NCBI RefSeq assembly: GCF_000012845.1
Contig: NC_009615.1
Span: forward strand, 457,501 to 521,500
Reading direction: 5' to 3'
DNA from: Parabacteroides distasonis ATCC 8503
GTDB lineage: Bacteria; Bacteroidota; Bacteroidia; Bacteroidales; Tannerellaceae
Length of the DNA: 64,000 nt
The translations under genes were made by a program, and so were the position numbers. The notes beneath the pieces are model-generated. The model was not told where the DNA came from. It ran no database searches and was given only the letters and a program-made list of their open reading frames with translations. The number at the start of each line of letters is the position of its first letter. Within the stretch, counting starts at the first letter, position 1. Positions 1 to 64,000 of the stretch are shown one piece after another.

Positions 1-2126
1 CGTTGATCTGGGGATCTGTGTTTTTTGCTTTCATATTTATCAAGGGATATGAGGATACGTTTATTTATCTAGGCGGTCAACACGGATATTACATCTCGGA
101 GATGTTTATTACCAATATCGGAATTCCCGGAACGATCTTGCTTTTATTAGGCTCATTCTTAATCATCGCTATTTTTACCAGTAAGAAGACTATTCCGTTC
201 TTGCAGCGTATGTTCTCTTTAGGTTGGGTGAAAAATCGTTTGAAACGTGAAGGCCGAGAAGATGAGGTTGAAGTGGATCAGACGGAAAAAGAGGATATTG
301 TAATTCCTCGCTCTAAGCCTGTCGTAGAGCAACCGGATGAACAACCGGAAATGGATGATTACGAAGAGTTTGATACGGAGGCTGAATTGTTGGAGGCCGA
401 AGGGAAAGAAAACCGTAAAACAGAACCGGAATATCAGGAGGAAGAGGTCGCTGGTGATGATTTAGTAGTTACGATCGCTAAAGGTGACGACGATCCTATA
501 TGCGAAAAGACAGATGAGATAAATACCCCGGAATCAGAGGATGGGGAGGATGCTGGATTCACGGTGGAGGTTGCCGCCGGTAATGATGAAACCTACGATG
601 CTTCGGCCTTGGGTACGTATGATCCCCGTTTGGATCTTTCCCGTTATGTATTTCCTACCTTGGACTTACTGAAAGCGTATGATAGTGGGAGCATGGAGAT
701 CAATCGGGACGAATTGGCAGAAAACCAACGCTTGATCAAGCAAGCCTTGGAAGATTTCAATATCAAGATCGCCTCGATCAAGGCAACAGTCGGACCTACG
801 GTTACGCTTTATGAGATTGTACCCGAGGCGGGTGTCCGTATTTCTAAGATCAAGAACTTGGAGGATGATATCGCCTTGAGTTTATCCGCTTTGCAGATCC
901 GTATTATCGCTCCGATGCCCGGAAAGGGAACGATCGGTATCGAGGTGCCGAATAAGAATCCTCAGACGGTATCGATGCAATCTGTTATCGCTTCACGCCG
1001 ATTCGTTGAGGGTAAGTATGAGTTGCCTGTGGCGATGGGTAAGACGATTACGAACGAGGTGTTCATGTTCGATCTTTGTAAGACACCGCATCTATTGGTA
1101 GCCGGTGCTACGGGGCAAGGTAAGTCTGTCGGTCTAAATGCGATCATCACTTCCTTATTATATAAGAAGCATCCATCGGAGTTGAAATTCGTGATGGTAG
1201 ACCCGAAAATGGTTGAGTTTAGTATCTATTCCAAGATAGAACGTCATTATCTGGCGAAACTTCCGAATGCGGAGAAGCCGATCGTTACGGAGCCAGCTGA
1301 CGCTGTCGCTACATTGAACTCGTTGGTGATCGAGATGGAAGACCGGTACCGTTTACTGGTGAACGCGAATGTTCGTAATATAAAGGAATACAACGCTAAG
1401 TTTATCGAACGGCGGTTGAACCCGCAGAAGGGACATCGCTTCTTACCCTATATCGTGGCAGTGGTGGATGAGTTTGCCGACTTGATCGCAGTGGCCGGAC
1501 GTGAGATCGAGTTGCCTATCTCTCGTATTGCGGCGAAGGCCCGTGCGGTAGGTATCCATATGATCTTGGCTACGCAACGCCCGGATACAAAGGTGATTAC
1601 CGGTACGATCAAGAGTAACTTTCCGAGCCGTATTGCCTTTAAGGTTGCTTCTATGATCGATTCACGTACGATTCTGGATGCTCCGGGCGCTAACCGTTTG
1701 ATCGGACGGGGCGATATGTTGATTGTCGTGGCGGGACAAGAGCCGGTTCGTGTGCAATGCGCTTTTGTAGATACGCCCGAGGTGGAGGATATCGTGGATT
1801 ATATCGGTGAGCAGGCTGGCTTCCAAACCGCTTATCTGCTTCCGGACTATGTACCGGAAGGGGGGGAGGCATCGACTTCGGGAGCTGTCGATTTATCAGA
1901 TCGAGACCCCTTATTTGATGAGGCGGCTCGCTTGATCGTGATTCAGCAACAAGGTTCTACTTCTTTGATCCAGCGTAAATTCGCTATCGGTTATAATCGT
2001 GCCGGACGTTTGATGGATCAATTGGAGGCTGCCGGTATTGTTGGCCCGTTTGAGGGAAGTAAGGCCCGTCAAGTATTGGTGCAAGATGAGTATTCGTTGG
2101 AGCAAGTATTAAATGCTTTGAAATAA
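1..2126 (+). CDS. ftsK: DNA translocase FtsK, 5' end missing
   Basis: Motor that pumps chromosomal DNA through the division septum and coordinates dimer resolution. The reading frame is open from the window edge, so the N-terminus lies upstream; the visible part starts inside the last membrane segments. It is followed by an acidic Glu/Asp-rich linker (about residues 80-200 of the visible part), then the RecA-like motor with Walker A GATGQGKS (368-375) and Walker B VVDEFADL (Asp489-Glu490), and a C-terminal winged-helix gamma domain that reads DNA polarity. Three bases separate it from the LolA-like gene, so the two are probably co-transcribed. Only the missing start is uncertain. Confidence 0.96.
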   Translation, partial: LIWGSVFFAFIFIKGYEDTFIYLGGQHGYYISEMFITNIGIPGTILLLLGSFLIIAIFTSKKTIPFLQRMFSLGWVKNRLKREGREDEVEVDQTEKEDIVIPRSKPVVEQPDEQPEMDDYEEFDTEAELLEAEGKENRKTEPEYQEEEVAGDDLVVTIAKGDDDPICEKTDEINTPESEDGEDAGFTVEVAAGNDETYDASALGTYDPRLDLSRYVFPTLDLLKAYDSGSMEINRDELAENQRLIKQALEDFNIKIASIKATVGPTVTLYEIVPEAGVRISKIKNLEDDIALSLSALQIRIIAPMPGKGTIGIEVPNKNPQTVSMQSVIASRRFVEGKYELPVAMGKTITNEVFMFDLCKTPHLLVAGATGQGKSVGLNAIITSLLYKKHPSELKFVMVDPKMVEFSIYSKIERHYLAKLPNAEKPIVTEPADAVATLNSLVIEMEDRYRLLVNANVRNIKEYNAKFIERRLNPQKGHRFLPYIVAVVDEFADLIAVAGREIELPISRIAAKARAVGIHMILATQRPDTKVITGTIKSNFPSRIAFKVASMIDSRTILDAPGANRLIGRGDMLIVVAGQEPVRVQCAFVDTPEVEDIVDYIGEQAGFQTAYLLPDYVPEGGEASTSGAVDLSDRDPLFDEAARLIVIQQQGSTSLIQRKFAIGYNRAGRLMDQLEAAGIVGPFEGSKARQVLVQDEYSLEQVLNALK

Positions 2127-2128
2127 AT

Positions 2129-2803
2129 ATGAGAAGAGAACATAAAATAAGAGTGTGGCGGTGTAGTGCGTTTGTCGGATTATTCTTGTGTTTCCTGTTG
2201 GGACTAGGAGTGGGGGCACATGCCCAGAACGCGAATGATATCTTGAGGAAGGCGGCCGCTGCTTATGAGAATTCAAATGGGATAAGTGCTTCTTTTACGA
2301 TGTTTACCCGTTCTGCCGGTCAGAATGCGGGAGAGAGTTTTGAGGGAACCATCCAGATGAAAGGTGATAAGTTTACATTAGTTACGCCGGAGGCGCTTAC
2401 TTGGTTTAATGGTACGACGCAATGGACGTATGTGGAACGGAACGATGAGGTGAATGTGACGAATCCTACGGGAGAGGAGTTGCAATTTACAAATCCCGCT
2501 CTTTTATTAAATAGTTATAAGAAGGGATTCACGGCGGCTTATAAAGGCGAGAGTACGGCACCGAACGGAAAAGCCACTTACGATGTGGAATTGACACCGA
2601 AGAAAAAAGGGGATATCGTGAAAGTGGAGTTGCAAATCGAGAAATATTCAAATTTCCCGGCTCGTATCACGGTTACTTCTAAAAACGGCGTTAGCAGTAC
2701 GATCCAGATCAGCCAATTGAAAACAGGTATAAACCAACCAGATCGTTTTTTTGTTTTTAACGAAGGGGATTATCCGGACGTAGAGGTGATAGACCTTCGA
2801 TAA
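2129..2803 (+). CDS. LolA-like outer-membrane lipoprotein carrier
   Basis: Periplasmic carrier of the LolA fold that moves lipoproteins from the inner to the outer membrane. The 224-residue product starts with a clear Sec signal peptide (hydrophobic stretch ending near AHAQ, about residue 32). The mature part has the LolA pattern: an early NDILRKAAAAYEN helix, SASFTMF, then GTIQMKGDKFTLVTPE and a TWFNGTTQWTY strand. It starts 2 nt after the ftsK stop, a typical FtsK-LolA pairing in Bacteroidota. Overall family assignment is strong; which lipoproteins it carries cannot be read from sequence. Confidence 0.88.
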   Translation: MRREHKIRVWRCSAFVGLFLCFLLGLGVGAHAQNANDILRKAAAAYENSNGISASFTMFTRSAGQNAGESFEGTIQMKGDKFTLVTPEALTWFNGTTQWTYVERNDEVNVTNPTGEELQFTNPALLLNSYKKGFTAAYKGESTAPNGKATYDVELTPKKKGDIVKVELQIEKYSNFPARITVTSKNGVSSTIQISQLKTGINQPDRFFVFNEGDYPDVEVIDLR

Positions 2804-2808
2804 TAGAG

Positions 2809-2833
2809 AATTGAAAATTGATAATTAATACTT
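2809..2833 (+). repeat. AATTGAAAATTGA-type intergenic repeat, copy 1
   Basis: Short AT-rich run built from AATTGAAA-like heptamers directly upstream of trxB. Near-identical runs occur at 32948-32975 (before the Wzc gene) and 54134-54166 (before the M15 peptidase). All three lie between closely spaced same-strand genes at or just before the next start codon. Function unknown; it could keep the start region unstructured. Confidence 0.6.
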
Positions 2834-2840
2834 AGATACT

Positions 2841-3794
2841 ATGAGCGATTCAGTGAATGAGAAAGTACGTTGCCTTATTATAGGCTCGGGTCCAGCAGGT
2901 TATACGGCAGCGATTTATGCTTCCCGTGCAAATTTATCTCCGGTGCTTTATGAAGGAATACAGCCGGGGGGACAATTAACGACAACTACGGAGGTGGAGA
3001 ATTTCCCGGGATATCCGGACGGTATAACCGGTCCTGAGTTAATGGAAGATTTAAAAAAACAAGCCGTCCGTTTTGGTGCGGATATCCGTTTCGGTATCGC
3101 TACCGCCGCTGATTTGGGTGAGGCTCCTTATAAAATTACGATTGATGGCGAGAAAGTGATCGAGACGGAGACTTTGATTATCGCTACGGGTGCTTCCGCG
3201 AAGTATCTGGGTCTTCCGGATGAACATAAGTATGCGGGTATGGGTGTATCCGCTTGTGCTACTTGCGATGGTTTCTTCTATCGTAAAAAGACGGTAGCGG
3301 TAGTGGGTGGTGGAGATACGGCCTGTGAGGAAGCGATTTACTTGGCTGGTTTGGCGAAGCAGGTTTACTTGATCGTGCGTAAACCCTATTTGCGTGCTTC
3401 AAAAGTAATGCAAGAACGTGTCTTCAAAACTCCGAATATCACGGTACTTTTCGAGCATAATACCTTAGGTTTGTTTGGAGAGAATGGCGTGGAGGGTGCT
3501 CATTTGGTAAAACGTATGGGAGAGCCGGATGAGGAGAAAGTGGATATCGCCATCGATGGTTTCTTCTTGGCGATTGGTCATAAACCCAATTCGGACATCT
3601 TCAAGCCATGGGTAGATACGGATGAGGTTGGTTATATCGTGACGGTTCCGGGAACTCCCCGCACGAAAGTTCCGGGTGTATTTGCCGCCGGAGATGTCGC
3701 TGATCCCCATTATCGTCAAGCTATTACCGCTGCGGGAAGTGGTTGTAAGGCAGCTATTGAGGCCGAACGTTATTTATCAGAGATCGGAAAATAA
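2841..3794 (+). CDS. trxB: Thioredoxin reductase
   Basis: Cytosolic FAD enzyme that uses NADPH to reduce thioredoxin. 317 residues, the normal family length. The N-terminal FAD loop IIGSGPAGYTAA (residues 13-24), redox-active CATC (Cys139 and Cys142), the NADPH loop VVGGGDTACEEA and the C-terminal second FAD motif VFAAGDVAD are all present and in order. It lies 37 nt after the LolA-like gene; the gap is an AATTGAAA-type AT-rich repeat. A hairpin follows the stop (3802-3843). Confidence 0.97.
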   Translation: MSDSVNEKVRCLIIGSGPAGYTAAIYASRANLSPVLYEGIQPGGQLTTTTEVENFPGYPDGITGPELMEDLKKQAVRFGADIRFGIATAADLGEAPYKITIDGEKVIETETLIIATGASAKYLGLPDEHKYAGMGVSACATCDGFFYRKKTVAVVGGGDTACEEAIYLAGLAKQVYLIVRKPYLRASKVMQERVFKTPNITVLFEHNTLGLFGENGVEGAHLVKRMGEPDEEKVDIAIDGFFLAIGHKPNSDIFKPWVDTDEVGYIVTVPGTPRTKVPGVFAAGDVADPHYRQAITAAGSGCKAAIEAERYLSEIGK

Positions 3795-3801
3795 TCCGTG
3801 G

Positions 3802-3843
3802 GAGGAGGGTGTGCCATATCATAAATTATGACACACTGTCCTC
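3802..3843 (+). terminator. Stem-loop between trxB and the GDPD gene
   Basis: GAGGA-NN-GTGTG at 3802-3813 pairs with CACAC-NN-TCCTC at 3832-3843 (10 of 12 positions), and the loop contains a second dyad TCATAA/TTATGA. The T-run after it is poor, so termination may be partial. It covers the ATG at 3828, which argues that the next gene starts at 3867. Confidence 0.5.
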
Positions 3844-3866
3844 TTGCCTTGAAATACAAGTTTACC

Positions 3867-4643
3867 ATGAATTTAAAATCTACTCTTCTTTTGCTACTTT
3901 GCCTGATGATGGCAGGAATGGTAGCGGCAAAGGATAATACGAAAGTGATAGCCCATCGGGGGTATTGGAAAACGGAGGGCTCTGCCCAGAACTCTATCCG
4001 CTCTTTGGAACGTGCTAGCGAAATTGGTGCCTATGGCTCGGAATTCGACGTGCATCTTACAGCAGACAATGTGTTGGTTGTCTACCACGATAATGATATC
4101 CAAGGAAAACATATCCAATCTTGTACATACGATGAATTGAAGGATCTACAATTGAGTAACGGCGAAAAGCTCCCTACTTTGGAACAATATTTGAAACGTG
4201 CGAAGAAATTGAAGAATATCCGGTTAATATTTGAATTGAAATCCCATGATACCCCGGAACGTAATCGAGATGCGGCAAGGTTATCTGTGCAAATGGTAAA
4301 GCGTATGAAATTAGCGAAACGTACGGATTACATATCTTTTAATATGGATGCTTGTAAAGAATTTATCCGTCTATGTCCGAAATCTGAGGTTTCTTATCTG
4401 AATGGAGAATTATCCCCGATGGAATTGAAAGAGCTTGGTTTTACAGGATTAGACTACCATTATAAAGTCTTGCAATCTCATCCGGATTGGGTGAAGGATT
4501 GTAAAGTCCTAGGCATGACTTCGAATGTCTGGACCGTAGATGACCCTAAATTAATGGAAGAGATGATCGATATGGGAGTCGATTTTATTACGACTGATTT
4601 ACCGGAAGAGACTCAAAAAATACTACATTCGCGGGCTCAATAA
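3867..4643 (+). CDS. Exported glycerophosphodiester phosphodiesterase
   Basis: Hydrolyses glycerophosphodiesters to glycerol-3-phosphate and an alcohol, acting in the periplasm. The chosen ATG gives a signal peptide (MNLKSTLLLLLCLMM... ending at VAAK); the upstream in-frame ATG at 3828 lies in a hairpin and would place a polar leader before the signal. The GDPD motifs are present: HRG (AHRGYW) near the mature N-terminus, EFDVHLTADNVLVVYHD with the metal-binding Glu/Asp and second His, FELKSH, and a C-terminal VWTVDDP with TTDLPEE. 258 residues, a normal length for the family. The substrate head group is unknown. Confidence 0.9.
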   Translation: MNLKSTLLLLLCLMMAGMVAAKDNTKVIAHRGYWKTEGSAQNSIRSLERASEIGAYGSEFDVHLTADNVLVVYHDNDIQGKHIQSCTYDELKDLQLSNGEKLPTLEQYLKRAKKLKNIRLIFELKSHDTPERNRDAARLSVQMVKRMKLAKRTDYISFNMDACKEFIRLCPKSEVSYLNGELSPMELKELGFTGLDYHYKVLQSHPDWVKDCKVLGMTSNVWTVDDPKLMEEMIDMGVDFITTDLPEETQKILHSRAQ

Positions 4644-4655
4644 GGCATTATAAAG

Positions 4656-6143
4656 ATGAGAAAGTTTTGTCTGTTGCTTATCCTGTCGCTGGCTTTACCC
4701 GTTTTTTGTCTGTTACAAGCGGTGGAGCCTCCAAAAAAGGAAATTCGTGCGGTTTGGTTGACTACGGTTTATGGTCTGGATTGGCCTCATAAACCGGCTA
4801 CTACCGAGGCGGGACGAAAAGCCCAGCAACAGGCATTGCTTGATATCTTGGACCGGCTTCAAGAAGCGAATTTTAATATGGTCTTCATTCAGGCTCGCTT
4901 GAGGGGAGACGTGATGTATCGTTCGGCTATCGAACCAGTCAGTAAGACATTCTCCGGTAAGTATGGAGAATTACCGGGATATGATCCGCTCGCTTTTGTC
5001 GTTGATGAATGCCATAAACGGGGAATGGAATGTCATGCGTGGTTCGTGACTTTCCCGTTGGGAACGGAAAAAAGCGTGAAGGAGCAAGGAAAGCTTTCCG
5101 TGGTTAAAAAGAAACCAAAACTCTGCAAACGGCATAATGGAGAGTGGTATTTGGACCCCGGTGTACCGGAGACCGCTGATTATATCTTATCCTTAGTCAA
5201 GGAGATCGTGAATGGCTACGATATAGATGGCATCCATTTTGATTATATCCGCTATCCGGAAGAGGCGAAAAAATTCCCAGATAAAGCGCTGTATAATAAA
5301 TCCGGTAAGAAAAAGTCTCTGGCAGACTGGCGTAGGGAGAATATCAACCGGATGGTTTATCGTATTTACGATTGGGTAAAGCAAACGAAACCTTGGGTAC
5401 AGGTTAGCAGTTCGCCACTCGGGAAATATAATCGTATTGAACGGGTACCTAACGCGGGTTGGACCGCTTACGAAAGTGTCTTCCAAGACCCTAAGATGTG
5501 GATGCAACAAGGTAAACAAGATATGATTGTTCCGATGATGTATTACCTGCATAAGAATTTCTTTCCTTTCGTGGATAATTGGGTGGATAATTGTAACGGG
5601 CGTTTGGTCGTACCCGGCTTGGGAGCTTATCGAATGGACAAGAGCGAGGCGGACTGGGCCGTGAATGATATAACGGACCAGATCGATTATAGTCGTTATT
5701 ACGGAGGAGCCGGCTGTGCGTTCTTTCGTTGTGGAAATGTCCTGTATAATGATAAAGGACTCTATAAAGAGTTGAGAGACAATTACTATAAATATCCGGC
5801 CCAATTGCCTCCGTTGACTTGGCTGAATGATTCGGTACCTGCCGCTCCGGAGGGCATCAAAGTGGAACGTTTGGATGATGAGTTGCATTTAACTTGGCAG
5901 AAACCTGTGTCGGAAAAGCAGGATTTAACTTATACCGTTTATTATTCATTGACGGATTCGATCGACACAGCTTCGGCAAAATCCATATTAGCTACGAATA
6001 TTTATGGCAACGAGCTTTTTCTTCCTATCGATGTAGAGTCTGAACGTGGGTATACATTTTCTGTAACGGCTTCCACCCGTTACCGGATAGAGAGTGAACC
6101 TTCTCCGGATACCTATTATTACCTGTCTAAATTTATCAAGTAA
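4656..6143 (+). CDS. GH10-like (GHL10/YngK-type) secreted hydrolase
   Basis: Protein of the glycosyl hydrolase-like 10 family, known from YngK-type proteins. 495 residues with an N-terminal signal (MRKFCLLLILSLALPVFC; a Cys at position 18 could also make it a lipoprotein). The family's opening strand EIRAVWLTTVYGLDWP is followed by FNMVFIQARLRGDVMY, GIHFDYIRYP and the MIVPMMYYL strand of the barrel. A fibronectin-type-III-like domain occupies about the last 90 residues (PAAPEGIKVERLDDELHLTW). It starts 12 nt after the GDPD stop, so they probably form one unit. The natural substrate is not known; polysaccharide or peptidoglycan-related are possible. Confidence 0.85.
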   Translation: MRKFCLLLILSLALPVFCLLQAVEPPKKEIRAVWLTTVYGLDWPHKPATTEAGRKAQQQALLDILDRLQEANFNMVFIQARLRGDVMYRSAIEPVSKTFSGKYGELPGYDPLAFVVDECHKRGMECHAWFVTFPLGTEKSVKEQGKLSVVKKKPKLCKRHNGEWYLDPGVPETADYILSLVKEIVNGYDIDGIHFDYIRYPEEAKKFPDKALYNKSGKKKSLADWRRENINRMVYRIYDWVKQTKPWVQVSSSPLGKYNRIERVPNAGWTAYESVFQDPKMWMQQGKQDMIVPMMYYLHKNFFPFVDNWVDNCNGRLVVPGLGAYRMDKSEADWAVNDITDQIDYSRYYGGAGCAFFRCGNVLYNDKGLYKELRDNYYKYPAQLPPLTWLNDSVPAAPEGIKVERLDDELHLTWQKPVSEKQDLTYTVYYSLTDSIDTASAKSILATNIYGNELFLPIDVESERGYTFSVTASTRYRIESEPSPDTYYYLSKFIK

Positions 6144-6152
6144 AGGGAGTAT

Positions 6153-6182
6153 TTTGATTTCGAGTTTTTTTGCTTATTTTTG
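6153..6182 (+). promoter_or_regulatory. Promoter of the metal cassette
   Basis: TTTTG ending at 6156 and a perfect TATTTTTG at 6175-6182 are 18 nt apart, matching the Bacteroidota -33/-7 consensus. The expected transcription start (about 4-8 nt after the -7 box) coincides with the ATG at 6189, so the first gene would be leaderless. Confidence 0.65.
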
Positions 6183-6188
6183 CGGCAT

Positions 6189-6617
6189 ATGAGACGATTT
6201 GCCACATCCTTGTTTCTTGTAATTCTTGCTTCCTTAATCTTTTATGGGGGAGCGGGGGTTAATTTCGTATCTTATTGTTGTGGCGTTTGCGAGAAAGAGA
6301 GAGTGGAGGCTTTATTGGAAGCTAAGTGCTGTGAGATTCATGGACATGATCATAGTCGTGATAAGCTTGCGAATAATACGGTGGAGTGTTGTGGCATGAA
6401 CGGCTGTGGCATTGAACGGGTTGATTTTGATTGGAATTCTGTAAATATACAAGTACCGGATCTGCAACCAGTCGTACATGATTTGCTCTTCTCCTCTATT
6501 TTCGAGAGTTTACAAATTGCTTCCTTATTTGCTGATTCCTATGAGATTAGGGTGATAGCTCCTCCCGTATCCTGTCCTCGTGTGTACCTTTCTTTATTGA
6601 CTACGCTTTTGATTTGA
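6189..6617 (+). CDS. Small exported Cys/His-rich protein
   Basis: 142 residues; no named family recognised. An N-terminal signal (MRRFATSLFLVILASLIFYG) is followed by a Cys/His-rich segment with YCCGVC, AKCCEIHGHDHS and ECCGMNGCG, suited to binding soft metal ions, and a hydrophobic C-terminus (about the last 25 residues). The gene is the first of a cassette with a TonB-dependent receptor and an HMA-domain protein, which supports a metal role (copper, zinc or similar) by context only. The in-frame TTG at 6180 overlaps the -7 promoter box and is rejected; ATG 6189 has no leader or ribosome-binding site. Confidence 0.7.
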   Translation: MRRFATSLFLVILASLIFYGGAGVNFVSYCCGVCEKERVEALLEAKCCEIHGHDHSRDKLANNTVECCGMNGCGIERVDFDWNSVNIQVPDLQPVVHDLLFSSIFESLQIASLFADSYEIRVIAPPVSCPRVYLSLLTTLLI

Positions 6618-6628
6618 TTGTATTCGTG

Positions 6629-6708
6629 AGGGTGGAAGCTGCTCGCTAAATACCCTTTGGTTTTTAAGGTAGGGGATGCTCTATCCCTGCGGAAGCATGT
6701 ATTTAACG
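6629..6708 (+). promoter_or_regulatory. Possible attenuator / structured leader before the TonB receptor
   Basis: Two mutually exclusive folds can be drawn. One pairs AGGGT (6629-6633) with ACCCT (6652-6656) and is followed by TTGGTTTTT, terminator-like. The other pairs CGCTAAATAC (6644-6653) with GTATTTAACG (6699-6708; 9 of 10 pairs), enclosing hairpins CCTT/AAGG (6654-6669) and GGGAT/ATCCC (6673-6687). It matches no riboswitch class I recognise. Folding was done by eye. Confidence 0.35.
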
Positions 6709-6730
6709 ATTCAATCAAATAACAACTATC

Positions 6731-8968
6731 ATGTTAAGACAATTATATCTGATATTTTTACTGTCCTGTTTGACTTTTACTTTGACTTGGGCCGAGGATT
6801 CCGGCAAGAAAGTGAAAGGACGTGTATGTGATGAAAACAAACAACCTATTATCGGTGCAAATGTATATTGGGAAGGAACCCAAAATGGAACCACGTCCGA
6901 TGTGGATGGAAATTTCGAGTTAGAACGAAAAGGTGACTCCAAGAATCTGGTGGTTAGCTATATCGGTTATATGACTGAGGTCACCCCTGTGGATGAGAAG
7001 GACGATGCTATGCAGATTATCTTAAAAGGTGAGATCGCCTTGGATGAGGTCGTGGTTAGTGAGCGCAAGATGGGAACCATCGCTTCCCGTACGAGCGTAT
7101 TGCAAACTCAGAAAATTACGTACGATGAGATTTGCCGTGCGGCCTGCTGTAATCTGGCGGAGAGCTTTGAGACAAATCCGTCTGTCGATGTATCGTACTC
7201 GGATGCGGCTACAGGTGCCCGGCAAATTAAGCTGTTGGGATTGGCGGGAACCTACGTACAAATGTTGACCGAGAATTACCCGAATTTCCGGGGGGCCGCT
7301 TCCTTATATGGGCTGGATTATGTTCCGGGAGCTTGGATGGAAAGTATTCAGGTGTCTAAAGGAACCTCTTCGGTTAAGAATGGGTATGAGGCGTTGGCCG
7401 GACAAATCAACGTGGAATTCAAGAAGCCCCCTACGGCGGATATTTTCTCTGCTAATGTGTTCGCTAGTGATGCCGGACGTTATGAAGGGAATGCGGATGC
7501 TTCTTGGCATATCAACGACAAGCTCTCTACCGGTTTATTGGTACACTACTCGAATGATAAAATGCAACATGACGGTAATGACGATGGTTTTCTCGATACG
7601 CCGCTAAGGGAACAGGTGAACGTAATGAATCGTTGGTATCATAAATTGGATAAATACGTGGCTCAATACGGAGTTCGCTATCTGCATGAGAGCCGTACCG
7701 GTGGGCAGGATACGGAACACCATGATTTCACCGACCCGTATCGGATTCATTTAAATACGAACCGGGCCGAATTATTTACGAAGCAGGCCTATATTATCGA
7801 TAAGGAAAAGGTAGAGAGCGTGGCATTGATACTTTCCGGTTCTTATCATGAGCAAAAATCAAGATATGACCGTACGCCCTATAATGTATATCAGAATAAT
7901 GTATATGCCAGTTTGCTGTATGAAAAGGAGTTTACGCCGATGCATAGCTTGAGTACCGGATTAAGTATGAACTATGATGGTTTCGACGAGAATCTGGTTC
8001 AATATGCGGGAGGAGAGTCGGTCCGTCATGCCTATGACCGTACGGAAGTCGTGCCGGGAGCTTATGCCCAATATACGTTCAATCTGAATGATAAACTGAT
8101 CTTATTGGCGGGTGTACGTGCGGATTATAGTACGTTGTATGATTTCTTTGTAACCCCTCGTGTACATATTAAATATAATCCTTTTGACTGGTTCCATATC
8201 CGGGCTTCGGCAGGTAAAGGATTTCGGACAGCGAATGTGCTGGCAGAGAACAACTTTTTGTTATCCAGTAGTCGAAAAATGTATATCGCCGACAATCTGG
8301 ATCAAGAAGAAGCGTGGAATACCGGTCTGAATCTGTCATTTTATATACCTTTGTTCGGGAAGGAACTGAGCTTGAGCGGGGAATGGTATTATACCGATTT
8401 CTTGAAGCAAATCGTGGTGGATATGGATAGTGATCCTCATGCGGTTCGTTTCTACAATCTGGATGGGCGTTCCTATTCGAATAGCTTCCAAGTGGAGGCT
8501 TCCTATCCTTTTTTCCGGGGATTTACGTTAACGGCCGCTTATCGTTATACAGATGCGAAGACCGATTACCGGAATGAGGAGGGGGTGGCGCATCGATTGA
8601 AAAAGCCGTTGGTTAGTGATTATAAAGGTTTATTGACCGCTTCTTATCAAACCCCGTTGAAAAAATGGCAGTTTGATTTGACCAGCCAGTTTAATGGAGG
8701 TGGCCGTATGCCGACACCGGATGCATCTAATCCGTTATGGGAGCCGAATTTTAAGGCTTATACGGTAGTGAATGCGCAGATTACGAAATATTTCCGTCAA
8801 TGGTCTATTTACGTGGGAGCGGAGAACCTGTTTAATTACAAACAACCGAATCCGATTATCGATGCCAGCAATCCCAGAGGGGATAACTTCGATGGATCTA
8901 TGGTGTGGGGACCGGTGCATGGACGGAAAATTTATGCGGGTATCCGCTTTAATATAAGCAGGGATTGA
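6731..8968 (+). CDS. TonB-dependent receptor, probable metal uptake
   Basis: Outer-membrane gated channel energised by TonB. 745 residues: signal peptide ending at TWA (about residue 21), a carboxypeptidase-regulatory-like domain (about 28-108, KGRVCDENKQPIIGANVYWEG), the plug (about 120-240) and a 22-strand-type barrel ending in Phe-containing YAGIRFNISRD. It is not a SusC: it is shorter and has no SusD partner. The plug contains an unusual AACCNLAESFE with adjacent cysteines, a possible metal ligand. The flanking Cys/His-rich and HMA proteins suggest the ligand is a metal or metal chelate; this is inference. Two Cys in the plug and the structured leader upstream fit metal-responsive control. 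Confidence 0.9.
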   Translation: MLRQLYLIFLLSCLTFTLTWAEDSGKKVKGRVCDENKQPIIGANVYWEGTQNGTTSDVDGNFELERKGDSKNLVVSYIGYMTEVTPVDEKDDAMQIILKGEIALDEVVVSERKMGTIASRTSVLQTQKITYDEICRAACCNLAESFETNPSVDVSYSDAATGARQIKLLGLAGTYVQMLTENYPNFRGAASLYGLDYVPGAWMESIQVSKGTSSVKNGYEALAGQINVEFKKPPTADIFSANVFASDAGRYEGNADASWHINDKLSTGLLVHYSNDKMQHDGNDDGFLDTPLREQVNVMNRWYHKLDKYVAQYGVRYLHESRTGGQDTEHHDFTDPYRIHLNTNRAELFTKQAYIIDKEKVESVALILSGSYHEQKSRYDRTPYNVYQNNVYASLLYEKEFTPMHSLSTGLSMNYDGFDENLVQYAGGESVRHAYDRTEVVPGAYAQYTFNLNDKLILLAGVRADYSTLYDFFVTPRVHIKYNPFDWFHIRASAGKGFRTANVLAENNFLLSSSRKMYIADNLDQEEAWNTGLNLSFYIPLFGKELSLSGEWYYTDFLKQIVVDMDSDPHAVRFYNLDGRSYSNSFQVEASYPFFRGFTLTAAYRYTDAKTDYRNEEGVAHRLKKPLVSDYKGLLTASYQTPLKKWQFDLTSQFNGGGRMPTPDASNPLWEPNFKAYTVVNAQITKYFRQWSIYVGAENLFNYKQPNPIIDASNPRGDNFDGSMVWGPVHGRKIYAGIRFNISRD

Positions 8969-9071
8969 CACGTATATACGTATAAGCCCGCACGTATATA
9001 CGTGTAGGCCTATGCGTATACTGGTGTGGCCCTACGCCTATATACGTGTAGCCCGATGCCTATAGTGGTGC
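8968..9071 (+). repeat. Five degenerate 22-24 bp tandem repeats with dyad symmetry
   Basis: Directly after the receptor stop codon, five copies of an ACGTATATACGTGTAGCCC-like unit follow one another (starting near 8968, 8991, 9015, 9037 and 9059; the last is partial). The second unit begins with a perfect 14-bp palindrome CACGTATATACGTG (8991-9004). The copies have diverged by point changes. It resembles in design, not sequence, the array at 19662-19755. Confidence 0.7.
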
Positions 9072-9130
9072 TTTTCTTTTGGTAGATATGAATGGATAAT
9101 TAGAATTGTTAATATTAAAAATGATTGATT

Positions 9131-9481
9131 ATGAAACGATTAATTATGTTGCTGTTTTGTGCTGTATGTACGGTATCGATGACATTCGCCCAAGACGCGA
9201 AAAAGAAGAAGGACTCTGTGACATTCTTTATCGAAGCGATGGATTGTGATCACTGTATCAAGAAGATCGAGAAAAATATCGCTTTCGAGAAAGGAGTGAC
9301 CGACTTGAAATGTGATCTGAGTACCCGTACGGCCATTGTGACTTACAAGACGGATAAGACTTCGAAGACCCGCTTGGCCGCGGCATTCAAAAAGATCGGT
9401 ATGGAAGCGGTTCCGGTAGATAATGGCGCCGGTTGTCCGGTACCTCCGGCGAAAAAAAGTGAGCATACTCACGCTCATTAA
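9131..9481 (+). CDS. Exported heavy-metal-associated (HMA) domain protein
   Basis: 116-residue periplasmic protein with a signal peptide (MKRLIMLLFCAVCTVSMTFAQ) and one HMA fold of about 65 residues. The metal-binding loop is AMDCDHCIKK with Cys39 and Cys42, matching the CxxC of copper chaperones and MerP. The C-terminus is His/Cys-bearing (CPVPPAKK, then SEHTHAH), a further possible metal site. ATG 9131 gives a normal signal; the TTG at 9125 only adds two residues. Third member of the metal cassette; it may carry a metal ion in the periplasm after receptor uptake or for detoxification. Confidence 0.88.
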   Translation: MKRLIMLLFCAVCTVSMTFAQDAKKKKDSVTFFIEAMDCDHCIKKIEKNIAFEKGVTDLKCDLSTRTAIVTYKTDKTSKTRLAAAFKKIGMEAVPVDNGAGCPVPPAKKSEHTHAH

Positions 9482-9504
9482 CATGGAAATTCATAAGAAC
9501 ATCT

Positions 9505-9512
9505 TATCTTTG
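9505..9512 (+). promoter_or_regulatory. -7 promoter box, probable sigma-factor promoter
   Basis: TATCTTTG matches TAnnTTTG. No clear TTG lies at the right distance upstream, so this is a half-match. It would start a transcript of about 130 nt leader reading into the ECF sigma gene, through the hairpin at 9526-9549. Confidence 0.35.
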
Positions 9513-9525
9513 CAGATGTTCCGTG

Positions 9526-9549
9526 AGGGCGGGCCGGAGTGTCCGCCCT
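9526..9549 (+). terminator. GC-rich stem-loop after the HMA gene
   Basis: AGGGCGG (9526-9532) pairs perfectly with CCGCCCT (9543-9549) around a 10-nt loop, then an AT-rich stretch with ATTTTTC about 13 nt later. Probable terminator or processing hairpin of the metal cassette. Confidence 0.5.
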
Positions 9550-9649
9550 GTTTATGAAATAATTTTTCTACGGAATGCAGCGTTTGTTTAATTATTTACA
9601 TCCTAATATTGTACAGTCTCCAGAAGGGAGACGTTCAAGGCACGACTGA

Positions 9650-10177
9650 ATGAATGAGCTACAACTGATAGAGGGTTGTCGGAAGGGGGAGAGACGAGCT
9701 CAAAAAGAGCTTTATGATGCATATTCCCGAAAAATGATGGGAGTTTGCCTTCGTTATGTGAACGACAGGGAAACGGCTCGTGATTTGTTGCAGGATGGCT
9801 TCGTGAAAATCTTTACCAGTATGGATTCCTATACAGGGAGTGGTTCATTTGAGGGGTGGATGCGGAAGATCTTTGTTAATTGTGCGTTGGAATATCTGCG
9901 AAAGTCGGATGTGTTGCGTGAAGCGACCGATCTTGACAATACGGCGGAACTGATTCAACCCGATAGTTCGGCTATCTCGGACATGTCGGCGGCTGAGTTG
10001 ATGAATCTAGTGAAGGAGTTGCCGGTTGGCTTCCGTACCGTATTCAATATGTTCGCGATAGAGGGATATTCTCATAAGGAGATCAGTGAGATGTTGAACA
10101 TAACAGAGAGTACTTCCCGTTCACAATATACCCGTGCCAAGCAGTTATTACAACGTAGAATTAACGCATTGTATTGA
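9650..10177 (+). CDS. ECF-type RNA polymerase sigma factor
   Basis: 175-residue sigma-70 family factor with region 2 (about residues 15-85; RETARDLLQDGFVKIF) and region 4 (about 115-172; LPVGFRTVFNMFAIEGYSHKEISEML helix-turn-helix), lacking regions 1.1 and 3, as in ECF factors. It directs polymerase to a small regulon, usually envelope-related. The next gene starts 6 nt downstream and has the position and topology of an anti-sigma partner, so the two are likely co-regulated. The regulon is not visible, but the three lipoproteins downstream are candidates. Confidence 0.92.
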   Translation: MNELQLIEGCRKGERRAQKELYDAYSRKMMGVCLRYVNDRETARDLLQDGFVKIFTSMDSYTGSGSFEGWMRKIFVNCALEYLRKSDVLREATDLDNTAELIQPDSSAISDMSAAELMNLVKELPVGFRTVFNMFAIEGYSHKEISEMLNITESTSRSQYTRAKQLLQRRINALY

Positions 10178-10183
10178 GATAAG

Positions 10184-11452
10184 ATGAGTAAAAAGGAAAG
10201 AGATATATGGGATGATGCGATCCGGTCGAAGCTAGAGGATTTCGAGATGGATACGCTACCCGGCGACTGGGAGGCTATAGCCGATCGATTGCCCGGAAAG
10301 GCTCCGGTTCCTTTGCGTCGTACGCTTCGCTACTGGGTTGCCGCCGCCGTGATCTCCTTATTGGTCGTATCGGGTGGTATCTATTTATATGACAGGGAGA
10401 TGGAAGATCTACCTATAGCCCAAGAAATACAGTCTTCACAAGAGTCGACATCCGTGGATACCCCGGTTGTTCCGATAGAGAAAACGATGGAGCAAGCGCC
10501 CGTATTAGCGACTATTCCTGCTGCTGCGGTCGTGAAGGCAAAAGCGGCATCTGGAGCGGTTAAAGTGGGAGCTAAGGCTAGGATGGCAGCGTTCCGGCAA
10601 AATGTAGAGAGTGCAGAGGATCGGCCTATTTCTGAGTCGGAGGTAATGTCTGCTGATAGATCGGCGAATGAGAAAAATACCGTTGAACCGGAGGTTGAAA
10701 GGAATAATGATGAGATAGTTGTTCTCAAGAATGATGTACTTGTCGCGGATGCTACTCCTGTTACTAAAAAGAAGCCAGAGAAGACCGCGTCTCGGAAATG
10801 GGGGTTCGGTATGGGAGGTGGAGGTCTTTCCATGGGCGCTGATAATCTGGTCCCTCAGTATGTGACGAATAGCAGTGTGCTTAAGAGCGAGAATCTGATG
10901 AGCTTAAATTCGTTCGATGCGGAGAAGAAAGATCCTGCTAAGACGGATATTCATCATAAGACGCCTATTGGGGTGGGTATCTCAATTAGTCGTTATTTGA
11001 ATAATCGTTTTTCTTTGCAGACTGGATTAACTTATTCTTACTTAAGATCGGAGTGGAGTACGAATAATACGTACCATATAGAGAATGATCAGCGATTGCA
11101 TTTTATAGGAATTCCATTATCATTGACTTATAAGATCGCGGAATGGAATCGTTTTATGTTTTACGCCTCAGCCGGAGGTATGGCGGAAATGAATGTCGCT
11201 GGCAAACGTAGAATGAAATTATTCTCGGATGAGGTAGAGATCGCAAAGCAAAGTGAACATATTCGAATGAAAGAATGGCTATGGTCTGTAAATGCCCGTG
11301 CCGGCGTAAGTTATCCGATTATCCGTTTCGTAAGCGCTTTCGCAGAGGTGGGAGCCAGCTATTATTTTGATAATGGTAGCGAGATCGAAACCATCCATTC
11401 GGAGAAGCCGTTTAACATGAGCCTTCAGTTCGGATTTCGTTTTGGTTTTTAA
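10184..11452 (+). CDS. Membrane-anchored protein with beta-barrel-like C-terminus, anti-sigma position
   Basis: 422 residues. The N-terminal 45 residues are cytoplasmic (EKERDIWDDAIRSKLEDF-like start with GDWEAIADRL), followed by one membrane helix (about 48-65, WVAAAVISLLVVSGGIYLY), a long Ala/Glu-rich linker, and a C-terminal outer-membrane-barrel-like domain (about 210-422, ending in FGFRFGF). This cytoplasm-helix-barrel layout is common next to ECF sigma genes in Bacteroidota. A role in holding the upstream sigma factor is inferred from position; no classic zinc anti-sigma motif is visible. Confidence 0.7.
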   Translation: MSKKERDIWDDAIRSKLEDFEMDTLPGDWEAIADRLPGKAPVPLRRTLRYWVAAAVISLLVVSGGIYLYDREMEDLPIAQEIQSSQESTSVDTPVVPIEKTMEQAPVLATIPAAAVVKAKAASGAVKVGAKARMAAFRQNVESAEDRPISESEVMSADRSANEKNTVEPEVERNNDEIVVLKNDVLVADATPVTKKKPEKTASRKWGFGMGGGGLSMGADNLVPQYVTNSSVLKSENLMSLNSFDAEKKDPAKTDIHHKTPIGVGISISRYLNNRFSLQTGLTYSYLRSEWSTNNTYHIENDQRLHFIGIPLSLTYKIAEWNRFMFYASAGGMAEMNVAGKRRMKLFSDEVEIAKQSEHIRMKEWLWSVNARAGVSYPIIRFVSAFAEVGASYYFDNGSEIETIHSEKPFNMSLQFGFRFGF

Positions 11453-11507
11453 TACTCGATAGATTAACAGTGTAAATACAAATACTTAAAAATAGAAAAA
11501 TTGAATT

Positions 11508-12281
11508 ATGAAAGCATTTAAATTAATTGGAGCAGCGGTGGCTGCGTCATTATTGTTGTTGACCTCTTGTCTTGGAGAATCGAATAATACGGTGACTCGT
11601 GCCGGCTTTGGTGTCGCAGGTCTTTCTGAAAAGACATATAAAACGGTACTGAATACAAATATGGGAGCATTATACTCTCCGTCTTTATCGGCACAAGTAG
11701 TTGACGGAGCTTGTTACTTGATCAACTATGAATTAGACCTAAATTCTCCGGAGAATGCGAATGCGGCGACAAATGGTTATTTAACAGCGACAATCTCTGT
11801 GGCAGATGAGATAACAAAAGGACAGCCAGTCTTTTATAATGTGCCAGATTCGGCCAGCTTACTTCAGAATGAGATACCTGTAAAAAACCTATTTAGCAAT
11901 GGCGACTATGGGGTGTATGTAGACGGTTATTTATTCTTCTTTATAACAATGGATATGTTTAAGGATCAGAAAAATTCTTATACTTTATATTGGGATCGTT
12001 CAAAGGAGCCTACTATGGTGGATAATGTCCCGACATATGACTTGTTCTTGCGTGTCGCTAAAGTAGCGGACGGAACAGGTTCTGCGGCATCATCTATAGG
12101 AGAAGTCCGTGCGTTTAATGTTAAGTCTGTATTGGAGTCTGTGAATAGCGCTGAGGCTAATAAAGATTCAAAGTCTTTTAATCTTAAGGTCAATTATCTA
12201 AATACGATTAATGAAAAAGATAGTACGGATTTGAAATGGGCTTCTTATACCGTTCTATTCCAAGTCGTGAAAAACTCATAA
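11508..12281 (+). CDS. NigD-like lipoprotein 1
   Basis: 257 residues, lipoprotein signal with LLTSC (Cys at about position 21). The shared pattern of this tandem trio is a short N-terminal OB-like segment followed by a beta-rich domain: an ACYLINYELDLNSPENAN strand, YTLYWDRSKEPT, then LFLRVAK and a final NYLNTINEKDSTDLKW. NigD-like proteins are surface or periplasmic lipoproteins of Bacteroidota with no firm function. It follows the barrel protein by 55 nt and is closed by the terminator at 12302-12344. Confidence 0.75.
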   Translation: MKAFKLIGAAVAASLLLLTSCLGESNNTVTRAGFGVAGLSEKTYKTVLNTNMGALYSPSLSAQVVDGACYLINYELDLNSPENANAATNGYLTATISVADEITKGQPVFYNVPDSASLLQNEIPVKNLFSNGDYGVYVDGYLFFFITMDMFKDQKNSYTLYWDRSKEPTMVDNVPTYDLFLRVAKVADGTGSAASSIGEVRAFNVKSVLESVNSAEANKDSKSFNLKVNYLNTINEKDSTDLKWASYTVLFQVVKNS

Positions 12282-12301
12282 AGAAATTAGTATAGAAGTT
12301 G

Positions 12302-12344
12302 AGGGCGTACCGATAAGAAGATTATCGATACGCCCTATTTTTTT
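12302..12344 (+). terminator. Rho-independent terminator after NigD-like 1
   Basis: AGGGCGTA and CGATAA (12302-12315) pair with TTATCG and TACGCCCT (12322-12336), with one C/A mismatch and a GAAGA loop, followed by ATTTTTTT. A strong terminator for the sigma-barrel-NigD transcript. Confidence 0.85.
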
Positions 12345-12376
12345 GCCGTTTTTTTTATGTATATGGGTAAAGATCG

Positions 12377-12384
12377 TATCTTTG
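12377..12384 (+). promoter_or_regulatory. -7 promoter box before NigD-like 2
   Basis: TATCTTTG, 26 nt before the ATG at 12410 and just after a terminator, fits TAnnTTTG. No TTG is seen at -33 spacing. It would drive the second and third lipoprotein genes separately from the first. Confidence 0.5.
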
Positions 12385-12409
12385 CGTACTTTAAGAGGAG
12401 TATTGTGAA

Positions 12410-13171
12410 ATGAGATACAAGAATTTAATAGGTTTTGTCTGGGTGGCGGTTTTCATGAGTCTGTTTACTTCTTGCCTAAAAGACATAAATAACGTCTATA
12501 ATCCGGGAACGACCGCCGCTGTGGTTCGTCAACATGGAGATAGCGCGTTGATGATGGCTAATACCCGGTTCGGTTGGATCTATTCGACGAAGCTGAGCTC
12601 ATACTCAGAGGGTAAATGCTTGTTAGTGAGCTTTGATTATGATCCTAGCTTACCGGAAAATACGAATGCGGAACAAAAAGGGTATTATACGGTGACGATA
12701 CAAGGGGAAACCGCTGTTAACCAGCAAAACGCTGAGAGCCCTCTTACGGATACGCATAAATTATTGACTAATGAGCAACCGGTACTTGCGGTCAACCCCA
12801 ATGATTCTGTTTTATACATCAAATTAGAAGACTATTTATTTCTGCCCTCTGCTTGTTGGACGACAAAAGATCGGACTTTAAATTGGCAATTGACTTACGA
12901 TCCGGCTCAGGAAGCTGTTGTGGAAAATCGGAAATCAATTTATTCCTTATATTTACGGGCTGCCGCTACGACCGGAAAGCCGGAGGATAAGGCAGAGGAG
13001 GCTATCGCGGTTATCAATGCCTTTAATCTGGCGAATTTTATCAAGGATATGCGAGAACAAGGTGGACGCGACGCGGATATGTATGTTCGGATTCATTATA
13101 TCGATCAAATTAATCCGAAAGATAGTACCCAGTTTACATGGGGAGTAACGGATCCTTTACTTATAAACTAA
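12410..13171 (+). CDS. NigD-like lipoprotein 2
   Basis: 253 residues; lipoprotein signal with TSC at about 22 (VFMSLFTSCL). Same layout as its neighbours: SFDYDPSLPENTNAEQKG aligns with the NYELDLNSPENANAATNG segment of copy 1, then a WQLTYDPAQE strand, YSLYLRAAA and an end motif HYIDQINPKDSTQFTWG. The conserved near-C-terminal N-x-K-D-S/T-T pattern identifies the trio as one family. Its own promoter box lies at 12377. Five bases separate it from copy 3. Function unknown. Confidence 0.75.
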   Translation: MRYKNLIGFVWVAVFMSLFTSCLKDINNVYNPGTTAAVVRQHGDSALMMANTRFGWIYSTKLSSYSEGKCLLVSFDYDPSLPENTNAEQKGYYTVTIQGETAVNQQNAESPLTDTHKLLTNEQPVLAVNPNDSVLYIKLEDYLFLPSACWTTKDRTLNWQLTYDPAQEAVVENRKSIYSLYLRAAATTGKPEDKAEEAIAVINAFNLANFIKDMREQGGRDADMYVRIHYIDQINPKDSTQFTWGVTDPLLIN

Positions 13172-13176
13172 AGAAG

Positions 13177-13926
13177 ATGAGAAAGCGAATTTTATACGGC
13201 TTATTTTTATCCTTGTTTTTCTTAATGACCTCTTGTATGGGGGATGGAAGTAACTCCATCAATTATCATCGGGTAGGAGTGATACGTGAGAATCCTATGC
13301 GATGTATCTATACGGCGGATGATCAAGGGAATATATTTATCGTCTCTTCCTCTGAGTTTGAGAATCGGACGGATTTGAAAGATGGCGATTGCTGTGTGGT
13401 TGATTTCAAGACGAATTTTAGCGAGGAATTGGGCAATGGTGTTTACAACGCTGAGATTTATAAGTATGATTCGGTCGCTGTATGGCCTTTGCATGAGACA
13501 TTGACTGATACTACGGTTGTATTGGACAAGGAGCGTCTGGTTACGCTGGACTTTAAGAAAAGTATTTATTTGGAAGGACGTTTCTTCTTGCAAACCCAAC
13601 ATGTAAATCATCAGGTAGACCAAAAGGATATTTTCAATTTATCCTATAACCCTGATCAGGAGGTGGAAGAAGACAGCACCGGACAACGGGTCTATAACCT
13701 ATACCTTCGGGTAACCCAAGAGGGGGGTACCGGCGATTCCACTAAATGGATCAATACGACCGCTTTTACAATCGATAAGTTTTTGGACCAAGCCAAAGCG
13801 ATAGAGAGTAGTGAGGGGCAAAATGTGATAAATTTTAAAATAAATTATGCCGAACGCTATAATGCGGATACAACCGCATGTGTTTGGGGGGCTACCGACG
13901 TATTTACGTTGCGTTTTACGAATTAA
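13177..13926 (+). CDS. NigD-like lipoprotein 3
   Basis: 249 residues; lipoprotein signal MRKRILYGLFLSLFFLMTSC. Shares with copies 1 and 2 the acidic beta-rich layout, FNLSYNPDQE, YNLYLRVTQ and an end segment INYAERYNADTTACVWGATD. ATG 13177 follows an AAGAAG purine run; the upstream in-frame start at 13138 lies inside copy 2 and is rejected. Sequence identity to the other two looks low, so the duplications are old or the three bind different partners. Confidence 0.72.
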   Translation: MRKRILYGLFLSLFFLMTSCMGDGSNSINYHRVGVIRENPMRCIYTADDQGNIFIVSSSEFENRTDLKDGDCCVVDFKTNFSEELGNGVYNAEIYKYDSVAVWPLHETLTDTTVVLDKERLVTLDFKKSIYLEGRFFLQTQHVNHQVDQKDIFNLSYNPDQEVEEDSTGQRVYNLYLRVTQEGGTGDSTKWINTTAFTIDKFLDQAKAIESSEGQNVINFKINYAERYNADTTACVWGATDVFTLRFTN

Positions 13927-13939
13927 ATATATACTTTTG
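13909..13939 (+). promoter_or_regulatory. Promoter of the Yip1-smpB-metH operon
   Basis: TTG (13909-13911), 20 nt spacer, TACTTTTG (13932-13939) matches the Bacteroidota consensus. The start codon of the membrane-protein gene follows at 13960. The -33 box overlaps the end of the preceding gene. Confidence 0.6.
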
Positions 13940-13959
13940 CTATTTAAAAGTAAACAGAG

Positions 13960-14526
13960 ATGTATAAGGAGATATTTAGGTGGGTAATCGCTATCATCTC
14001 ACAGCCAGCGAAGGCGTGGGTCTTGTTAGCGAAAAAAGGAGAGAAGCAGGAGGAGTTCTTATCCCGATTCGTGTATCCTTTGATCGGCTTCGTTACCGTC
14101 GCGGCTTTTCTGGGCGTATTGTTTACGCGGAAGGAGTTTGATTTAGAGCTGGCCTTGAAGTCATCTATCCGGACATTGGTGTCCTCGTTCGGTGGTTTTT
14201 ACCTCGGGGCTTATCTGATGAACGAGATATGGCAAGGTATATTTAAACGGGAGAAGGATTTGAAACTGTGGTTGCGCTTCGTCGGGTATTCCTCATCGTT
14301 GATGTTCGCTTTGAATATCGTATTGATGTTGCTTCCCGAGTTTTTCTTCTTGCGGATATTTATCCTTTATACATTCTATATTGTTTGGGAAGGCGCTGGT
14401 CCGTATATGGGAGTCGAGGAGAAGATCCGTCTGAAGTTCGTAGGATTTACAACCGCCATTATATTACTGACTCCGGCAGTTATCGAGATTTTGTTATCGA
14501 TGCTGATGCCCGGTTTGAGTTTTTGA
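13960..14526 (+). CDS. Yip1-like integral membrane protein
   Basis: 188 residues with five or so membrane helices (about 35-55, 70-90, 105-125, 128-145, 155-180). The opening KEIFRWVIAIISQPAKAW and the spacing of helices resemble the bacterial YIP1 domain family, whose role is unknown. First gene of the operon with smpB; 14 nt to smpB. Resemblance is by eye and moderate. Confidence 0.6.
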   Translation: MYKEIFRWVIAIISQPAKAWVLLAKKGEKQEEFLSRFVYPLIGFVTVAAFLGVLFTRKEFDLELALKSSIRTLVSSFGGFYLGAYLMNEIWQGIFKREKDLKLWLRFVGYSSSLMFALNIVLMLLPEFFFLRIFILYTFYIVWEGAGPYMGVEEKIRLKFVGFTTAIILLTPAVIEILLSMLMPGLSF

Positions 14527-14540
14527 CAGAATAACACAAG

Positions 14541-15002
14541 ATGAAAGAGAAGATTAGTAATAACATACAGATAAAGAATAAGCGGGCGACGTTCGACTAC
14601 GAGTTGCTCGACACTTTTACGGCCGGGATCGTACTGACCGGAACGGAGATTAAATCGATCCGTTTAGGGAAGGCGAGTTTGGTAGATACGTTTTGTATCG
14701 TGGAAAAAGGGGAACTGTGGGTGAAGAATATGTACATCGCCGAATATTTTTACGGTACGTACAATAATCACAACGCACGGCGGGACCGGAAATTACTTCT
14801 TACCAAAAAGGAATTACGAAAGATCGAGGGCGCCGTTCGTGCCAGTGGTTTTACGATCGTTCCCACTCGTTTGTTTATCAATGAGAAAGGATTGGCGAAA
14901 GTAGTCGTTGCGATCGCACGAGGTAAAAAGGAATATGATAAGCGAGACTCCATCCGGGAACGTGACGACCGACGGGAGATGGATCGGGCTTTCAAACGAT
15001 AA
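14541..15002 (+). CDS. smpB: SsrA-binding protein SmpB
   Basis: Binds tmRNA and brings it to stalled ribosomes for trans-translation. 153 residues, normal length. Family signatures: [27 protein letters not shown] at 13-39 region, the conserved beta-barrel, [11 protein letters not shown], and the basic C-terminal tail [29 protein letters not shown] that folds into the decoding site. Located 14 nt after the membrane protein and 6 nt before the gate protein. Confidence 0.97.
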
Positions 15003-15008
15003 GTCGAG

Positions 15009-15968
15009 ATGGAGACAGGGCAAGGCGTGATCGGTAGGGTTTGGGGATGTATCCTGAAAGCTCTGCCTAAAGCAGGCAAGACGTGTTTATGGCTGCTAAA
15101 GATTATTTTGCCTATTTCTTTATTGGTCCGTATATTGCAATATTCCGGAATATTAGGTCAGATCTCGGATTGGTTAGTGCCCGTGTTCTCGTTGGTGGGT
15201 CTGCCGGGGGAGACAGCCATTGTTTTTATAACCAGTATATTCTCCCCATTATATGCCCCGATCGCTTTGATCACCTCGATGTCTTTAGGAGTCCGTGAAG
15301 CTACGATATTAGCATTGATGTGCCTTACTTCCCATAATCTGATGGTAGAATCCTCCGTACAGGCAAAGACCGGGTCTTCTTTCTGGGAGATGACGCTGCT
15401 CCGTTTGATCATGAGTTTCGTGATCGCCTTTTTTTTGAATTGGGTAATGCCCCATGAAGGATGGGGACAGGTCGGGATCGCTCAAAGCGCGGCTGTATGC
15501 GATAATTGGTTGGAAGTATTCGTACTTTGGTTTACCAGCTCGATGAAGGTGGTGATTTCTATTTTGATAATTGTTACGGCTTTAATGATCCTTCATTATA
15601 TATTGGAAGAGTTTAATCTGATGAAAGGATTGTCCTCGGTCTTTTCTCCACTGATGCGATTATTTGGCTTGCCTCAAGATGCCGCTTTTTTGTGGTTGGT
15701 AGGTAATGTGGTCGGACTGGCTTATGGCGGGGCTATTATGGTAGAGCAAATGGAGCAGAGGAAGTTGTCTTACGGTGACGGCAACTTGCTGAACCATCAT
15801 TTGGCCGTGTGCCATTCCCTGTTGGAAGATACGATCATCTTTGCCGCGATAGGGGTACCCGTTCTTTGGGTGGTGCCTACCCGTCTGTTTTTCGCCATCG
15901 CTGTGGTATGGATCCTCCGGGGATATAGTTATATGTACGCAAGAAAGGTAAAACATATTTATGAATAA
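15009..15968 (+). CDS. Nucleoside-recognition (gate) domain membrane protein
   Basis: 319 residues with about eight membrane helices, in two copies of the nucleoside-recognition/gate domain seen in spore maturation SpmA/SpmB and NupC-type proteins (about 40-150 and 190-300). Motifs include [16 protein letters not shown] and [22 protein letters not shown], the repeated G-L-P plus polar helix. The transported or sensed molecule is not known. It overlaps metH by 8 nt, so translation is likely coupled. Confidence 0.82.
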
Positions 15969-18900
15969 GGAACGATTTCTGCGACTCTTGAATGAGCGCA
16001 TTTTGATCTTGGATGGTGGTATGGGTACCATGATCCAAAGTTTCAAACTAAACGAACAAGATTACCGAGGCGAACGTTTCGCCGATTTTCCGGGACAGTT
16101 GAAGGGGAACAATGATTTATTGTGTATCACCCGCCCGGATGTAATCCAGTCTATTCATCGTCAGTATTTGGATGCGGGAGCAGATATCTTCGCTACGAAT
16201 ACGTTTAACGCGAATGCTATTTCCATGGCAGATTATGCGATGGAGGCCTATGTACGTGAGATAAATCTGGCCGCCGGACGATTGTCGAGGGAAGTGGCGG
16301 ATACCTATATGGCAGAGCATCCGGATCGTACGATCTTCGTGGCCGGATCGATCGGTCCTACCAATAAGACAGCTTCCATGAGTCCGGATGTAAGCGATCC
16401 CGCTTATCGTGCCGTAACTTATAAAGATTTGTATAATGCCTACAAGGAGCAAGTCGAGGGACTTGTTGACGGCGGGGTGGATATCATCCTTTTCGAGACT
16501 ACTTTCGATACGTTGAACGTAAAAGCGGGATTGGAAGCGGCTGAGGTCGTGTTGAAAGAGAAAGAAAAAGACCTGCCGATTATGTTGTCTTTGACTTTAT
16601 CCGCGCAAGGTGGACGAACATTTTCCGGACAGACTTTATTGGCCTTCTTAGCTTCCATACAGCATACACATATTGTTTCGGTTGGCTTAAACTGCTCTTT
16701 CGGAGCGGCGGATATGAAGCCCTATTTACAAGAGTTGGCGAAGTATGCCCCCTATTATATCAGCGCTTATCCGAACGCCGGATTGCCGAATAGTTTTGGT
16801 ACCTATGACGAGACGCCGGATAAAATGGCCCAACATGTGAAGCCTTTTGTGGAAGAGGGATTAGTGAACATTATCGGAGGCTGTTGCGGAACGACTCCAG
16901 CGCATATCTCCCGGTATCCGGAGTTGGTGAAAGGAGCTAAACCGCATATCCCGGCTTTGAAACCGGATTGCCTGTGGCTGTCGGGCTTGGAACTGCTGGA
17001 GGTGAAACCGGAGAATAATTTCGTGAACGTGGGAGAGCGTTGTAATGTGGCCGGTTCTCGGAAATTCTTACGCTTGATAAAAGAAGGCAGTTATGAGGAA
17101 GCGTTGACGATCGCTCGTAAGCAAGTGGAGGATGGCGCCCAAGTGATCGATATCAATATGGACGATGGTATGTTGGATGCCGTGAAAGAAATGAAGACAT
17201 TCTTAAACTTGATCGCCTCCGAACCGGATATTGCCCGTGTACCCGTCATGATCGATTCTTCTAAATGGGAAGTGATCGAGGAAGGCTTGATGTGCGTGCA
17301 AGGAAAGAGCATCGTGAATTCCATCTCCTTGAAAGAAGGAGAGGAGGTCTTCCTTAAACATGCCGCCCGTATTAAGCAACTGGGTGCGGCTGCGGTCGTG
17401 ATGGCTTTCGACGAGAAGGGGCAGGCGGATACCTATGAAAGAAAGATTGAGATTTGTGAACGGGCCTATCGCCTATTGATCGAGAAGATCGATTTCAATC
17501 CCCAAGATATTATTTTTGACCCGAACGTATTGGCGATCGCTACCGGTATGGAGGAACATAATGGCTATGGTCTGGCGTTTATCCGTGCCGTTGAATGGAT
17601 CAAGAAGAACTTGCCGGGTGCGAAGGTGAGTGGTGGTGTAAGTAATTTATCTTTCTCTTTCCGGGGGAACAATCATGTACGCGAGGCTATGCATTCCGTA
17701 TTTCTATATCATGCGATCGGGAAGGGGATGGATATGGGTATCGTGAATCCGTCTACCTCCGTACTTTATGAGGATATAGAGCCGGAGTTCCGTACCTTGT
17801 TGGAAGACGTGATCTTGGCACGCCGTCCGGAAGCTGCCGAGGAATTAATTACTTATGCTCAAAATTTACATGTTCAAGCTTCCGGAGAAACTCCGGAGAA
17901 GCATGAGGCTTGGCGTGAGCTTTCATTGAAGGAGCGTTTGGAGCATGCCTTAATCAAAGGGATCGGAGACTATTTGGAGGATGATTTACAAGAAGCCTTG
18001 CGGACTTATTCGCATGCCGTGGATATAATTGACGGTCCGTTAATGAGCGGAATGAATAAGGTCGGCGAGTTATTCGGTGCCGGAAAGATGTTTCTCCCTC
18101 AAGTCGTGAAGACCGCACGTACGATGAAAAAGGCCGTGGCTATTTTACAACCGGCCATTGAATCTGAAAAGAAAGCTTCCGGCTCCGCGAAGGCCGGTAA
18201 AGTGATTTTCGCTACGGTAAAAGGGGATGTACATGATATCGGTAAGAATATCGTCTCTATCGTATTGTCTTGTAATAACTACGAGGTGATTGATTTAGGG
18301 GTAATGGTTCCCGCAGATGTGATCATAAAGAAAGCGATCGAGGAGAAACCGGATCTGGTTTGCTTATCCGGCCTGATAACCCCTTCTTTAGAAGAGATGG
18401 CGCATGTTGCGGACGAGATGCAGAAAGCGGGACTTACGATTCCTATGATGGTGGGTGGCGCTACGACCTCCAAATTGCATACGGCGGTGAAGATCGCTCC
18501 GCATTATGATTATCCGGTGATTCATGTGCTGGATGCCTCACAGAATCCGTTGATCGCCGCCAAACTATTGAATCCAGATACCCGTGACGCTTATATCAGG
18601 GAGTTGGAACAAGAACAAGAAGCCTTGCGTGCCTCTTTAGGGCAGAAGAAAGAGACCTTGGCTTCTCTTTCAGAGGCTCGTAAGCATCCGATAGAAATAG
18701 ATTGGACCGGGTATACACCGGTTGTTCCGGCCCGGATGGGGGTACATGTTATCCCTTATATCCCCTTGGAAGAAGTGATTCCTTATATCCACTGGACCTT
18801 CTTTTTTAGCGCATGGAAATTGAATGGCCGTTTCTCGGAAATCTCCCAGATACATGGTTGCGATTCTTGTCGTGCCTCTTGGTTGGCCGGATTCCCGGAA

Positions 18901-19653
18901 AAAGATCGTGCGAAGGCTACCGAGGCGATGCAATTATACAAGGATGCTGTTAGGTTATTGGATCGGCTGGTCAATATGAAGGTTGAATATTGTAAAGCGA
19001 TTTACGGATTTTTCTCAGCGAATAGTGAAGGGGATACGATCCGAATGGGTGATATAGCGCTGCCTTTATTACGTCAGCAAGTAAAAAAAGAGGAAAATAT
19101 TTATAAATGTCTTTCCGATTATGTAATACCGGTTTCCGAGGAGCGAACTGATTATGTAGGGGCGTTTGTCGTTACCGCTGGAGCTGGCGCTGATTGTTTG
19201 AAGGATAAATTTGAGGAAGAAGGCGATACCTATAATTCAATGTTGCTGCAAACCTTGACCGATCGCCTAGCGGAAGCTACAGCCGAATATCTTCATGAGA
19301 AAGTACGTAAAGAATATTGGGGATATGCTAAAGACGAATCCTTGTCTATCCCGGATCTTTACAAGGTGAAATACCAAGGAATCCGTCCGGCTATCGGTTA
19401 CCCTTCTCTACCGGATCAATTATTGAATTTCACATTGGATGGATTGCTCGATATGTCGCGAATTGGTGTTTCGTTAACCGAGAATGGTGCCATGTATCCT
19501 ACGGCTTCGGTTAGTGGGATTTATATTGCCCATCCCTCTTCTCAATATTTCATGATCGGTTCTATCGATGAGGAGCAGATGAGAGATTATGCGAGCCGCC
19601 GGAATTTAACGGAGGAACAAGCCCGAAAGTTGTTGAGTAAGAATATAGGATAA
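15961..19653 (+). CDS. metH: Cobalamin-dependent methionine synthase
   Basis: Transfers the methyl group of 5-methyltetrahydrofolate to homocysteine through cobalamin. 1230 residues, full length. Homocysteine domain (1-330) has zinc ligands Cys245 (GLNCSFGA) and Cys308-Cys309 (GGCCGTTP). The folate domain (350-610) opens with [14 protein letters not shown]. The cap and B12 domain (about 640-880) carries GDVHDIGKN with the lower axial ligand His758, and the C-terminal AdoMet reactivation domain (about 900-1230) contains [12 protein letters not shown]. No cobalamin riboswitch is visible directly upstream; it is translated from the smpB operon. Confidence 0.98.
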
Positions 19654-19661
19654 TTTATTAA

Positions 19662-19755
19662 CATCACTGCAACCCGGGTTGCAGTGATGCTGCAATGCCT
19701 GTGCAGTAATACTGCAACACCTATTGCAGTAACACTGCATAGGTATTGCAGTAAA
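19662..19755. repeat. Array of four hairpin-forming ~23-bp repeats
   Basis: Between convergent metH and M81 genes lie four tandem units of the form CTGCAA-N6-TTGCAGTAA. The first contains a perfect 28-bp palindrome (19662-19689, centre CCCGGG); later units have lost some pairing. Each can fold as a hairpin on both strands, but neither strand ends in a classic T-run, so it is not a simple terminator. It could act as an mRNA 3'-end stabiliser for both genes. Confidence 0.8.
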
Positions 19756-19771
19756 AAACAATCAATACGAT

Positions 19772-21328
19772 CTATCTGCCATAGTAATGCTTGGCGGAAG
19801 GAACCATGATAACGTTCAATTCCGGATCAGCCATGTCTGGATCGATCGGGAACATCGGTCTCACGATATTCTTATAGGGAAGTTTCTTGAAGTCCTGATC
19901 CACGCCTCCCCTTGTAAAAGCCATCACCCAATCCGCTTGTATATTGTACCATTGGGTTACAAGGTAACCTTGTTTAACCATTACGATATCCATTTCCTTC
20001 GGATCGATACCTGAACCCTCTAGGTTTGGAGTGGGAGACGATGTGCCTACTACCACATAAACGCTTCCGGTCTTTACGATAGCGATATCCCTTTTCCGTC
20101 TCCATGATTCCGCGTTCTTGTCTTCTTCCGGGCTGACATAAACCACGGTACCCGACAATTTCACGGGACCTTCGTAGGAATTATCGACCATGGCACCTAC
20201 CATGCCTTCTACGTGTCCGCCTACGCCGACCTTACGTGCCTGCTTAACCACTTCTTCTCCCGGGATGGAGCAATAAAGAACGCTCTTTCCCTTATCGGTC
20301 TGGAATTCCGGGCGTTTCAAGAGCCTCGCCAAAGTCCAAGTGACCTCACCTGAACCACCTCCACCGGGATTATCTCCCATATCACTGATAAAGAAAGGCT
20401 TCTTTTTACTTGCTACTGCCAGATCGATACATTTCTCGAGCGAATATCCCGGAGCTTCCAGCGAGAACTGCTTACGGACATCCCAGAATTTCTGGGCGAG
20501 TTTCTTCGCACCGGCTTTAACCTGCTCCTCATCGTCACCGTAAACCATCACGGTTCCTTGGTTCCGTGGGTTGTCTCCCCAAACATAACCGATCCAGATC
20601 CCTGCGTCTATCACTCCGGGCATGGCTTCAACCTCGGGAACCAATGCGTACAGCGATTTCGCAGGCTCGACGCGAGTACTCGACCATTCGCCGGATACTA
20701 GGACAGGAACAGCAACCCATGCCTTGTATGCCGGACGTCCTTTCCCCGACTCAAGACGTTCCAACAAATTGACGACCCCTCGCCGATGCGATTCGCGAGA
20801 ATCCGCATGCGGTGCTTGACGATAAGTCGTAATCAAATCGGAGTTGAGAGCTACCAACCAAGACGTATTTCCGTGAAGGTCCATCGTGGTGGTAGTCAAG
20901 ACATCGTTTCCGATCAAGCTACGCACCTTCTCCATGAATTCACCCTCGGGATCGGCTACGCCTTCCACGCTACAAGCTCCGTGGTTATAAAACCAGAAGG
21001 CGTCATATGGCATATTGGCCTTGATCATCTCCAATGTTTTTTCCACAAACGCGTCGTACGATTCTTTTGTCACGGGGCCTCTTCCACCGCCATAGCCAAT
21101 CTGCGTGGGAAGCCAAGTGGCCGCCTGTCCCATTGCGGAGTCTGGGCTGAGATAGTCTGGCATTCTTACGGGGTGTCCTACGAGCGGTTGCCTATTCGGG
21201 ACGAACACGCTGTTTTCTATCTGTATACCGGCAATACCGATACGAGGTTTTTTCTTCTGTCCAAAGGTCTCTCCAACGAACGATACGGCCAAGAGACAGA
21301 TTCCGAGCAATACTAAATTCCTATTCAT
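19772..21328 (-). CDS. Exported M81-family (MlrC-like) metallopeptidase
   Basis: Zinc enzyme of family M81, whose known member MlrC degrades linearised microcystin peptide. 518 residues, with a signal peptide (VLLGICLLAVSFVGETFGQ), so it works outside the cytosol. Visible motifs: the N-terminal strand RIGIAGIQIENSVF (in place of the usual GFQHETNTF), FYNHGACSVEGVADPEGEF, TMDLHGNTS, YRQAPHADSRE and DMGDNPGGGGSGEVT. The metal-binding Asp and His residues are kept. Last gene of the SusC-SusD operon, 34 nt after SusD; it may cleave the imported ligand or its parent on the cell surface. Confidence 0.88.
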   Translation of the reverse strand: MNRNLVLLGICLLAVSFVGETFGQKKKPRIGIAGIQIENSVFVPNRQPLVGHPVRMPDYLSPDSAMGQAATWLPTQIGYGGGRGPVTKESYDAFVEKTLEMIKANMPYDAFWFYNHGACSVEGVADPEGEFMEKVRSLIGNDVLTTTTMDLHGNTSWLVALNSDLITTYRQAPHADSRESHRRGVVNLLERLESGKGRPAYKAWVAVPVLVSGEWSSTRVEPAKSLYALVPEVEAMPGVIDAGIWIGYVWGDNPRNQGTVMVYGDDEEQVKAGAKKLAQKFWDVRKQFSLEAPGYSLEKCIDLAVASKKKPFFISDMGDNPGGGGSGEVTWTLARLLKRPEFQTDKGKSVLYCSIPGEEVVKQARKVGVGGHVEGMVGAMVDNSYEGPVKLSGTVVYVSPEEDKNAESWRRKRDIAIVKTGSVYVVVGTSSPTPNLEGSGIDPKEMDIVMVKQGYLVTQWYNIQADWVMAFTRGGVDQDFKKLPYKNIVRPMFPIDPDMADPELNVIMVPSAKHYYGR

Positions 21329-21362
21329 ACTATTATGATTTTTGCGAATTGTTATTTCCTTA

Positions 21363-22874
21363 TTAATTAGTTATTAAACCGTCACTAATATCAATCTCGG
21401 TTTGAGGTATAGGCAATACTTCCGCACCGGCGCTGAAAGGAGTCTTAGCTCCAAATTCCGCCTTCTTGGTTCCGTTAAATACTTTCTCGCCCCATCCTAC
21501 ACGTACCACGTCAAAGAACCGGAAACCTTCCATTCCGAACTCCAGATGACGCTCATTCATGATGTCTTCAAACAATTGGCTTCCTGTATGGTTCTTAGGA
21601 GCCAAGTTGACATGACTTCTTACCTCATTCAGATACTTTTGCGCATTAGCGATATCGCCGCTGAAATAACAAGCCTCGGCATAGTTCAAATATACCTCCG
21701 CGAGGCGGATAAGCCTGAGGTTCGTGGGTTGATTATTTCCCCGATTCTCCTCTCTTTGCCCGGGCGCGAGATATAGTTTGCGATTGTACCAACCGGTTCG
21801 GTCGTCCGTAACGGGTGCCACATCGCCTTTGGCTGCGGTCTCGATCTCTATGGCCTCTTCCGTGGAAAGGAGAGTGGTCTTCTTTCGTATGACATCCCCC
21901 TCAGCATCATAAGCGTCCGCCAAGGCCTGTGTAGGTTGCGCGCAACCGAAGCCGATCGTCATGTTTCGGGGCATAGACATCAATACGTGGCGGTTACCGT
22001 TATTTACGTTATACGAGCTTTGAGTGGAAGAGTTATACATATTCACTTCTAGGATCGATGAGGAACAATGCTCGCCGTCCAGTGAGAATTGCCAAGTGTA
22101 ATCTTCCGGAGCTACTAGGCTATACTCTCCCCCGCACTCATTCTGGAATTTCTCGAAAGCCTTTTTTACCTCATCGTATTTTTTCTCATACAGATAAATA
22201 CGTGTTTGCATAGCGATGGCCGCGCCTTTGGTAATCCTTCCCGCATAGCTTGACTCGTAGTTAGCCACCTCACTTTTCTTAGGTAATACGCTAACCGCAT
22301 CGTTTAGGTCTTGCTCGATAACCGAGTATATCTCTTCGACAGACGCACGTCCGAGTCTCTCATGATCGAGATCCAAGACTCCCGTATAGCAAGGAACACC
22401 ACCAAAGGTTTTCACAAGCTCGAAATAAGTATAGGCGCGAATAAACTTGGCCTCACCGATCATCTGTTCCTTGTCATACTTCGAGAATAGGGCATCGTCT
22501 GCCATTTCCATATCCCGTATAAACAAATTGGCCTTATTGATACATTGGTAAGAATACCGATATTTGTTCAAGATCTCGGTATGATCCGCTTGATACTGAT
22601 AATTCTCCAGTAACGTGAAGGTTTGTGCGTCGTTCGAAGAACCGCTGTAGGTCGCATCATTCGACAACACGTCGCCGAAACATTGCATCGACCATGTGTA
22701 ACGGAAGTCCTTCATGACAGAATAGACAGCGGTCAGACGCAAGAAAGCTTGTCTTTCCTCTGATATATCTCCAGCCTCCGGACTTCCTAACGGAGCTAAA
22801 TCCAAATCTGCGCAACTGCTGAATCCTGTTAAAATCGCTAGTACGATTCCTATGATATATTTGTTTTTAAACAT
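21363..22874 (-). CDS. SusD/RagB-type surface ligand-binding lipoprotein
   Basis: Surface-exposed lipoprotein that caps the SusC channel and binds its ligand. 503 residues from ATG 22874, which gives a lipoprotein signal ending in GFSSC (Cys21); the upstream in-frame start adds a non-signal leader. The TPR-rich body shows SusD features: the early helix AFLRLTAVYSVMKDF, FIRAYTYFELVKTFGGVPCY, LRLIRLAEVYLNYAEACYFSG, YLNEVRSH and the C-terminal ERHLEFGMEGFRFFDVVRVG. 13 nt after SusC. The ligand is not readable, but no glycosidase lies nearby. Confidence 0.95.
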   Translation of the reverse strand: MFKNKYIIGIVLAILTGFSSCADLDLAPLGSPEAGDISEERQAFLRLTAVYSVMKDFRYTWSMQCFGDVLSNDATYSGSSNDAQTFTLLENYQYQADHTEILNKYRYSYQCINKANLFIRDMEMADDALFSKYDKEQMIGEAKFIRAYTYFELVKTFGGVPCYTGVLDLDHERLGRASVEEIYSVIEQDLNDAVSVLPKKSEVANYESSYAGRITKGAAIAMQTRIYLYEKKYDEVKKAFEKFQNECGGEYSLVAPEDYTWQFSLDGEHCSSSILEVNMYNSSTQSSYNVNNGNRHVLMSMPRNMTIGFGCAQPTQALADAYDAEGDVIRKKTTLLSTEEAIEIETAAKGDVAPVTDDRTGWYNRKLYLAPGQREENRGNNQPTNLRLIRLAEVYLNYAEACYFSGDIANAQKYLNEVRSHVNLAPKNHTGSQLFEDIMNERHLEFGMEGFRFFDVVRVGWGEKVFNGTKKAEFGAKTPFSAGAEVLPIPQTEIDISDGLITN

Positions 22875-22887
22875 GACATTATAAATT

Positions 22888-25800
22888 TTAAAAAGTAACA
22901 TTAATACCTCCGGTGAATGAAATGTTCTGAGGATAGATACCGTAATCTATGCCTCTAGACAAAGAGCTGGATTGACCCACTTCCGGATCCATACCCGAGT
23001 AACTAGATATCGTAAACAAGTTCTGGCCGCTTACATAAAAACGTACCTTCTGTAGTTTTATCCTCTGCGTGAGAGAAGCGGGCAGGGTATAACCTAGCTG
23101 GGCATTTCTCAAGCGGAAATAAGTCCCGTTTTCTACGTACATGTCCGAGAAGCGGTCATTGTCGTTTACGTCCGTAGCCGTCAGGCGAGGGATGTCCGTA
23201 TTTGTATTATTTGGCGTCCAATAGTTCATTAACGCTCTATCCTTGTTCGTTATATCGTTCGGGAAGTAGGTGTAATAACGCATCGCGTTAAATATCTGAT
23301 TACCGATTGTTCCACCAAACTGCAAATTGAGGTCGAAGCCTTTCCACGCCATACCCATGTTGATACCGTATATGATATCCGGAATAGGATTACCGATCAT
23401 GCATCTATCACTTGAGTCTAACTTGCCATCGCCATTCGTATCTACGAACAATACATCGCCCAATTCGGCATTAGGTTGGAAATCCGCCCGCTTAACGGCA
23501 TTCAACTGTTCCTGTGTTTGGATAAGCCCGTCTGTCTTATAGCCCCAGAACGCACCGATAGGCATACCTTCATTCGTATAGGTGAGGTACATGCTTCCGT
23601 TTCGGAATGGTCCATCGGAGATTGGTGTGCCACCATTCAATTTCGTCATGCGGTTACGGATGGTCGACATATTTACTCCCACGTTGTATTCGAAACCGCT
23701 TTCGGTCTTGTCTCTCCACTCGAGATTCATCTCGATACCGCGGTTGTTCGCCTCGCCGATATTGGTGTAGGTGTTGCTGGCATATCCCATGTAGATAGGC
23801 ATAGGAGCGGCCAGCAGCATGTCCTTCGTTGTCTTGTAATAATACTCGAAGCTGAAGACCATGCGGGTGTTAAAGAAGCTTGCGTCAAGACCGATATTCA
23901 GAGATTCAGTGGTTTCCCATTTAATATCCGGATTGCCCAATCTGCTCACGGCAATACCTTGATACAAGGTCTCATTCTCTCTCGCTCCGAATAAAGCGCC
24001 GTATTGCGTACTCAATGACAGCAAACTACGATCCACATAATTGGTGATATTCTGATTTCCGATCTGTCCCCAGCCCCCGCGGAGTTTCAAGGAGGAAACC
24101 CATTCGGCGTTCAATTTCTGGAAGAACGGTTCGTTGTCGATTCTCCAACCTAGAGCGAACGAGGGGAAGTTACCCCAGCGATTCTTGGAAGAGAATTTAG
24201 AGGAACCGTCTCGCCGGAAAGTGGCCGTAATAAGGTATTTGTTATTGTAATCGTAGTGTAGGCGGCCCAGATAAGACATCAAACCATATTCCGTAGCGCT
24301 ATTGCTGGCCGTGGTCTTGTTCTTGTCCAGCGTAGCGTCTATATAATGCAGGTTATCCGACTCTCCGATAAGATCTCTCGCGTTTACGCTCAAGGTTTCC
24401 TGCTTACCCCATTCGTTGGTATAACCTACGAGAGCGGATATGGAGTGCTTCTTGGCAAACGTTTTCTCATACGAAAGGGTATTCTCGAACGTATAGTAGT
24501 GCCCTTTGGTCTGCGACTTCGATAAACTACTCTCTAAATTTCTTTGGCTTGAGGATACCTCATAGACAGGCGAGAAGGTTTTATTGTCTACCCTTCTGAT
24601 TTCCGCTCCGAAGCTACTCTTGAACTTCAATCCTTTTATAATCTGCCATTCCCCATACATATTGCCGATGAAAGCAAGTTTCTCCCGCTGATTATCCCGA
24701 TACATGATACTTGCCAATGGGTTATAGTAGTCAATATAAGGAGAGTAACCATATGAACCGTCTGCGTTTTGGGCGGGAGTTACCGGATCCAAACGGATTG
24801 CGTTACTTACGACACCATAGTCGGAGTCGTACACATTACTACTGTTGCGCTCACTAATACTTGCGTCGGTAGATCTCGCGATCGACGCGTTGGTACCCAC
24901 TACCAAATGATCTTTGAGCACCGTTTTTTCCGTGCTTTGACGGACACTGAACCGTTCGTAGTTGGATTTCTTGATCGTTCCATCTTGGTTGATATAGTTC
25001 AAGCCCAGATTGAATTTATAGTCGTTCTCTTTACCACCGCTTATGCCGACACTGTAGTTATGCATAAAGGCCGTATGCGTAATCTCGTCCATCCAATTGG
25101 TGGAAACATTACGATTAACAAGGGCCAAGTTGATGGGAACGCTCCTCACTGTGTTCAACTGTTCCTGATAGTCGTACCATTCTGGACCTGACATCAAATC
25201 GAGATTATTCAATATTTTGTTCATACCCCAATACGCATCGAGCGTAACGGTGGTTTTTCCAGCGGCGCCTTTTTTCGTAGTGATAAGGATTACGCCGTTC
25301 GCACCGCGGGAACCGTAGATAGCGGAAGCGGAAGCGTCTTTAAGCACCTCCATAGACTGTATATCCGATGTGTTCAGGTAGTTTATATCCGTCACGGGCA
25401 TCCCGTCCACGACGAACAATGGTTCCGCGTCGTTTACCGTACCGACACCTCTGATACGGATCGTGGCGGCGGAACCCGGAGATCCGGAACTGGAAGTGAC
25501 GGATACACCGGTAGCCAAGCCTTGCAATGCGGTAGAAACATTGGCCACTGCTTGGCGAGCGATTTTCTCCTCGCTCACGGACGAGATAGCCCCCGTGATA
25601 TCACTTTTCTTCATCGTACCGTAGCCAATCACTACCACCTCATCCAACTTTTGTGTGTCCTCTTGCAAGGAGATGCTTAAAACCGATTTATTGCCTACCG
25701 GAATCTCCTGGTTCATATAACCGATATAGGACACTTGTAAAATAGCGTCTTTGGCTACTTCTAACGTGAATTTTCCATCTATATCCGTTATTGTCCCGTT

Positions 25801-26016
25801 TGTTGTCCCTTTTACCATCACATTGGCGCCAATTATCGGCATACCGGTAGCATCAATCACGGTTCCGGTGATCTGACGGGTGTTTTGTTGCGGGGTGGAT
25901 ACGATTGATGGTTTCTCTATAATCATGATGTCGCTTTTAATGCGCATGTTTGGGGAGTGTACGGAAGCGTATACACCTGTGGTAAAAACAAATAGCGGGA
26001 TTGAGGTTAACTTCAT
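22888..26016 (-). CDS. SusC/RagA-type TonB-linked outer-membrane channel
   Basis: Imports the ligand bound by SusD. 1042 residues from ATG 26016, whose product begins with a signal (KLTSIPLFVFTTGVYASV). Then a carboxypeptidase-regulatory-like domain (about 45-125, ITGTVIDATGMPIIGANVMV), the TonB box region, SusC signature LDEVVVIGYGTMKKSDITGA, a plug with GSRGANGVILITTKKG, and the 22-strand barrel ending in FTGGINVTF. No N-terminal STN domain, so no trans-envelope signalling is predicted. The in-frame TTG at 26028 is rejected. First gene of the operon; no dedicated regulator is adjacent. Confidence 0.96.
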   Translation of the reverse strand: MKLTSIPLFVFTTGVYASVHSPNMRIKSDIMIIEKPSIVSTPQQNTRQITGTVIDATGMPIIGANVMVKGTTNGTITDIDGKFTLEVAKDAILQVSYIGYMNQEIPVGNKSVLSISLQEDTQKLDEVVVIGYGTMKKSDITGAISSVSEEKIARQAVANVSTALQGLATGVSVTSSSGSPGSAATIRIRGVGTVNDAEPLFVVDGMPVTDINYLNTSDIQSMEVLKDASASAIYGSRGANGVILITTKKGAAGKTTVTLDAYWGMNKILNNLDLMSGPEWYDYQEQLNTVRSVPINLALVNRNVSTNWMDEITHTAFMHNYSVGISGGKENDYKFNLGLNYINQDGTIKKSNYERFSVRQSTEKTVLKDHLVVGTNASIARSTDASISERNSSNVYDSDYGVVSNAIRLDPVTPAQNADGSYGYSPYIDYYNPLASIMYRDNQREKLAFIGNMYGEWQIIKGLKFKSSFGAEIRRVDNKTFSPVYEVSSSQRNLESSLSKSQTKGHYYTFENTLSYEKTFAKKHSISALVGYTNEWGKQETLSVNARDLIGESDNLHYIDATLDKNKTTASNSATEYGLMSYLGRLHYDYNNKYLITATFRRDGSSKFSSKNRWGNFPSFALGWRIDNEPFFQKLNAEWVSSLKLRGGWGQIGNQNITNYVDRSLLSLSTQYGALFGARENETLYQGIAVSRLGNPDIKWETTESLNIGLDASFFNTRMVFSFEYYYKTTKDMLLAAPMPIYMGYASNTYTNIGEANNRGIEMNLEWRDKTESGFEYNVGVNMSTIRNRMTKLNGGTPISDGPFRNGSMYLTYTNEGMPIGAFWGYKTDGLIQTQEQLNAVKRADFQPNAELGDVLFVDTNGDGKLDSSDRCMIGNPIPDIIYGINMGMAWKGFDLNLQFGGTIGNQIFNAMRYYTYFPNDITNKDRALMNYWTPNNTNTDIPRLTATDVNDNDRFSDMYVENGTYFRLRNAQLGYTLPASLTQRIKLQKVRFYVSGQNLFTISSYSGMDPEVGQSSSLSRGIDYGIYPQNISFTGGINVTF

Positions 26017-26130
26017 GACTCTGCCCAATTTAGTTTTTGTGTTTAATCGGGGGTTAGGATTCCCCTTACAAATTTCATTCGTACATTTGTAATGTTTTAG
26101 TGTTAGTATTAATTGATTTAAAGGCGTTTA

Positions 26131-26176
26131 GAAACTTGTTTGGCTGGATTATAAGCCATATCTTCCAGCCAGTTTC
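26131..26176 (-). promoter_or_regulatory. Hairpin in the SusC leader
   Basis: TGGCTGGA (26141-26148) pairs with TCCAGCCA (26164-26171), and GAAAC (26131-26135) with GTTTC (26172-26176), leaving a 5-nt bulge. Read on the minus strand it lies 115-160 nt upstream of the susC ATG, so it may be a leader structure or an operator. No consensus promoter box could be placed. Confidence 0.4.
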
Positions 26177-26697
26177 CTTGCTAGATATGGTTCATGATGG
26201 CTCCTGTTTCATAGGCTCTCCTTTCTTTAAGATTAACTTTAGTAAACTGAATATGTTTATTTGGTTGTTTGATTTGCAATATTCGTGAAAAAAAACGACA
26301 CCTGCAAGCAAGTCTCTGCTAATTTAATATTGTGTATTCAATTGATAGAAGTCATTAATACGGCTTAATTATGTCAATTTGTCATTTCTCTCTCCTTCTG
26401 CTTCTTGTATTTGAGATAGGATAGGGTGTGTGTTTATTATATGCGATTCTCTGGTAGTTAAGCCCTGACGAATAGAATGTGTATGAAGGAAAATACTTGC
26501 AGTTTGCCTTCTTTTTATCAATATCCGCCGAATTATTATATCTCTTGTTTCAGAAAACTAATAAATGCTTCCTGAATAGTATTTGAAAATCAATTGACTT
26601 TTTTGCCGTTCTAGGGTGCAAAGGCTCTAATATAGTCTCGATTTTCAGTGTACAGAAGATTATGATTAAAAGTAGATCCCAACTAAATTAGAGCAAG

Positions 26698-26746
26698 TGC
26701 CGGATAATTCGAACTAGGTGCCGGGTAGATGTCGGTTATCTGCCGG
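26698..26746. repeat. Three TGCCGG direct repeats, 21-22 bp apart
   Basis: TGCCGG occurs at 26698-26703, 26719-26724 and 26741-26746, each next to AGG or GGG-type flanks. The spacing equals two helical turns, so all copies face one side of the helix, as expected for a regulator binding direct repeats. Confidence 0.45.
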
Positions 26747-26782
26747 GAAATAGAAATTATAAGCCGACTAAATACATACAAG

Positions 26783-26800
26783 TTTAGGATATATCCTAAA
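26783..26800. promoter_or_regulatory. 18-bp perfect palindrome, operator candidate
   Basis: TTTAGGATATATCCTAAA is perfectly self-complementary and lies 120 bp before the recombinase promoter. It has the size of a dimeric repressor site. Which regulator would bind is unknown. Confidence 0.5.
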
Positions 26801-26920
26801 AAATGTGCTGTTTTGGGTACTAAATTCCATAATAATCGGTTTAAAAGCAATTGTTTTGAAAAAGTCTGTGTTTGAAATATATTTAAAAAGTTAACATTAT
26901 GATAGTGTTTCGGTAATTCT

Positions 26921-26950
26921 TTTTGCATTCAGATAGTATGGTTACATTTG
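26921..26950 (+). promoter_or_regulatory. Recombinase promoter
   Basis: TTTTG (26921-26925), 17-nt spacer, TACATTTG (26943-26950). Good fit to the Bacteroidota consensus, 37 nt before the recombinase ATG. Confidence 0.65.
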
Positions 26951-26987
26951 TCTATTCATTTCAAATATTATTAAAAAACAGAGAGAT

Positions 26988-27920
26988 ATGGATGAGAAAG
27001 GATTCGTGGAAGGGGTGAGAAGGTATATGTCCCAGTTACGAGAGGAAAAGCGTTATTCCTCCGCCAAAAGTTATCAGGATGCGTTGAACTCCTTTATAAA
27101 GTATAGTGGAACAGAGAACATTTCCTATTCGGATATCAATAAGGCCAATCTTCACCGATATGAGGCTTATTTGTTGGAAAACGATTGCATGCGTAATACG
27201 GTCTCCACGTATATCCGCCGTTTGCGTTGTATTTATAACAAGGCGGTGGAGAATGGTGATGCGGAATATATCCCCGGTTTGTTCCAAGGAGTTTTTACGG
27301 GAGTGGAGAGTAAGCGCAAGAAATCCCTATCCTTAGAGAACCAACATAAGTTGATGACGGTGAAGGTAGAGAGTGAGGTGCTAAGGGAGACACAACTGGT
27401 CGTTTGTTTGTTGTTTCAGTATGCAGGAATGTCGTTCGTGGACTTCGCCCACCTAAAAGAAAGGAATATCAAAAACGGGATATTGGACTATAATCGGCAG
27501 AAGACAGGCACACCGATGAGACTGGAAATCTTGGATACGGCAGAATTGATGCGCAAGGAATTAATGGGTGACAAGAAGCCGGCCTCAGGCTATTTATTCC
27601 CTTTTTTGAGTGGAACGAAGACGGGCTATGAGGCATATCTCGAATACAATGCGGCCCTATCTCGGTTCAATCGAAATTTGAAGGCGTTGAAAAAGGCCGC
27701 TGGAATAGCATCGGATGTTACCTCTTATACGATCCGCCATTCCTTTGCCATGGCATTGAAAGAGCAAAATGTCCCTATAGAAATGATCAGTGAATTATTG
27801 GGGCATAAGTCCATCAAGACCACCCAGATTTATCTGAGAAGTTTCTCTTTAGAAAAAATGACAGAGGTGAATAGCACTTGCTTTGGTTGTGTCTATAATT
27901 ATGTGTCGAAAGTGGGATGA
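26988..27920 (+). CDS. Tyrosine recombinase, probable invertase of the capsule promoter
   Basis: 310-residue site-specific recombinase of the phage-integrase type: an N-terminal SAM-like core-binding domain (1-105, RRYMSQLREEKRYSSAKSYQDALNSF) and a catalytic domain (115-300). Catalytic Arg250-His251 (TIRHSF), His273 (LLGHKS) and nucleophile Tyr282 (QIYLR) are present. The first catalytic Arg, expected around YAGMSFVD (145-151), is not obvious: Ala146 and Ser149 occupy the likely positions. The stop codon TGA ends on the first base of the left inverted repeat of the invertible segment, which makes this gene the best candidate to invert it. A CPS-linked upstream recombinase is a known arrangement in Parabacteroides. 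Confidence 0.9.
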   Translation: MDEKGFVEGVRRYMSQLREEKRYSSAKSYQDALNSFIKYSGTENISYSDINKANLHRYEAYLLENDCMRNTVSTYIRRLRCIYNKAVENGDAEYIPGLFQGVFTGVESKRKKSLSLENQHKLMTVKVESEVLRETQLVVCLLFQYAGMSFVDFAHLKERNIKNGILDYNRQKTGTPMRLEILDTAELMRKELMGDKKPASGYLFPFLSGTKTGYEAYLEYNAALSRFNRNLKALKKAAGIASDVTSYTIRHSFAMALKEQNVPIEMISELLGHKSIKTTQIYLRSFSLEKMTEVNSTCFGCVYNYVSKVG

Positions 27921-27939
27921 GGCTACTTAGTGAGTAGCG
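27920..27939 (+). repeat. Left inverted repeat of the invertible promoter segment
   Basis: AGGCTACTTAGTGAGTAGCG. Perfect reverse complement of 28252-28271. Its first base is the last base of the recombinase stop codon, so inversion leaves the gene intact. Confidence 0.9.
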
Positions 27940-27953
27940 TTTGTTTCACGCCG

Positions 27954-27982
27954 CAAATGTAGTAAAAAATAACAAAAAACAA
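27954..27982 (-). promoter_or_regulatory. Phase-variable promoter, pointing toward the recombinase
   Basis: On the minus strand TTG (27982-27980), 18-nt spacer, TACATTTG (27961-27954). Predicted start near 27947, so in this orientation it would transcribe leftwards through the left repeat and antisense to the recombinase gene. Confidence 0.75.
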
Positions 27983-28130
27983 GCAATCATTAGGGTTTGT
28001 TTGTGTTTCCAGTTGGATTCTCGTTAAATCTTCGTTCTTATTTCTGATGTATAGACATGGCAATAGAGACGAAATGGCCTCGTATTTCCGAAATCATCAC
28101 GTCCCCCCCTAAAATCGAACATACATTCTT

Positions 28131-28217
28131 GTAGAGATGGGTATACCCCGTCTCATCCCCTCTAAAAGATGTTTTAAATTACTGTCAGACGGTGGGAGAC
28201 GGAGCATGCTCCGTCTC
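28131..28217. repeat. Two GAGACGG-type palindromic elements
   Basis: A perfect 22-bp palindrome at 28196-28217 (arms GAGACGGAGCA, centre ATGC-like) and an imperfect relative at 28131-28154 (GAGATGG-GTATACC-CCGTCTC). Both can form hairpins in either orientation of the segment. They resemble small dispersed palindromes; whether they terminate transcription or are mobile relics is not known. Confidence 0.65.
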
Positions 28218-28251
28218 TACAACTGAGTAATAACCATTCTCCCACCTTTTG

Positions 28252-28271
28252 CGCTACTCACTAAGTAGCCT
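28252..28271 (-). repeat. Right inverted repeat of the invertible promoter segment
   Basis: CGCTACTCACTAAGTAGCCT, exact reverse complement of 27920-27939. Sits 68 bp before the upxY start codon, so it lies in the upxY leader in the ON state. Confidence 0.9.
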
Positions 28272-28339
28272 AATTTCTCACATGGCGAAAAAGGGTTATG
28301 GTGCATATATCAAACTATCTCTTTTAAGCAATCAACGAA

Positions 28340-29002
28340 ATGCGAGCGAATGTTGTAAAAACGGTTGTAAATTCGGTACCTCATGAGGGTATCGACGCCG
28401 TAGGCGTTGAAAGAACCATTCCTGAAAACCCGTTACGGCGAAAATCTGATCAGAAACATTGGTACATCGCTATCGTCAACAACAAGTCCGAGAAACTATG
28501 CCGTGACAAGCTGGAAAAGCGCATAGCCAGTCAGCCGGAAGGCGAGAAGGACTATGAGGTTTATATAGCCTCCCAAAAAGAGATGTGTCTTCTGCCAAGC
28601 GGCAAGCGTAAGCAAGTAGACCGGATCGTCTTCCGTTCCATTGTATTCATCCGTTGCACCGATGTCTTGCGTAGGAAGGAGATCGTGCATCTTCCTTATA
28701 TCAAACGTTTCATGGTAAACATAGCTGGCGAACGGTCTGGAGGCATACGCCCCGTAGCCTTCATTCCGGATGAGCAGATGGTGAAACTCCGTAGGATGCT
28801 GGACGATTCCGAAGAGCCTGTCATTATCGATCCCCGTCCGCTGCCTCTTGGAGCGAGGGTACGTATTAACGGCGGTAAGTTGCATGGTCTAGAAGGTAAC
28901 GTGCTGGAAGTGGAGGATGGCAATCTTAACTTTGTGATCCGTGTAGATCTACTGGGATGTGCCAAAGTAAATATCACCCGTGACCTGCTAGAGCTATTAT
29001 GA
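28340..29002 (+). CDS. upxY: UpxY-family transcription antiterminator of the capsule operon
   Basis: NusG-like factor that lets RNA polymerase read through the long capsule operon. 220 residues: a variable N-terminus (1-38), NusG N-terminal domain (about 39-150, HWYIAIVNNKSEKLCRDKLEK with IVFIRCTDVLRRKEIV), and a C-terminal KOW domain (about 170-215, LGARVRINGGKLHGLEGNV). In B. fragilis each UpxY acts on its own locus by recognising the leader. It is the first gene after the invertible promoter. Nine bases separate it from the next gene, in the usual upxZ position. Confidence 0.93.
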   Translation: MRANVVKTVVNSVPHEGIDAVGVERTIPENPLRRKSDQKHWYIAIVNNKSEKLCRDKLEKRIASQPEGEKDYEVYIASQKEMCLLPSGKRKQVDRIVFRSIVFIRCTDVLRRKEIVHLPYIKRFMVNIAGERSGGIRPVAFIPDEQMVKLRRMLDDSEEPVIIDPRPLPLGARVRINGGKLHGLEGNVLEVEDGNLNFVIRVDLLGCAKVNITRDLLELL

Positions 29003-29011
29003 TACACATAG

Positions 29012-29449
29012 ATGGATACGCACTATGGTAAAAAAGAGGATAGATCCGGAGTACGCCTTATCTCGTTGTTAGGAAACCATTTGAAAGAGATTCTTAAGCG
29101 AGAGTCGGATAATCGTGCCTTCATCCATCTTTACTGTACGGGTCCGTATTGGGTGGCGTTCGAGAAATCAGCTTACCTGTTACGCCAAATATCTTCCCGT
29201 ACCTTAGTGACCCCGTTAAGCCTCACCACGTACCCGTTTCCAATCGTGATGGTCTCTTGGACAGATGGCGAGTTACGTTCCTATACATGTAACCATCTTT
29301 TCCATCGCGAAGGCAATGACTACGGTCGGTTATCCGTCCCTACTCGTACGCTTGACGGTTACAAGGAGTGGCATAAGGAAGAGGTGAGGTGTTTTCCGAT
29401 GCCGGAAGTAAAAACCACGTCCATGGATCGTGACATGGAGATTGATTAA
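29012..29449 (+). CDS. Unknown protein in the upxZ position
   Basis: 145 residues, no signal peptide or membrane segment. I do not recognise its family: it lies where upxZ (inhibitor of foreign UpxY proteins) is found in Bacteroides loci, but I cannot confirm homology by eye. Features: a basic N-terminus (HYGKKEDRSG), an amphipathic helix RLISLLGNHLKEILKRES, then a compact mixed region with FIHLYCTGPYWVAFEKSAYLLRQI and a polar C-terminus. A regulatory role is inferred from position only. Confidence 0.55.
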   Translation: MDTHYGKKEDRSGVRLISLLGNHLKEILKRESDNRAFIHLYCTGPYWVAFEKSAYLLRQISSRTLVTPLSLTTYPFPIVMVSWTDGELRSYTCNHLFHREGNDYGRLSVPTRTLDGYKEWHKEEVRCFPMPEVKTTSMDRDMEID

Positions 29450-29672
29450 AGATACTTCTGAGGTTCAAGAGAGCCTCCAATCAAGAATATATTATCGCTA
29501 GGTCGCAATTAGAAAATGAGAATTAGGCGGCCGATATCGATCAAGAGGTCAGCTATCTCTAGTAGCGAGGAGAGTCCCTTTTTCTTTAACCGATAGACTA
29601 GACTCTTGCTTTAGCTTATACCACTCCAACCACTTGAGAGGTTCGGTCGCTTATTATTATAGTTAGATAGAT
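29450..29672 (+). promoter_or_regulatory. Leader before the first capsule biosynthesis gene
   Basis: 223 bp with no gene. It contains a weak hairpin GAGGT/GCCTC near 29461-29478 and a CTCT/AGAG stem near 29557-29574 followed by TCCCTTTTTCTTT, which could be a leaky terminator that UpxY-modified polymerase passes. No promoter box is clear. Low certainty. Confidence 0.3.
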
Positions 29673-31637
29673 ATGAATAAAACAAATATGGAAAAGGTGA
29701 AATATCGTTATAATCGCTGGCGTTTAGCGCTGGGGCGTCTGGTAAATTTGCGGTATATCAACCGCTGGATCATTTTTTGTGCGGATCTTTTCATTTCCCT
29801 ATGTGTATCTTTGATAGGAGTGCTGGGATTATTGTCCATCATGCATGTATACATAAGCGGGATTAGTGTATTAAAGGTAGGAATAGCTTCCTTTGTGGCC
29901 AGTATCCTTTCTTTTCTTACGTTCAAGGTTTATCACGGGGTGATCCGTCATTCCACGCTACGTGGACTATGGAGGATTGGTGGTGTCGCCATCACAAAAT
30001 CCATCCTCATGTTCATACTGCTTCATCTTTTGAGGGCGAATTTCAATTCCTCTATATATTGGGTGGGAGGGATAACCGATTGTATGTTGACGATTGTTCT
30101 GCTGATCACCTTACGTGTATTCGTGATTAATGTATATAATAGCGTGTTGTCCCAACTTGGAAAAAAGCGCAAGCGTGTACTGGTGTTCGGTATGGATGAG
30201 GATAGCGTGATGATAGCCACATCACCCAACCGGCAAGTATTCATGCAAAATTATAGCATCATCGGCTTCTTGACGTTTGGTAGCGCTAAAAAGAACCTTC
30301 GCATAGCGGAACTTCCCGTTTACCAGATCGAGGACATTGATGACTTGTTGCGTCTGATCCCCAGAAATAACTTGGATGGTATCCTTTTCCCGAATATAAA
30401 GACCGTCCGACGAGAAGGTGATCGTTTGATTCATTATTGCGAGCAGGCCTCCTTGAAGCCTCTCGTGGTTCCTGATATGGAGGAGGTCCATGAGGGCGGA
30501 ATGAAGCGTTCAGTCCGTGAGATCCGTATTGAGGACTTGCTGGGTCGTGAGGAGATCAGTATAAATCTGGGCGAGATCGGTCTCTTATTGAAAGATAAGA
30601 CGATCCTTGTTACGGGAGCGGCCGGTAGCATTGGTAGCGAGATCTGCCGCCAGCTGGCGCATTTCCCGATCAAGAAATTGATCTGCCTTGATGCCGCCGA
30701 GACTCCGATGCATGACTTACGCCTGGAATTGGAGGAGAAGTATAAGGAACTGGATTTTGTACCTATCATAGGCGATGTCCGGAATCCGGACCGTGTAGAT
30801 TACGTATTCCGCAATTGGCATCCCCAGGTAGTATTCCATGCGGCAGCTTATAAGCACGTCCCCTTGATGGAAGAGAACCCTTGCGAGGCTGTTCGTACCA
30901 ACGTGTTTGGTACCCGAGTGATAGCGGATGCCGCCGTAAGCTATGGTGTAGAGAAATTCGTGATGATCAGTACGGATAAGGCCGTTAATCCAACGAATAT
31001 CATGGGATGTAGCAAGCGCCTCGCTGAGATATATGTGCAGAGCTTGAGTGTGGCGATCAGTAAGGGGGCTCTAGCGGGAAACACTAAGTTTATCACGACC
31101 CGTTTCGGTAATGTATTAGGAAGTAATGGCTCCGTGATACCTCGTTTTCGCGATCAGATCGCCAAAGGAGGCCCAGTTACGGTAACCCATCCCGATATCA
31201 TCCGCTACTTCATGACAATCCCCGAAGCCTGCCGTTTGGTGTTGGAAGCCGGTACGATGGGCAAGGGCGGCGAGATATTCATCTTTGATATGGGTGAGCC
31301 GGTCAAGATCGCTGACTTAGCGAAGCGTATGATCGAGCTTTCTGGTTTGCAGGTGGATAAAGACATAGAGATTAAATACACAGGTCTTCGTCCCGGTGAG
31401 AAATTATATGAGGAACTATTGAGCAACAAGGAGAATACGAAGGAAACCCCTCATGAGAAGATTCGTGTGGCAGCAGTCCGGGAGTACGCCTACAAGGATG
31501 TGGTAGAGCACATTGATCTATTAGCTGAATTATCCCTTCATGTACATATTCTTCCTATGGTGAGAGAGATGAAATCCTTCGTCCCCGAGTTCAAGAGCCA
31601 AAACTCTCAATTCACGAGATTGGACGGAGTGAATTAG
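29673..31637 (+). CDS. Membrane UDP-GlcNAc-type 4,6-dehydratase (FlaA1/WbpM/PglF type)
   Basis: Converts a UDP-N-acetylhexosamine to the 4-keto-6-deoxy sugar, the first step to bacillosamine- or quinovosamine-type sugars. 654 residues: four N-terminal membrane helices (about 30-150), a CoA-binding-like region (about 165-290) and an SDR domain from about 305. NAD loop TGAAGSIGSEI, AAAYKHVPLMEENP, catalytic STDKAVNPTNIMGCSK and the C-terminal TGLRPGEKLYEELL are present. The typical Tyr is replaced by Met in the MGCSK motif, as in this large WbpM-type group. First structural gene of the capsule operon. Confidence 0.93.
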   Translation: MNKTNMEKVKYRYNRWRLALGRLVNLRYINRWIIFCADLFISLCVSLIGVLGLLSIMHVYISGISVLKVGIASFVASILSFLTFKVYHGVIRHSTLRGLWRIGGVAITKSILMFILLHLLRANFNSSIYWVGGITDCMLTIVLLITLRVFVINVYNSVLSQLGKKRKRVLVFGMDEDSVMIATSPNRQVFMQNYSIIGFLTFGSAKKNLRIAELPVYQIEDIDDLLRLIPRNNLDGILFPNIKTVRREGDRLIHYCEQASLKPLVVPDMEEVHEGGMKRSVREIRIEDLLGREEISINLGEIGLLLKDKTILVTGAAGSIGSEICRQLAHFPIKKLICLDAAETPMHDLRLELEEKYKELDFVPIIGDVRNPDRVDYVFRNWHPQVVFHAAAYKHVPLMEENPCEAVRTNVFGTRVIADAAVSYGVEKFVMISTDKAVNPTNIMGCSKRLAEIYVQSLSVAISKGALAGNTKFITTRFGNVLGSNGSVIPRFRDQIAKGGPVTVTHPDIIRYFMTIPEACRLVLEAGTMGKGGEIFIFDMGEPVKIADLAKRMIELSGLQVDKDIEIKYTGLRPGEKLYEELLSNKENTKETPHEKIRVAAVREYAYKDVVEHIDLLAELSLHVHILPMVREMKSFVPEFKSQNSQFTRLDGVN

Positions 31638-31672
31638 CAATTTAGTTAGTAGATTATAAATCTGAATTATAA

Positions 31673-32101
31673 ATGATTATCGCAGTAGATTTTGACGGAA
31701 CAATCGTTGAGCATAAATATCCGGCGATAGGGAAGGAGATCCCTTTCGCTTTCGAGACATTGAGAAAGTTACAAACAGAACACCACAAGCTGATCTTATG
31801 GAGTGTGCGAGAGGGCAAGCTTTTGGATGAGGCTGTCACCTTTTGCCGAGAGCGGGGCTTGGAGTTTTACGCCGTGAACCGAGATTATCCGGAAGAAGAG
31901 AAAAAACTGAACAACCATTTCTCCCGTAAGCTGAAGGCCGATATTTTTATTGATGACCGTAATCTTGGTGGTCTCCCGGACTGGGGTATGATTTACGAGA
32001 TGGTGAGTAAAAGACTTTCCTATGAGGATTTAATGCGGAAATACGAGTCGGAATACGAACCGGAGAAACCGAAAGGCCTTTTCTCTCGTTTGTTTCGCTA
32101 A
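31673..32101 (+). CDS. HAD-like phosphatase, BT0820 type
   Basis: 142-residue small HAD hydrolase. Nucleophile motif DFDGTIVEH (Asp6, Asp8) at the very N-terminus, LILWSVREG for motif II, and DIFIDDRNLGG for motif IV; motif III Lys is likely in the SRKLKAD segment. Similar short HAD proteins lie in many Bacteroidota capsule loci between dehydratase and Wza genes. Substrate unknown; a sugar phosphate or lipid phosphate is plausible. The C-terminal 25 residues are charged. Confidence 0.8.
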   Translation: MIIAVDFDGTIVEHKYPAIGKEIPFAFETLRKLQTEHHKLILWSVREGKLLDEAVTFCRERGLEFYAVNRDYPEEEKKLNNHFSRKLKADIFIDDRNLGGLPDWGMIYEMVSKRLSYEDLMRKYESEYEPEKPKGLFSRLFR

Positions 32102-32151
32102 ATCCATATCATTCTGTGTTCAATGAAATAAAAAAAAGATAACAAAATAAT

Positions 32152-32949
32152 ATGAAAATCAAAAGATTACTACTTTTATTAGCTCTACCTCTATTGGTGG
32201 CGAGTTGTACTTCTTACAAGAACGTACCATACCTCCAGAACCCAGAGGCAGTGAACGATTTTGAGGAGACCCTTCCGTTGTATGACGCCAAGATCATGCC
32301 AAAAGACTTGTTGAGCATCACGGTCAATACGACAGACCCGAAGGCTGCGACTCCATTCAACTTGACGGTACAGACTCCAATCAATGCGGCTTTGACAAAT
32401 ATCAGTACGACCACGCAACCGACCATGCAGCAATACTTGGTGAATAATAAAGGAGAGATCGATTTCCCTGTTATCGGTCGCTTGGAAGTGGGTGGTCTCA
32501 CCAAGAACGAGGCGGAGGACTTGATTCGTGAGCGTTTGAAACCTTATTTGAAGGAATCCCCGATCGTTACGGTCCGTATGGCTAATTACAAGATCTCCGT
32601 GTTGGGTGAGGTGGCCCGTCCGGGTAGCTTCACGATCGGCAACGAGAAGGTGAACGTTCTGGAGGCTTTGGCGATGGCAGGTGATATGACGATTTACGGT
32701 GTCCGTGATAACGTCAAGCTGATCCGTGAGGACGTGAACGGTAAGCGTGAGATCATTAACTTGAATTTGAATAATGCCGAAGTCGTGACTTCCCCGTATT
32801 ATTACCTGAAGCAAAACGATATTATTTACGTGACCCCGAACAAGACGAAGGCTAAGAACTCCGATATCGGTAACAGCACGACCCTTTGGGTAAGCTCACT
32901 CTCGATTCTGGTATCTATTGCCGGCCTGTTGGTAAACATACTTAAGTAA
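32152..32949 (+). CDS. Capsule export lipoprotein, Wza type
   Basis: Outer-membrane polysaccharide export channel component. 265 residues with lipoprotein signal LLVASC (Cys19), an N-terminal Poly_export domain (about 45-140, PKDLLSITVNTTD, GEIDFPVIGRLEVGGLTKNEAEDLI) and a SLBB domain (about 145-215, SVLGEVARPGSFTI). A C-terminal hydrophobic stretch (WVSSLSILVSIAGLLVNIL) probably forms the amphipathic or membrane-spanning end. Works with the Wzc gene that follows after 30 nt. Confidence 0.95.
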   Translation: MKIKRLLLLLALPLLVASCTSYKNVPYLQNPEAVNDFEETLPLYDAKIMPKDLLSITVNTTDPKAATPFNLTVQTPINAALTNISTTTQPTMQQYLVNNKGEIDFPVIGRLEVGGLTKNEAEDLIRERLKPYLKESPIVTVRMANYKISVLGEVARPGSFTIGNEKVNVLEALAMAGDMTIYGVRDNVKLIREDVNGKREIINLNLNNAEVVTSPYYYLKQNDIIYVTPNKTKAKNSDIGNSTTLWVSSLSILVSIAGLLVNILK

Positions 32950-32975
32950 TTGAAAATTGAGAATTGAAAATTAAG
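32948..32975 (+). repeat. AATTGAAAATTGA-type intergenic repeat, copy 2
   Basis: AATTGAAAATTGAGAATTG and a further ATTGAAAATTA fill the gap between the Wza and Wzc genes and end just before the purine-rich start region. Confidence 0.6.
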
Positions 32976-32979
32976 AGAG

Positions 32980-35427
32980 ATGATAGACGAACGGATAAAT
33001 AATAACACTGGGATAGAGAACGAGGAACAAGAGATTGATTTGGTCGCTCTTTTATTTAAATACCTTTTTTATTGGCGTTGGTTTGTGGCTAGTATATTGA
33101 TATGTTGCATCGCCACTTACCTGTTTCTTCGTTATCAAACGCCTGTATATAACATTTCCAGTTCCGTGTTGATAAAGGAGGAGGATAAGCGAAGCGGTTC
33201 GGGCAACAATCCGTTGGCGGCCATTCAAGACTTGGGAATGTTTTCCATGACAAATAATTTTGATAACGAGGTGGAGATATTGAAATCCCGTACATTGATA
33301 AAAAAAGTCGTGAACGACCTGAATTTATATGTTCGTGTAGCGGAAAAGCGAGCGTTCGGTTATGCGATGCCTCTTTATAAGAATAGTCCGGTGCGGATTT
33401 ATATGACACCAGAAGAGGCCGATAAATTGGAGGAACCGATTAAGCTGGATTTTACATTTACAAAAACAGGAAAATTGTCTGTTAAGGCTGAATATGTGCA
33501 AGATAAGGAAGAGCAAGAGATAGAACAGGCATTTGATCAATTGCCGGCGGTGTTACCAACACCTGTGGGTGTTTTAAGCTTTACGCGAGGCGATACCTTG
33601 TATATGGAAGAAGAGGAAATCGCTTTACGTGTTACCATAAATACGCCGACGGAGACCGCCGAGGATTATATGAAAGACTTGAGCGTGACCGCCTCTTCCC
33701 AGACCACGACGATAGCGAAGATCAGCGTGAACAATACAGTAAAGGAGCGAGGCGTGGATTTCGTGAATCGTTTGGTTGCGTTCTATAATCAAGACGCGAA
33801 CGATGAGAAGAATGAGGTAGCTCAGAAAACCGCTGAGTTCATAGAGGAGCGTATCGGTATAATTAACCATGAGTTGGGTACGGCGGAGAGCGAGTTGGCG
33901 GATTTCAAGCAACGATCCGGTCTGACGGATTTGACAAGTGATGCCCGTCTAGCCTTACAAGAGAGTTCCAAGTATGAGCAGCAACGTACGGAGAACGCTA
34001 CACAGATCAGCTTGGTTCAATTTCTGCGTACCTATATCAACGATCCGGTCAACAAGGAAGAGGTAATTCCTGCAAACGTAGGGTTACAGGATCAAAACCT
34101 CACTAGGGTGATTGAACAATATAACACGATGATCATCGAGCGTAAACGTTTATTACGTACCTCTTCGGAAAATAACCCGGCGGTGATAAACATGAACACC
34201 GGCGTTGAGGCGATGAGACGCAATGTCGAGACAACCGTGAATAGTGTCTTGCGAGGACTACAAATCGCCCAGAAAGATATTGAGCGTCAGGCTAGTAAAT
34301 TTGAGAGCCGGATTAGTGATGCTCCAAAGCAAGAGAAAGAGTTCATGACTATTTCTCGCCAACAAGAAATCAAGGCGACTTTATATATCATGCTGTTGCA
34401 GAAGCGGGAGGAAAATGCGATCACATTGGCAGCCACGGCTAATAATGGTCGTATTGTAGAGGAACCATTATCCGGGAAGGATCCTGTGGCTCCCAAGAAG
34501 CTAGTGTTTTTATTGGCTGCGTTTGTGGTGGGCCTGTTTATTCCGGTGGGAATCATCTTTGTCGTGGAATTATTGAAATATAAGATCGAGAATCGTGGCG
34601 ACGTGGAGCAATTGACGAATGTTCCGATTTTGGGCGAATTGCCCTTGTGTGGTCATAAATCCTCCGATAAGGGAGCGATCGTAGTACGTGAGAATAAAAA
34701 CGACATGATGGAGGAGACCTTCCGGGGTTTGCGGACCAATCTGCTCTTTATGCTCCGGAAAGATCAAAAGGTCATACTTTTTTCTTCTACGCAGCCCGGA
34801 GAAGGTAAGTCTTTCGTGACTGGAAATCTCGCTGTCAGCTTGGCTTATTTGGGAAAGAAGGTGGTAGTGGTTGGTATGGATATCCGTAAGCCGGGCTTGA
34901 ATAAGGTCTTCGATTTATCGAAAAGGCAGGAAGGAATATCTAATTATCTGATGGATCCGGAGGATAAGGATCTTTTTGATCTTGTGCAGCCTTCCGGCAT
35001 CAGTCCGAACCTGGATATCCTTTTAGGAGGAACGATTCCCCCGAACCCGACGGAACTGGTAGCCCGTGATACCTTGGAGAAGGCGATAGAGCAATTGAAA
35101 TCCCGTTATGACTACGTGTTGCTGGATACAGCCCCGATCGGTATGGTAACTGATACGGCCATAATAAGCCGTGTGGCCGACATGTGTGTTTATGTCTGCC
35201 GTGCGGACGTGACCCCGAAAGCCGCGTTCTGCTACATTAATGTTCTTAGGGACGAGCATAAATTTGACAAGTTGGCGGTAGTGATCAATGGAATCGACCT
35301 GAGTAAACGTAAGAACACCTATGGTTACGGTTATGGTAAGAAATATGGTTATGGCTATGGTAAACATTATGGTTATGGATACGGCTATGGGTATGGTTTT
35401 GAGGCAGAGAATAAGAAAAGAAAATAA
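32980..35427 (+). CDS. Capsule chain-length regulator and tyrosine kinase, Wzc type
   Basis: 815-residue inner-membrane protein controlling capsule polymerisation and export. Wzz domain with a first helix at about 33-52 and a second at about 505-530; between them a coiled-coil periplasmic part (about 270-490). The C-terminal BY-kinase domain has Walker A STQPGEGKS (603-611), Walker A' VVVVGMDIRKPG and Walker B DYVLLDTAP. The last 35 residues form a Tyr/Gly repeat (YGYGYGKKYGYGYG... to about 808), an unusually regular version of the autophosphorylated tyrosine cluster. Confidence 0.96.
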   Translation: MIDERINNNTGIENEEQEIDLVALLFKYLFYWRWFVASILICCIATYLFLRYQTPVYNISSSVLIKEEDKRSGSGNNPLAAIQDLGMFSMTNNFDNEVEILKSRTLIKKVVNDLNLYVRVAEKRAFGYAMPLYKNSPVRIYMTPEEADKLEEPIKLDFTFTKTGKLSVKAEYVQDKEEQEIEQAFDQLPAVLPTPVGVLSFTRGDTLYMEEEEIALRVTINTPTETAEDYMKDLSVTASSQTTTIAKISVNNTVKERGVDFVNRLVAFYNQDANDEKNEVAQKTAEFIEERIGIINHELGTAESELADFKQRSGLTDLTSDARLALQESSKYEQQRTENATQISLVQFLRTYINDPVNKEEVIPANVGLQDQNLTRVIEQYNTMIIERKRLLRTSSENNPAVINMNTGVEAMRRNVETTVNSVLRGLQIAQKDIERQASKFESRISDAPKQEKEFMTISRQQEIKATLYIMLLQKREENAITLAATANNGRIVEEPLSGKDPVAPKKLVFLLAAFVVGLFIPVGIIFVVELLKYKIENRGDVEQLTNVPILGELPLCGHKSSDKGAIVVRENKNDMMEETFRGLRTNLLFMLRKDQKVILFSSTQPGEGKSFVTGNLAVSLAYLGKKVVVVGMDIRKPGLNKVFDLSKRQEGISNYLMDPEDKDLFDLVQPSGISPNLDILLGGTIPPNPTELVARDTLEKAIEQLKSRYDYVLLDTAPIGMVTDTAIISRVADMCVYVCRADVTPKAAFCYINVLRDEHKFDKLAVVINGIDLSKRKNTYGYGYGKKYGYGYGKHYGYGYGYGYGFEAENKKRK

Positions 35428-35433
35428 CTGGAT

Positions 35434-36720
35434 ATGAAGAGAGAGGATCAAGACTTCAAATTAAAACAAATAACACCGTTTGCTTCTAAAATATGGCTGA
35501 GTTCTCCTACGATGCATGGAGATGAAATCAAATATATAATAGAGGCATATGAGAGTAATTGGATGTCTACCGTGGGCAAGAATATTAATGAGGTAGAACG
35601 TCTGGCTTGTGAGAAGATTGGTTGTCAGTATGCGGTTGCATTGTCAGCTGGGACAGCCGCTTTGCATATGGCGGTTCGGTTGGCCGGGGTAAAACCCGGT
35701 GATAAGGTCTTTTGTTCGGATATGACCTTTGACGCTACGGTAAATCCGGTTGTCTACGAGGGTGGAGTACCCGTGTTTATCGACACGGAATATGATACTT
35801 GGAATATGGATCCGATTGCGTTAGAGAAAGCCTTCGAAATTTATCCGGAAGTGAAGGTCGTTGTGGTCGCTCATCTCTATGGGACACCGGGCAAGATCGA
35901 TGAAATCCGGGCTATTTGTCAGAGGCATGATGCTATTATCATAGAGGATGCGGCGGAATCGTTGGGTGCCTCTTATAAAGGTGTACAAACCGGAACTTTT
36001 GGTCATTACAACGCTATTTCATTTAATGGCAATAAAATTATCACGGGATCTTCTGGGGGAATGTTATTGACGGATGATTTGGAGGCAGCGAACAAAGTAC
36101 GTAAATGGTCTACCCAATCCCGAGAGAATGCCCCTTGGTATCAACATGAGGAACTGGGATATAATTATCGCATGAGTAACGTGATAGCGGGAGTGGTAAG
36201 AGGTCAATTCCCTTATCTGGAGGAACATATCGCTCAAAAGAAGGCTATTTATGAAGGATATAAATCGGGATTTAAGGATCTTCCGGTAACCATGAATCCG
36301 TTTGATGCGAGGCATTCCGAACCCAATTATTGGCTGTCTTGCCTATTGATTGACGAGGATGCTATGTGTAAGCAAGTATGCGGGGAGTGCGATGCTTTAT
36401 ATATCAGTGAATCCGGAAAAAGTTGTCCGACTGAGATCTTGGAAAAACTTGCCCAATATAATGCGGAGGGCCGTCCTGTCTGGAAGCCCATGCACATGCA
36501 ACCTATTTATCGGATGAATGGATTTGTTACCCGGGAAGGTAACGGCCGGGCGAAGACAAATGCGTACATAAGTGGTAGTGTCCGTGGAAAGGATGGCAAG
36601 CCGTTGGATGTAGGCATGGATATTTTTCATAGAGGTTTGTGCCTGCCTTCGGATAACAAGATGACGGTGGAGCAGCAAGAGGTGGTGATAGAGATTGTTC
36701 GGAGATGTTTTTATAGGTGA
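35434..36720 (+). CDS. DegT/DnrJ/EryC1 aminotransferase, PglE-like
   Basis: PLP aminotransferase that converts the 4-keto sugar made by the upstream dehydratase to a 4-amino sugar. 428 residues. PLP-binding motifs: SAGTAALHMAVRL, the aspartate motif IIEDAAESLGA, and the Schiff-base Lys in FNGNKIITGSSGG. The C-terminal WKPMHMQPIY and HRGLCLPS segments are family signatures. It is longer than Campylobacter PglE by two inserted stretches around CGECDALYISESGKSC and REGNGRAKTNAYISG, which are also common in Bacteroidota versions as far as I recall. Six bases after Wzc. Confidence 0.92.
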   Translation: MKREDQDFKLKQITPFASKIWLSSPTMHGDEIKYIIEAYESNWMSTVGKNINEVERLACEKIGCQYAVALSAGTAALHMAVRLAGVKPGDKVFCSDMTFDATVNPVVYEGGVPVFIDTEYDTWNMDPIALEKAFEIYPEVKVVVVAHLYGTPGKIDEIRAICQRHDAIIIEDAAESLGASYKGVQTGTFGHYNAISFNGNKIITGSSGGMLLTDDLEAANKVRKWSTQSRENAPWYQHEELGYNYRMSNVIAGVVRGQFPYLEEHIAQKKAIYEGYKSGFKDLPVTMNPFDARHSEPNYWLSCLLIDEDAMCKQVCGECDALYISESGKSCPTEILEKLAQYNAEGRPVWKPMHMQPIYRMNGFVTREGNGRAKTNAYISGSVRGKDGKPLDVGMDIFHRGLCLPSDNKMTVEQQEVVIEIVRRCFYR

Positions 36721-36735
36721 TTAATAGTGATTTTA

Positions 36736-37386
36736 ATGGACTTGAAGAATTTCTATAAACAATATATAAAGAGAGTAATGGACATTTTATGTTCATTTTT
36801 GTTTCTTGTTCTATTTTGGTGGTTACTTGTATTAGTTGCTTTTTTAGTAAAAATTAGATTAGGCTCTCCAATTTTATTCACTCAAGACAGACCCGGAAAA
36901 AAAGGAAAGGTTTTTAAGTTATACAAATTTAGGTCTATGATTGATAAATGTGATAAAGAAGGAAATCCTCTACCTGATGACGAACGTTTACCCAAATTCG
37001 GTCGTATTCTTCGCTCAACAAGCCTGGATGAGTTACCTGAGATTTTCAATATATTAAAGGGAGATATGAGTGTTGTAGGGCCAAGACCCCTTTTGGTTGA
37101 ATATCTTCCATATTATACAAAAGAGGAATTGCGTCGTCATGAACAGAGACCGGGATTGACTGGGTGGGCACAGATTAACGGACGAAACGCTACCGGGTGG
37201 GACGAACGTTTGCAACAGGATGTTTATTATGTAGATCATTGTTCATTGTTTTTAGATTGTAAAATCATTTTACGTACGGTTCTAAAAGTAGTAAAAAGGT
37301 CGGATGTGTTGGTCGGGAAACAAATTCCTGCGGGAAGATTGGATGTCTCCCGTAAAAATAGGCTGGATTTAAATGGTGTAAAATGA
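36736..37386 (+). CDS. Initiating phospho-sugar transferase, PglC type
   Basis: Transfers the first sugar phosphate from its UDP donor to undecaprenyl phosphate, starting the capsule repeat. 216 residues from ATG 36736 (an in-frame GTG lies 9 nt upstream). One re-entrant N-terminal helix (about 13-40), then the compact catalytic domain: LFTQDRPGKKGKVFKLYKFRSM, the Asp-Glu pair in STSLDELPEIFNIL, MSVVGPRPLL and RPGLTGWAQINGRN. Short (monotopic) type as in PglC. Base composition becomes AT-richer from here on. Its stop overlaps the next start (ATGA). Confidence 0.94.
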   Translation: MDLKNFYKQYIKRVMDILCSFLFLVLFWWLLVLVAFLVKIRLGSPILFTQDRPGKKGKVFKLYKFRSMIDKCDKEGNPLPDDERLPKFGRILRSTSLDELPEIFNILKGDMSVVGPRPLLVEYLPYYTKEELRRHEQRPGLTGWAQINGRNATGWDERLQQDVYYVDHCSLFLDCKIILRTVLKVVKRSDVLVGKQIPAGRLDVSRKNRLDLNGVK

Positions 37387-37907
37387 AATTTGGAAATGTA
37401 AATATCCGACCTTTTACGGAAAATGATATATTGAATAAGGTCCGATGGATAAACGATTGTGAGAATAATAAGTTCCTGCATTACGAACTTCCTTTGGACG
37501 AGGATAAGACTCGGGCTTGGTTTCATAAGAATAAGGATCGAGCAGATCGCTATGATGCCATCATTGAATATGATAGAAATCCTGTGGGTGTAATAGGTTT
37601 ATTATCTATCGTAGATGGACGGGCCGAATATTATATTACGTTAGGAGAAAGTCGGTATAGAGGAAAAGGTATAGCGCGAGATGCTAGTATCTTATTGTTG
37701 AAATATGCTTTTGATGAATTGGATTTGCTAGAAGTCTATTTATATACGGAAGTAGACAATATACCAGCTCAGAAATTATTTGAGAAATGTGGTTTTGTGA
37801 AGCATCGTTTAGATAAAAACTCTGCGGTTAACAGAGGAACCTTAGTAGATAGATTCTATTATAGCATTACAGCTTCTGAATTTCGTGAAAATAGTAAAGG
37901 GAAATAG
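37383..37907 (+). CDS. GNAT N-acetyltransferase, probable amino-sugar acetylation
   Basis: 174-residue acetyltransferase of the GNAT fold. Acetyl-CoA loop RYRGKGIARDASILLL (motif A) and the motif-B strand EVYLYTEVDNIPAQKLFEKCGF are clear. It replaces the hexapeptide-type acetyltransferase found in Campylobacter pgl loci and may acetylate the 4-amino sugar made by the preceding aminotransferase, as PseH does for another sugar; this is inferred from position. Overlaps the previous gene by 4 nt. Confidence 0.86.
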   Translation: MKFGNVNIRPFTENDILNKVRWINDCENNKFLHYELPLDEDKTRAWFHKNKDRADRYDAIIEYDRNPVGVIGLLSIVDGRAEYYITLGESRYRGKGIARDASILLLKYAFDELDLLEVYLYTEVDNIPAQKLFEKCGFVKHRLDKNSAVNRGTLVDRFYYSITASEFRENSKGK

Positions 37908-37909
37908 AT

Positions 37910-38845
37910 ATGACTCCTTTATACTTTTTGTTTAGTGATTCCAATAAAAATAATATCTATATAAAACGTGATGATCTGATCCCTATCTCTTTTGGTGGGA
38001 ATAAGGCAAGAAAAGCCATGAACTTCTTTAAAGAAATAGATCAAGGGGGATTTGATTGTGTAGTTACGTATGGAAGTGGTAGCTCCAACCATTGCCGAAT
38101 CGTTTCAAATATGGCAGCTTCAAGGAAATTGCCTTGTTATATTGTCGCTCCAAAAGAATCTTCTTTGCCTACATTCAATAGTAAGATGATGGAGTTATTC
38201 GGCTCTCATTTTATGATTACTCCTGTCAATGAGGTCCATGACACCATCGAGAGATTGTTGGCTACATTGAAAGAGGAAGGAAAGAAGCCTTATTTTATTG
38301 CGGGTGGCGGGCATGGTAATCTAGGAACGCAGGCTTATGTGGATTGCTATAAGGAAATCGCAGTATATGAGCATGAGTGTAAAATTCATTTTGGTCTTAT
38401 CTTTCTAGCGTCAGGTACGGGTACAACGCAAGCAGGATTGGTTTGCGGACAATTGATGAGTCAAGATAAACGAAAGATTATAGGTATTAGTATCGCTCGG
38501 AAAAATCCTCGGGGAAAACAAGTGGTATTGGATAGCTCGTATGAATATTTAGCGAGTAAAGGGATATATCTATCAAAGATCCAATTAGAAAGTGAAATAG
38601 TTTTTGTTGATGATTATGTCGGTTTAGGATATGGAACAAAATCCAAGGATATAGATTATACGATTAATAGCGTCTTAGTGAATTTTGGAATACCAATGGA
38701 CTCTACTTATACAGCGAAAGCATATACCGGAATGATAAGATATATACAAGAAAATAATGTGACAGGAGAAAATATCCTATTTATTCATACGGGTGGAACC
38801 CCTTTATTTTTTGATGATTTGATGAGATTAGAAAATATAATTTAG
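37910..38845 (+). CDS. PLP fold-II enzyme, D-cysteine desulfhydrase / ACC deaminase type
   Basis: 311 residues. PLP lysine in ISFGGNKARKAMNFF, the substrate-side SGSSNHCRIVSNMA, and a phosphate-binding ASGTGTTQAGLVCG loop. Family members deaminate small amino acids (D-cysteine, ACC, D-serine) to keto acids. In this capsule operon, next to ATP-grasp ligases and an opine dehydrogenase, it could supply a keto acid or an unusual amino acid; that is inference. It starts 2 nt after the acetyltransferase gene. Confidence 0.82.
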   Translation: MTPLYFLFSDSNKNNIYIKRDDLIPISFGGNKARKAMNFFKEIDQGGFDCVVTYGSGSSNHCRIVSNMAASRKLPCYIVAPKESSLPTFNSKMMELFGSHFMITPVNEVHDTIERLLATLKEEGKKPYFIAGGGHGNLGTQAYVDCYKEIAVYEHECKIHFGLIFLASGTGTTQAGLVCGQLMSQDKRKIIGISIARKNPRGKQVVLDSSYEYLASKGIYLSKIQLESEIVFVDDYVGLGYGTKSKDIDYTINSVLVNFGIPMDSTYTAKAYTGMIRYIQENNVTGENILFIHTGGTPLFFDDLMRLENII

Positions 38846-38847
38846 AA

Positions 38848-39825
38848 ATGGAAATCAATATATTAATCTTAAGTGTAGGGACGAGGAATAAGATAGTCCA
38901 ATATCTTAAAAAGGCGTTGACGGATCAAGAGGGTAATCGTTTAGGCTCTGTTATCGCTACAGATATGAGTAATATCGCTCCGGCAATATATGAAGCTGAT
39001 AAATATTACCAAGTACCTCGGATGATGGCTTCGGATTATATGGAGGTTATTTTTGATATTTGTAGAAAAGAGAAGATAACAGCCATATTAAGTTTAATAG
39101 ATCCTGAATTGAGTCTGTTAGCCAAGCACGAAAAAGAATTTGCGGCATTAAGTGTCAAGGTGATAGGATCTAGTTATGAATTATGTGAGATGAGCCTAGA
39201 TAAGATACAAATGTATGAATGGCTAACAACGCATGGTTATAAGACCGCTAAAAGTTATACCGATAAGTCTGTTTTTTTTAAGGATATCGAGTTGGGAAAA
39301 ATCTCTTATCCGGTATTTGTAAAACCTGTCAGAGGTAGCGCTTCTCTCGCTATAAGTAAAGTGAATGATAAAGAGACTATCGAGTTGCTTTTTGCCCATG
39401 CGGATAACCTAATGATCCAAGAATTTTTAGACGGTCAGGAAATAGGAGCGGATGTATATATTGATATGTTGAGTGGTGAGGTCGTTTCTATTTTCACGAA
39501 AAGGAAAATCGTTATGCGGGCAGGAGAAACAGATAAAGCGGTTTCTTTTAAAGATGAAAAGCTATTTTGTTTGATCAACAGATTTGTGAAAGAGGCTGGA
39601 TATCGGGGGCAAATAGATATTGATATTTTCGAGATCGGAGGTGATTATTATATATCAGAAGTGAATCCTCGTTTTGGAGGAGGGTATCCTCATGCTTATG
39701 AATGTGGTTGTAATCATATGGATTTGATTGTTAATAATTTGTCCGGAAAGACTAATCCGGTGAATATTGGAAATTATTCGGAGGATATTTATATGATGAA
39801 ATATAATGAAGTTTTGATTCGATAG
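38848..39825 (+). CDS. ATP-grasp ligase, carbamoyl-phosphate-synthase-like
   Basis: 325-residue ATP-grasp protein. N-terminal Rossmann-like pre-ATP-grasp domain (1-105, ILILSVGTRNKIVQYLKKAL), central ATP-binding lysine strands (YPVFVKPVRGSASLAI; MIQEFLDGQEIGADVYID) and the metal-binding DIDIFEIGGDYYISEVNPRFGGG near the C-terminus. Such enzymes join a carboxylate, activated as acyl phosphate, to an amine. The likely product here is an amide between an amino acid and a sugar or a second amino acid. Two bases after the PLP enzyme. Confidence 0.86.
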   Translation: MEINILILSVGTRNKIVQYLKKALTDQEGNRLGSVIATDMSNIAPAIYEADKYYQVPRMMASDYMEVIFDICRKEKITAILSLIDPELSLLAKHEKEFAALSVKVIGSSYELCEMSLDKIQMYEWLTTHGYKTAKSYTDKSVFFKDIELGKISYPVFVKPVRGSASLAISKVNDKETIELLFAHADNLMIQEFLDGQEIGADVYIDMLSGEVVSIFTKRKIVMRAGETDKAVSFKDEKLFCLINRFVKEAGYRGQIDIDIFEIGGDYYISEVNPRFGGGYPHAYECGCNHMDLIVNNLSGKTNPVNIGNYSEDIYMMKYNEVLIR

Positions 39826-39837
39826 AATGGATAGAAT

Positions 39838-40929
39838 ATGAGAAGTGGTGTACGTAAAAAATGGGATGATCTGAATTTCAAGGCTGAATCTTTTTATCGG
39901 AAATATGAGTATCGTAAAAAGGCTAAGCTTCGTTTAAAGCGAATGAATGGCGGATGCAAATGCACGAAAGAGTATAATGAGATTGTGATTCCTTTTTGGA
40001 AGAAATATGGATTGAGACCAGATAAAATGTGGTATCAGATCTTTTGGGATCGAACTCATGAGCCGGATCCGCGCTATATCCCGGATGATTTATGGTATGG
40101 GGTTATAGTCCCTTATTTCAGTAATTCACAGTTCCGTCGTTTTGGTGAGGACAAATGTTTACATGATGTTTTTTTCAAGGATTTAGTTAGACCTGAGACC
40201 ATTGTGAAAAATATGGCCGGAATCTTTTATGATGCGCATATGTGTATAATCACTAAAGAACAGGCTATAGAGAAATGTATGGTGTATCAAGGAGAGTTTT
40301 TGATTAAGCCCTCAATAGATAGTGGAGAAGGTAGATTGATTAGTTTCTTTGACTCACAGGACTTGGATCAAAAATCATTAATATCAGCTATAGATGGTTT
40401 AAAGGCGAACTTTATTGTTCAAGAGGCAGTTAAGCAGCATGCGGTACTGGCTGCGTTGAATCCTTCTTCATTAAATACGATTCGTGTTGTGTCGTTCTTA
40501 TTTGAAGGTACGATCTATATTTTATCCTCTATTTTACGAATGGGGGCAAGTGGACATAAGGTCGATAATATTGGTGCGGGTGGATTCGCCTGTCCGATTC
40601 AAGCTAATGGGCGGTTGACCGAGAAAGGTGTTAATCGAAAAGCCGAGTGGGTTACAGAAAATCAACACGGTATTCGTTTTGCGGATGTTATAGTACCTTC
40701 TTATGATAAAATCATAGCTATGATAAAAGAGCAACATTTGAAATTGGCCCATTTCAAACTAATCGGTTGGGATTTTTCTGTGAATGTGAAAGGGGAACCG
40801 GTTTTCATTGAATATAATGTTTGCCCGGGTTCCAATCAGATCACTTGTGGCCCCACATTCGGAGATTTGACAGAACGTGTGTTGGAGGAGGTCTTTGTGA
40901 AGAAGACTTTGGAATATGCGCAGAATTAA
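39838..40929 (+). CDS. Sugar-transfer-associated ATP-grasp protein 1
   Basis: 363 residues, matching the ATP-grasp group found in polysaccharide loci (sugar-transfer-associated). ATP-grasp core: FLIKPSIDSGEGRLISFF, FIVQEAVKQHAVLAALNPSSLNTIRVVSF, and VKGEPVFIEYNVCPGSNQI with the metal-binding Glu/Asn. The N-terminal 130 residues, including GGCKCTKEYNEIVIPFWKKY, are specific to the group. A paralogous relative lies at 42057. The joined substrates are not known. Confidence 0.8.
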   Translation: MRSGVRKKWDDLNFKAESFYRKYEYRKKAKLRLKRMNGGCKCTKEYNEIVIPFWKKYGLRPDKMWYQIFWDRTHEPDPRYIPDDLWYGVIVPYFSNSQFRRFGEDKCLHDVFFKDLVRPETIVKNMAGIFYDAHMCIITKEQAIEKCMVYQGEFLIKPSIDSGEGRLISFFDSQDLDQKSLISAIDGLKANFIVQEAVKQHAVLAALNPSSLNTIRVVSFLFEGTIYILSSILRMGASGHKVDNIGAGGFACPIQANGRLTEKGVNRKAEWVTENQHGIRFADVIVPSYDKIIAMIKEQHLKLAHFKLIGWDFSVNVKGEPVFIEYNVCPGSNQITCGPTFGDLTERVLEEVFVKKTLEYAQN

Positions 40930-40965
40930 ATAGATATATAATAATTTAGGCAAGGAGAATTAAAA

Positions 40966-42042
40966 ATGAAAATTGCTATTTTAGGAGCTGGTAACGCAGG
41001 GTGTGCAGTTGCGGCTGATTTAACATTGAAAGGACATGAAGTTACTTTGATCAAGACATCTCATGCGATGCATGATGATAATTTTGAGTATATGCAATCA
41101 CATAAAGGAGAAATGACTTTAAATGAGTTTGGCAAAGTTTCTACTGCGTATATTCATCGAGTTACAAGAGACCTAGAGGAGCTGCAAGACGCTGAAATCG
41201 TTATCATATATATTCAAACGAATTATCATGAGCAATTAATAGAAAAGATAGCACCATATCTACAAAAAGATCAAATACTTTTGATCAATCCGGGATATTT
41301 GTCTACCGCATATGTTCTTAAATATTGCCAAGATAAACCTATCATTGTAGCGGAAGCTCAAAGCTCTTTTATAGACGGTCGTGTTATGGAACCGGGGCAA
41401 TTTAAGGTAGGGTTTCGAAATGTAAGGAATCCGATTGGTATTTATCCTTCATCAAGAAAAGAGGAAGCGATAGAAAAATTGGATAAATTACAAGAACGAT
41501 TTGTTTATTTGGATTCTGTGGTAGAAGCGGCTCTTCATAATCCAAACTTAGTAGTGCATACAGTAGGTTCTGTTATGAGCATACCGCGTATAGAGAAATC
41601 ACATGGTGATTTTTGCATGTATCATGAGGCATATACCAGGGACAACCCTGCTACCTGGAGAATCTTAGAGGCGATGGATGCGGAAAAGATGAATGTTCTG
41701 GAGAAACTAGGTTTTTCAAGGCTAAGTTATGTGGAGGCTTGTAAATACCGAAATTCATTAGATGATAATAAGGACGCTAAAGAGGTTTTCTTGGATTATG
41801 CGGAAATGGATACCCGTGCGAAAGGACCGACCCAAGTGGATTCCAGATATATTTCAGAGGATGTACCGCAGGGGTTAGTGATGTTAGAGGCTTTAGGAAA
41901 GTCGTTAGATGTCGCAACTCCTATTGTTTCAAGTCTTATCGAAATAGCTAGTGCGGCTTTAGGACGTGATCTTCGTGCGGAAGGTAGGACTCCGGAGAAG
42001 TTGGGTGAGGAAAATATTCAGAAAATACTGATGGACTGCTGA
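40966..42042 (+). CDS. Octopine/opine-dehydrogenase-family enzyme
   Basis: 358 residues of the NAD/NADP octopine-nopaline dehydrogenase family, which reductively condenses an alpha-keto acid with an amino acid's amino group. N-terminal NAD loop KIAILGAGNAGCAVAADL, acidic/neutral second strand, then the C-terminal octopine dehydrogenase domain from about 185: AALHNPNLVVHTVGSVMS with the catalytic-type His, and GLVMLEALGKSLDVATPIVSSLIEIASAALGRD. Known polysaccharides contain alanopine and carboxyethyl-lysine, so a capsule opine is a reasonable prediction. Placed between two sugar-transfer-associated ATP-grasp genes. Confidence 0.85.
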   Translation: MKIAILGAGNAGCAVAADLTLKGHEVTLIKTSHAMHDDNFEYMQSHKGEMTLNEFGKVSTAYIHRVTRDLEELQDAEIVIIYIQTNYHEQLIEKIAPYLQKDQILLINPGYLSTAYVLKYCQDKPIIVAEAQSSFIDGRVMEPGQFKVGFRNVRNPIGIYPSSRKEEAIEKLDKLQERFVYLDSVVEAALHNPNLVVHTVGSVMSIPRIEKSHGDFCMYHEAYTRDNPATWRILEAMDAEKMNVLEKLGFSRLSYVEACKYRNSLDDNKDAKEVFLDYAEMDTRAKGPTQVDSRYISEDVPQGLVMLEALGKSLDVATPIVSSLIEIASAALGRDLRAEGRTPEKLGEENIQKILMDC

Positions 42043-42056
42043 TTCTAAAAAGAATT

Positions 42057-43058
42057 ATGAAAGAATGTATTTTGCAGAAATTTATTCGTTTGTTTCGTGA
42101 TATTGATAAAGAGATTCTTCCTAATGCAAATGTTTTAGAACGAATTTATATAGTCTTTGATTTTTTGTGGGAAAAAATAAAATATAACATAGAATTAATA
42201 GACTATGTTCAGTATCGTTTTTATTTTAAAAGAAGAATCGAGAGGGATCAATTTATTACACATGGTAAGTTGTTGAAAATTATAAAAATATGTAATGATC
42301 CAAAATCAAGAATATTTTTTGATCAGAAACCATTGTTTAATCAAGAGTTTAAAGACTATTTAGGTCGAGATTGGCTTGATACAAAGGTTTGTTCAAAAGA
42401 AGAGTTTTATTCTTTTTGTAAAAGAAATTCAACACTTTTCTGCAAATCTCCTGATGGAATGTTTGGAAAGGGGATTGATATTATTCATTTGGCTAATGTG
42501 AGTGATTTGGATCGTTTCTATGATACGTGTAAGAAAAACAAGATTTTATTAGAAGAAGTACTAGAGCAAGATTGCGAGTTGGCTGCTTTTAATAATACTG
42601 CGGTGAATACGATTCGTGTTGTGACACTGATTTGTGCGGATGATTCAGTTAGAATTATGGCTGCGGTTTTAAGGTTAAGTAGAAAGGGAAAATTTGCCGA
42701 CAATTTTCATCATGATGGGATAGCCTCGTTAATAGATGTCGAAACAGGTATTGTTAATACAACAGGGGTAGATCGTAAATGGAATCGATATACAATACAT
42801 CCGGATTCAAGAAAACCTATTGTGGGATTTCAAATTCCAAGATGGTTTGAAGTTGTAGATATGGTAAAGAAAGCAGCAAGGGTTCATCCTGAAGTCAGAT
42901 ACGTAGGGTGGGATGTAACAATAAAAAGCAGTGGAGAAATCGTTCTGATAGAAGGAAATCCTGGGGCTGATCCAGATGTGACACAAATAGAGGATCAGGT
43001 TGGAAAATGGCCATTGTATGAGCCTTTGTTATTTGAGATAGAGAGTTGTAAGGAATAA
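42057..43058 (+). CDS. Sugar-transfer-associated ATP-grasp protein 2
   Basis: 333 residues; same family as the product of 39838. Shared landmarks are STLFCKSPDGMFGKGIDII, ILLEEVLEQDCELAAFNNTAVNTIRVVTL (compare LAALNPSSLNTIRVVSF) and SGEIVLIEGNPGADPDVTQIE. The N-terminal 60 residues differ from the first copy. AT-rich. The presence of two copies around the opine-dehydrogenase gene suggests two bond-forming steps or two acceptor sugars. Confidence 0.78.
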   Translation: MKECILQKFIRLFRDIDKEILPNANVLERIYIVFDFLWEKIKYNIELIDYVQYRFYFKRRIERDQFITHGKLLKIIKICNDPKSRIFFDQKPLFNQEFKDYLGRDWLDTKVCSKEEFYSFCKRNSTLFCKSPDGMFGKGIDIIHLANVSDLDRFYDTCKKNKILLEEVLEQDCELAAFNNTAVNTIRVVTLICADDSVRIMAAVLRLSRKGKFADNFHHDGIASLIDVETGIVNTTGVDRKWNRYTIHPDSRKPIVGFQIPRWFEVVDMVKKAARVHPEVRYVGWDVTIKSSGEIVLIEGNPGADPDVTQIEDQVGKWPLYEPLLFEIESCKE

Positions 43059-43070
43059 TCAGAATCGATC

Positions 43071-44297
43071 ATGAAAAAAATTACTTTTATCGGGGATATT
43101 ACTAGTGATAGGCCTTTGCTGAATGCTGCATATGATAGGAATACAGATGCTTATGATTTTTCCCCTGTCTTTGGTAAAGTTAAAAAATTGTTTGAGGAAT
43201 CTGATTATGTGGTAGGTAATTTTGAGACCGTATGTGCGGGTGATAAGAATGGGTTCCAGAATCAGTATCTGTTATGTAACTCTCCAGATGAATTGATCCA
43301 AGCAATGGTGAAGGGAGGTGTCAATTGTGTTACGACTGCTAATAATCATTGTTTAGACCAAGGGATTGAAGGCCTTGTTCGTACAATTAAAGAATTAGAT
43401 AGAAATAAGGTTTTACATACGGGTACTTTTACATATGAGAACGCTTCAAAACGAATTCTGTATTTATATTTGAATCATATTGTAATAGCACTAATATCGA
43501 ATACCTATTCGACAAATTCGTCAAATACGGGAATTGCTCTAGATGATCGAAATGATTTCCATGTGAATTTGCTTAAAGAGCAAAGTGAATTTATTCTTGT
43601 TGGTAAAAGAAAATGGGCTAAAAGAATTTTTTTTAGGTTTATTAAAGCAAGATATCGGAGAAGAATAAATAGGGTTGTGGCAAGAATGCAACTTCGGCGG
43701 GGAAAAGTATTCTTAAAGCCGAGGGTAGATGTTATCATGGATGGTGATACTGATAATAAATATTTAGGATTATTGGCAGAAGATCTGAAAACCGCAAGAG
43801 AAAAAGCTGATTATGTGATCGTATGTTCGCATATTGGGGGACAATTTAATGAAACTCCGGGAACCTATAGTAGGTTTATGGCTGATTTTGTTTTAGAACA
43901 TGGTGCTGATATGTTAATAGGAAATCATCCGCATGTTATTCAGAAAACAAGAATAGAAAACAGAAAGGTTGTTGCTTATTCTTTGGGTAGTTTTAATCAA
44001 TCTCCGAGTGCCGATTATATAATTCATGATGCCCTACCTGAATATTCTATGGCTTTGCATGTTTATTTTTCAAAAGATCGAGATAAAGGGAATGTAAGAA
44101 TGATCACATTCTCTATTTTAAAGGCTGTTGAAGATTCCAATAAGATGATTGTTGTTTATCCAATAGATGAACTAAATGATGAATTGGAGGGGGATGATCG
44201 TATTCAATTACAGGAAGATGTAAAGAGAATTTATGAACGAATTACTGGGACTTCTATCCTCAAAGATGTGATACAGAGGGAGTATGTATTGAGATGA
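43071..44297 (+). CDS. CapA-family protein 1
   Basis: 408 residues, metallophosphatase-fold CapA family, named for the poly-gamma-glutamate capsule protein. Metal/active-site motifs: ITFIGDITSDRPL, DYVVGNFETVCAG, VTTANNHCLDQGIEG, VCSHIGGQFNETPG and MLIGNHPHVIQK. A basic insert (about 175-215, KRKWAKRIFFRFIKARYRRRINRV) interrupts the domain. No signal peptide, so it is probably cytosolic. Tandem with a second CapA gene 4 nt later. Role in a sugar capsule unknown; amide chemistry or phosphate removal are possible. Confidence 0.85.
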   Translation: MKKITFIGDITSDRPLLNAAYDRNTDAYDFSPVFGKVKKLFEESDYVVGNFETVCAGDKNGFQNQYLLCNSPDELIQAMVKGGVNCVTTANNHCLDQGIEGLVRTIKELDRNKVLHTGTFTYENASKRILYLYLNHIVIALISNTYSTNSSNTGIALDDRNDFHVNLLKEQSEFILVGKRKWAKRIFFRFIKARYRRRINRVVARMQLRRGKVFLKPRVDVIMDGDTDNKYLGLLAEDLKTAREKADYVIVCSHIGGQFNETPGTYSRFMADFVLEHGADMLIGNHPHVIQKTRIENRKVVAYSLGSFNQSPSADYIIHDALPEYSMALHVYFSKDRDKGNVRMITFSILKAVEDSNKMIVVYPIDELNDELEGDDRIQLQEDVKRIYERITGTSILKDVIQREYVLR

Positions 44298-44301
44298 TGT
44301 G

Positions 44302-45549
44302 ATGAAAGAATATTATAAAATAAGTTTTACCGGGGATATAATGTGCGAACGTCCCTTATTGAGTGCTTCTAGATCTGATAAAAAATATGACTTTGACTTT
44401 GTTTTTCATGGAGTGAAGGATAAGTTGCGGGAATCAGATCTTGTTGTTGGTAATTTGGAGACTGTATTTGCTGGGGAGGAGGCCGGATATACGAATGACG
44501 TGTATTCATTTAATACTCCGGATCGTTTTGTATGTTCAATGAAAAGTGCTGGTATCGATTATGTAAGTACGGCCAATAATCACTGTCTTGATCGCGGAAC
44601 CGAAGGGTTGATTAGGACATTGGATCTATTGGATCAGTATGGAATAAAGCATTTTGGAACTTATAGGAGTAAAGAAGAACGAACTTCTTATGAACTTTTG
44701 GAGTTGGGGGGTAAGAAGATTGCTTTAATAGCTTATACGTATGGAACAAATGTAGTAGAGAATGGGATTGTATTCAAAGAAGATGAAGAGTTCTATGTTA
44801 ATGTATTGAAGTCGCAAGAACGTGAGTGGCTGAAATTTAAAAAGACATTAAATACACCGGGTATTCGTAGTAAACTTTCTCGATACATACGAAAGGTTAC
44901 TACTTTAGAGCAGCGAATGCGAATCAAAAAGAAACTTGGCATGTTGAAAAATCTTCCTAAATCAGATGATTTATTAGAGGATGACATCTATCCAAGATAT
45001 TTAGAACGGCTTAAATCTGATATAGAAAAAGCAAGGTGTGAAGCCGACTATGTTATTGTTTGTTTACATTCCGGTGGCTTATTCAATGTTAAGGTCGGAG
45101 CATACACGGAATATATTGTAGATTTAATAGTTCGTGCAGGAGCGGATGCTATAGTAGGAAATCACCCCCATGTCGTTCAGAAATTCGTAGATAAAGGCTG
45201 TTTAGTTGCCTATTCGTTGGGTAATTTCAGCATATCTCCTAGTTCTCTTTATTTAGTAAGAGAAAATTTGCCCGAGTATTCGGTGTTATTACATTTCTAT
45301 TTTGATAAAGAAAGAATGTCTCTTTATAAAGTTACATTTTCTATATTAAAGATTGTAGAATCTAAAAATGGAAATCTAAGTGTATATCCTATTAATGCGC
45401 TGTATGATAAGTGTGATATTACTAGTGAACGGGACATGTTGATAAGTGATTGTACGAAAATATACAATACTTTTACCGGTAAGAAGGAAATGGCGATAGA
45501 TATATTGGATGAGTACGTATGTTTTGAAAAAATTAAGGATGCATTATGA
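44302..45549 (+). CDS. CapA-family protein 2
   Basis: 415 residues, paralogue of the preceding gene with the same motif order: ISFTGDIMCERPLL, DLVVGNLETVFAG, VSTANNHCLDRGTEG, VCLHSGGLFNVKVG, AIVGNHPHVVQKF. The basic insert is present here too (about 180-225). Either GTG 44299 or ATG 44302 could start it; the ATG is chosen. It overlaps the glycosyltransferase gene by 4 nt (ATGA). The two copies differ throughout, so this is not a recent duplication. Confidence 0.84.
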   Translation: MKEYYKISFTGDIMCERPLLSASRSDKKYDFDFVFHGVKDKLRESDLVVGNLETVFAGEEAGYTNDVYSFNTPDRFVCSMKSAGIDYVSTANNHCLDRGTEGLIRTLDLLDQYGIKHFGTYRSKEERTSYELLELGGKKIALIAYTYGTNVVENGIVFKEDEEFYVNVLKSQEREWLKFKKTLNTPGIRSKLSRYIRKVTTLEQRMRIKKKLGMLKNLPKSDDLLEDDIYPRYLERLKSDIEKARCEADYVIVCLHSGGLFNVKVGAYTEYIVDLIVRAGADAIVGNHPHVVQKFVDKGCLVAYSLGNFSISPSSLYLVRENLPEYSVLLHFYFDKERMSLYKVTFSILKIVESKNGNLSVYPINALYDKCDITSERDMLISDCTKIYNTFTGKKEMAIDILDEYVCFEKIKDAL

Positions 45550-46694
45550 AAGTCTGTTTTTTTGCGCATTGTAGCATTACCAATAGCGATGGGGCAACTC
45601 TTTCCATGTATAATATCATTGATGAAATGTTGCGTCGAGGAATTGAAGTTGTTGTCGTTCTTGCCAATACGAGGAATTTAGAGGGGCGAATTGCAGAAGG
45701 GAAGATAAAATTTATAGTCGCTCCATTATATGGGATGCGAATGGATTTGAACAAAAAAACTCCGATGACGCAAGTGAAGTTCTTTGTGAAAAGTATCTGT
45801 AATTCTATACAGAAAAGAAAAATAGAAAAGGTTCTTAAATCGGAGAATATTGACATTATCCATATAAATGGATTAGATAGTAGTATTGGTGCAGAGATCG
45901 CACAAAAATTGAAGATTCCATATGTATGGCATATTCGTCAATTCATGGAAGCTGATTTGGGTAAAAAGTTGTTTCGTGAAAAGTATGTATATCGATTGGT
46001 TGCAAGGGCCTCATCTGTTATAGCGATATCAAAAGATGTACAGGCTAAATTTGAGCCTCTCTTGGGGCGTAAAATGGATCTTGTATATAATGGAGTTCCG
46101 GTTGAAAAATATAAACTGGAAGATGTTACAAGATTTGAATCTCCGGTAACTAGGATGCTTTTGGCAGGGAGAATTTCTGTTCAAAAAGGCCAAATGGATG
46201 CGATAAAGGCTGTAGAGTTATTAATGCAACGTGGTATTGATACTGTTTTATTGACTTTGGTGGGACAAGGAGAAACGAAGGAGTATTTGGAATATGTGAA
46301 ATCGTATGTAAAAGAGCATGAGCTAGAACAAAAAATTTGCATTTTAGAGCATCATGATGATTTAAGGGAGTTGCGAAGACAATGTGATATAGGTTTGACT
46401 TGTTCAAAAAAGGAAGCTTTTGGACGAGTTACTGTAGAGAATATGTTGGCTAAAATGCTTGTTATTGGAGCTAATACAGGTGGGACATTAGAGATTGTCG
46501 AGGATGGTTATAATGGCTTGTTGTACGAGGAAGGTAATCCGGAAAGTTTGGCTGGGCGTATTGAATATGCTATGGAGCATAAGATGGATATGCAAATATT
46601 ATTGGATAGAGGATATCTGGATTCTATAAATCGGTTTTCTAGTACAACTCTAATAGAGTCCATATTGAATTTATATAAAAAGATAATATTCTGA
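45546..46694 (+). CDS. Glycosyltransferase family 4 (GT-B)
   Basis: 382 residues, retaining GT-B enzyme adding one sugar of the repeat in the cytosol. N-terminal acceptor domain with FFAHCSITNSDGATLSMYNI; C-terminal donor domain with MLLAGRISVQKGQMDAIKA, LTLVGQGE, and the GT4 signature CSKKEAFGRVTVENMLAKM with the two conserved Glu (EX7E type). The sugar donor cannot be told. Only clear classical glycosyltransferase of the locus, so the remaining linkages may be made by the TupA-like and ATP-grasp-type proteins. Confidence 0.9.
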   Translation: MKVCFFAHCSITNSDGATLSMYNIIDEMLRRGIEVVVVLANTRNLEGRIAEGKIKFIVAPLYGMRMDLNKKTPMTQVKFFVKSICNSIQKRKIEKVLKSENIDIIHINGLDSSIGAEIAQKLKIPYVWHIRQFMEADLGKKLFREKYVYRLVARASSVIAISKDVQAKFEPLLGRKMDLVYNGVPVEKYKLEDVTRFESPVTRMLLAGRISVQKGQMDAIKAVELLMQRGIDTVLLTLVGQGETKEYLEYVKSYVKEHELEQKICILEHHDDLRELRRQCDIGLTCSKKEAFGRVTVENMLAKMLVIGANTGGTLEIVEDGYNGLLYEEGNPESLAGRIEYAMEHKMDMQILLDRGYLDSINRFSSTTLIESILNLYKKIIF

Positions 46695-46710
46695 TATTTA
46701 AATTGGATTT

Positions 46711-47976
46711 ATGAACATCGTTTTGAAACGGAAGTTTATCAATAAACTTATGTGGCATGTGATTTTTTGGGGAATACAGTTCGCTTTATTATGTCCTGAA
46801 TTTATCACATTTACCTCTGCATATAACTATATTCGATATATACATCATGTGATTTGTGTCTGTTCAATAGTTGTATTTTTTGTGTTTTTTAGAAAAAATG
46901 AATTACTGTGGTTGATTCTGTTGTTCTTTTTCCTGTTTCTATTTGTAACGATGAAGAATGCGGGAAACTTGGGAAATTTTCTTTTGAATTTTGAGAGGTC
47001 TTATTCTCTGATATGTTTCTATTGCTTTTTTTATAGGATGAGCAGGCGATTATTCTTTATTGGAACTTCTTTTTTTTGGATGTCATTGATTTTAGTTAAT
47101 ACTATTCTTACCTTTCTTTATCCCAATGGATTGTATTTTTTTAATTCTCAATTTTCAGGTATAGATAAATCGTATTACTTCTTAGGAGTATCTAATCAGG
47201 TTATACCGTTTTATATGATTTCAATAGTGTTCGTTTTTTTGAAAAACTTTTATTTGAATAAAAATAATAAGGAAGTCTTTCTGTTGTTTATATGCATGTG
47301 GGGTTGTGAATTTGTGTATCAGTCTGCTACATCGCTTGTTGGATGTTTCTTTTTTACTATTGGCTATTTGTTTTTTGTATTGCCTAAAGATACACAGGGG
47401 AAGATTGTACATTCTATTCATCGGGGATACAATTTTATTTTAGTTGCCATGGCCATCACTGTGTTTATGATCCACTATTTGATAGTTGTGTATCAAATAC
47501 AAAATAAATTTGCCTATTTAGTGGAAGTCGTTTTAAAAAAGGATTTAACATTTTCTACTCGAACTATAATTTGGAATAGTGCTATTAATATGATTGAAAA
47601 ATCATTTCTTATAGGTTATGGGGCTGTTGAAAACAATAATAGATATATTGAGATAGGAAGTTCTTCTTTTAATGCTCATAATATTATTCTTCAGATATTA
47701 CTTATGGGAGGAATCATATTGTTGTTGGTTTGTTTTTTACTTGTTTGGAAGTCAATTAAATCAATGTTGTTTTGTTTGGATTTGAGGGTCAAGAATATAG
47801 TGTTTTTGCTATTTGCTGTATTCTTCTTTATGTCCTTGTCAGAAGTGTATACACTAAATTTGATGTTTATTGTTCTATACTTGGGTTTTTTGATAAAAGA
47901 AAAAATTCCCTATTGTAAACATCTGGATGCTGAATCTTTTAGTAATAATGCAAGTATCCGATTGAATTTATACTAG
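46711..47976 (+). CDS. Wzy-like O-antigen/capsule polymerase
   Basis: 421 residues, about ten to twelve membrane helices and very AT-rich. The large periplasmic loop with TFSTRTIIWNSAINMIEKSFLIGYG and FNAHNIILQILLMGGI is the Wzy_C-type signature (R-T-x-I-W followed by a His in the next loop). It polymerises lipid-linked repeat units delivered by Wzx. Low similarity within this family is normal, so the assignment rests on topology, the loop motif and position. Confidence 0.85.
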   Translation: MNIVLKRKFINKLMWHVIFWGIQFALLCPEFITFTSAYNYIRYIHHVICVCSIVVFFVFFRKNELLWLILLFFFLFLFVTMKNAGNLGNFLLNFERSYSLICFYCFFYRMSRRLFFIGTSFFWMSLILVNTILTFLYPNGLYFFNSQFSGIDKSYYFLGVSNQVIPFYMISIVFVFLKNFYLNKNNKEVFLLFICMWGCEFVYQSATSLVGCFFFTIGYLFFVLPKDTQGKIVHSIHRGYNFILVAMAITVFMIHYLIVVYQIQNKFAYLVEVVLKKDLTFSTRTIIWNSAINMIEKSFLIGYGAVENNNRYIEIGSSSFNAHNIILQILLMGGIILLLVCFLLVWKSIKSMLFCLDLRVKNIVFLLFAVFFFMSLSEVYTLNLMFIVLYLGFLIKEKIPYCKHLDAESFSNNASIRLNLY

Positions 47977-48018
47977 TACAACTCTTGCGTTTGTTTTTTA
48001 TATTAAATAATTAATCTA

Positions 48019-48894
48019 ATGTTTGGTAAAATTAAATTTTTATTTTCTAGAATTTTAAAACAACTGTCTCCTGTATTTTATGTTAAGCAGAAATATTATA
48101 GAATATTTGGAACGAGTTTGGATTTAGTAAACCCTCAGGGTTTTAATGAAAAAATATGCTGGCTTGCCTTGTATTGGCAAAAGCCTATAGTAGTTAAATG
48201 TGCTGATAAATATGAGCTTAGAGAATATGTTAGCTCTTTAGGTCTCATGGAATTAATGCCTCAGCTATATGGTGTCTATACTGATGTGAAGGGTATAGAG
48301 TGGAATCGATTTCCTAAAAAGTTTGTGATTAAATGTACACATGGTTGTAAGTATAATATTGTATGCTTTAATAAAGATGAATTAGATATTCATTCTGCTG
48401 ATATTTCTTTAAATAAATGGCTTCATTCTGTTTATGGTACCAATACTTATGAGCCTCATTATTCAAAAATGACACCTCGTATTATTGCTGAAGAGTTTAT
48501 TGAAACTAGTGAAAGAGGACTTCCGGAAGATTATAAGGTATATTGTTTTAATGGAGAGCCAAAGTGTGTGTTGGTTTGCCTTAACAGGGAGTCGGAACTT
48601 GTACTTGAATGGTATGATCTTGAATGGAATGTATTTGATATTGGTGCTAAAAGTAATATGCGTAGGGCTAATAAACCTGCTTGTTTGGATCAGATGATAA
48701 AATATGCTCGAATATTGTCAAAAGGATTTCCTTTTGTAAGAGTTGATTTCTATGATAGTTTTGGTAAGCCAATTTTAGGGGAAATGACGTTTACACCTAT
48801 GTATGGAATGGCTAAATATTATTCGAAAGAAGGGAATCTATTATTGGGCAGTATGTTGACTCTTCCAAATAAGTATAAAGGGCATTTTGAGTAA
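48019..48894 (+). CDS. TupA-like ATP-grasp protein, capsule
   Basis: 291 residues of the TupA-like ATP-grasp group, whose namesake makes a cell-wall teichuronopeptide (amide-linked). Motifs: NEKICWLALYWQKPIVVKCADKYELREYV, FVIKCTHGCKYNIVC, RIIAEEFIETSERGLPEDYKVYCFNGEP, PFVRVDFYDSFGKPILGEMTFTP. In many annotations it is called a glycosyltransferase, but the fold is a ligase. Fourth ATP-grasp gene in the locus, which strengthens the case for amide-linked decorations. Its end overlaps the in-frame upstream extension of the flippase gene, not the chosen start. Confidence 0.82.
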   Translation: MFGKIKFLFSRILKQLSPVFYVKQKYYRIFGTSLDLVNPQGFNEKICWLALYWQKPIVVKCADKYELREYVSSLGLMELMPQLYGVYTDVKGIEWNRFPKKFVIKCTHGCKYNIVCFNKDELDIHSADISLNKWLHSVYGTNTYEPHYSKMTPRIIAEEFIETSERGLPEDYKVYCFNGEPKCVLVCLNRESELVLEWYDLEWNVFDIGAKSNMRRANKPACLDQMIKYARILSKGFPFVRVDFYDSFGKPILGEMTFTPMYGMAKYYSKEGNLLLGSMLTLPNKYKGHFE

Positions 48895-48931
48895 TCTTAT
48901 AAATGGTTGTTTTGAATTTGGAGTATTTGTG

Positions 48932-50371
48932 ATGGAAGGAAAGATAAAAAAGAATCTTGTGTACAATGTATGTTATCAACTATTGGTAATCATATTGCCA
49001 TTTATAACTGCACCCTATGTGTCAAGAGTTTTAGGGGCATACAATATCGGTATATATTCTTATACACAAGCTCTTGCTAATTATTTTTATCTTTTTGTGA
49101 TGTTAGGAGTGATCAATTATGGGAATAGAACGATTGCTGCAATAAGAGACGATCGAAATACCTTGGATAAAACATTTTGGGAAATTTATTCTTTTCAGTT
49201 ACTGGTTGGATTATTTGTTACGGCTTTATATTTTATTTACTGTATTTCTTATGTGAAAGAAAATCGATTGATATATTGTATGCAATTCTTTTATGTTGCA
49301 TCGGGAATTTTTGATGTTAATTGGCTTTGCTTTGGTTTAGAAAAGTTTAAATTGACTACGATCCGTAGTGTAATTGTCCGATTGGGAATGGTATTTGCGA
49401 TTTTTTTATTTGTAAAAGATCAGTCTGATTTATCAATTTATACGGGAATCCTTTCTGTTGGAAGCTTATTGGCTGTATTAGCTGTATGGCCATTTGTGTT
49501 ATCAAATGTAAATTTTAGAAGACCTTCTCTTACTGGCATTGTAAAGCATATTAAACCTAATCTGGTCCTTTTTTTGCCAGTTGTAGCTGTCAGTCTATAT
49601 AATATAATGGATAAATTGATGTTAGGAAGTTTTAGTACGGAAGAAGAAGTTGGTTTTTATACTTATGCAGAGCGAATAACTCAGATACCTAATACGATAA
49701 TTTTAGCATTGAATTCTGTTCTTATGCCTAGAATGGCTAATTTATATGCCAAAAACGATACTATTAAGACTAGGAATATGATGGATAATATTATGTTATT
49801 TGCAATGTTTATGAGTGTATTGATGGCATTTATATTAGCGAGAATTGCTCCGAATTTTGCTCCTTGGTTTTATGGTGATGAGTTTGCTCGATGTGGATTA
49901 TTTATAGTGATGCTTTGTCCTATTATAATATTTAAAGGTTGGGCTGGCGTGTTGAGGACACAATATATTATTCCTAAAGGTAAGGATCGAGTTTTTATTA
50001 CTTCATTGACTATAGGGGCAGTGGTTAATCTAATAATAAATTACTGTTTGATACCAAAATATAGTGGGATCGGTGCTGTAGTTGGTACGTTGTTCGCAGA
50101 GTTTGCGGTTTGTTTAGTGCAATTTACTATGATATATAAGGAAATTCCATTTAAGATTTATTTGAAAGATGGGCTTGCTTTTTGTTGTATGGGGCTCGTG
50201 ATGTATAATGCCGTATTGTATATAGAATATTTAAATGTATCTCCATTCTTTACTATGGTAATACAAATTGTAATTGGAACTATTTTATTTACTATTTTGG
50301 CTGTATTTTATTGTATTAAAGTAAAGGGAATAAATGTAAGGAATAAAATTTTGTATGAATTGAAAAAATAA
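48932..50371 (+). CDS. Wzx-type oligosaccharide flippase
   Basis: 479 residues from ATG 48932 with about 12-14 membrane helices, polysaccharide-transport (MVF/PST) family. It flips the undecaprenyl-linked repeat unit across the inner membrane. Opening KKNLVYNVCYQLLVIILPFITAPYVSRVLGA is diagnostic for the family, and the loop YNIMDKLMLGSFSTEEEVGFYTYAERI follows. The in-frame start at 48887 lies inside the preceding gene and adds 15 residues of no clear use; GATGGAAGGAAAG fits the chosen start better. Confidence 0.93.
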   Translation: MEGKIKKNLVYNVCYQLLVIILPFITAPYVSRVLGAYNIGIYSYTQALANYFYLFVMLGVINYGNRTIAAIRDDRNTLDKTFWEIYSFQLLVGLFVTALYFIYCISYVKENRLIYCMQFFYVASGIFDVNWLCFGLEKFKLTTIRSVIVRLGMVFAIFLFVKDQSDLSIYTGILSVGSLLAVLAVWPFVLSNVNFRRPSLTGIVKHIKPNLVLFLPVVAVSLYNIMDKLMLGSFSTEEEVGFYTYAERITQIPNTIILALNSVLMPRMANLYAKNDTIKTRNMMDNIMLFAMFMSVLMAFILARIAPNFAPWFYGDEFARCGLFIVMLCPIIIFKGWAGVLRTQYIIPKGKDRVFITSLTIGAVVNLIINYCLIPKYSGIGAVVGTLFAEFAVCLVQFTMIYKEIPFKIYLKDGLAFCCMGLVMYNAVLYIEYLNVSPFFTMVIQIVIGTILFTILAVFYCIKVKGINVRNKILYELKK

Positions 50372-50382
50372 ATGCATAATAG

Positions 50383-51639
50383 ATGAAATCATTTCAAGAG
50401 TTAAAAATAGCCGTGGCCGGTACCGGTTACGTTGGTTTATCAATTGCCACTTTGTTATCACAGCATCATGAGGTGGTAGCCATAGACATAGTTCCTGAGA
50501 AGGTAGATTTGATCAATAATAAAAAATCACCGATTCAAGATGATTACATAGAAGAGTATTTGGCTAGTCATAAATTGAATTTGAAAGCTACGCTAGATGC
50601 GGTGATGGCTTATAAGGACGCTGATTTTGTGGTGATAGCGGCTCCGACAAATTATGATAGCCAGCGAAATTTCTTTGATACGTCCGCTGTTGAGGCTGTG
50701 ATAGAGCAGGTGCTTCGTTTTAATCCAAATGCTTTTATGGTCATTAAAAGTACGATACCTGTTGGTTATACGATTTCCGTACGTGAGCGTTTTCATACAA
50801 AGCGTATTCTTTTTAGTCCGGAGTTCTTGAGAGAGTCTAAGGCTTTGTATGATAATTTGTATCCTAGCCGGATCATCGTGGGTACGGATTTGTCTGATCC
50901 GGAATTGGTAGATGCCGCTCATATTTTTGCTGAACTGTTGCAAGAAGGTGCTATAAAAGAAAATATAGATACCTTATTTATGGGGTTGACAGAAGCTGAG
51001 GCCGTAAAACTATTCGCAAATACATATCTTGCACTACGTGTTTCTTATTTTAATGAGTTGGATACGTATGCGGAAATGAAGGGGTTGGATACTCAATCGA
51101 TCATAAATGGTGTGTGTTTGGATCCTCGTATCGGTAATCACTATAATAATCCTTCTTTTGGCTATGGGGGGTATTGTCTGCCGAAAGATACAAAACAATT
51201 ACTCGCTAATTATGAGGATGTACCCGAAAATTTGATAGAAGCGATTGTGGAGAGTAACCGGACTAGGAAAGACTTTATAGCAGATCAAGTACTTCGTATG
51301 GCGGGTTATTATGCTTACGGGGAAGAGAATGAATGGAGTAGTGTACGGGAACATCCTGTTACGATCGGTGTTTATCGATTGACGATGAAGTCTAATTCTG
51401 ATAATTTTAGACAATCTTCTATTCAAGGAATAATGAAACGAGTGAAAGCAAAAGGGGCTACTGTGATTGTTTATGAACCAGCCTTGTCGGATAATACTAC
51501 ATTCTTTGGGTCAGAAGTTGTTAATGATTTGGATCTCTTTAAAAAACGTAGTGCGGCTATTATAGCCAATCGATATGATGTGGAATTGGATGATGTGAAA
51601 AATAAGGTATATACACGAGATGTATATAGAAGGGATTAA
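50383..51639 (+). CDS. UDP-glucose/UDP-HexNAc 6-dehydrogenase
   Basis: 418-residue nucleotide-sugar dehydrogenase making a UDP-uronic acid. NAD loop [18 protein letters not shown] (8-25), [23 protein letters not shown], and active-site [15 protein letters not shown] with catalytic Cys265. The short C-terminal domain and [10 protein letters not shown] are of the UDP-glucose dehydrogenase (Ugd) type rather than WbpA, but the substrate is not certain. A uronic-acid carboxyl could be the site of amide decoration. Composition is closer to the chromosome average than that of the genes before it. Last gene of the capsule operon. Confidence 0.9.
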
Positions 51640-51908
51640 TCTAAATTAAGGTTAGCGTCCAAAAATGACGTATAGCATCATTCAACAGAAATATAGATCT
51701 TTGTTGCTGTAATTAAAACCCAATTAATATGTAGAGCAATAACAATTCTGAAATTTTTTTCCTCCGCTACAAATCCGAAGCGGTCACGAACAAGGATTCC
51801 ATCCGATCCTTCTGTTTTAGAAATAAGGTACCGTATAACCTGTTTGAAAAATGGTTAAGATGTTTTCATGGGAGATGAGTTGAGATCTGTACATTTAAGG
51901 AGGCTGAA

Positions 51909-52286
51909 CACCAACTGTGCCTGTCACATGTCCGGGCTAATATGTTAAAGCGTATGATCAAGGAGGTGAAAAAGAGAGCCTTGGTCTTTACGGACAGTTT
52001 GGATTTCTTCTTTAGAAAGGAACGTGATTATAATGAAGAGAATCTTATTCTTGAAGAAAGAGTCTGACGATCACTTACTATGCGATGTAACAGTATGTTA
52101 CACTTTGGTCGTGACGAAGGTGTAGAAATGGCAACTGCATATCATGGTGTAATCAGTACTGTGAGGCAGCGGGGGAAGTGAGCTTGGGATTTCCTTGGTG
52201 AATATTTTAAAAATATTTTTAATGATTGTAAGGACTTTGTTAATCTCATACCCCAGAATATAGAGTTGGTATGTACTAATGGTTAA
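51909..52286 (+). pseudogene. Degenerate IS66-type transposase fragment
   Basis: Translation in one frame gives pieces resembling the catalytic and C-terminal parts of Bacteroidota IS66 transposases: HQLCLSHVRANMLKRM, FTDSLDFFFRKERDYNEENL, then GRDEGVEMATAYHGVISTV, AWDFLGEYFKNIF and DFVNLIPQNIEL. Two in-frame stops (after ILEERV and after TVRQRGK) and a shortened middle show it is dead. No terminal repeats were found. Family recognition is from memory of conserved motifs, so moderately sure. Confidence 0.6.
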
Positions 52287-52419
52287 ATTCAATGTTTTTA
52301 ACATAAAATTAGGTAGGTGCTACAAAAGAGCCTATACATTGGTGCATGCTCTAATTAGAGTACCAACAAAGGTGTTGCGTGATTGCCATAAATTAATTAG
52401 GAAAGCACTATTGGCGGTT

Positions 52420-52427
52420 TACTTTTG
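52420..52427 (+). promoter_or_regulatory. -7 promoter box before the hairpin cluster
   Basis: TACTTTTG matches TAnnTTTG. No TTG at suitable spacing. It precedes three hairpins and a terminator with no convincing reading frame. Confidence 0.4.
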
Positions 52428-52433
52428 TTTATG

Positions 52434-52700
52434 TGGAGTCGATTTTTAAGATATCTCCTCTTCTATGTCTTCAACTCCCATGGTGTCAATCATGGGAGTA
52501 CATATCGCCGATATGCTTATCGGTATAACGCCAAAAAAGAAAGAGGAACTTCCATGGAAGTGTTTGCAAGAAATGAGAACCACAAAGGTGCGATGATGAA
52601 TGTGTAGATGATAGAATAGACTGTAGAATCGATATAGAATAAAGATTTTGTACCGGTCTTCTTTTTCCCTTCGGGGAGGTAAGGAGGCCGGTTCTGTTTT
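52434..52700 (+). ncRNA. Candidate small structured RNA at the capsule 3' border
   Basis: Approximate transcript from the box at 52420 to the terminator at 52652-52700. Hairpins: ACTCCCATG/CATGGGAGT (52474-52482 with 52491-52499), CCGATA/TATCGG (52508-52523) and palindrome ACTTCCATGGAAGT (52548-52561). A 60-codon frame (52425-52607) crosses it; its C-terminal part (ERGTSMEVFARNENHKG) looks faintly protein-like, so a small protein is the alternative. Boundaries are estimates. Confidence 0.35.
52652..52700 (+). terminator. Intrinsic terminator
   Basis: ACCGG (52652-52656) pairs with CCGGT (52688-52692); inside it CCC-TTCG-GGG forms a tetraloop stem with further G-U-rich pairing. TCTGTTTTTA follows. 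Ends the upstream transcript before the gene at 52786. Confidence 0.7.
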
Positions 52701-52785
52701 TATGTATGCCTTGATGATCCATATATAAATGTGGGATTCGGCCTTCTGCGGCGCAGGGATAAATATTCCCCCTGTGATCGTGGAA

Positions 52786-53301
52786 ATGAAAAATCTTATG
52801 AAAGATTTGAAGGGACTATTAGGCGAATTTCGGGGTTGGCCTACCGTTGAGTTGTTTAGTGTGCGTCTGGCCGGATTGCCGGCGGAAGATAGGGAAAGGC
52901 ATTTGCTGGGGTTTTGTAAGCTGGCTTTCGGGCATTATGAAGAGTTGCCGATGGGATATCGGAGATTGGTGGATGGTTATTTGAATGGGGAGCGAGGGGA
53001 GAACTTGATGGTGTGGTATTTGACAAGGCATACGCCGTGGAAGAATGCTCGTTATGAGTTGCATCGACCGGACTTGTTTTTGCGGATGGCGAAGCTGGTG
53101 GAGTTTACGGATCGGGATGGGCGTTTGCCTTATTCTCATTTGGCGGCTTGTTTATGTATGGCGTTTTTCGTCCGGAGTTTATCGGATCCTAATTCGGAGG
53201 TCTTGCCGAAATCCTTGGCTAGCCGTTTGAGCGCATTGAATATATTACCAAGTGATATTCTGGAACTGGCGGGGAAGAGGGAAATAACGGATGAGATGTG
53301 A
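52786..53301 (+). CDS. Unknown protein next to the capsule locus
   Basis: 171 residues from ATG 52786 (alternatives 52729 and 52798). No family recognised. Cytosolic, rich in Leu and Arg, apparently all-helical: VELFSVRLAGLPAEDRERHLLGFCKLAFGHY, LMVWYLTRHTPWKNARYEL and HLAACLCMAFFVRSLS. Base composition is GC-richer than the capsule genes. Directly followed by the HU-like gene. A DNA-related role is possible by neighbourhood but cannot be shown. Confidence 0.6.
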   Translation: MKNLMKDLKGLLGEFRGWPTVELFSVRLAGLPAEDRERHLLGFCKLAFGHYEELPMGYRRLVDGYLNGERGENLMVWYLTRHTPWKNARYELHRPDLFLRMAKLVEFTDRDGRLPYSHLAACLCMAFFVRSLSDPNSEVLPKSLASRLSALNILPSDILELAGKREITDEM

Positions 53302-53441
53302 TTCTTTATTGATAAATGTTAAATGTACGTGGATTGAAGTCGATGAAATTTGGTGTGTTTTTCGTTGATTTGGGAATGTGTGTGTTGGCTGCTACGCCGT
53401 TAACTGTTTTGCATCATCTAAGTTAGGCTTTGTGGCTATTA

Positions 53442-53449
53442 TACCTTTG
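53442..53449 (+). promoter_or_regulatory. -7 promoter box before the HU-like gene
   Basis: TACCTTTG matches the consensus and lies 53 nt before the ATG. The nearest TTG triplets are at unsuitable distance, so this is a half-match. The leader sequence ATGGTTACATTCATTTATTC resembles that before the recombinase gene (26939 on). Confidence 0.4.
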
Positions 53450-53501
53450 TCATGTGTTCGAAGCATGGTTACATTCATTTATTCATTAAAAACGTATAGT
53501 T

Positions 53502-53951
53502 ATGGCATTGAAATTTAAATTGGTAATGAGAAAGAATCTAGGTGAGGATCACGAATCTATTCCTGAAAAGGTATACGCTCAAATGGTGTATGGAGATCTG
53601 GTTACTTTCGATGAATTTGCGGAGGAGGTGGCGGATAGCTCTGGTGTAGGTAGCGCTAGCGTGAAGGCGGTTCTGGATCGTATGAATGTGGTGTTGGTCC
53701 GTCATTTACAGCATGGCAGGCGTGTCAGTGTAGGTGAGCTGGGGCTTTTCCGCTTTTGTTTCGGATCGTCGGGGGTGCCGGATGAGAAGACGTTTTCGAC
53801 GAACTTGATTCGGGAGCCGAAAGTACGGTTCTACCCGGGCAAGGCGCTACGGGTAGCCAAGAGCCGGACAAGTTTTGAGAAAACTGCGCTTCCGAATGAA
53901 GAAGATGCGGGTGGAAACGGGAGTGATAGTGAAAGTCCGGATGAAATCTAA
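53502..53951 (+). CDS. HU-like DNA-binding protein (HU-HIG type)
   Basis: 149 residues of the larger HU-related group typical for Bacteroidota. N-terminal strand KFKLVMRKNLGEDHE, helical dimer part (TFDEFAEEVADSSGVGSASVKAVLDRM), and the DNA-binding beta arms around GELGLFRFCFGSSG and PKVRFYPGKALR. Acidic, poorly ordered C-terminus (NEEDAGGNGSDSESPDEI). These proteins commonly flank capsule and mobile loci. It is followed at 6 nt by a small membrane protein, then a peptidase. Confidence 0.88.
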   Translation: MALKFKLVMRKNLGEDHESIPEKVYAQMVYGDLVTFDEFAEEVADSSGVGSASVKAVLDRMNVVLVRHLQHGRRVSVGELGLFRFCFGSSGVPDEKTFSTNLIREPKVRFYPGKALRVAKSRTSFEKTALPNEEDAGGNGSDSESPDEI

Positions 53952-53956
53952 GAGCT

Positions 53957-54154
53957 ATGAGGCGTTTGACGGTTCAATTAATTGTCGCGATCCTGCTCTC
54001 AATGAGCGGGATCACACTTCTCTTCAGCGGATTCTGGATTGATCCGCAAGGATTGATCGATAACAGCGTACTGGTGGCTTTCGGTGAGATCAGTACGTTT
54101 GCCGGGGCCCTTTTTGGGGTGGACTACTCTTATAAATTGAAAATTAATAATTGA
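53957..54154 (+). CDS. Small two-helix membrane protein
   Basis: 65 residues with two predicted membrane helices (about 5-25 and 33-55) separated by a short DPQGLIDN turn, and a basic end YKLKINN. Size and topology resemble a holin or a spanin-like small protein, and it sits just before an M15 peptidase, as in phage lysis cassettes. No family recognised with certainty. Confidence 0.55.
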   Translation: MRRLTVQLIVAILLSMSGITLLFSGFWIDPQGLIDNSVLVAFGEISTFAGALFGVDYSYKLKINN

Positions 54155-54166
54155 AAATTGAAAATT
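54134..54166 (+). repeat. AATTGAAAATTGA-type repeat, copy 3
   Basis: AAATTGAAAATTAATAATTG then AAAATTGAAAATT, spanning the end of the membrane-protein gene and the start region of the peptidase gene. Compare 2809-2833 and 32948-32975. Confidence 0.6.
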
Positions 54167-54637
54167 ATGGAAAGACATGATAAAAGGTTAACAGAGCATT
54201 TTTGTTTGGATGAGTTTACTTATAGTGGTATTGCCGTGGCCAATGCGATAAATAATCAGCCTCCTCCTTGTGCATGTCTAGCGCTTCAAAATTTGGCAGT
54301 TGGTTTATTGGAACCATTACGTCTATTGTATGGGGCACCGATTGCTATATTGAGTGGATATCGGAATGAGAAGGTAAATCGTCTTGCTGGCGGGGTCGTT
54401 ACCAGCCAACACTTGAAAGGAGAAGCGGCAGATTGCTATGTTGCCGATGGGCCGGAAAAATTGTTGGATGTATTGCAATGTTCCGGTTTAGTATTTGACC
54501 AAGCTATATTATATGGACGAAGACGTTTTTTGCATCTTTCCTTAAAGATAAATGGAAATAACAGGATGCAAGTGTTAGTTTATATGCTTTGTGTTGTCTG
54601 TATGTTCTGTAGTTGTGGAGCGTTAGTTCTTTTTTAA
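54167..54637 (+). CDS. M15-family peptidase, endolysin-like
   Basis: 156 residues from ATG 54167 (the TTG at 54158 is inside the AT repeat). Peptidase M15_3 fold: LDEFTYSGIAVANAINNQPP, SGYRNEKVNRLAGG, zinc motif SQHLKGEAAD and second HxS-type motif FLHLSL. It would cleave D-Ala-containing peptidoglycan cross-bridges. Unusually, a hydrophobic segment with three Cys (MQVLVYMLCVVCMFCSCGALVLF) replaces the normal C-terminus, as if the frame were extended into a membrane anchor. Probably a lysis-type enzyme from a phage or capsule-linked module. Confidence 0.8.
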   Translation: MERHDKRLTEHFCLDEFTYSGIAVANAINNQPPPCACLALQNLAVGLLEPLRLLYGAPIAILSGYRNEKVNRLAGGVVTSQHLKGEAADCYVADGPEKLLDVLQCSGLVFDQAILYGRRRFLHLSLKINGNNRMQVLVYMLCVVCMFCSCGALVLF

Positions 54638-54665
54638 TAATAAAACTGTGTGGACTGAAAAGGAT

Positions 54666-55733
54666 ATGATATATTTGCCTCCTATGATTAAACTTGAATA
54701 TCTAAAAAAGATACGTGTTCGTTGGATTATATTGGCGATTTTTCTTGTCGCTATATGGATCGTGATGGGAAATCCCAGATTAGGCGAATGGTATTCCCGT
54801 TCGATTTATCCATGGGTATCGGGTATGCTATCTCGTTTCTCCTGCTTGTTCCCTTTTTCCGTAGGGGATTGTTTTATTTATGGTAGCATCGCCGGGTTAT
54901 TAGGGTATCTGTCGTATGCGATTATAAGGAGGCGGAGGATCGGGAGGACAATAAGGCATGTCGTGGAATATCTGGCATGGGTGTATGTCTGGTTCTATAT
55001 CGCTTGGGGATTGAATTATTTCCGGGAAGATTTTTTCACTCGTACGCGAACCACTTATGTGCCTTTTTCCTCGGAACATTTCCAATCCTTCTTGGATGCC
55101 TACACGGATTCCCTGAACGCCTCATGGGTTCCGATAGAGACGATCGATCGGGAGGTCGTGAAAGAGGCGGTGCAGGAAGGGTATCGGGAATTGCCTACTC
55201 GTTTCGGGCTTACCACTCCCGGAACCTATCTTCATCCTAAAACGATGCTGTTCTCCCGGTTGATGAGTGGAGTAGGGGTGATGGGATATATGGGGCCGTT
55301 TTTCACGGAGTTCAATTTGAACGGCCAGCTCTTGCCCGTGCAATATCCCGCCACTTACGCCCATGAGATGGCTCATGTGCTTAGTATATCCAACGAGGCC
55401 GAGGCTAATCTATACAGTTATTTAATATGCACGGGTTCTTCCGTGCCGGAAATCCAGTTCTCAGGTTACTTCTCTTTGCTGCCTTATGTGCTGAGCAACG
55501 CATATGTGGCTTTGGATAAGGATGCTTTTGAGGCATGGAAGAAAAGATTACGCCCCGAGATCAAGGACTTGTATAACGAGAAAGTAGCCTATTGGCAATC
55601 CCTATACAGCCCGTTGATCGGCGAGGCACAAGACGTGGTCTATAATCTTTTCCTGAAAGGCAATAAGATACCTACTGGAACCGCTAATTATTCGGAGGTG
55701 ATCGCTTTATTGATCGCTTTGGAAGGAGAATGA
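54666..55733 (+). CDS. DUF3810 membrane protein with HExxH motif
   Basis: 355 residues from ATG 54666, preceded by AAAAGG (54684 and GTG 54648 are alternatives). Three N-terminal membrane helices (about 15-35, 60-85, 100-120), then a soluble domain with HEMAH (His233-Glu234...His237) and a downstream NEAEANLYSYL Glu, the pattern of a zinc metallopeptidase. DUF3810 proteins are widespread in Bacteroidota but have no proven substrate. Convergent with the alpha-galactosidase gene, 8 bp away. Confidence 0.85.
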   Translation: MIYLPPMIKLEYLKKIRVRWIILAIFLVAIWIVMGNPRLGEWYSRSIYPWVSGMLSRFSCLFPFSVGDCFIYGSIAGLLGYLSYAIIRRRRIGRTIRHVVEYLAWVYVWFYIAWGLNYFREDFFTRTRTTYVPFSSEHFQSFLDAYTDSLNASWVPIETIDREVVKEAVQEGYRELPTRFGLTTPGTYLHPKTMLFSRLMSGVGVMGYMGPFFTEFNLNGQLLPVQYPATYAHEMAHVLSISNEAEANLYSYLICTGSSVPEIQFSGYFSLLPYVLSNAYVALDKDAFEAWKKRLRPEIKDLYNEKVAYWQSLYSPLIGEAQDVVYNLFLKGNKIPTGTANYSEVIALLIALEGE

Positions 55734-55741
55734 TTTATTCA

Positions 55742-57949
55742 TCATTTAACTTCCTCCAAATAAAGCACTCGGCTCGAGTAATCATTCTGCTTGTGATAAT
55801 CGACAATGTGATTATAAGGGATTTCTAGTCCGTTCGCCATGAGATATTCCCCGGTGAAAGCTTTACCCTCGAAAGCCAGAGGCTCGTTGTCGATCCGGTT
55901 CAGTTCGCAGACTCTGTATTTCTTGTCTGGGGATAATCCGTTCATCTTTACACGGGGTAAATGTTGGTTGACGAAATGCTCGGTCTTCCACCAATAAAAT
56001 ACGGCTTTGTCTTTCTCCGGTGAGGTGTACATCAAGGAAGCTACTCCCAAACGATCGTACGGAGAAACCAGACGGTAGATATCGCCGAATTGCACGACGG
56101 GACGGATCGTCTTATAATCGGCGATCGCCTTGCGGCAAAGTGTTTTCTCTTCTTCTGTCATATTCTTGGGTTGGATCTCCATGCCCAAACGGCCGCTCAT
56201 CGCTACGTCGATCCGATATTTCAGGGGAATGACCCGGAATGTTTGATGGTTGGGGGCGGCGCTGATATGTGAGGCCATGGCGATAGCCGGGAAAAAATAA
56301 GAAGTACCCCATTGCATATAGATACGCTGTAAGGCATCGGTATTGTCGCTTACCCAAAACTCATCGAAGTAAGGCATGACACCGTAATTTGCCCGGCCTC
56401 CACCGCTGGCGCAAGCCTGTAGGGTTAAATCCGGGTATTTGGCTCGGATACGCTCACAGACTTTCTTGAATCCTCCGTGATATTCGATATACATATGGCT
56501 TTGCTGATCCGAAGGCAGGTATTGGGAGCCATGGTTCAGGATGCTCATATTGGCGTCCCATTTGATATAATCGATCTCCGGGTATGTTGTCATCAAGTTG
56601 TCGACGATACCGAATATGAAGTCTTGCACCTCGGGATTGGAGAGATCAAGAACGACCTGTGTACCGCCACGCCCCAGGACAATTTCCCTGTTTGGAGCTT
56701 TCAATACCCATTCCGGATGCTTCTCGTACAATTCACTTGTCGTGTTGGCCATTTCCGGCTCGATCCAGATACCGAATTTAATACCATGCTTGTTGGCGTC
56801 GGCGATCAGGCCCTCGATGCCTCTTGGTAGTTTTCGGGCATCAACCATCCAATCCCCTAAGGACGAGTTATCTTTATTACGAGGATATTTATCGCCAAAC
56901 CAGCCGTCGTCCATGACGAACAACTCGCCGCCCATAGACTGGATATCACTCATCATTTGGTCCATACCTTCTTGATTGATATCGAAATATACACCTTCCC
57001 AACTGTTTAGTAAGATTTTCCGTGCGGTCGCTCCATTCGCTATCTTATGTTTGCGTGCCCATGCGTGGAAATTTCGGCTGCTTCCGCTTAAGCCGTCCTT
57101 ACTGTAAGTCAGCGCCAATTCCGGTGTACGGAAACTTTCTTTGGCTTTGAGGGTGTAAGCCGAGTTCTCCTCGTTTATTCCCGCAAAGAAATGGTGATAG
57201 TCGCTATCATCCGTATCGAAGAATAATTTGTAGTTACCGCTATAGCATAGGGCGGCGCCAATAACGGAACCGGTGTTTTCCTTTGGTTTTCCGTCTAGGG
57301 AGATCATCACTTCGGCGTGGGCGGTATGGGAGTTGCGGATACCATCCTTGTTTTTTATCATCTTGATGCCCGGTCGTAACGGTTCTTGTGCCAATTGAGC
57401 CTCGTTTGCCCATGAGCCGTATAAGTGGGAAACCCATACGTCTCCTTTCCGGATCGGCAGATAAGCGGAAGCGAAACGATTGAGGGTGATCGCTTTTTTC
57501 TCCTCATGCGTGATCTCTGTCCAAGTCTCGATGATATCAGCGTCCGGATAGGTTCTGTAACAGAGATTCATATAAAAAGGATACACTTTATCTTTTAATC
57601 GGATCGTTGTGATATCTGCCGTTTGCTCTTTTCGTGTATCTACTTTTATGACTTCCAGTTGAAGGGTCATATTCCCGTCGCCATGGGTAACGGACAATGC
57701 GCTTTCGGAGGGGCAATTCAAGCCGTAGACCGGATAAGCGGAAAATGTTTTCTGCTCGGTCTCGAGCAAGGTAGCCGCGTCGGAAGTGGATAACTTGTCT
57801 CCATAGTAGATGAATCTTACCTCTCCGCCGACAGGTGCGTCTAGCAATAATGAGGTATTCCTCGTGGAAATCAATACGTCTTGTGCCCATAAACTAGTGG
57901 TCAATAGGGAGGCGCAACATAAATAACCGAATTTACTCTTAATGTTCAT
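55742..57949 (-). CDS. Secreted GH36 alpha-galactosidase
   Basis: Removes alpha-linked galactose from raffinose-type sugars or galactomannans. 735 residues from ATG 57949, which gives the signal NIKSKFGYLCCASLLTTSLWA; the upstream in-frame start is a poor signal. GH36 landmarks: N-terminal beta-sandwich (about 20-290), central barrel with YIKWDANMS (nucleophile Asp), DDGWFGDKYPRN and FWVSDNTDALQRI (acid/base Asp), and WIEPEMANTTSELYEKHPEW. Isolated minus-strand gene with no SusC/SusD beside it. Possible -7 box at 57983-57990. Confidence 0.95.
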   Translation of the reverse strand: MNIKSKFGYLCCASLLTTSLWAQDVLISTRNTSLLLDAPVGGEVRFIYYGDKLSTSDAATLLETEQKTFSAYPVYGLNCPSESALSVTHGDGNMTLQLEVIKVDTRKEQTADITTIRLKDKVYPFYMNLCYRTYPDADIIETWTEITHEEKKAITLNRFASAYLPIRKGDVWVSHLYGSWANEAQLAQEPLRPGIKMIKNKDGIRNSHTAHAEVMISLDGKPKENTGSVIGAALCYSGNYKLFFDTDDSDYHHFFAGINEENSAYTLKAKESFRTPELALTYSKDGLSGSSRNFHAWARKHKIANGATARKILLNSWEGVYFDINQEGMDQMMSDIQSMGGELFVMDDGWFGDKYPRNKDNSSLGDWMVDARKLPRGIEGLIADANKHGIKFGIWIEPEMANTTSELYEKHPEWVLKAPNREIVLGRGGTQVVLDLSNPEVQDFIFGIVDNLMTTYPEIDYIKWDANMSILNHGSQYLPSDQQSHMYIEYHGGFKKVCERIRAKYPDLTLQACASGGGRANYGVMPYFDEFWVSDNTDALQRIYMQWGTSYFFPAIAMASHISAAPNHQTFRVIPLKYRIDVAMSGRLGMEIQPKNMTEEEKTLCRKAIADYKTIRPVVQFGDIYRLVSPYDRLGVASLMYTSPEKDKAVFYWWKTEHFVNQHLPRVKMNGLSPDKKYRVCELNRIDNEPLAFEGKAFTGEYLMANGLEIPYNHIVDYHKQNDYSSRVLYLEEVK

Positions 57950-57982
57950 TTTATTAGTAGGTGTTAGATTTAAATTCAGGGG

Positions 57983-57990
57983 CAAAAGTA
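57983..57990 (-). promoter_or_regulatory. -7 box of the alpha-galactosidase gene
   Basis: On the minus strand TACTTTTG, 33 nt before the ATG at 57949. No TTG at -33 spacing, so a half-match. Confidence 0.4.
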
Positions 57991-58106
57991 GGAGAGAGCC
58001 GGTAGGTTTCCTAATAGGATTTTATCAGATACTGTTACTTTTCTGCTTTAACTAAAATTTGTTTCACGCAGAAGAACCCCGTGCTTTCATTAATGAAAAT
58101 TCCATA

Positions 58107-58137
58107 TTGTCTAATTCGAAAGAAATCACTAACTTTG
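58107..58137 (+). promoter_or_regulatory. ileS promoter
   Basis: TTG (58107-58109), 20-nt spacer, TAACTTTG (58130-58137). The ATG of ileS follows 37 nt later. Good fit to the phylum consensus. Confidence 0.65.
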
Positions 58138-58174
58138 CGGCAATTTTTTAGAAGCAAGATAAATACATCGCGAT

Positions 58175-61100
58175 ATGAGTAAGAAATTTACCGAATATTC
58201 TAAGTTTGACTTGTCGAACGTAAATAAAGAGGTGCTGAAGAAATGGAAGGATGGAGACATCTTCCATAAGAGTCTTGAAACAAGAGAGGGACATCCTACA
58301 TTCGTATTCTACGAGGGCCCTCCATCCGCAAACGGTATGCCGGGTATTCACCATGTTATCGCCCGTTCGATTAAGGATATTTTCTGCCGCTATAAAACCA
58401 TGAAGGGATTCTTGGTGAATCGTAAGGCGGGTTGGGATACACACGGTCTGCCTGTCGAGTTAGGCGTGGAGAAGGCTTTGGGCATCACGAAGGAAGATAT
58501 CGGTAAGAAGATTTCTGTCGCTGAGTATAACGCCGCTTGCCGTAAGGACGTGATGAAGTTCACGAAAGAGTGGGAGGATCTGACGCAGAAGATGGGTTAT
58601 TGGGTGGATATGGAGAATCCGTATATCACGTATGATAACCGCTATATCGAGACCTTGTGGTATCTATTGAAAGAGCTTTATAAGAAAGGTCTTTTATATA
58701 AAGGCTATACGATCCAACCGTATTCGCCCGCCGCGGGTACGGGCTTGAGCACGCACGAGTTGAACCAACCGGGTTGTTATCGTGACGTGAAGGATACGAC
58801 TTGTACGGCACAGTTCCATATATTGGACCCGAAACCGGAGATGGCACAATTCGGCGATCCTTATTTCTTGGCATGGACAACGACTCCTTGGACGTTGCCT
58901 TCCAATACGGCGCTTTGCGTAGGCCCGAATATTACTTATCTGGCTGTACAGACTTATAATCCTTACACGGGTATCCCGATGACTGCTGTTATAGCGAAAG
59001 ATTTATTGTCTGCTTATTTCAATCCGAAAGCTGCGGAGCTTTCTTTGTCTGATTATAAACCGGGTGACAAGCTGGTTCCTTTCAGCGTAGTAGGTGAGTG
59101 GAAGGGTTCCGAGTTGGCCGGTATGAAATATGAGCAATTGATCCCATGGGTAAATCCGGGTGAAGGTGCATTCCGTGTGATCACGGGTGATTTCGTTACG
59201 ACAGAGGATGGTACGGGTATCGTACATATCGCACCGACGTTTGGTGCGGACGATAACCGTGTGGCGAAAACATTCGGGGTTCCTCCTTTGATGATGCAGG
59301 ATAAGGATGGAAATATGCGCCCTATGGTGGATATGACCGGTAAGTTCTATAAGCTGGAAGACTTGGCTCCGGAGTTTGTACAAAATTGTATGAACGCCTC
59401 TGATTATGATCCATGGCAAGGAAAATTCGTGAAGAACGCTTACGATGATACGAAGACGGATAAAGATGAGACGTTAGATATAGAGATCTGCATGATGCTG
59501 AAGGCCCAGAACCGGGTGTTCAAGATCGAGAAGCATGTCCACAATTACCCGCATTGCTGGCGTACTGATAAGCCGGTATTGTATTATCCGCTGGATAGCT
59601 GGTTTATCCGCACGACCGCTTGCCGTGAGCGTATGATCGAGTTGAACAATACGATCAACTGGAAACCGCAGAGCACGGGTACGGGACGTTTCGGCAAATG
59701 GCTGGAGAACTTGCAAGACTGGAACTTGAGCCGTAGCCGTTATTGGGGTACTCCGTTACCGATCTGGCGTACGGAAGATGGTAGCGAGGAGAAGTGTATC
59801 GGTTCCGTGGTAGAGTTGTTTGGCGAGATCGAGAAATCGGTGAAGGCCGGCTTTATGGAGTCTAACCCTTACAAGGACTTCGCTCCGGGAGATTATACGA
59901 AGGAGAATTATGAGAAGATCGATTTGCACCGTCCGTATGTGGATGATATTATCTTGGTTTCCGCTTCTGGTAAGCCGATGAAGCGTGAGACAGACTTGAT
60001 CGACGTATGGTTCGATTCCGGCGCTATGCCTTATGCCCAGATCCACTATCCGTTCGAGAACTTGAAGGAGTTCGATAATCGTCAGATCTATCCGGCTGAC
60101 TTTATCGCTGAGGGTGTTGACCAGACACGCGGTTGGTTCTTTACCCTGCACGCTCTGGGTACCATGATTTTTGATAGCGTGGCTTACAAGGCTGTCGTGT
60201 CTAACGGTCTGGTATTGGATAAGAACGGAAACAAGATGTCTAAACGCTTGGGCAACGCTGTTGATCCATTCTCTACGATCGAGAAGTATGGTTCGGACCC
60301 GTTGCGTTGGTACATGATCACGAACGCTTCTCCATGGGATAATATTAAGTTTGATATCGATGGTATCGAGGAAGTTCGCCGTAAGTTCTTTGGTACATTA
60401 TATAATACGTATTCATTCTTCGCTTTGTACGCGAACGTGGATGGCTTCGACTACTCCGATCCGGATGTGGAATGGAGCAAGCGTCCGGAGATTGACCGTT
60501 GGATCCTTTCTCTGTTGAACAGCTTGGTGAAGGATGTGGATGGCTACTTGGAGGCTTACGAGCCGACTCGTGCCGGACGTGCTATCTCTGATTTCGTAAA
60601 TGATAACTTGAGTAACTGGTATGTGCGTTTGAACCGCCGCCGTTTCTGGGGTGGTGGTATGACGGAGGATAAGTTGTCCGCTTACCAGACTTTATATACT
60701 TGCTTGGAGACAGTGGCTAAGTTGATGGCTCCGATCGCTCCGTTCTATGCCGATCAGTTATTCTTAGACTTGGTCGCTGTTACGGGACGTGAGAACGTTG
60801 AGTCCGTACACTTGTCCGATTTCCCGGTTTACGACGAGTCTAAGATCGACAAGAATTTGGAAGAGCGTATGCAAATGGCTCAAGATGTTTCTTCTATGGT
60901 ATTGGCTCTTCGCCGCAAGGTGAATATCAAGGTTCGCCAGCCGTTGCATACGGTAATGATTCCGGTTGTAGACGCTCATCAACAAGAGAGTATCGAGGCC
61001 GTTAAGAACCTGATCTTGAACGAGGTGAACGTGAAGGAGCTGAAGTTCGTGGATAATACGGCAGGTATCTTGGTGAAGAAGATCAAACCGGACTTTAAGA

Positions 61101-61597
61101 AGTTGGGCCCGCGCTACGGAAAGATCATGAAGGCGTTGGCCGCCACGATTCAATCGATGAGCCAAGAAGATATCAACGCTTTCGAGAAAGCCGGAACGTT
61201 TACCTTGATGGTAGATGGACAGGAGGCCGTTCTGGAGCGTACGGATGTAGAGATCATCTCTGAGGATATCCCGGGTTGGTTGGTCGCTAATGAAGGTCGC
61301 TTGACAGTCGCTTTGGATATTACCGTAACCGAGGATTTGCGTAAGGAGGGGCTGGCCCGTGAGTTGGTGAATCGTATCCAGAACTTGCGTAAGAGCAGCG
61401 GTTTCGATATAACGGATAAGATCCGTGTATCCATTCTTTCTTGCGAGGAGATGGATGAGGCGATCCATGATTATAAGGATTATATCGCTAACCAAGTATT
61501 GGCGGAATCTATCGAAATCATGGATAATGCGATCAGCGACGCTACGGAACTCGATTTCGAGGACTTTAAATTGTCCGTAAAGATCGAGAAAGCTTAA
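58175..61597 (+). CDS. ileS: Isoleucyl-tRNA synthetase
   Basis: Charges tRNA-Ile in the cytosol. 1140 residues, the longer form usual in Bacteroidota. The HIGH-type motif is GIHH (57-60, in PPSANGMPGIHHVIAR), the editing (CP1) domain spans about 190-420 (TTPWTLPSNTALCV; EDGTGIVHIAPTFGADD), KMSKR is at 687-691 (GNKMSKRLGNAVDP) and the anticodon-binding region follows (PEIDRWILSLLNSLVKDV). The long C-terminal extension without a clear zinc-binding knuckle agrees with the type-2 (eukaryote-like) IleS. Own promoter at 58107. Confidence 0.98.
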   Translation: MSKKFTEYSKFDLSNVNKEVLKKWKDGDIFHKSLETREGHPTFVFYEGPPSANGMPGIHHVIARSIKDIFCRYKTMKGFLVNRKAGWDTHGLPVELGVEKALGITKEDIGKKISVAEYNAACRKDVMKFTKEWEDLTQKMGYWVDMENPYITYDNRYIETLWYLLKELYKKGLLYKGYTIQPYSPAAGTGLSTHELNQPGCYRDVKDTTCTAQFHILDPKPEMAQFGDPYFLAWTTTPWTLPSNTALCVGPNITYLAVQTYNPYTGIPMTAVIAKDLLSAYFNPKAAELSLSDYKPGDKLVPFSVVGEWKGSELAGMKYEQLIPWVNPGEGAFRVITGDFVTTEDGTGIVHIAPTFGADDNRVAKTFGVPPLMMQDKDGNMRPMVDMTGKFYKLEDLAPEFVQNCMNASDYDPWQGKFVKNAYDDTKTDKDETLDIEICMMLKAQNRVFKIEKHVHNYPHCWRTDKPVLYYPLDSWFIRTTACRERMIELNNTINWKPQSTGTGRFGKWLENLQDWNLSRSRYWGTPLPIWRTEDGSEEKCIGSVVELFGEIEKSVKAGFMESNPYKDFAPGDYTKENYEKIDLHRPYVDDIILVSASGKPMKRETDLIDVWFDSGAMPYAQIHYPFENLKEFDNRQIYPADFIAEGVDQTRGWFFTLHALGTMIFDSVAYKAVVSNGLVLDKNGNKMSKRLGNAVDPFSTIEKYGSDPLRWYMITNASPWDNIKFDIDGIEEVRRKFFGTLYNTYSFFALYANVDGFDYSDPDVEWSKRPEIDRWILSLLNSLVKDVDGYLEAYEPTRAGRAISDFVNDNLSNWYVRLNRRRFWGGGMTEDKLSAYQTLYTCLETVAKLMAPIAPFYADQLFLDLVAVTGRENVESVHLSDFPVYDESKIDKNLEERMQMAQDVSSMVLALRRKVNIKVRQPLHTVMIPVVDAHQQESIEAVKNLILNEVNVKELKFVDNTAGILVKKIKPDFKKLGPRYGKIMKALAATIQSMSQEDINAFEKAGTFTLMVDGQEAVLERTDVEIISEDIPGWLVANEGRLTVALDITVTEDLRKEGLARELVNRIQNLRKSSGFDITDKIRVSILSCEEMDEAIHDYKDYIANQVLAESIEIMDNAISDATELDFEDFKLSVKIEKA

Positions 61598-61660
61598 AAA
61601 TAGAATAGCATTTCTTGCGGAAGAATTAGGAATGAAATATAGGAAAATCGATAATTATAT

Positions 61661-61677
61661 TATCTTTGCATGCAAAG
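61661..61677 (+). promoter_or_regulatory. -7 box and palindrome before the DksA-like gene
   Basis: TATCTTTG (61661-61668) overlaps the perfect 14-bp palindrome CTTTGCATGCAAAG (61664-61677), which lies where the transcription start should be. This could be a promoter with an operator. No -33 TTG is seen. Confidence 0.4.
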
Positions 61678-61764
61678 AAGAAATAATATGATTTTATATT
61701 CATTCTTAATTCTTCTTTTTGATTGATATTTGAACGATTGTTGAACCTAAATTTTTTTAGAACC

Positions 61765-62145
61765 ATGGCAGAGAAGACAAGATATTCAGACGCTGAGCTC
61801 GAGGAGTTCCGCGCTATTATATTAGAGAAACTGGAAATCGCGAAGAGGGATTACGAGCTTTTGCGATCAGGGGTTACGAATTCCGACGGTAACGACGTGG
61901 CTGATACGTCTCCTACATTCAAGGTGCTGGAGGAAGGCGCTTCTACGTTATCGAAGGAAGAGGCGGGCCGTTTGGCGCAACGCCAGATGAAATTCATCCA
62001 GAATTTACAGGCCGCTTTGATCCGTATCGAGAATAAGACCTACGGTATTTGCCGGGAGACTGGTAAATTGATCCCGAAAGAAAGGCTACGTGCTGTGCCT
62101 CATGCGACTTTAAGTATCGAAGCAAAACAAGGAGGTGCAAAGTAA
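61765..62145 (+). CDS. DksA/TraR-like protein lacking the zinc cysteines
   Basis: 126 residues from ATG 61765 (an upstream in-frame start adds a 14-residue hydrophobic leader with no clear use). Long coiled coil (about 10-80: ELEEFRAIILEKLEIAKRDYELL; DTSPTFKVLEEGASTLSKEEAGRL), then the DksA fold IENKTYGICRETGKLIPKERLRAVPHAT. Only one Cys of the usual four is left, so it is of the zinc-free type. DksA-like proteins bind RNA polymerase with ppGpp. Next gene (lspA) starts directly after the stop. Confidence 0.88.
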   Translation: MAEKTRYSDAELEEFRAIILEKLEIAKRDYELLRSGVTNSDGNDVADTSPTFKVLEEGASTLSKEEAGRLAQRQMKFIQNLQAALIRIENKTYGICRETGKLIPKERLRAVPHATLSIEAKQGGAK

Positions 62146-62763
62146 ATGAGATATTCTAAAGGTTGGGGAGCAGTGTTAATCATAATACTGCTCCTTCTTC
62201 TTGACCAAGCGCTGAAAATATGGATTAAGACCCACATGCAGTTGCATGAGAGTATAGAGATAACTCCGTGGTTTTATCTCTATTTTACTGAGAATCCGGG
62301 TATGGCATTCGGTATAGAGGTGATTGGGAAATTATTCCTTTCCGTATTCCGTATCGTGGCTGTATTGTTTATCGGATATTATTTGTATAAGCTGGTTAAA
62401 GAAAATTATAAATTCGGTTTTATTGCCTGTATATCTTTGGTTTTTGCGGGGGCGGTGGGTAATATAATCGACTCGATATTCTATGGCGTGATCTTCGACC
62501 ATAGTTTCGGGCAACTCGCTACTTTTATGCCGGAGGGAGGTGGTTATGCCTCTTGGCTGCATGGTAAGGTGGTGGATATGTTCTATTTCCCATTGATAGA
62601 GACCGTATTCCCGGATTGGGTTCCGATCTGGGGTGGACAGGAGTTCGTTTTCTTCCGTCCGATCTTTAATTTGGCGGACTCGGCGATTTGCGTGGGAGTT
62701 TTCCTTTTGTTAATATTTTATCGGCATACTTTGTCGGCTAGCCTTTCGAAAGAAGAGAAATAA
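62146..62763 (+). CDS. lspA: Lipoprotein signal peptidase
   Basis: Inner-membrane aspartyl protease that removes the signal peptide from prolipoproteins. 205 residues, four membrane helices. Catalytic Asp109 (GNIIDSIFYG) and Asp178 (NLADSAICVG) are both present, with ENPGMAFG in the first periplasmic loop. The loop between the Asp residues is longer than in Escherichia coli, as usual in Bacteroidota. Same start codon junction as the DksA-like stop; the DUF4296 gene starts right after it. Confidence 0.96.
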   Translation: MRYSKGWGAVLIIILLLLLDQALKIWIKTHMQLHESIEITPWFYLYFTENPGMAFGIEVIGKLFLSVFRIVAVLFIGYYLYKLVKENYKFGFIACISLVFAGAVGNIIDSIFYGVIFDHSFGQLATFMPEGGGYASWLHGKVVDMFYFPLIETVFPDWVPIWGGQEFVFFRPIFNLADSAICVGVFLLLIFYRHTLSASLSKEEK

Positions 62764-63549
62764 ATGCGGAGAAAATTACGGATATATGGTATGGCTTTAT
62801 TAGCCACGACGTTGCTGGCGGCATGTAGTAAGGTTCCGGATGGTATTCTGTCGGAGAAAAAGATGCAGGGTGTCTTGACGGATATGTTGCTGGCTGAGGC
62901 CATGGTAAATGTGGATTATAATACTTATAAATCCGATACCATGAAGCTTGCCTTGTATGAGTCTGTATTCCGTAAGCATGATATTACACAAGCGGTGTAT
63001 GATAGCTCGTTGGTGTGGTACGGCCGTAACTTGGATATTTATATGGAGGTCTACAACCGGGTCTTGGCCGATCTTAATAAACGGATCAATAACTTAGGGG
63101 ATGTGCAGGCGGACGCTGCGCCGGTATCGAACCGGGATTCTGTGGATATTTGGCCTCGCCGTTCTTATCTGGTCTTGTCTCCTACCTCTGTATTTAATGG
63201 GGTGACTTTCGATATACGTCCGGAAACGAATTATTCCTCGGGCAGTAGTTTCGTGCTGGGCGTGCGTGTCTGGGGATTGAATAACAAAATGGCTTATAAG
63301 CCGGAGGTACGTTTAAGCGCAGACCAAGGTGATACGACCTTGACGGTGAATAGTAAGATCACGAAAGATGGATATCACGAGACGATCTTGAAGACTATAC
63401 CAACTAAGAAAGTAAAGCGTGTGTTTGGATATATCCGTATGGATAATATGGATACGACTTATTATAAGGTGTATATAGATAGCTTAAGCTTGATGAAATA
63501 TAACTATGGTAAGGAGCTTGCCGAATTACCTAAGGATTCTATTAAGTAA
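62764..63549 (+). CDS. DUF4296 lipoprotein
   Basis: 261 residues with lipoprotein signal LLAAC (Cys21). The N-terminal DUF4296 region (about 25-110; PDGILSEKKMQGVLTDMLLAEAM; VFRKHDITQAVYDSSLVWYGRNLDIY) is followed by a beta-rich second half. It always appears near lspA and ileS in this group as far as I recall; function unknown. Starts at the lspA stop, so it is in the same operon. 24 nt to the next gene. Confidence 0.85.
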   Translation: MRRKLRIYGMALLATTLLAACSKVPDGILSEKKMQGVLTDMLLAEAMVNVDYNTYKSDTMKLALYESVFRKHDITQAVYDSSLVWYGRNLDIYMEVYNRVLADLNKRINNLGDVQADAAPVSNRDSVDIWPRRSYLVLSPTSVFNGVTFDIRPETNYSSGSSFVLGVRVWGLNNKMAYKPEVRLSADQGDTTLTVNSKITKDGYHETILKTIPTKKVKRVFGYIRMDNMDTTYYKVYIDSLSLMKYNYGKELAELPKDSIK

Positions 63550-63573
63550 TCTCTCTATTTGTTTATTATACTT

Positions 63574-63903
63574 ATGAGAAGAATTGCCGCTCATTACGTT
63601 TGGTGTAAGCAGGTTTATCGTATGCATTATATCGAACTGGATGATAATGGTGCGTTTCATGGTGTTTACCCGTTGAATGAGGAGATAGCTGGAACCGCTT
63701 TTTATGATGGAGTGCTGGTGCCGGTTCTTTCCTCGGAACCGGCGATTGGTTTTAAGCAGGTGATGGGATCTTGGCCGGCGTTAACCGAAAAGATTACGCC
63801 GGGTTGTTCAGTCCATATATATCGTTTAAGCGGGATTCCCTTGGCGTCTGCGAAACTCGGCACAGACCACAGCTGTAGCGATGGCCACATTGAGAGACTC
63901 TGA
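63574..63903 (+). CDS. Small unknown protein overlapping the convergent gene
   Basis: 109 residues from ATG 63574, family not recognised. Features: RRIAAHYVWCKQVYRMHYIELDD, GVYPLNEEIAGTAFYDGVLVP, then a looser second half. The last 78 bp (63826-63903) overlap the minus-strand methyltransferase 3' end, so the end of this protein may be spurious or the overlap may be real. Start of the family-like part is clear, and the gene continues the lspA operon. Confidence 0.6.
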   Translation: MRRIAAHYVWCKQVYRMHYIELDDNGAFHGVYPLNEEIAGTAFYDGVLVPVLSSEPAIGFKQVMGSWPALTEKITPGCSVHIYRLSGIPLASAKLGTDHSCSDGHIERL

Positions 63904-64000
63904 GGTGTCTCTTCCTTCCGGATAGTTCGGGATATATAATTTTTCGTTTACAAAAGCCTCTATGGCGGGACGTATTCCATTTCCTTCATTACCCATTATC
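63826..64000 (-). CDS. SpoU/TrmH-type RNA methyltransferase, 3' end only
   Basis: Reverse-strand reading from the window edge gives IMGNEGNGIRPAIEAFVNEK, LYIPNYPEGRDTSESLNVAIATAVV and CAEFRRRQGNPA before the stop, which are the C-terminal knot motifs (GNEGxG, then IP...SLNVA) of SAM-dependent 2'-O-methyltransferases of the SpoU class. The N-terminal part lies outside. Convergent with and overlapping the preceding gene. The target (rRNA or tRNA) cannot be told from the fragment. Confidence 0.88.
   Translation of the reverse strand, partial: IMGNEGNGIRPAIEAFVNEKLYIPNYPEGRDTSESLNVAIATAVVCAEFRRRQGNPA

Follow-up and report, generated by a model that had tools for sequence, protein, structure and literature searches.

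An opine dehydrogenase-ATP-grasp gene pair in a capsule locus of Parabacteroides distasonis

Described systems for amide-linked and opine groups

Teichuronopeptide-type and CapA/Pgs poly-amino-acid capsule systems bring together ATP-grasp ligases (TupA) and CapA-type proteins, while the dehydrogenases that make opine metallophores are partnered by a nicotianamine-synthase-like enzyme. An ATP-dependent amide bond on a capsule sugar is also the work of the C-terminal TupA-like domain of Cj1438 in the Campylobacter jejuni HS:2 capsule, which couples GlcA to serinol-P or ethanolamine-P (PMC11800379). Opines are likewise found in surface polymers: PMC10609480 describes Providencia O-antigens with alanopine and carboxyethyl-lysine, in which an amide bond holds the opine on an amino sugar or a uronic acid.

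The locus described here lies in what we call the window, the whole 64,000-nt stretch of P. distasonis ATCC 8503 DNA that was analysed (NC_009615.1, positions 457,501 to 521,500). It resembles the Cj1438 system in that its operon encodes a homologue of TupA (48019), here alongside a UDP-sugar dehydrogenase (50383), and with the teichuronopeptide-type and CapA/Pgs systems it shares a TupA ATP-grasp and CapA-type proteins. Unlike these systems, it possesses no PgsB/CapB-type polymerase in the 15 genes scanned (35434 to 51639) and adds an opine dehydrogenase (ODH). The adjacent ligase, AGST1, differs from the Cj1438 domain in belonging to another ATP-grasp family (PF14397) and in being paired with an opine dehydrogenase. 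The Providencia O-antigens are a chemical precedent known from O-antigen structures.

An opine dehydrogenase plus ATP-grasp pair was not described among the literature matches listed, with most subscription journals outside the scope, and could still have been published. No paper in the literature searched placed an octopine dehydrogenase in capsule biosynthesis by title, PglB2 together with ATP-grasp gave no match in the search, PMC5560731 held no passage on carboxyethyl or ATP-grasp, and the accessible parts of PMC2824669, PMC12118408 and PMC10406935 contained no description of the pair. The pair suggests an undescribed route by which surface sugars are decorated or opine conjugates made. 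If so, it would provide a gene-level handle on the joining of opines to surface polymers, might account for the known opine-bearing O-antigens, and would offer a recognisable two-gene signature by which further opine conjugates could be sought.

Gene content of the capsule operon

The first-pass annotation had noted a PLP enzyme, a CarB-like ATP-grasp, two ATPgrasp_ST proteins and an octopine dehydrogenase in one compact run, and this is borne out by five intact same-strand ORFs, 2-36 bases apart and 311, 325, 363, 358 and 333 aa in gene order, and by their profile matches (Table 1, PALP to AGST2). The cassette extends beyond these, with three more genes 5' (AT, PGT and GNAT) and, on the 3' side, two CapA/PGA_cap genes, GT4, Wzy, the TupA-like ATP-grasp, Wzx and the UDP-sugar dehydrogenase. 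The only PF02317 gene and the only two PF14397 genes of the ATCC 8503 genome all lie inside it. A search for the same gene order elsewhere had been proposed, and the order does recur in other genomes, of Bacillota, making the arrangement more than chance.

Table 1. Features of the capsule locus, in window coordinates
Feature	Coordinates	Strand	Evidence
Tyrosine recombinase (Phage_integrase), adjoins invertible-promoter-like element	26988..27920	+	PF00589 E 2e-16, PF13102 E 6e-17
Candidate phase-variable promoter flanked by 23-nt inverted repeats	27917..28274	.	arms 27917-27939 / 28252-28274
NusG-like antiterminator	28340..29002	+	PF02357 24.6 bits; KOW 19.2 bits (under KOW cut-off)
Putative CapD-type nucleotide-sugar 4,6-dehydratase/epimerase	29673..31637	+	ORF call
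AT, DegT/DnrJ aminotransferase (LegC-like, under LegC cut-off), amino-sugar starter module	35434..36720	+	PF01041 E 4e-80
PGT, initiating phosphoglycosyl transferase	36727..37386	+	PF02397 E 6e-62
GNAT acyltransferase	37383..37907	+	PF13302 E 5e-20
PALP, PLP enzyme, D-cysteine desulfhydrase/ACC deaminase group	37910..38845	+	PF00291 E 2e-31
CarB, PylC/CarB-like ATP-grasp ligase, amino-sugar starter module	38848..39825	+	NF009406 538 bits
AGST1, ATP-grasp ligase, dedicated ODH partner	39838..40929	+	PF14397
ODH, CENDH-type opine dehydrogenase	40966..42042	+	PF02317
AGST2, second ATPgrasp_ST ligase, other clade	42057..43058	+	PF14397 E 2e-42; tree
CapA1, first PGA_cap protein (remotely related to MslH, a peptide epimerase)	43071..44297	+	PF09587
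CapA2, second PGA_cap protein	44299..45549	+	PF09587
GT4 glycosyltransferase	45546..46694	+	PF00534
Wzy-type polymerase	46711..47976	+	PF04932
TupA-like ATP-grasp, candidate uronic-acid amidoligase (inferred function)	48019..48894	+	PF14305 E 2e-45
Wzx-type flippase	48887..50371	+	PF01943
UDP-sugar 6-dehydrogenase (uronic acid supply, inferred)	50383..51639	+	PF03721/PF00984/PF03720

Judged from its sequence, the head of the operon is organised like that of a Bacteroidales phase-variable capsule locus: it combines a recombinase, inverted repeats (arms 96% complementary, with 312 nt between them) and a NusG-like gene whose product we take to be an antiterminator of the UpxY type. An Rfam scan of window positions 26000-56000 gave no match. 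The 29673 product, named from its translation, is presumably CapD-type, and stretches 39-49% identical to it lie 5' of AT in three comparison loci (L020, L029 and L157).

Both CapA proteins show a remote similarity to MslH. CapA1 matched the MslH model NF038314 with an E of 2e-17, yet at 62.5 bits against a cut-off of 700, and CapA2 reached 50.9 bits against the same 700; the structure matches were 8gqb for CapA1 (E 6e-11) and 8gq9 for CapA2 (E 5e-11), 8gq9 and its kin being presumably MslH. With the similarity remote and the scores under the family cut-off, we did not adopt a peptide epimerase assignment for either protein. A GT4 homologue (53%) lies 3' of CapA in L157.

The dehydrogenase-ligase pair and a separate PALP-CarB module

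ODH matched the C-terminal helical domain profile Octopine_DH (PF02317) with 140 bits (cut-off 30), and G7, G9 and G12 of its N-terminal Rossmann motif GxGxxG are invariant. Its closest described relative for comparison is CENDH (ArODH), the N-(1-D-carboxylethyl)-L-norvaline dehydrogenase of Arthrobacter (PDB 1bg6), with whose H202, D297 and R292 the ODH residues H198, D299 and R294, invariant in 23 of 23 sequences, align. ODH R294 and CENDH R292 we take to be the substrate Arg, and ODH accordingly carries the catalytic His-Asp dyad and substrate Arg of a CENDH-type enzyme; its predicted structure has the usual two-domain architecture of opine dehydrogenases and lies close to that of CENDH. 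W231 is nearly invariant in the alignment and is a candidate for the active-site Trp that PMC10787698 describes as conserved for the class. ODH differs from CENDH in having Tyr111 in place of Ala111. In CENDH this position acts with N198 in determining which amino acid is preferred (PMC10787698). With Tyr there, the amino-acid substrate of ODH is not readable from sequence. Lys30 stands where CENDH has the acidic Asp34, suggesting use of NADPH, and the genetic partner of ODH, unlike that of CENDH, is an ATP-grasp. ODH is 16-17% identical to the staphylopine, pseudopaline and yersinopine dehydrogenases of opine metallophore pathways, and no nicotianamine-synthase-like gene (CntKLM type) lies beside it, all 15 genes scanned (35434 to 51639) matching other families. 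The close ODH type was not found on plasmids: 19 plasmid records matched, all below 60% identity, with 26-31% among the 15 matches listed.

AGST1 and AGST2 both match the ATPgrasp_ST profile PF14397 (115 and 146 bits, cut-off 31.4), and AGST1 is predicted to have the ATP-grasp carboxylate-amine ligase fold. D312, E325 and N327, near the C-terminus, are invariant in all 16 sequences and, by analogy with the ATP-grasp superfamily, are presumably nucleotide/Mg residues. In the tree AGST2 falls in a different clade from AGST1.

Our comparison set comprised 41 opine-dehydrogenase loci and 8 further CarB loci. ODH and AGST1 are adjacent and co-inherited, recurring as neighbours in bacteria that are only distant relatives, and the pair in the capsule cluster was probably borrowed. 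An adjacent ATP-grasp match was lacking in 9 of the 41 (L018, L024, L025, L030, L031, L041, L047, L049 and L056), a count limited by the less than 0.7 kb of upstream sequence in L018, L030 and L056; in L025 and L031 the dehydrogenase has CapD-like genes as partners in place of an ATP-grasp and, in scanned sequence, genes of undecaprenyl-phosphate type (BacA and VCA0040-like in L025). In four additional genomes, drawn evenly across classes, AGST1 lies upstream in L098 and as a short piece in L099, with none upstream in L100 and L101 (52-54% identical; L101 has only 0.5 kb upstream). Nor was AGST1 found beside the second ODH copies (~41% identical) of genomes G126 and G127 (L103, L104).

The nearest curated families of PALP are D-cysteate sulfo-lyase, D-cysteine desulfhydrase and ACC deaminase, all far under their cut-offs, and since its best score against named equivalogs was 182 bits (cut-off 450), we give it no named activity. 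K32, S59 and Y267, invariant in 6 of 6, are presumably the PLP Lys and the catalytic Ser and Tyr; 7ysk and 4d8t are its PDB relatives. CarB clears the NF009406 (PRK12767) cut-off of 271, this model carrying no assigned reaction. PALP occurs in only 3 of the 41 opine-dehydrogenase loci (L020, L023, L043), each time with CarB immediately 3'; seven of the 8 further CarB loci have no opine dehydrogenase, and one of those seven (L150) has PALP. PALP therefore tracks CarB, and CarB occurs apart from ODH, which points to two modules, and the earlier proposal that the PLP enzyme supplies the keto or amino acid for the opine was abandoned as the main reading. AT homologues (63-75% identical) are present in 6 of the 8 further CarB loci, and PGT shares a stretch with CarB in all 8, ~8 kb away in L155.

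Proposed pathway and alternative readings

We consider it about an even chance that the capsule operon joins an amino-sugar module to an opine pathway (ODH plus AGST1) for amide-linked groups on the repeat unit. In the reactions, substrates, step order and capsule attachment that we infer, the first module (CapD-AT-PGT-GNAT-PALP-CarB) would make a 4-amino sugar, load it on the lipid carrier and amidate it. CarB would be the ligase, and its amino-acid substrate would be supplied or tailored by PALP. In the second (AGST1-ODH), ODH would reductively condense a keto acid (probably pyruvate) with an amino acid at the latter's amine, NADPH being the probable cofactor; AGST1 would use ATP to activate a carboxylate and link the opine part, through an amide bond, to an amine of the repeat unit as it is built, and AGST2, TupA and the CapA proteins may extend or tailor the amide-linked groups. 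Because the nitrogen of an opine is a secondary amine, the attachment chemistry is restricted. Of the original idea that an opine is made and then attached by a ligase, the coupling of an opine dehydrogenase to an ATP-grasp of predicted carboxylate-amine ligase fold in a capsule locus stands, and the PLP supply falls away. Were this pathway correct, a Bacteroidales-type phase-variable capsule locus would be able to acquire whole decoration cassettes from Bacillota, and the added charge and N-alkylated amides of opine groups would be expected to change recognition by phages, antibodies and lectins.

The largest AGST1 subclade (17 rows) has neighbourhoods without recognised glycan genes, so that what the pair basically makes may be something other than a glycan. 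It is conceivable, if rather unlikely, that ODH and AGST1 make a free opine-amide or opine-capped dipeptide (e.g. a metal chelator or osmolyte) merely housed in the capsule locus, as would fit the many pairs lacking recognised glycan genes nearby, the loci with a second ODH 5' of AGST1 (ODH-AGST1-ODH; six at full length, two as fragments), whose six full-length first copies group with L047 and L055 in a single 8-row clade (support 100/99), and the ZIP zinc transporter as the commonest family among 63 scanned neighbours (3/63). However, the pair shares an operon with an initiating transferase in the window, L020, L023, L029, L043 and L157, the AGST1 proteins of the window and the first four of these loci form their own subclade, and no Rfam riboswitch lies directly 5' of the stand-alone pairs examined (19 loci), for which reason the riboswitch was dropped as a clue to the product.

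The order of steps could also be reversed, AGST1 adding an amino acid to a glycan or amino acid and ODH then N-carboxyethylating the exposed amine with pyruvate in place. We regard this as unlikely: stepwise assembly would suit the ATP-grasps that stand in tandem about ODH, and ODH-AGST1-ODH loci would permit alkylation before and after ligation, but the ODH model is predicted to lie near CENDH, and characterised enzymes of this fold take free amino acids or nicotianamine-like derivatives (PMC10787698). Most improbable is that the dehydrogenase forms no opine and acts on a sugar nucleotide, or on a 2-keto acid such as ketopantoate. Although ODH sits in a sugar locus and its N-terminal Rossmann domain also matches ApbA/PanE (with a UDP-sugar dehydrogenase model below cut-off), the ranking of predicted folds and the putative active-site residues disfavour a sugar nucleotide.

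Returning to opine synthesis followed by ligation, we tentatively suggest, as a possibility somewhat short of even, that ODH plus ATP-grasp is a mobile two-gene module for opine conjugates, yielding free opine-peptides in uncultured Bacillota (perhaps Chloroflexota) and, where glycan loci have recruited it, opine-peptide side chains on capsules, with the ODH-AGST1-ODH form giving doubly N-carboxyethylated products.

In L019, L037 and L053, proteins of 724-1127 aa carrying ATPgrasp_ST lie 5' of ODH. Their N-terminal parts matched no family except for a second ATPgrasp_ST stretch in L019, by eye perhaps a degenerate second ATP-grasp, and these extra parts were rejected as pointers to function, having given no functional clue. 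Two of the three long proteins contain BspA-type LRRs.

Operon setting of the five genes

PALP, CarB, AGST1, ODH and AGST2 are all intact in the window, on one strand and almost abutting; an ORF check and family searches bore out both the five-gene observation of the first-pass annotation and its family assignments. At the operon head, the recombinase and inverted repeats before the NusG-like gene are likely to form an invertible promoter that serves as the ON/OFF switch of this capsule. Next come what we take to be CapD-, Wza- and Wzc-like genes (names assigned from their translations), then the aminotransferase, phosphoglycosyl transferase and GNAT, and, downstream of the five, two CapA-type proteins, a GT4, Wzy, a TupA-like ATP-grasp, Wzx and a UDP-sugar dehydrogenase. 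The head genes have a GC content of 0.45-0.49, against 0.29-0.39 for those from the phosphoglycosyl transferase onward to the last gene, a drop that is weak evidence taken alone since capsule loci of this kind are often low in GC. For the tandem CapA proteins, epimerisation or trimming of amide-linked amino acids is a possible role, and the presence of both a TupA-like ATP-grasp and a UDP-sugar dehydrogenase suggests additional amidation of a uronic acid.

Features of the window (+ strand where given) and of compared loci (L-numbers)
Feature	Position	Description
Operon head	26988-28274	tyrosine recombinase, then 23-nt inverted repeats (96% complementary, 312 nt between), NusG-like gene after
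AT	35434-36720	DegT aminotransferase
PGT	36727-37386	phosphoglycosyl transferase
GNAT	37383-37907	acyltransferase
PALP	37910-38845 (+)	PLP enzyme
CarB	38848-39825 (+)	PylC/CarB-like ATP-grasp
AGST1	39838-40929 (+)	ATPgrasp_ST (PF14397)
ODH	40966-42042 (+)	predicted opine dehydrogenase (PF02317)
AGST2	42057-43058 (+)	ATPgrasp_ST (PF14397)
CapA1/CapA2	43071-45549	tandem CapA/PGA_cap pair, remotely similar to lasso-peptide epimerase MslH
TupA-like ATP-grasp, UDP-sugar dehydrogenase	48019-51639	both in one operon
L037 ATPgrasp_ST	4905-7985	1026 aa, directly upstream of opine dehydrogenase
L053 ATPgrasp_ST	3540-6923	1127 aa, directly upstream of opine dehydrogenase
L018 ODH locus	138-6554	L-amino-acid-ligase-like ATP-grasp (LAL_C2), acyltransferase, nucleotidyl transferase; ends at contig edge

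Pairing of the opine dehydrogenase with AGST1

A scan of one genome per species with short patterns drawn from the window ODH protein returned 41 loci with close relatives, which are not 41 independent events (L021 and L022 are near-copies, and L032 and L051 come from one genome). Counted by hand on the map, an AGST1-type ATP-grasp lies immediately upstream on the same strand in 26 of these loci and a TupA-type ATP-grasp adjoins ODH in 6 more; neither type stands beside it in 9, of which 3 have less than 0.7 kb of upstream sequence. PF14397 was matched in 27 of the 38 genomes searched. Sixteen of them have a single match, which in all but one (15 of 16) immediately precedes the dehydrogenase gene; in genomes G142 and G156 the ATP-grasp domain is part of a longer protein encoded upstream. 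Across 47 tabulated dehydrogenase places, PF14397 was directly upstream in 26 and directly downstream in 6. Phylogeny of 48 ATPgrasp_ST proteins puts 26 of the 27 upstream ones into one clade of 28 (support 100/99), whose other two members are tandem copies one gene further upstream; the sole upstream protein outside it, from L019's genome, is long-branched.

Five distantly related PF02317 genes (26-31% identity) from 19 plasmid records served as a control; no ATP-grasp is annotated within 4 kb of them in these incomplete gene tables, and their neighbours are a 3-hydroxybutyryl-CoA dehydrogenase (3/5), an aminotransferase preceded by a MATE exporter (1/5) and a symporter (1/5). The pairing is not strict, because among four further genomes of the class sample AGST1 is upstream in L098, a short piece in L099 and absent at L100 and L101, and because genomes G126 and G127 each carry a second ODH copy, about 41% identical, that lacks an upstream AGST1. 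Judged by gene neighbourhood and phylogeny, ODH and AGST1 constitute a dedicated opine-dehydrogenase/ATP-grasp pair, to our mind the most useful new fact here; no published description was found in the literature searched, whose scope excluded most subscription journals.

PALP and CarB as a candidate second module

The first-pass annotation had proposed one pathway, from PLP enzyme through opine dehydrogenase to ATP-grasp ligases that place the opine on the capsule. That interpretation is borne out in part: its coupling of dehydrogenase and ATP-grasp stands; a PLP enzyme feeding the opine is not supported. At E 1e-80, CarB occurs in 9 of 345 genomes in the order of G147, one being L043's genome; at the other eight loci, which were fetched, a phosphoglycosyl transferase always lies in the same stretch, an aminotransferase (63-75% identical) in six, PALP in two (L150, L157) and an opine dehydrogenase in one (L157). 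Among the 41 pattern-scan loci, PALP and CarB are limited to L020, L023 and L043, adjacent to each other, save for a CarB stretch of 28% identity at L037. On this distribution we assign PALP-CarB to the amino-sugar starter genes, and the cassette would comprise two modules, not one pathway.

Probable transfer, and pairs without recognised glycan genes nearby

The search for the same gene order elsewhere, suggested earlier, succeeded: AT-PGT-GNAT-PALP-CarB-AGST1-ODH-AGST2 recurs in L020, L043 and L157. AGST2 is followed directly by CapA and then GT4 in L157; one extra ATP-grasp intervenes before CapA in L043, and a threonine-aldolase-like PLP gene, Wzy and Wzx in L020. Within the window's family, CarB occurs in 1 of 121 genomes and AGST1 in 1 of 59 relatives, each time the window's own. 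PF02317 of any kind is found in 16 of 123 family genomes; the version in the other 15 (L002-L017) is not the window's kind (21-24% identity where aligned), and 14 of them form one cluster. At L002 this other kind has as neighbours a class I aminotransferase and a protein 25% identical to the window's flippase, an arrangement resembling the aminotransferase-dehydrogenase-MATE genes carried by an Agrobacterium plasmid (L162). In the tree, the window ODH nests within Bacillota sequences; its highest identity to those of named Bacillota is 84% (Hungatella; 83% in the pattern scan). Its close type is sparse there (9/341 genomes of one class; 2/397 of one family, one just 42% identical; sample centres included). 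The simplest reading of this taxonomic distribution, on which the direction rests, would be transfer of the window cassette from Bacillota.

The largest AGST1 subclade (17 rows) comprises proteins from MAGs titled Clostridia and other Bacillota plus one short contig titled Anaerolineaceae (Chloroflexota), possibly a binning error. Its genes occur as pairs or as ODH-AGST1-ODH triples (six complete, and two whose first copy is a fragment). A scan of 63 of the 132 listed neighbour ORFs matched 102 families; the most frequent, ZIP transporter, came up in only 3 ORFs, and no glycosyltransferase is among the 25 of these 102 families that were listed. These apparently stand-alone pairs and triples count against a capsule-only role. 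Probably the ODH-AGST1 product does not always depend on a glycan locus, the pair having been recruited into capsule loci. Of ODH loci that lack AGST1, L041 has a glycosyltransferase some 4 kb off, and at L025 BacA and an undecaprenyl-phosphate-translocase-like gene adjoin ODH.

In the triples (L028, L036, L044, L045, L050, L051), with two opine dehydrogenases per ligase, the first dehydrogenase is phylogenetically separate, the six full first copies forming one 8-row clade together with L047 and L055. The large ATPgrasp_ST proteins of L037 and L053 have C-terminal BspA-type leucine-rich repeats and a sizeable N-terminal part to which no family is assigned.
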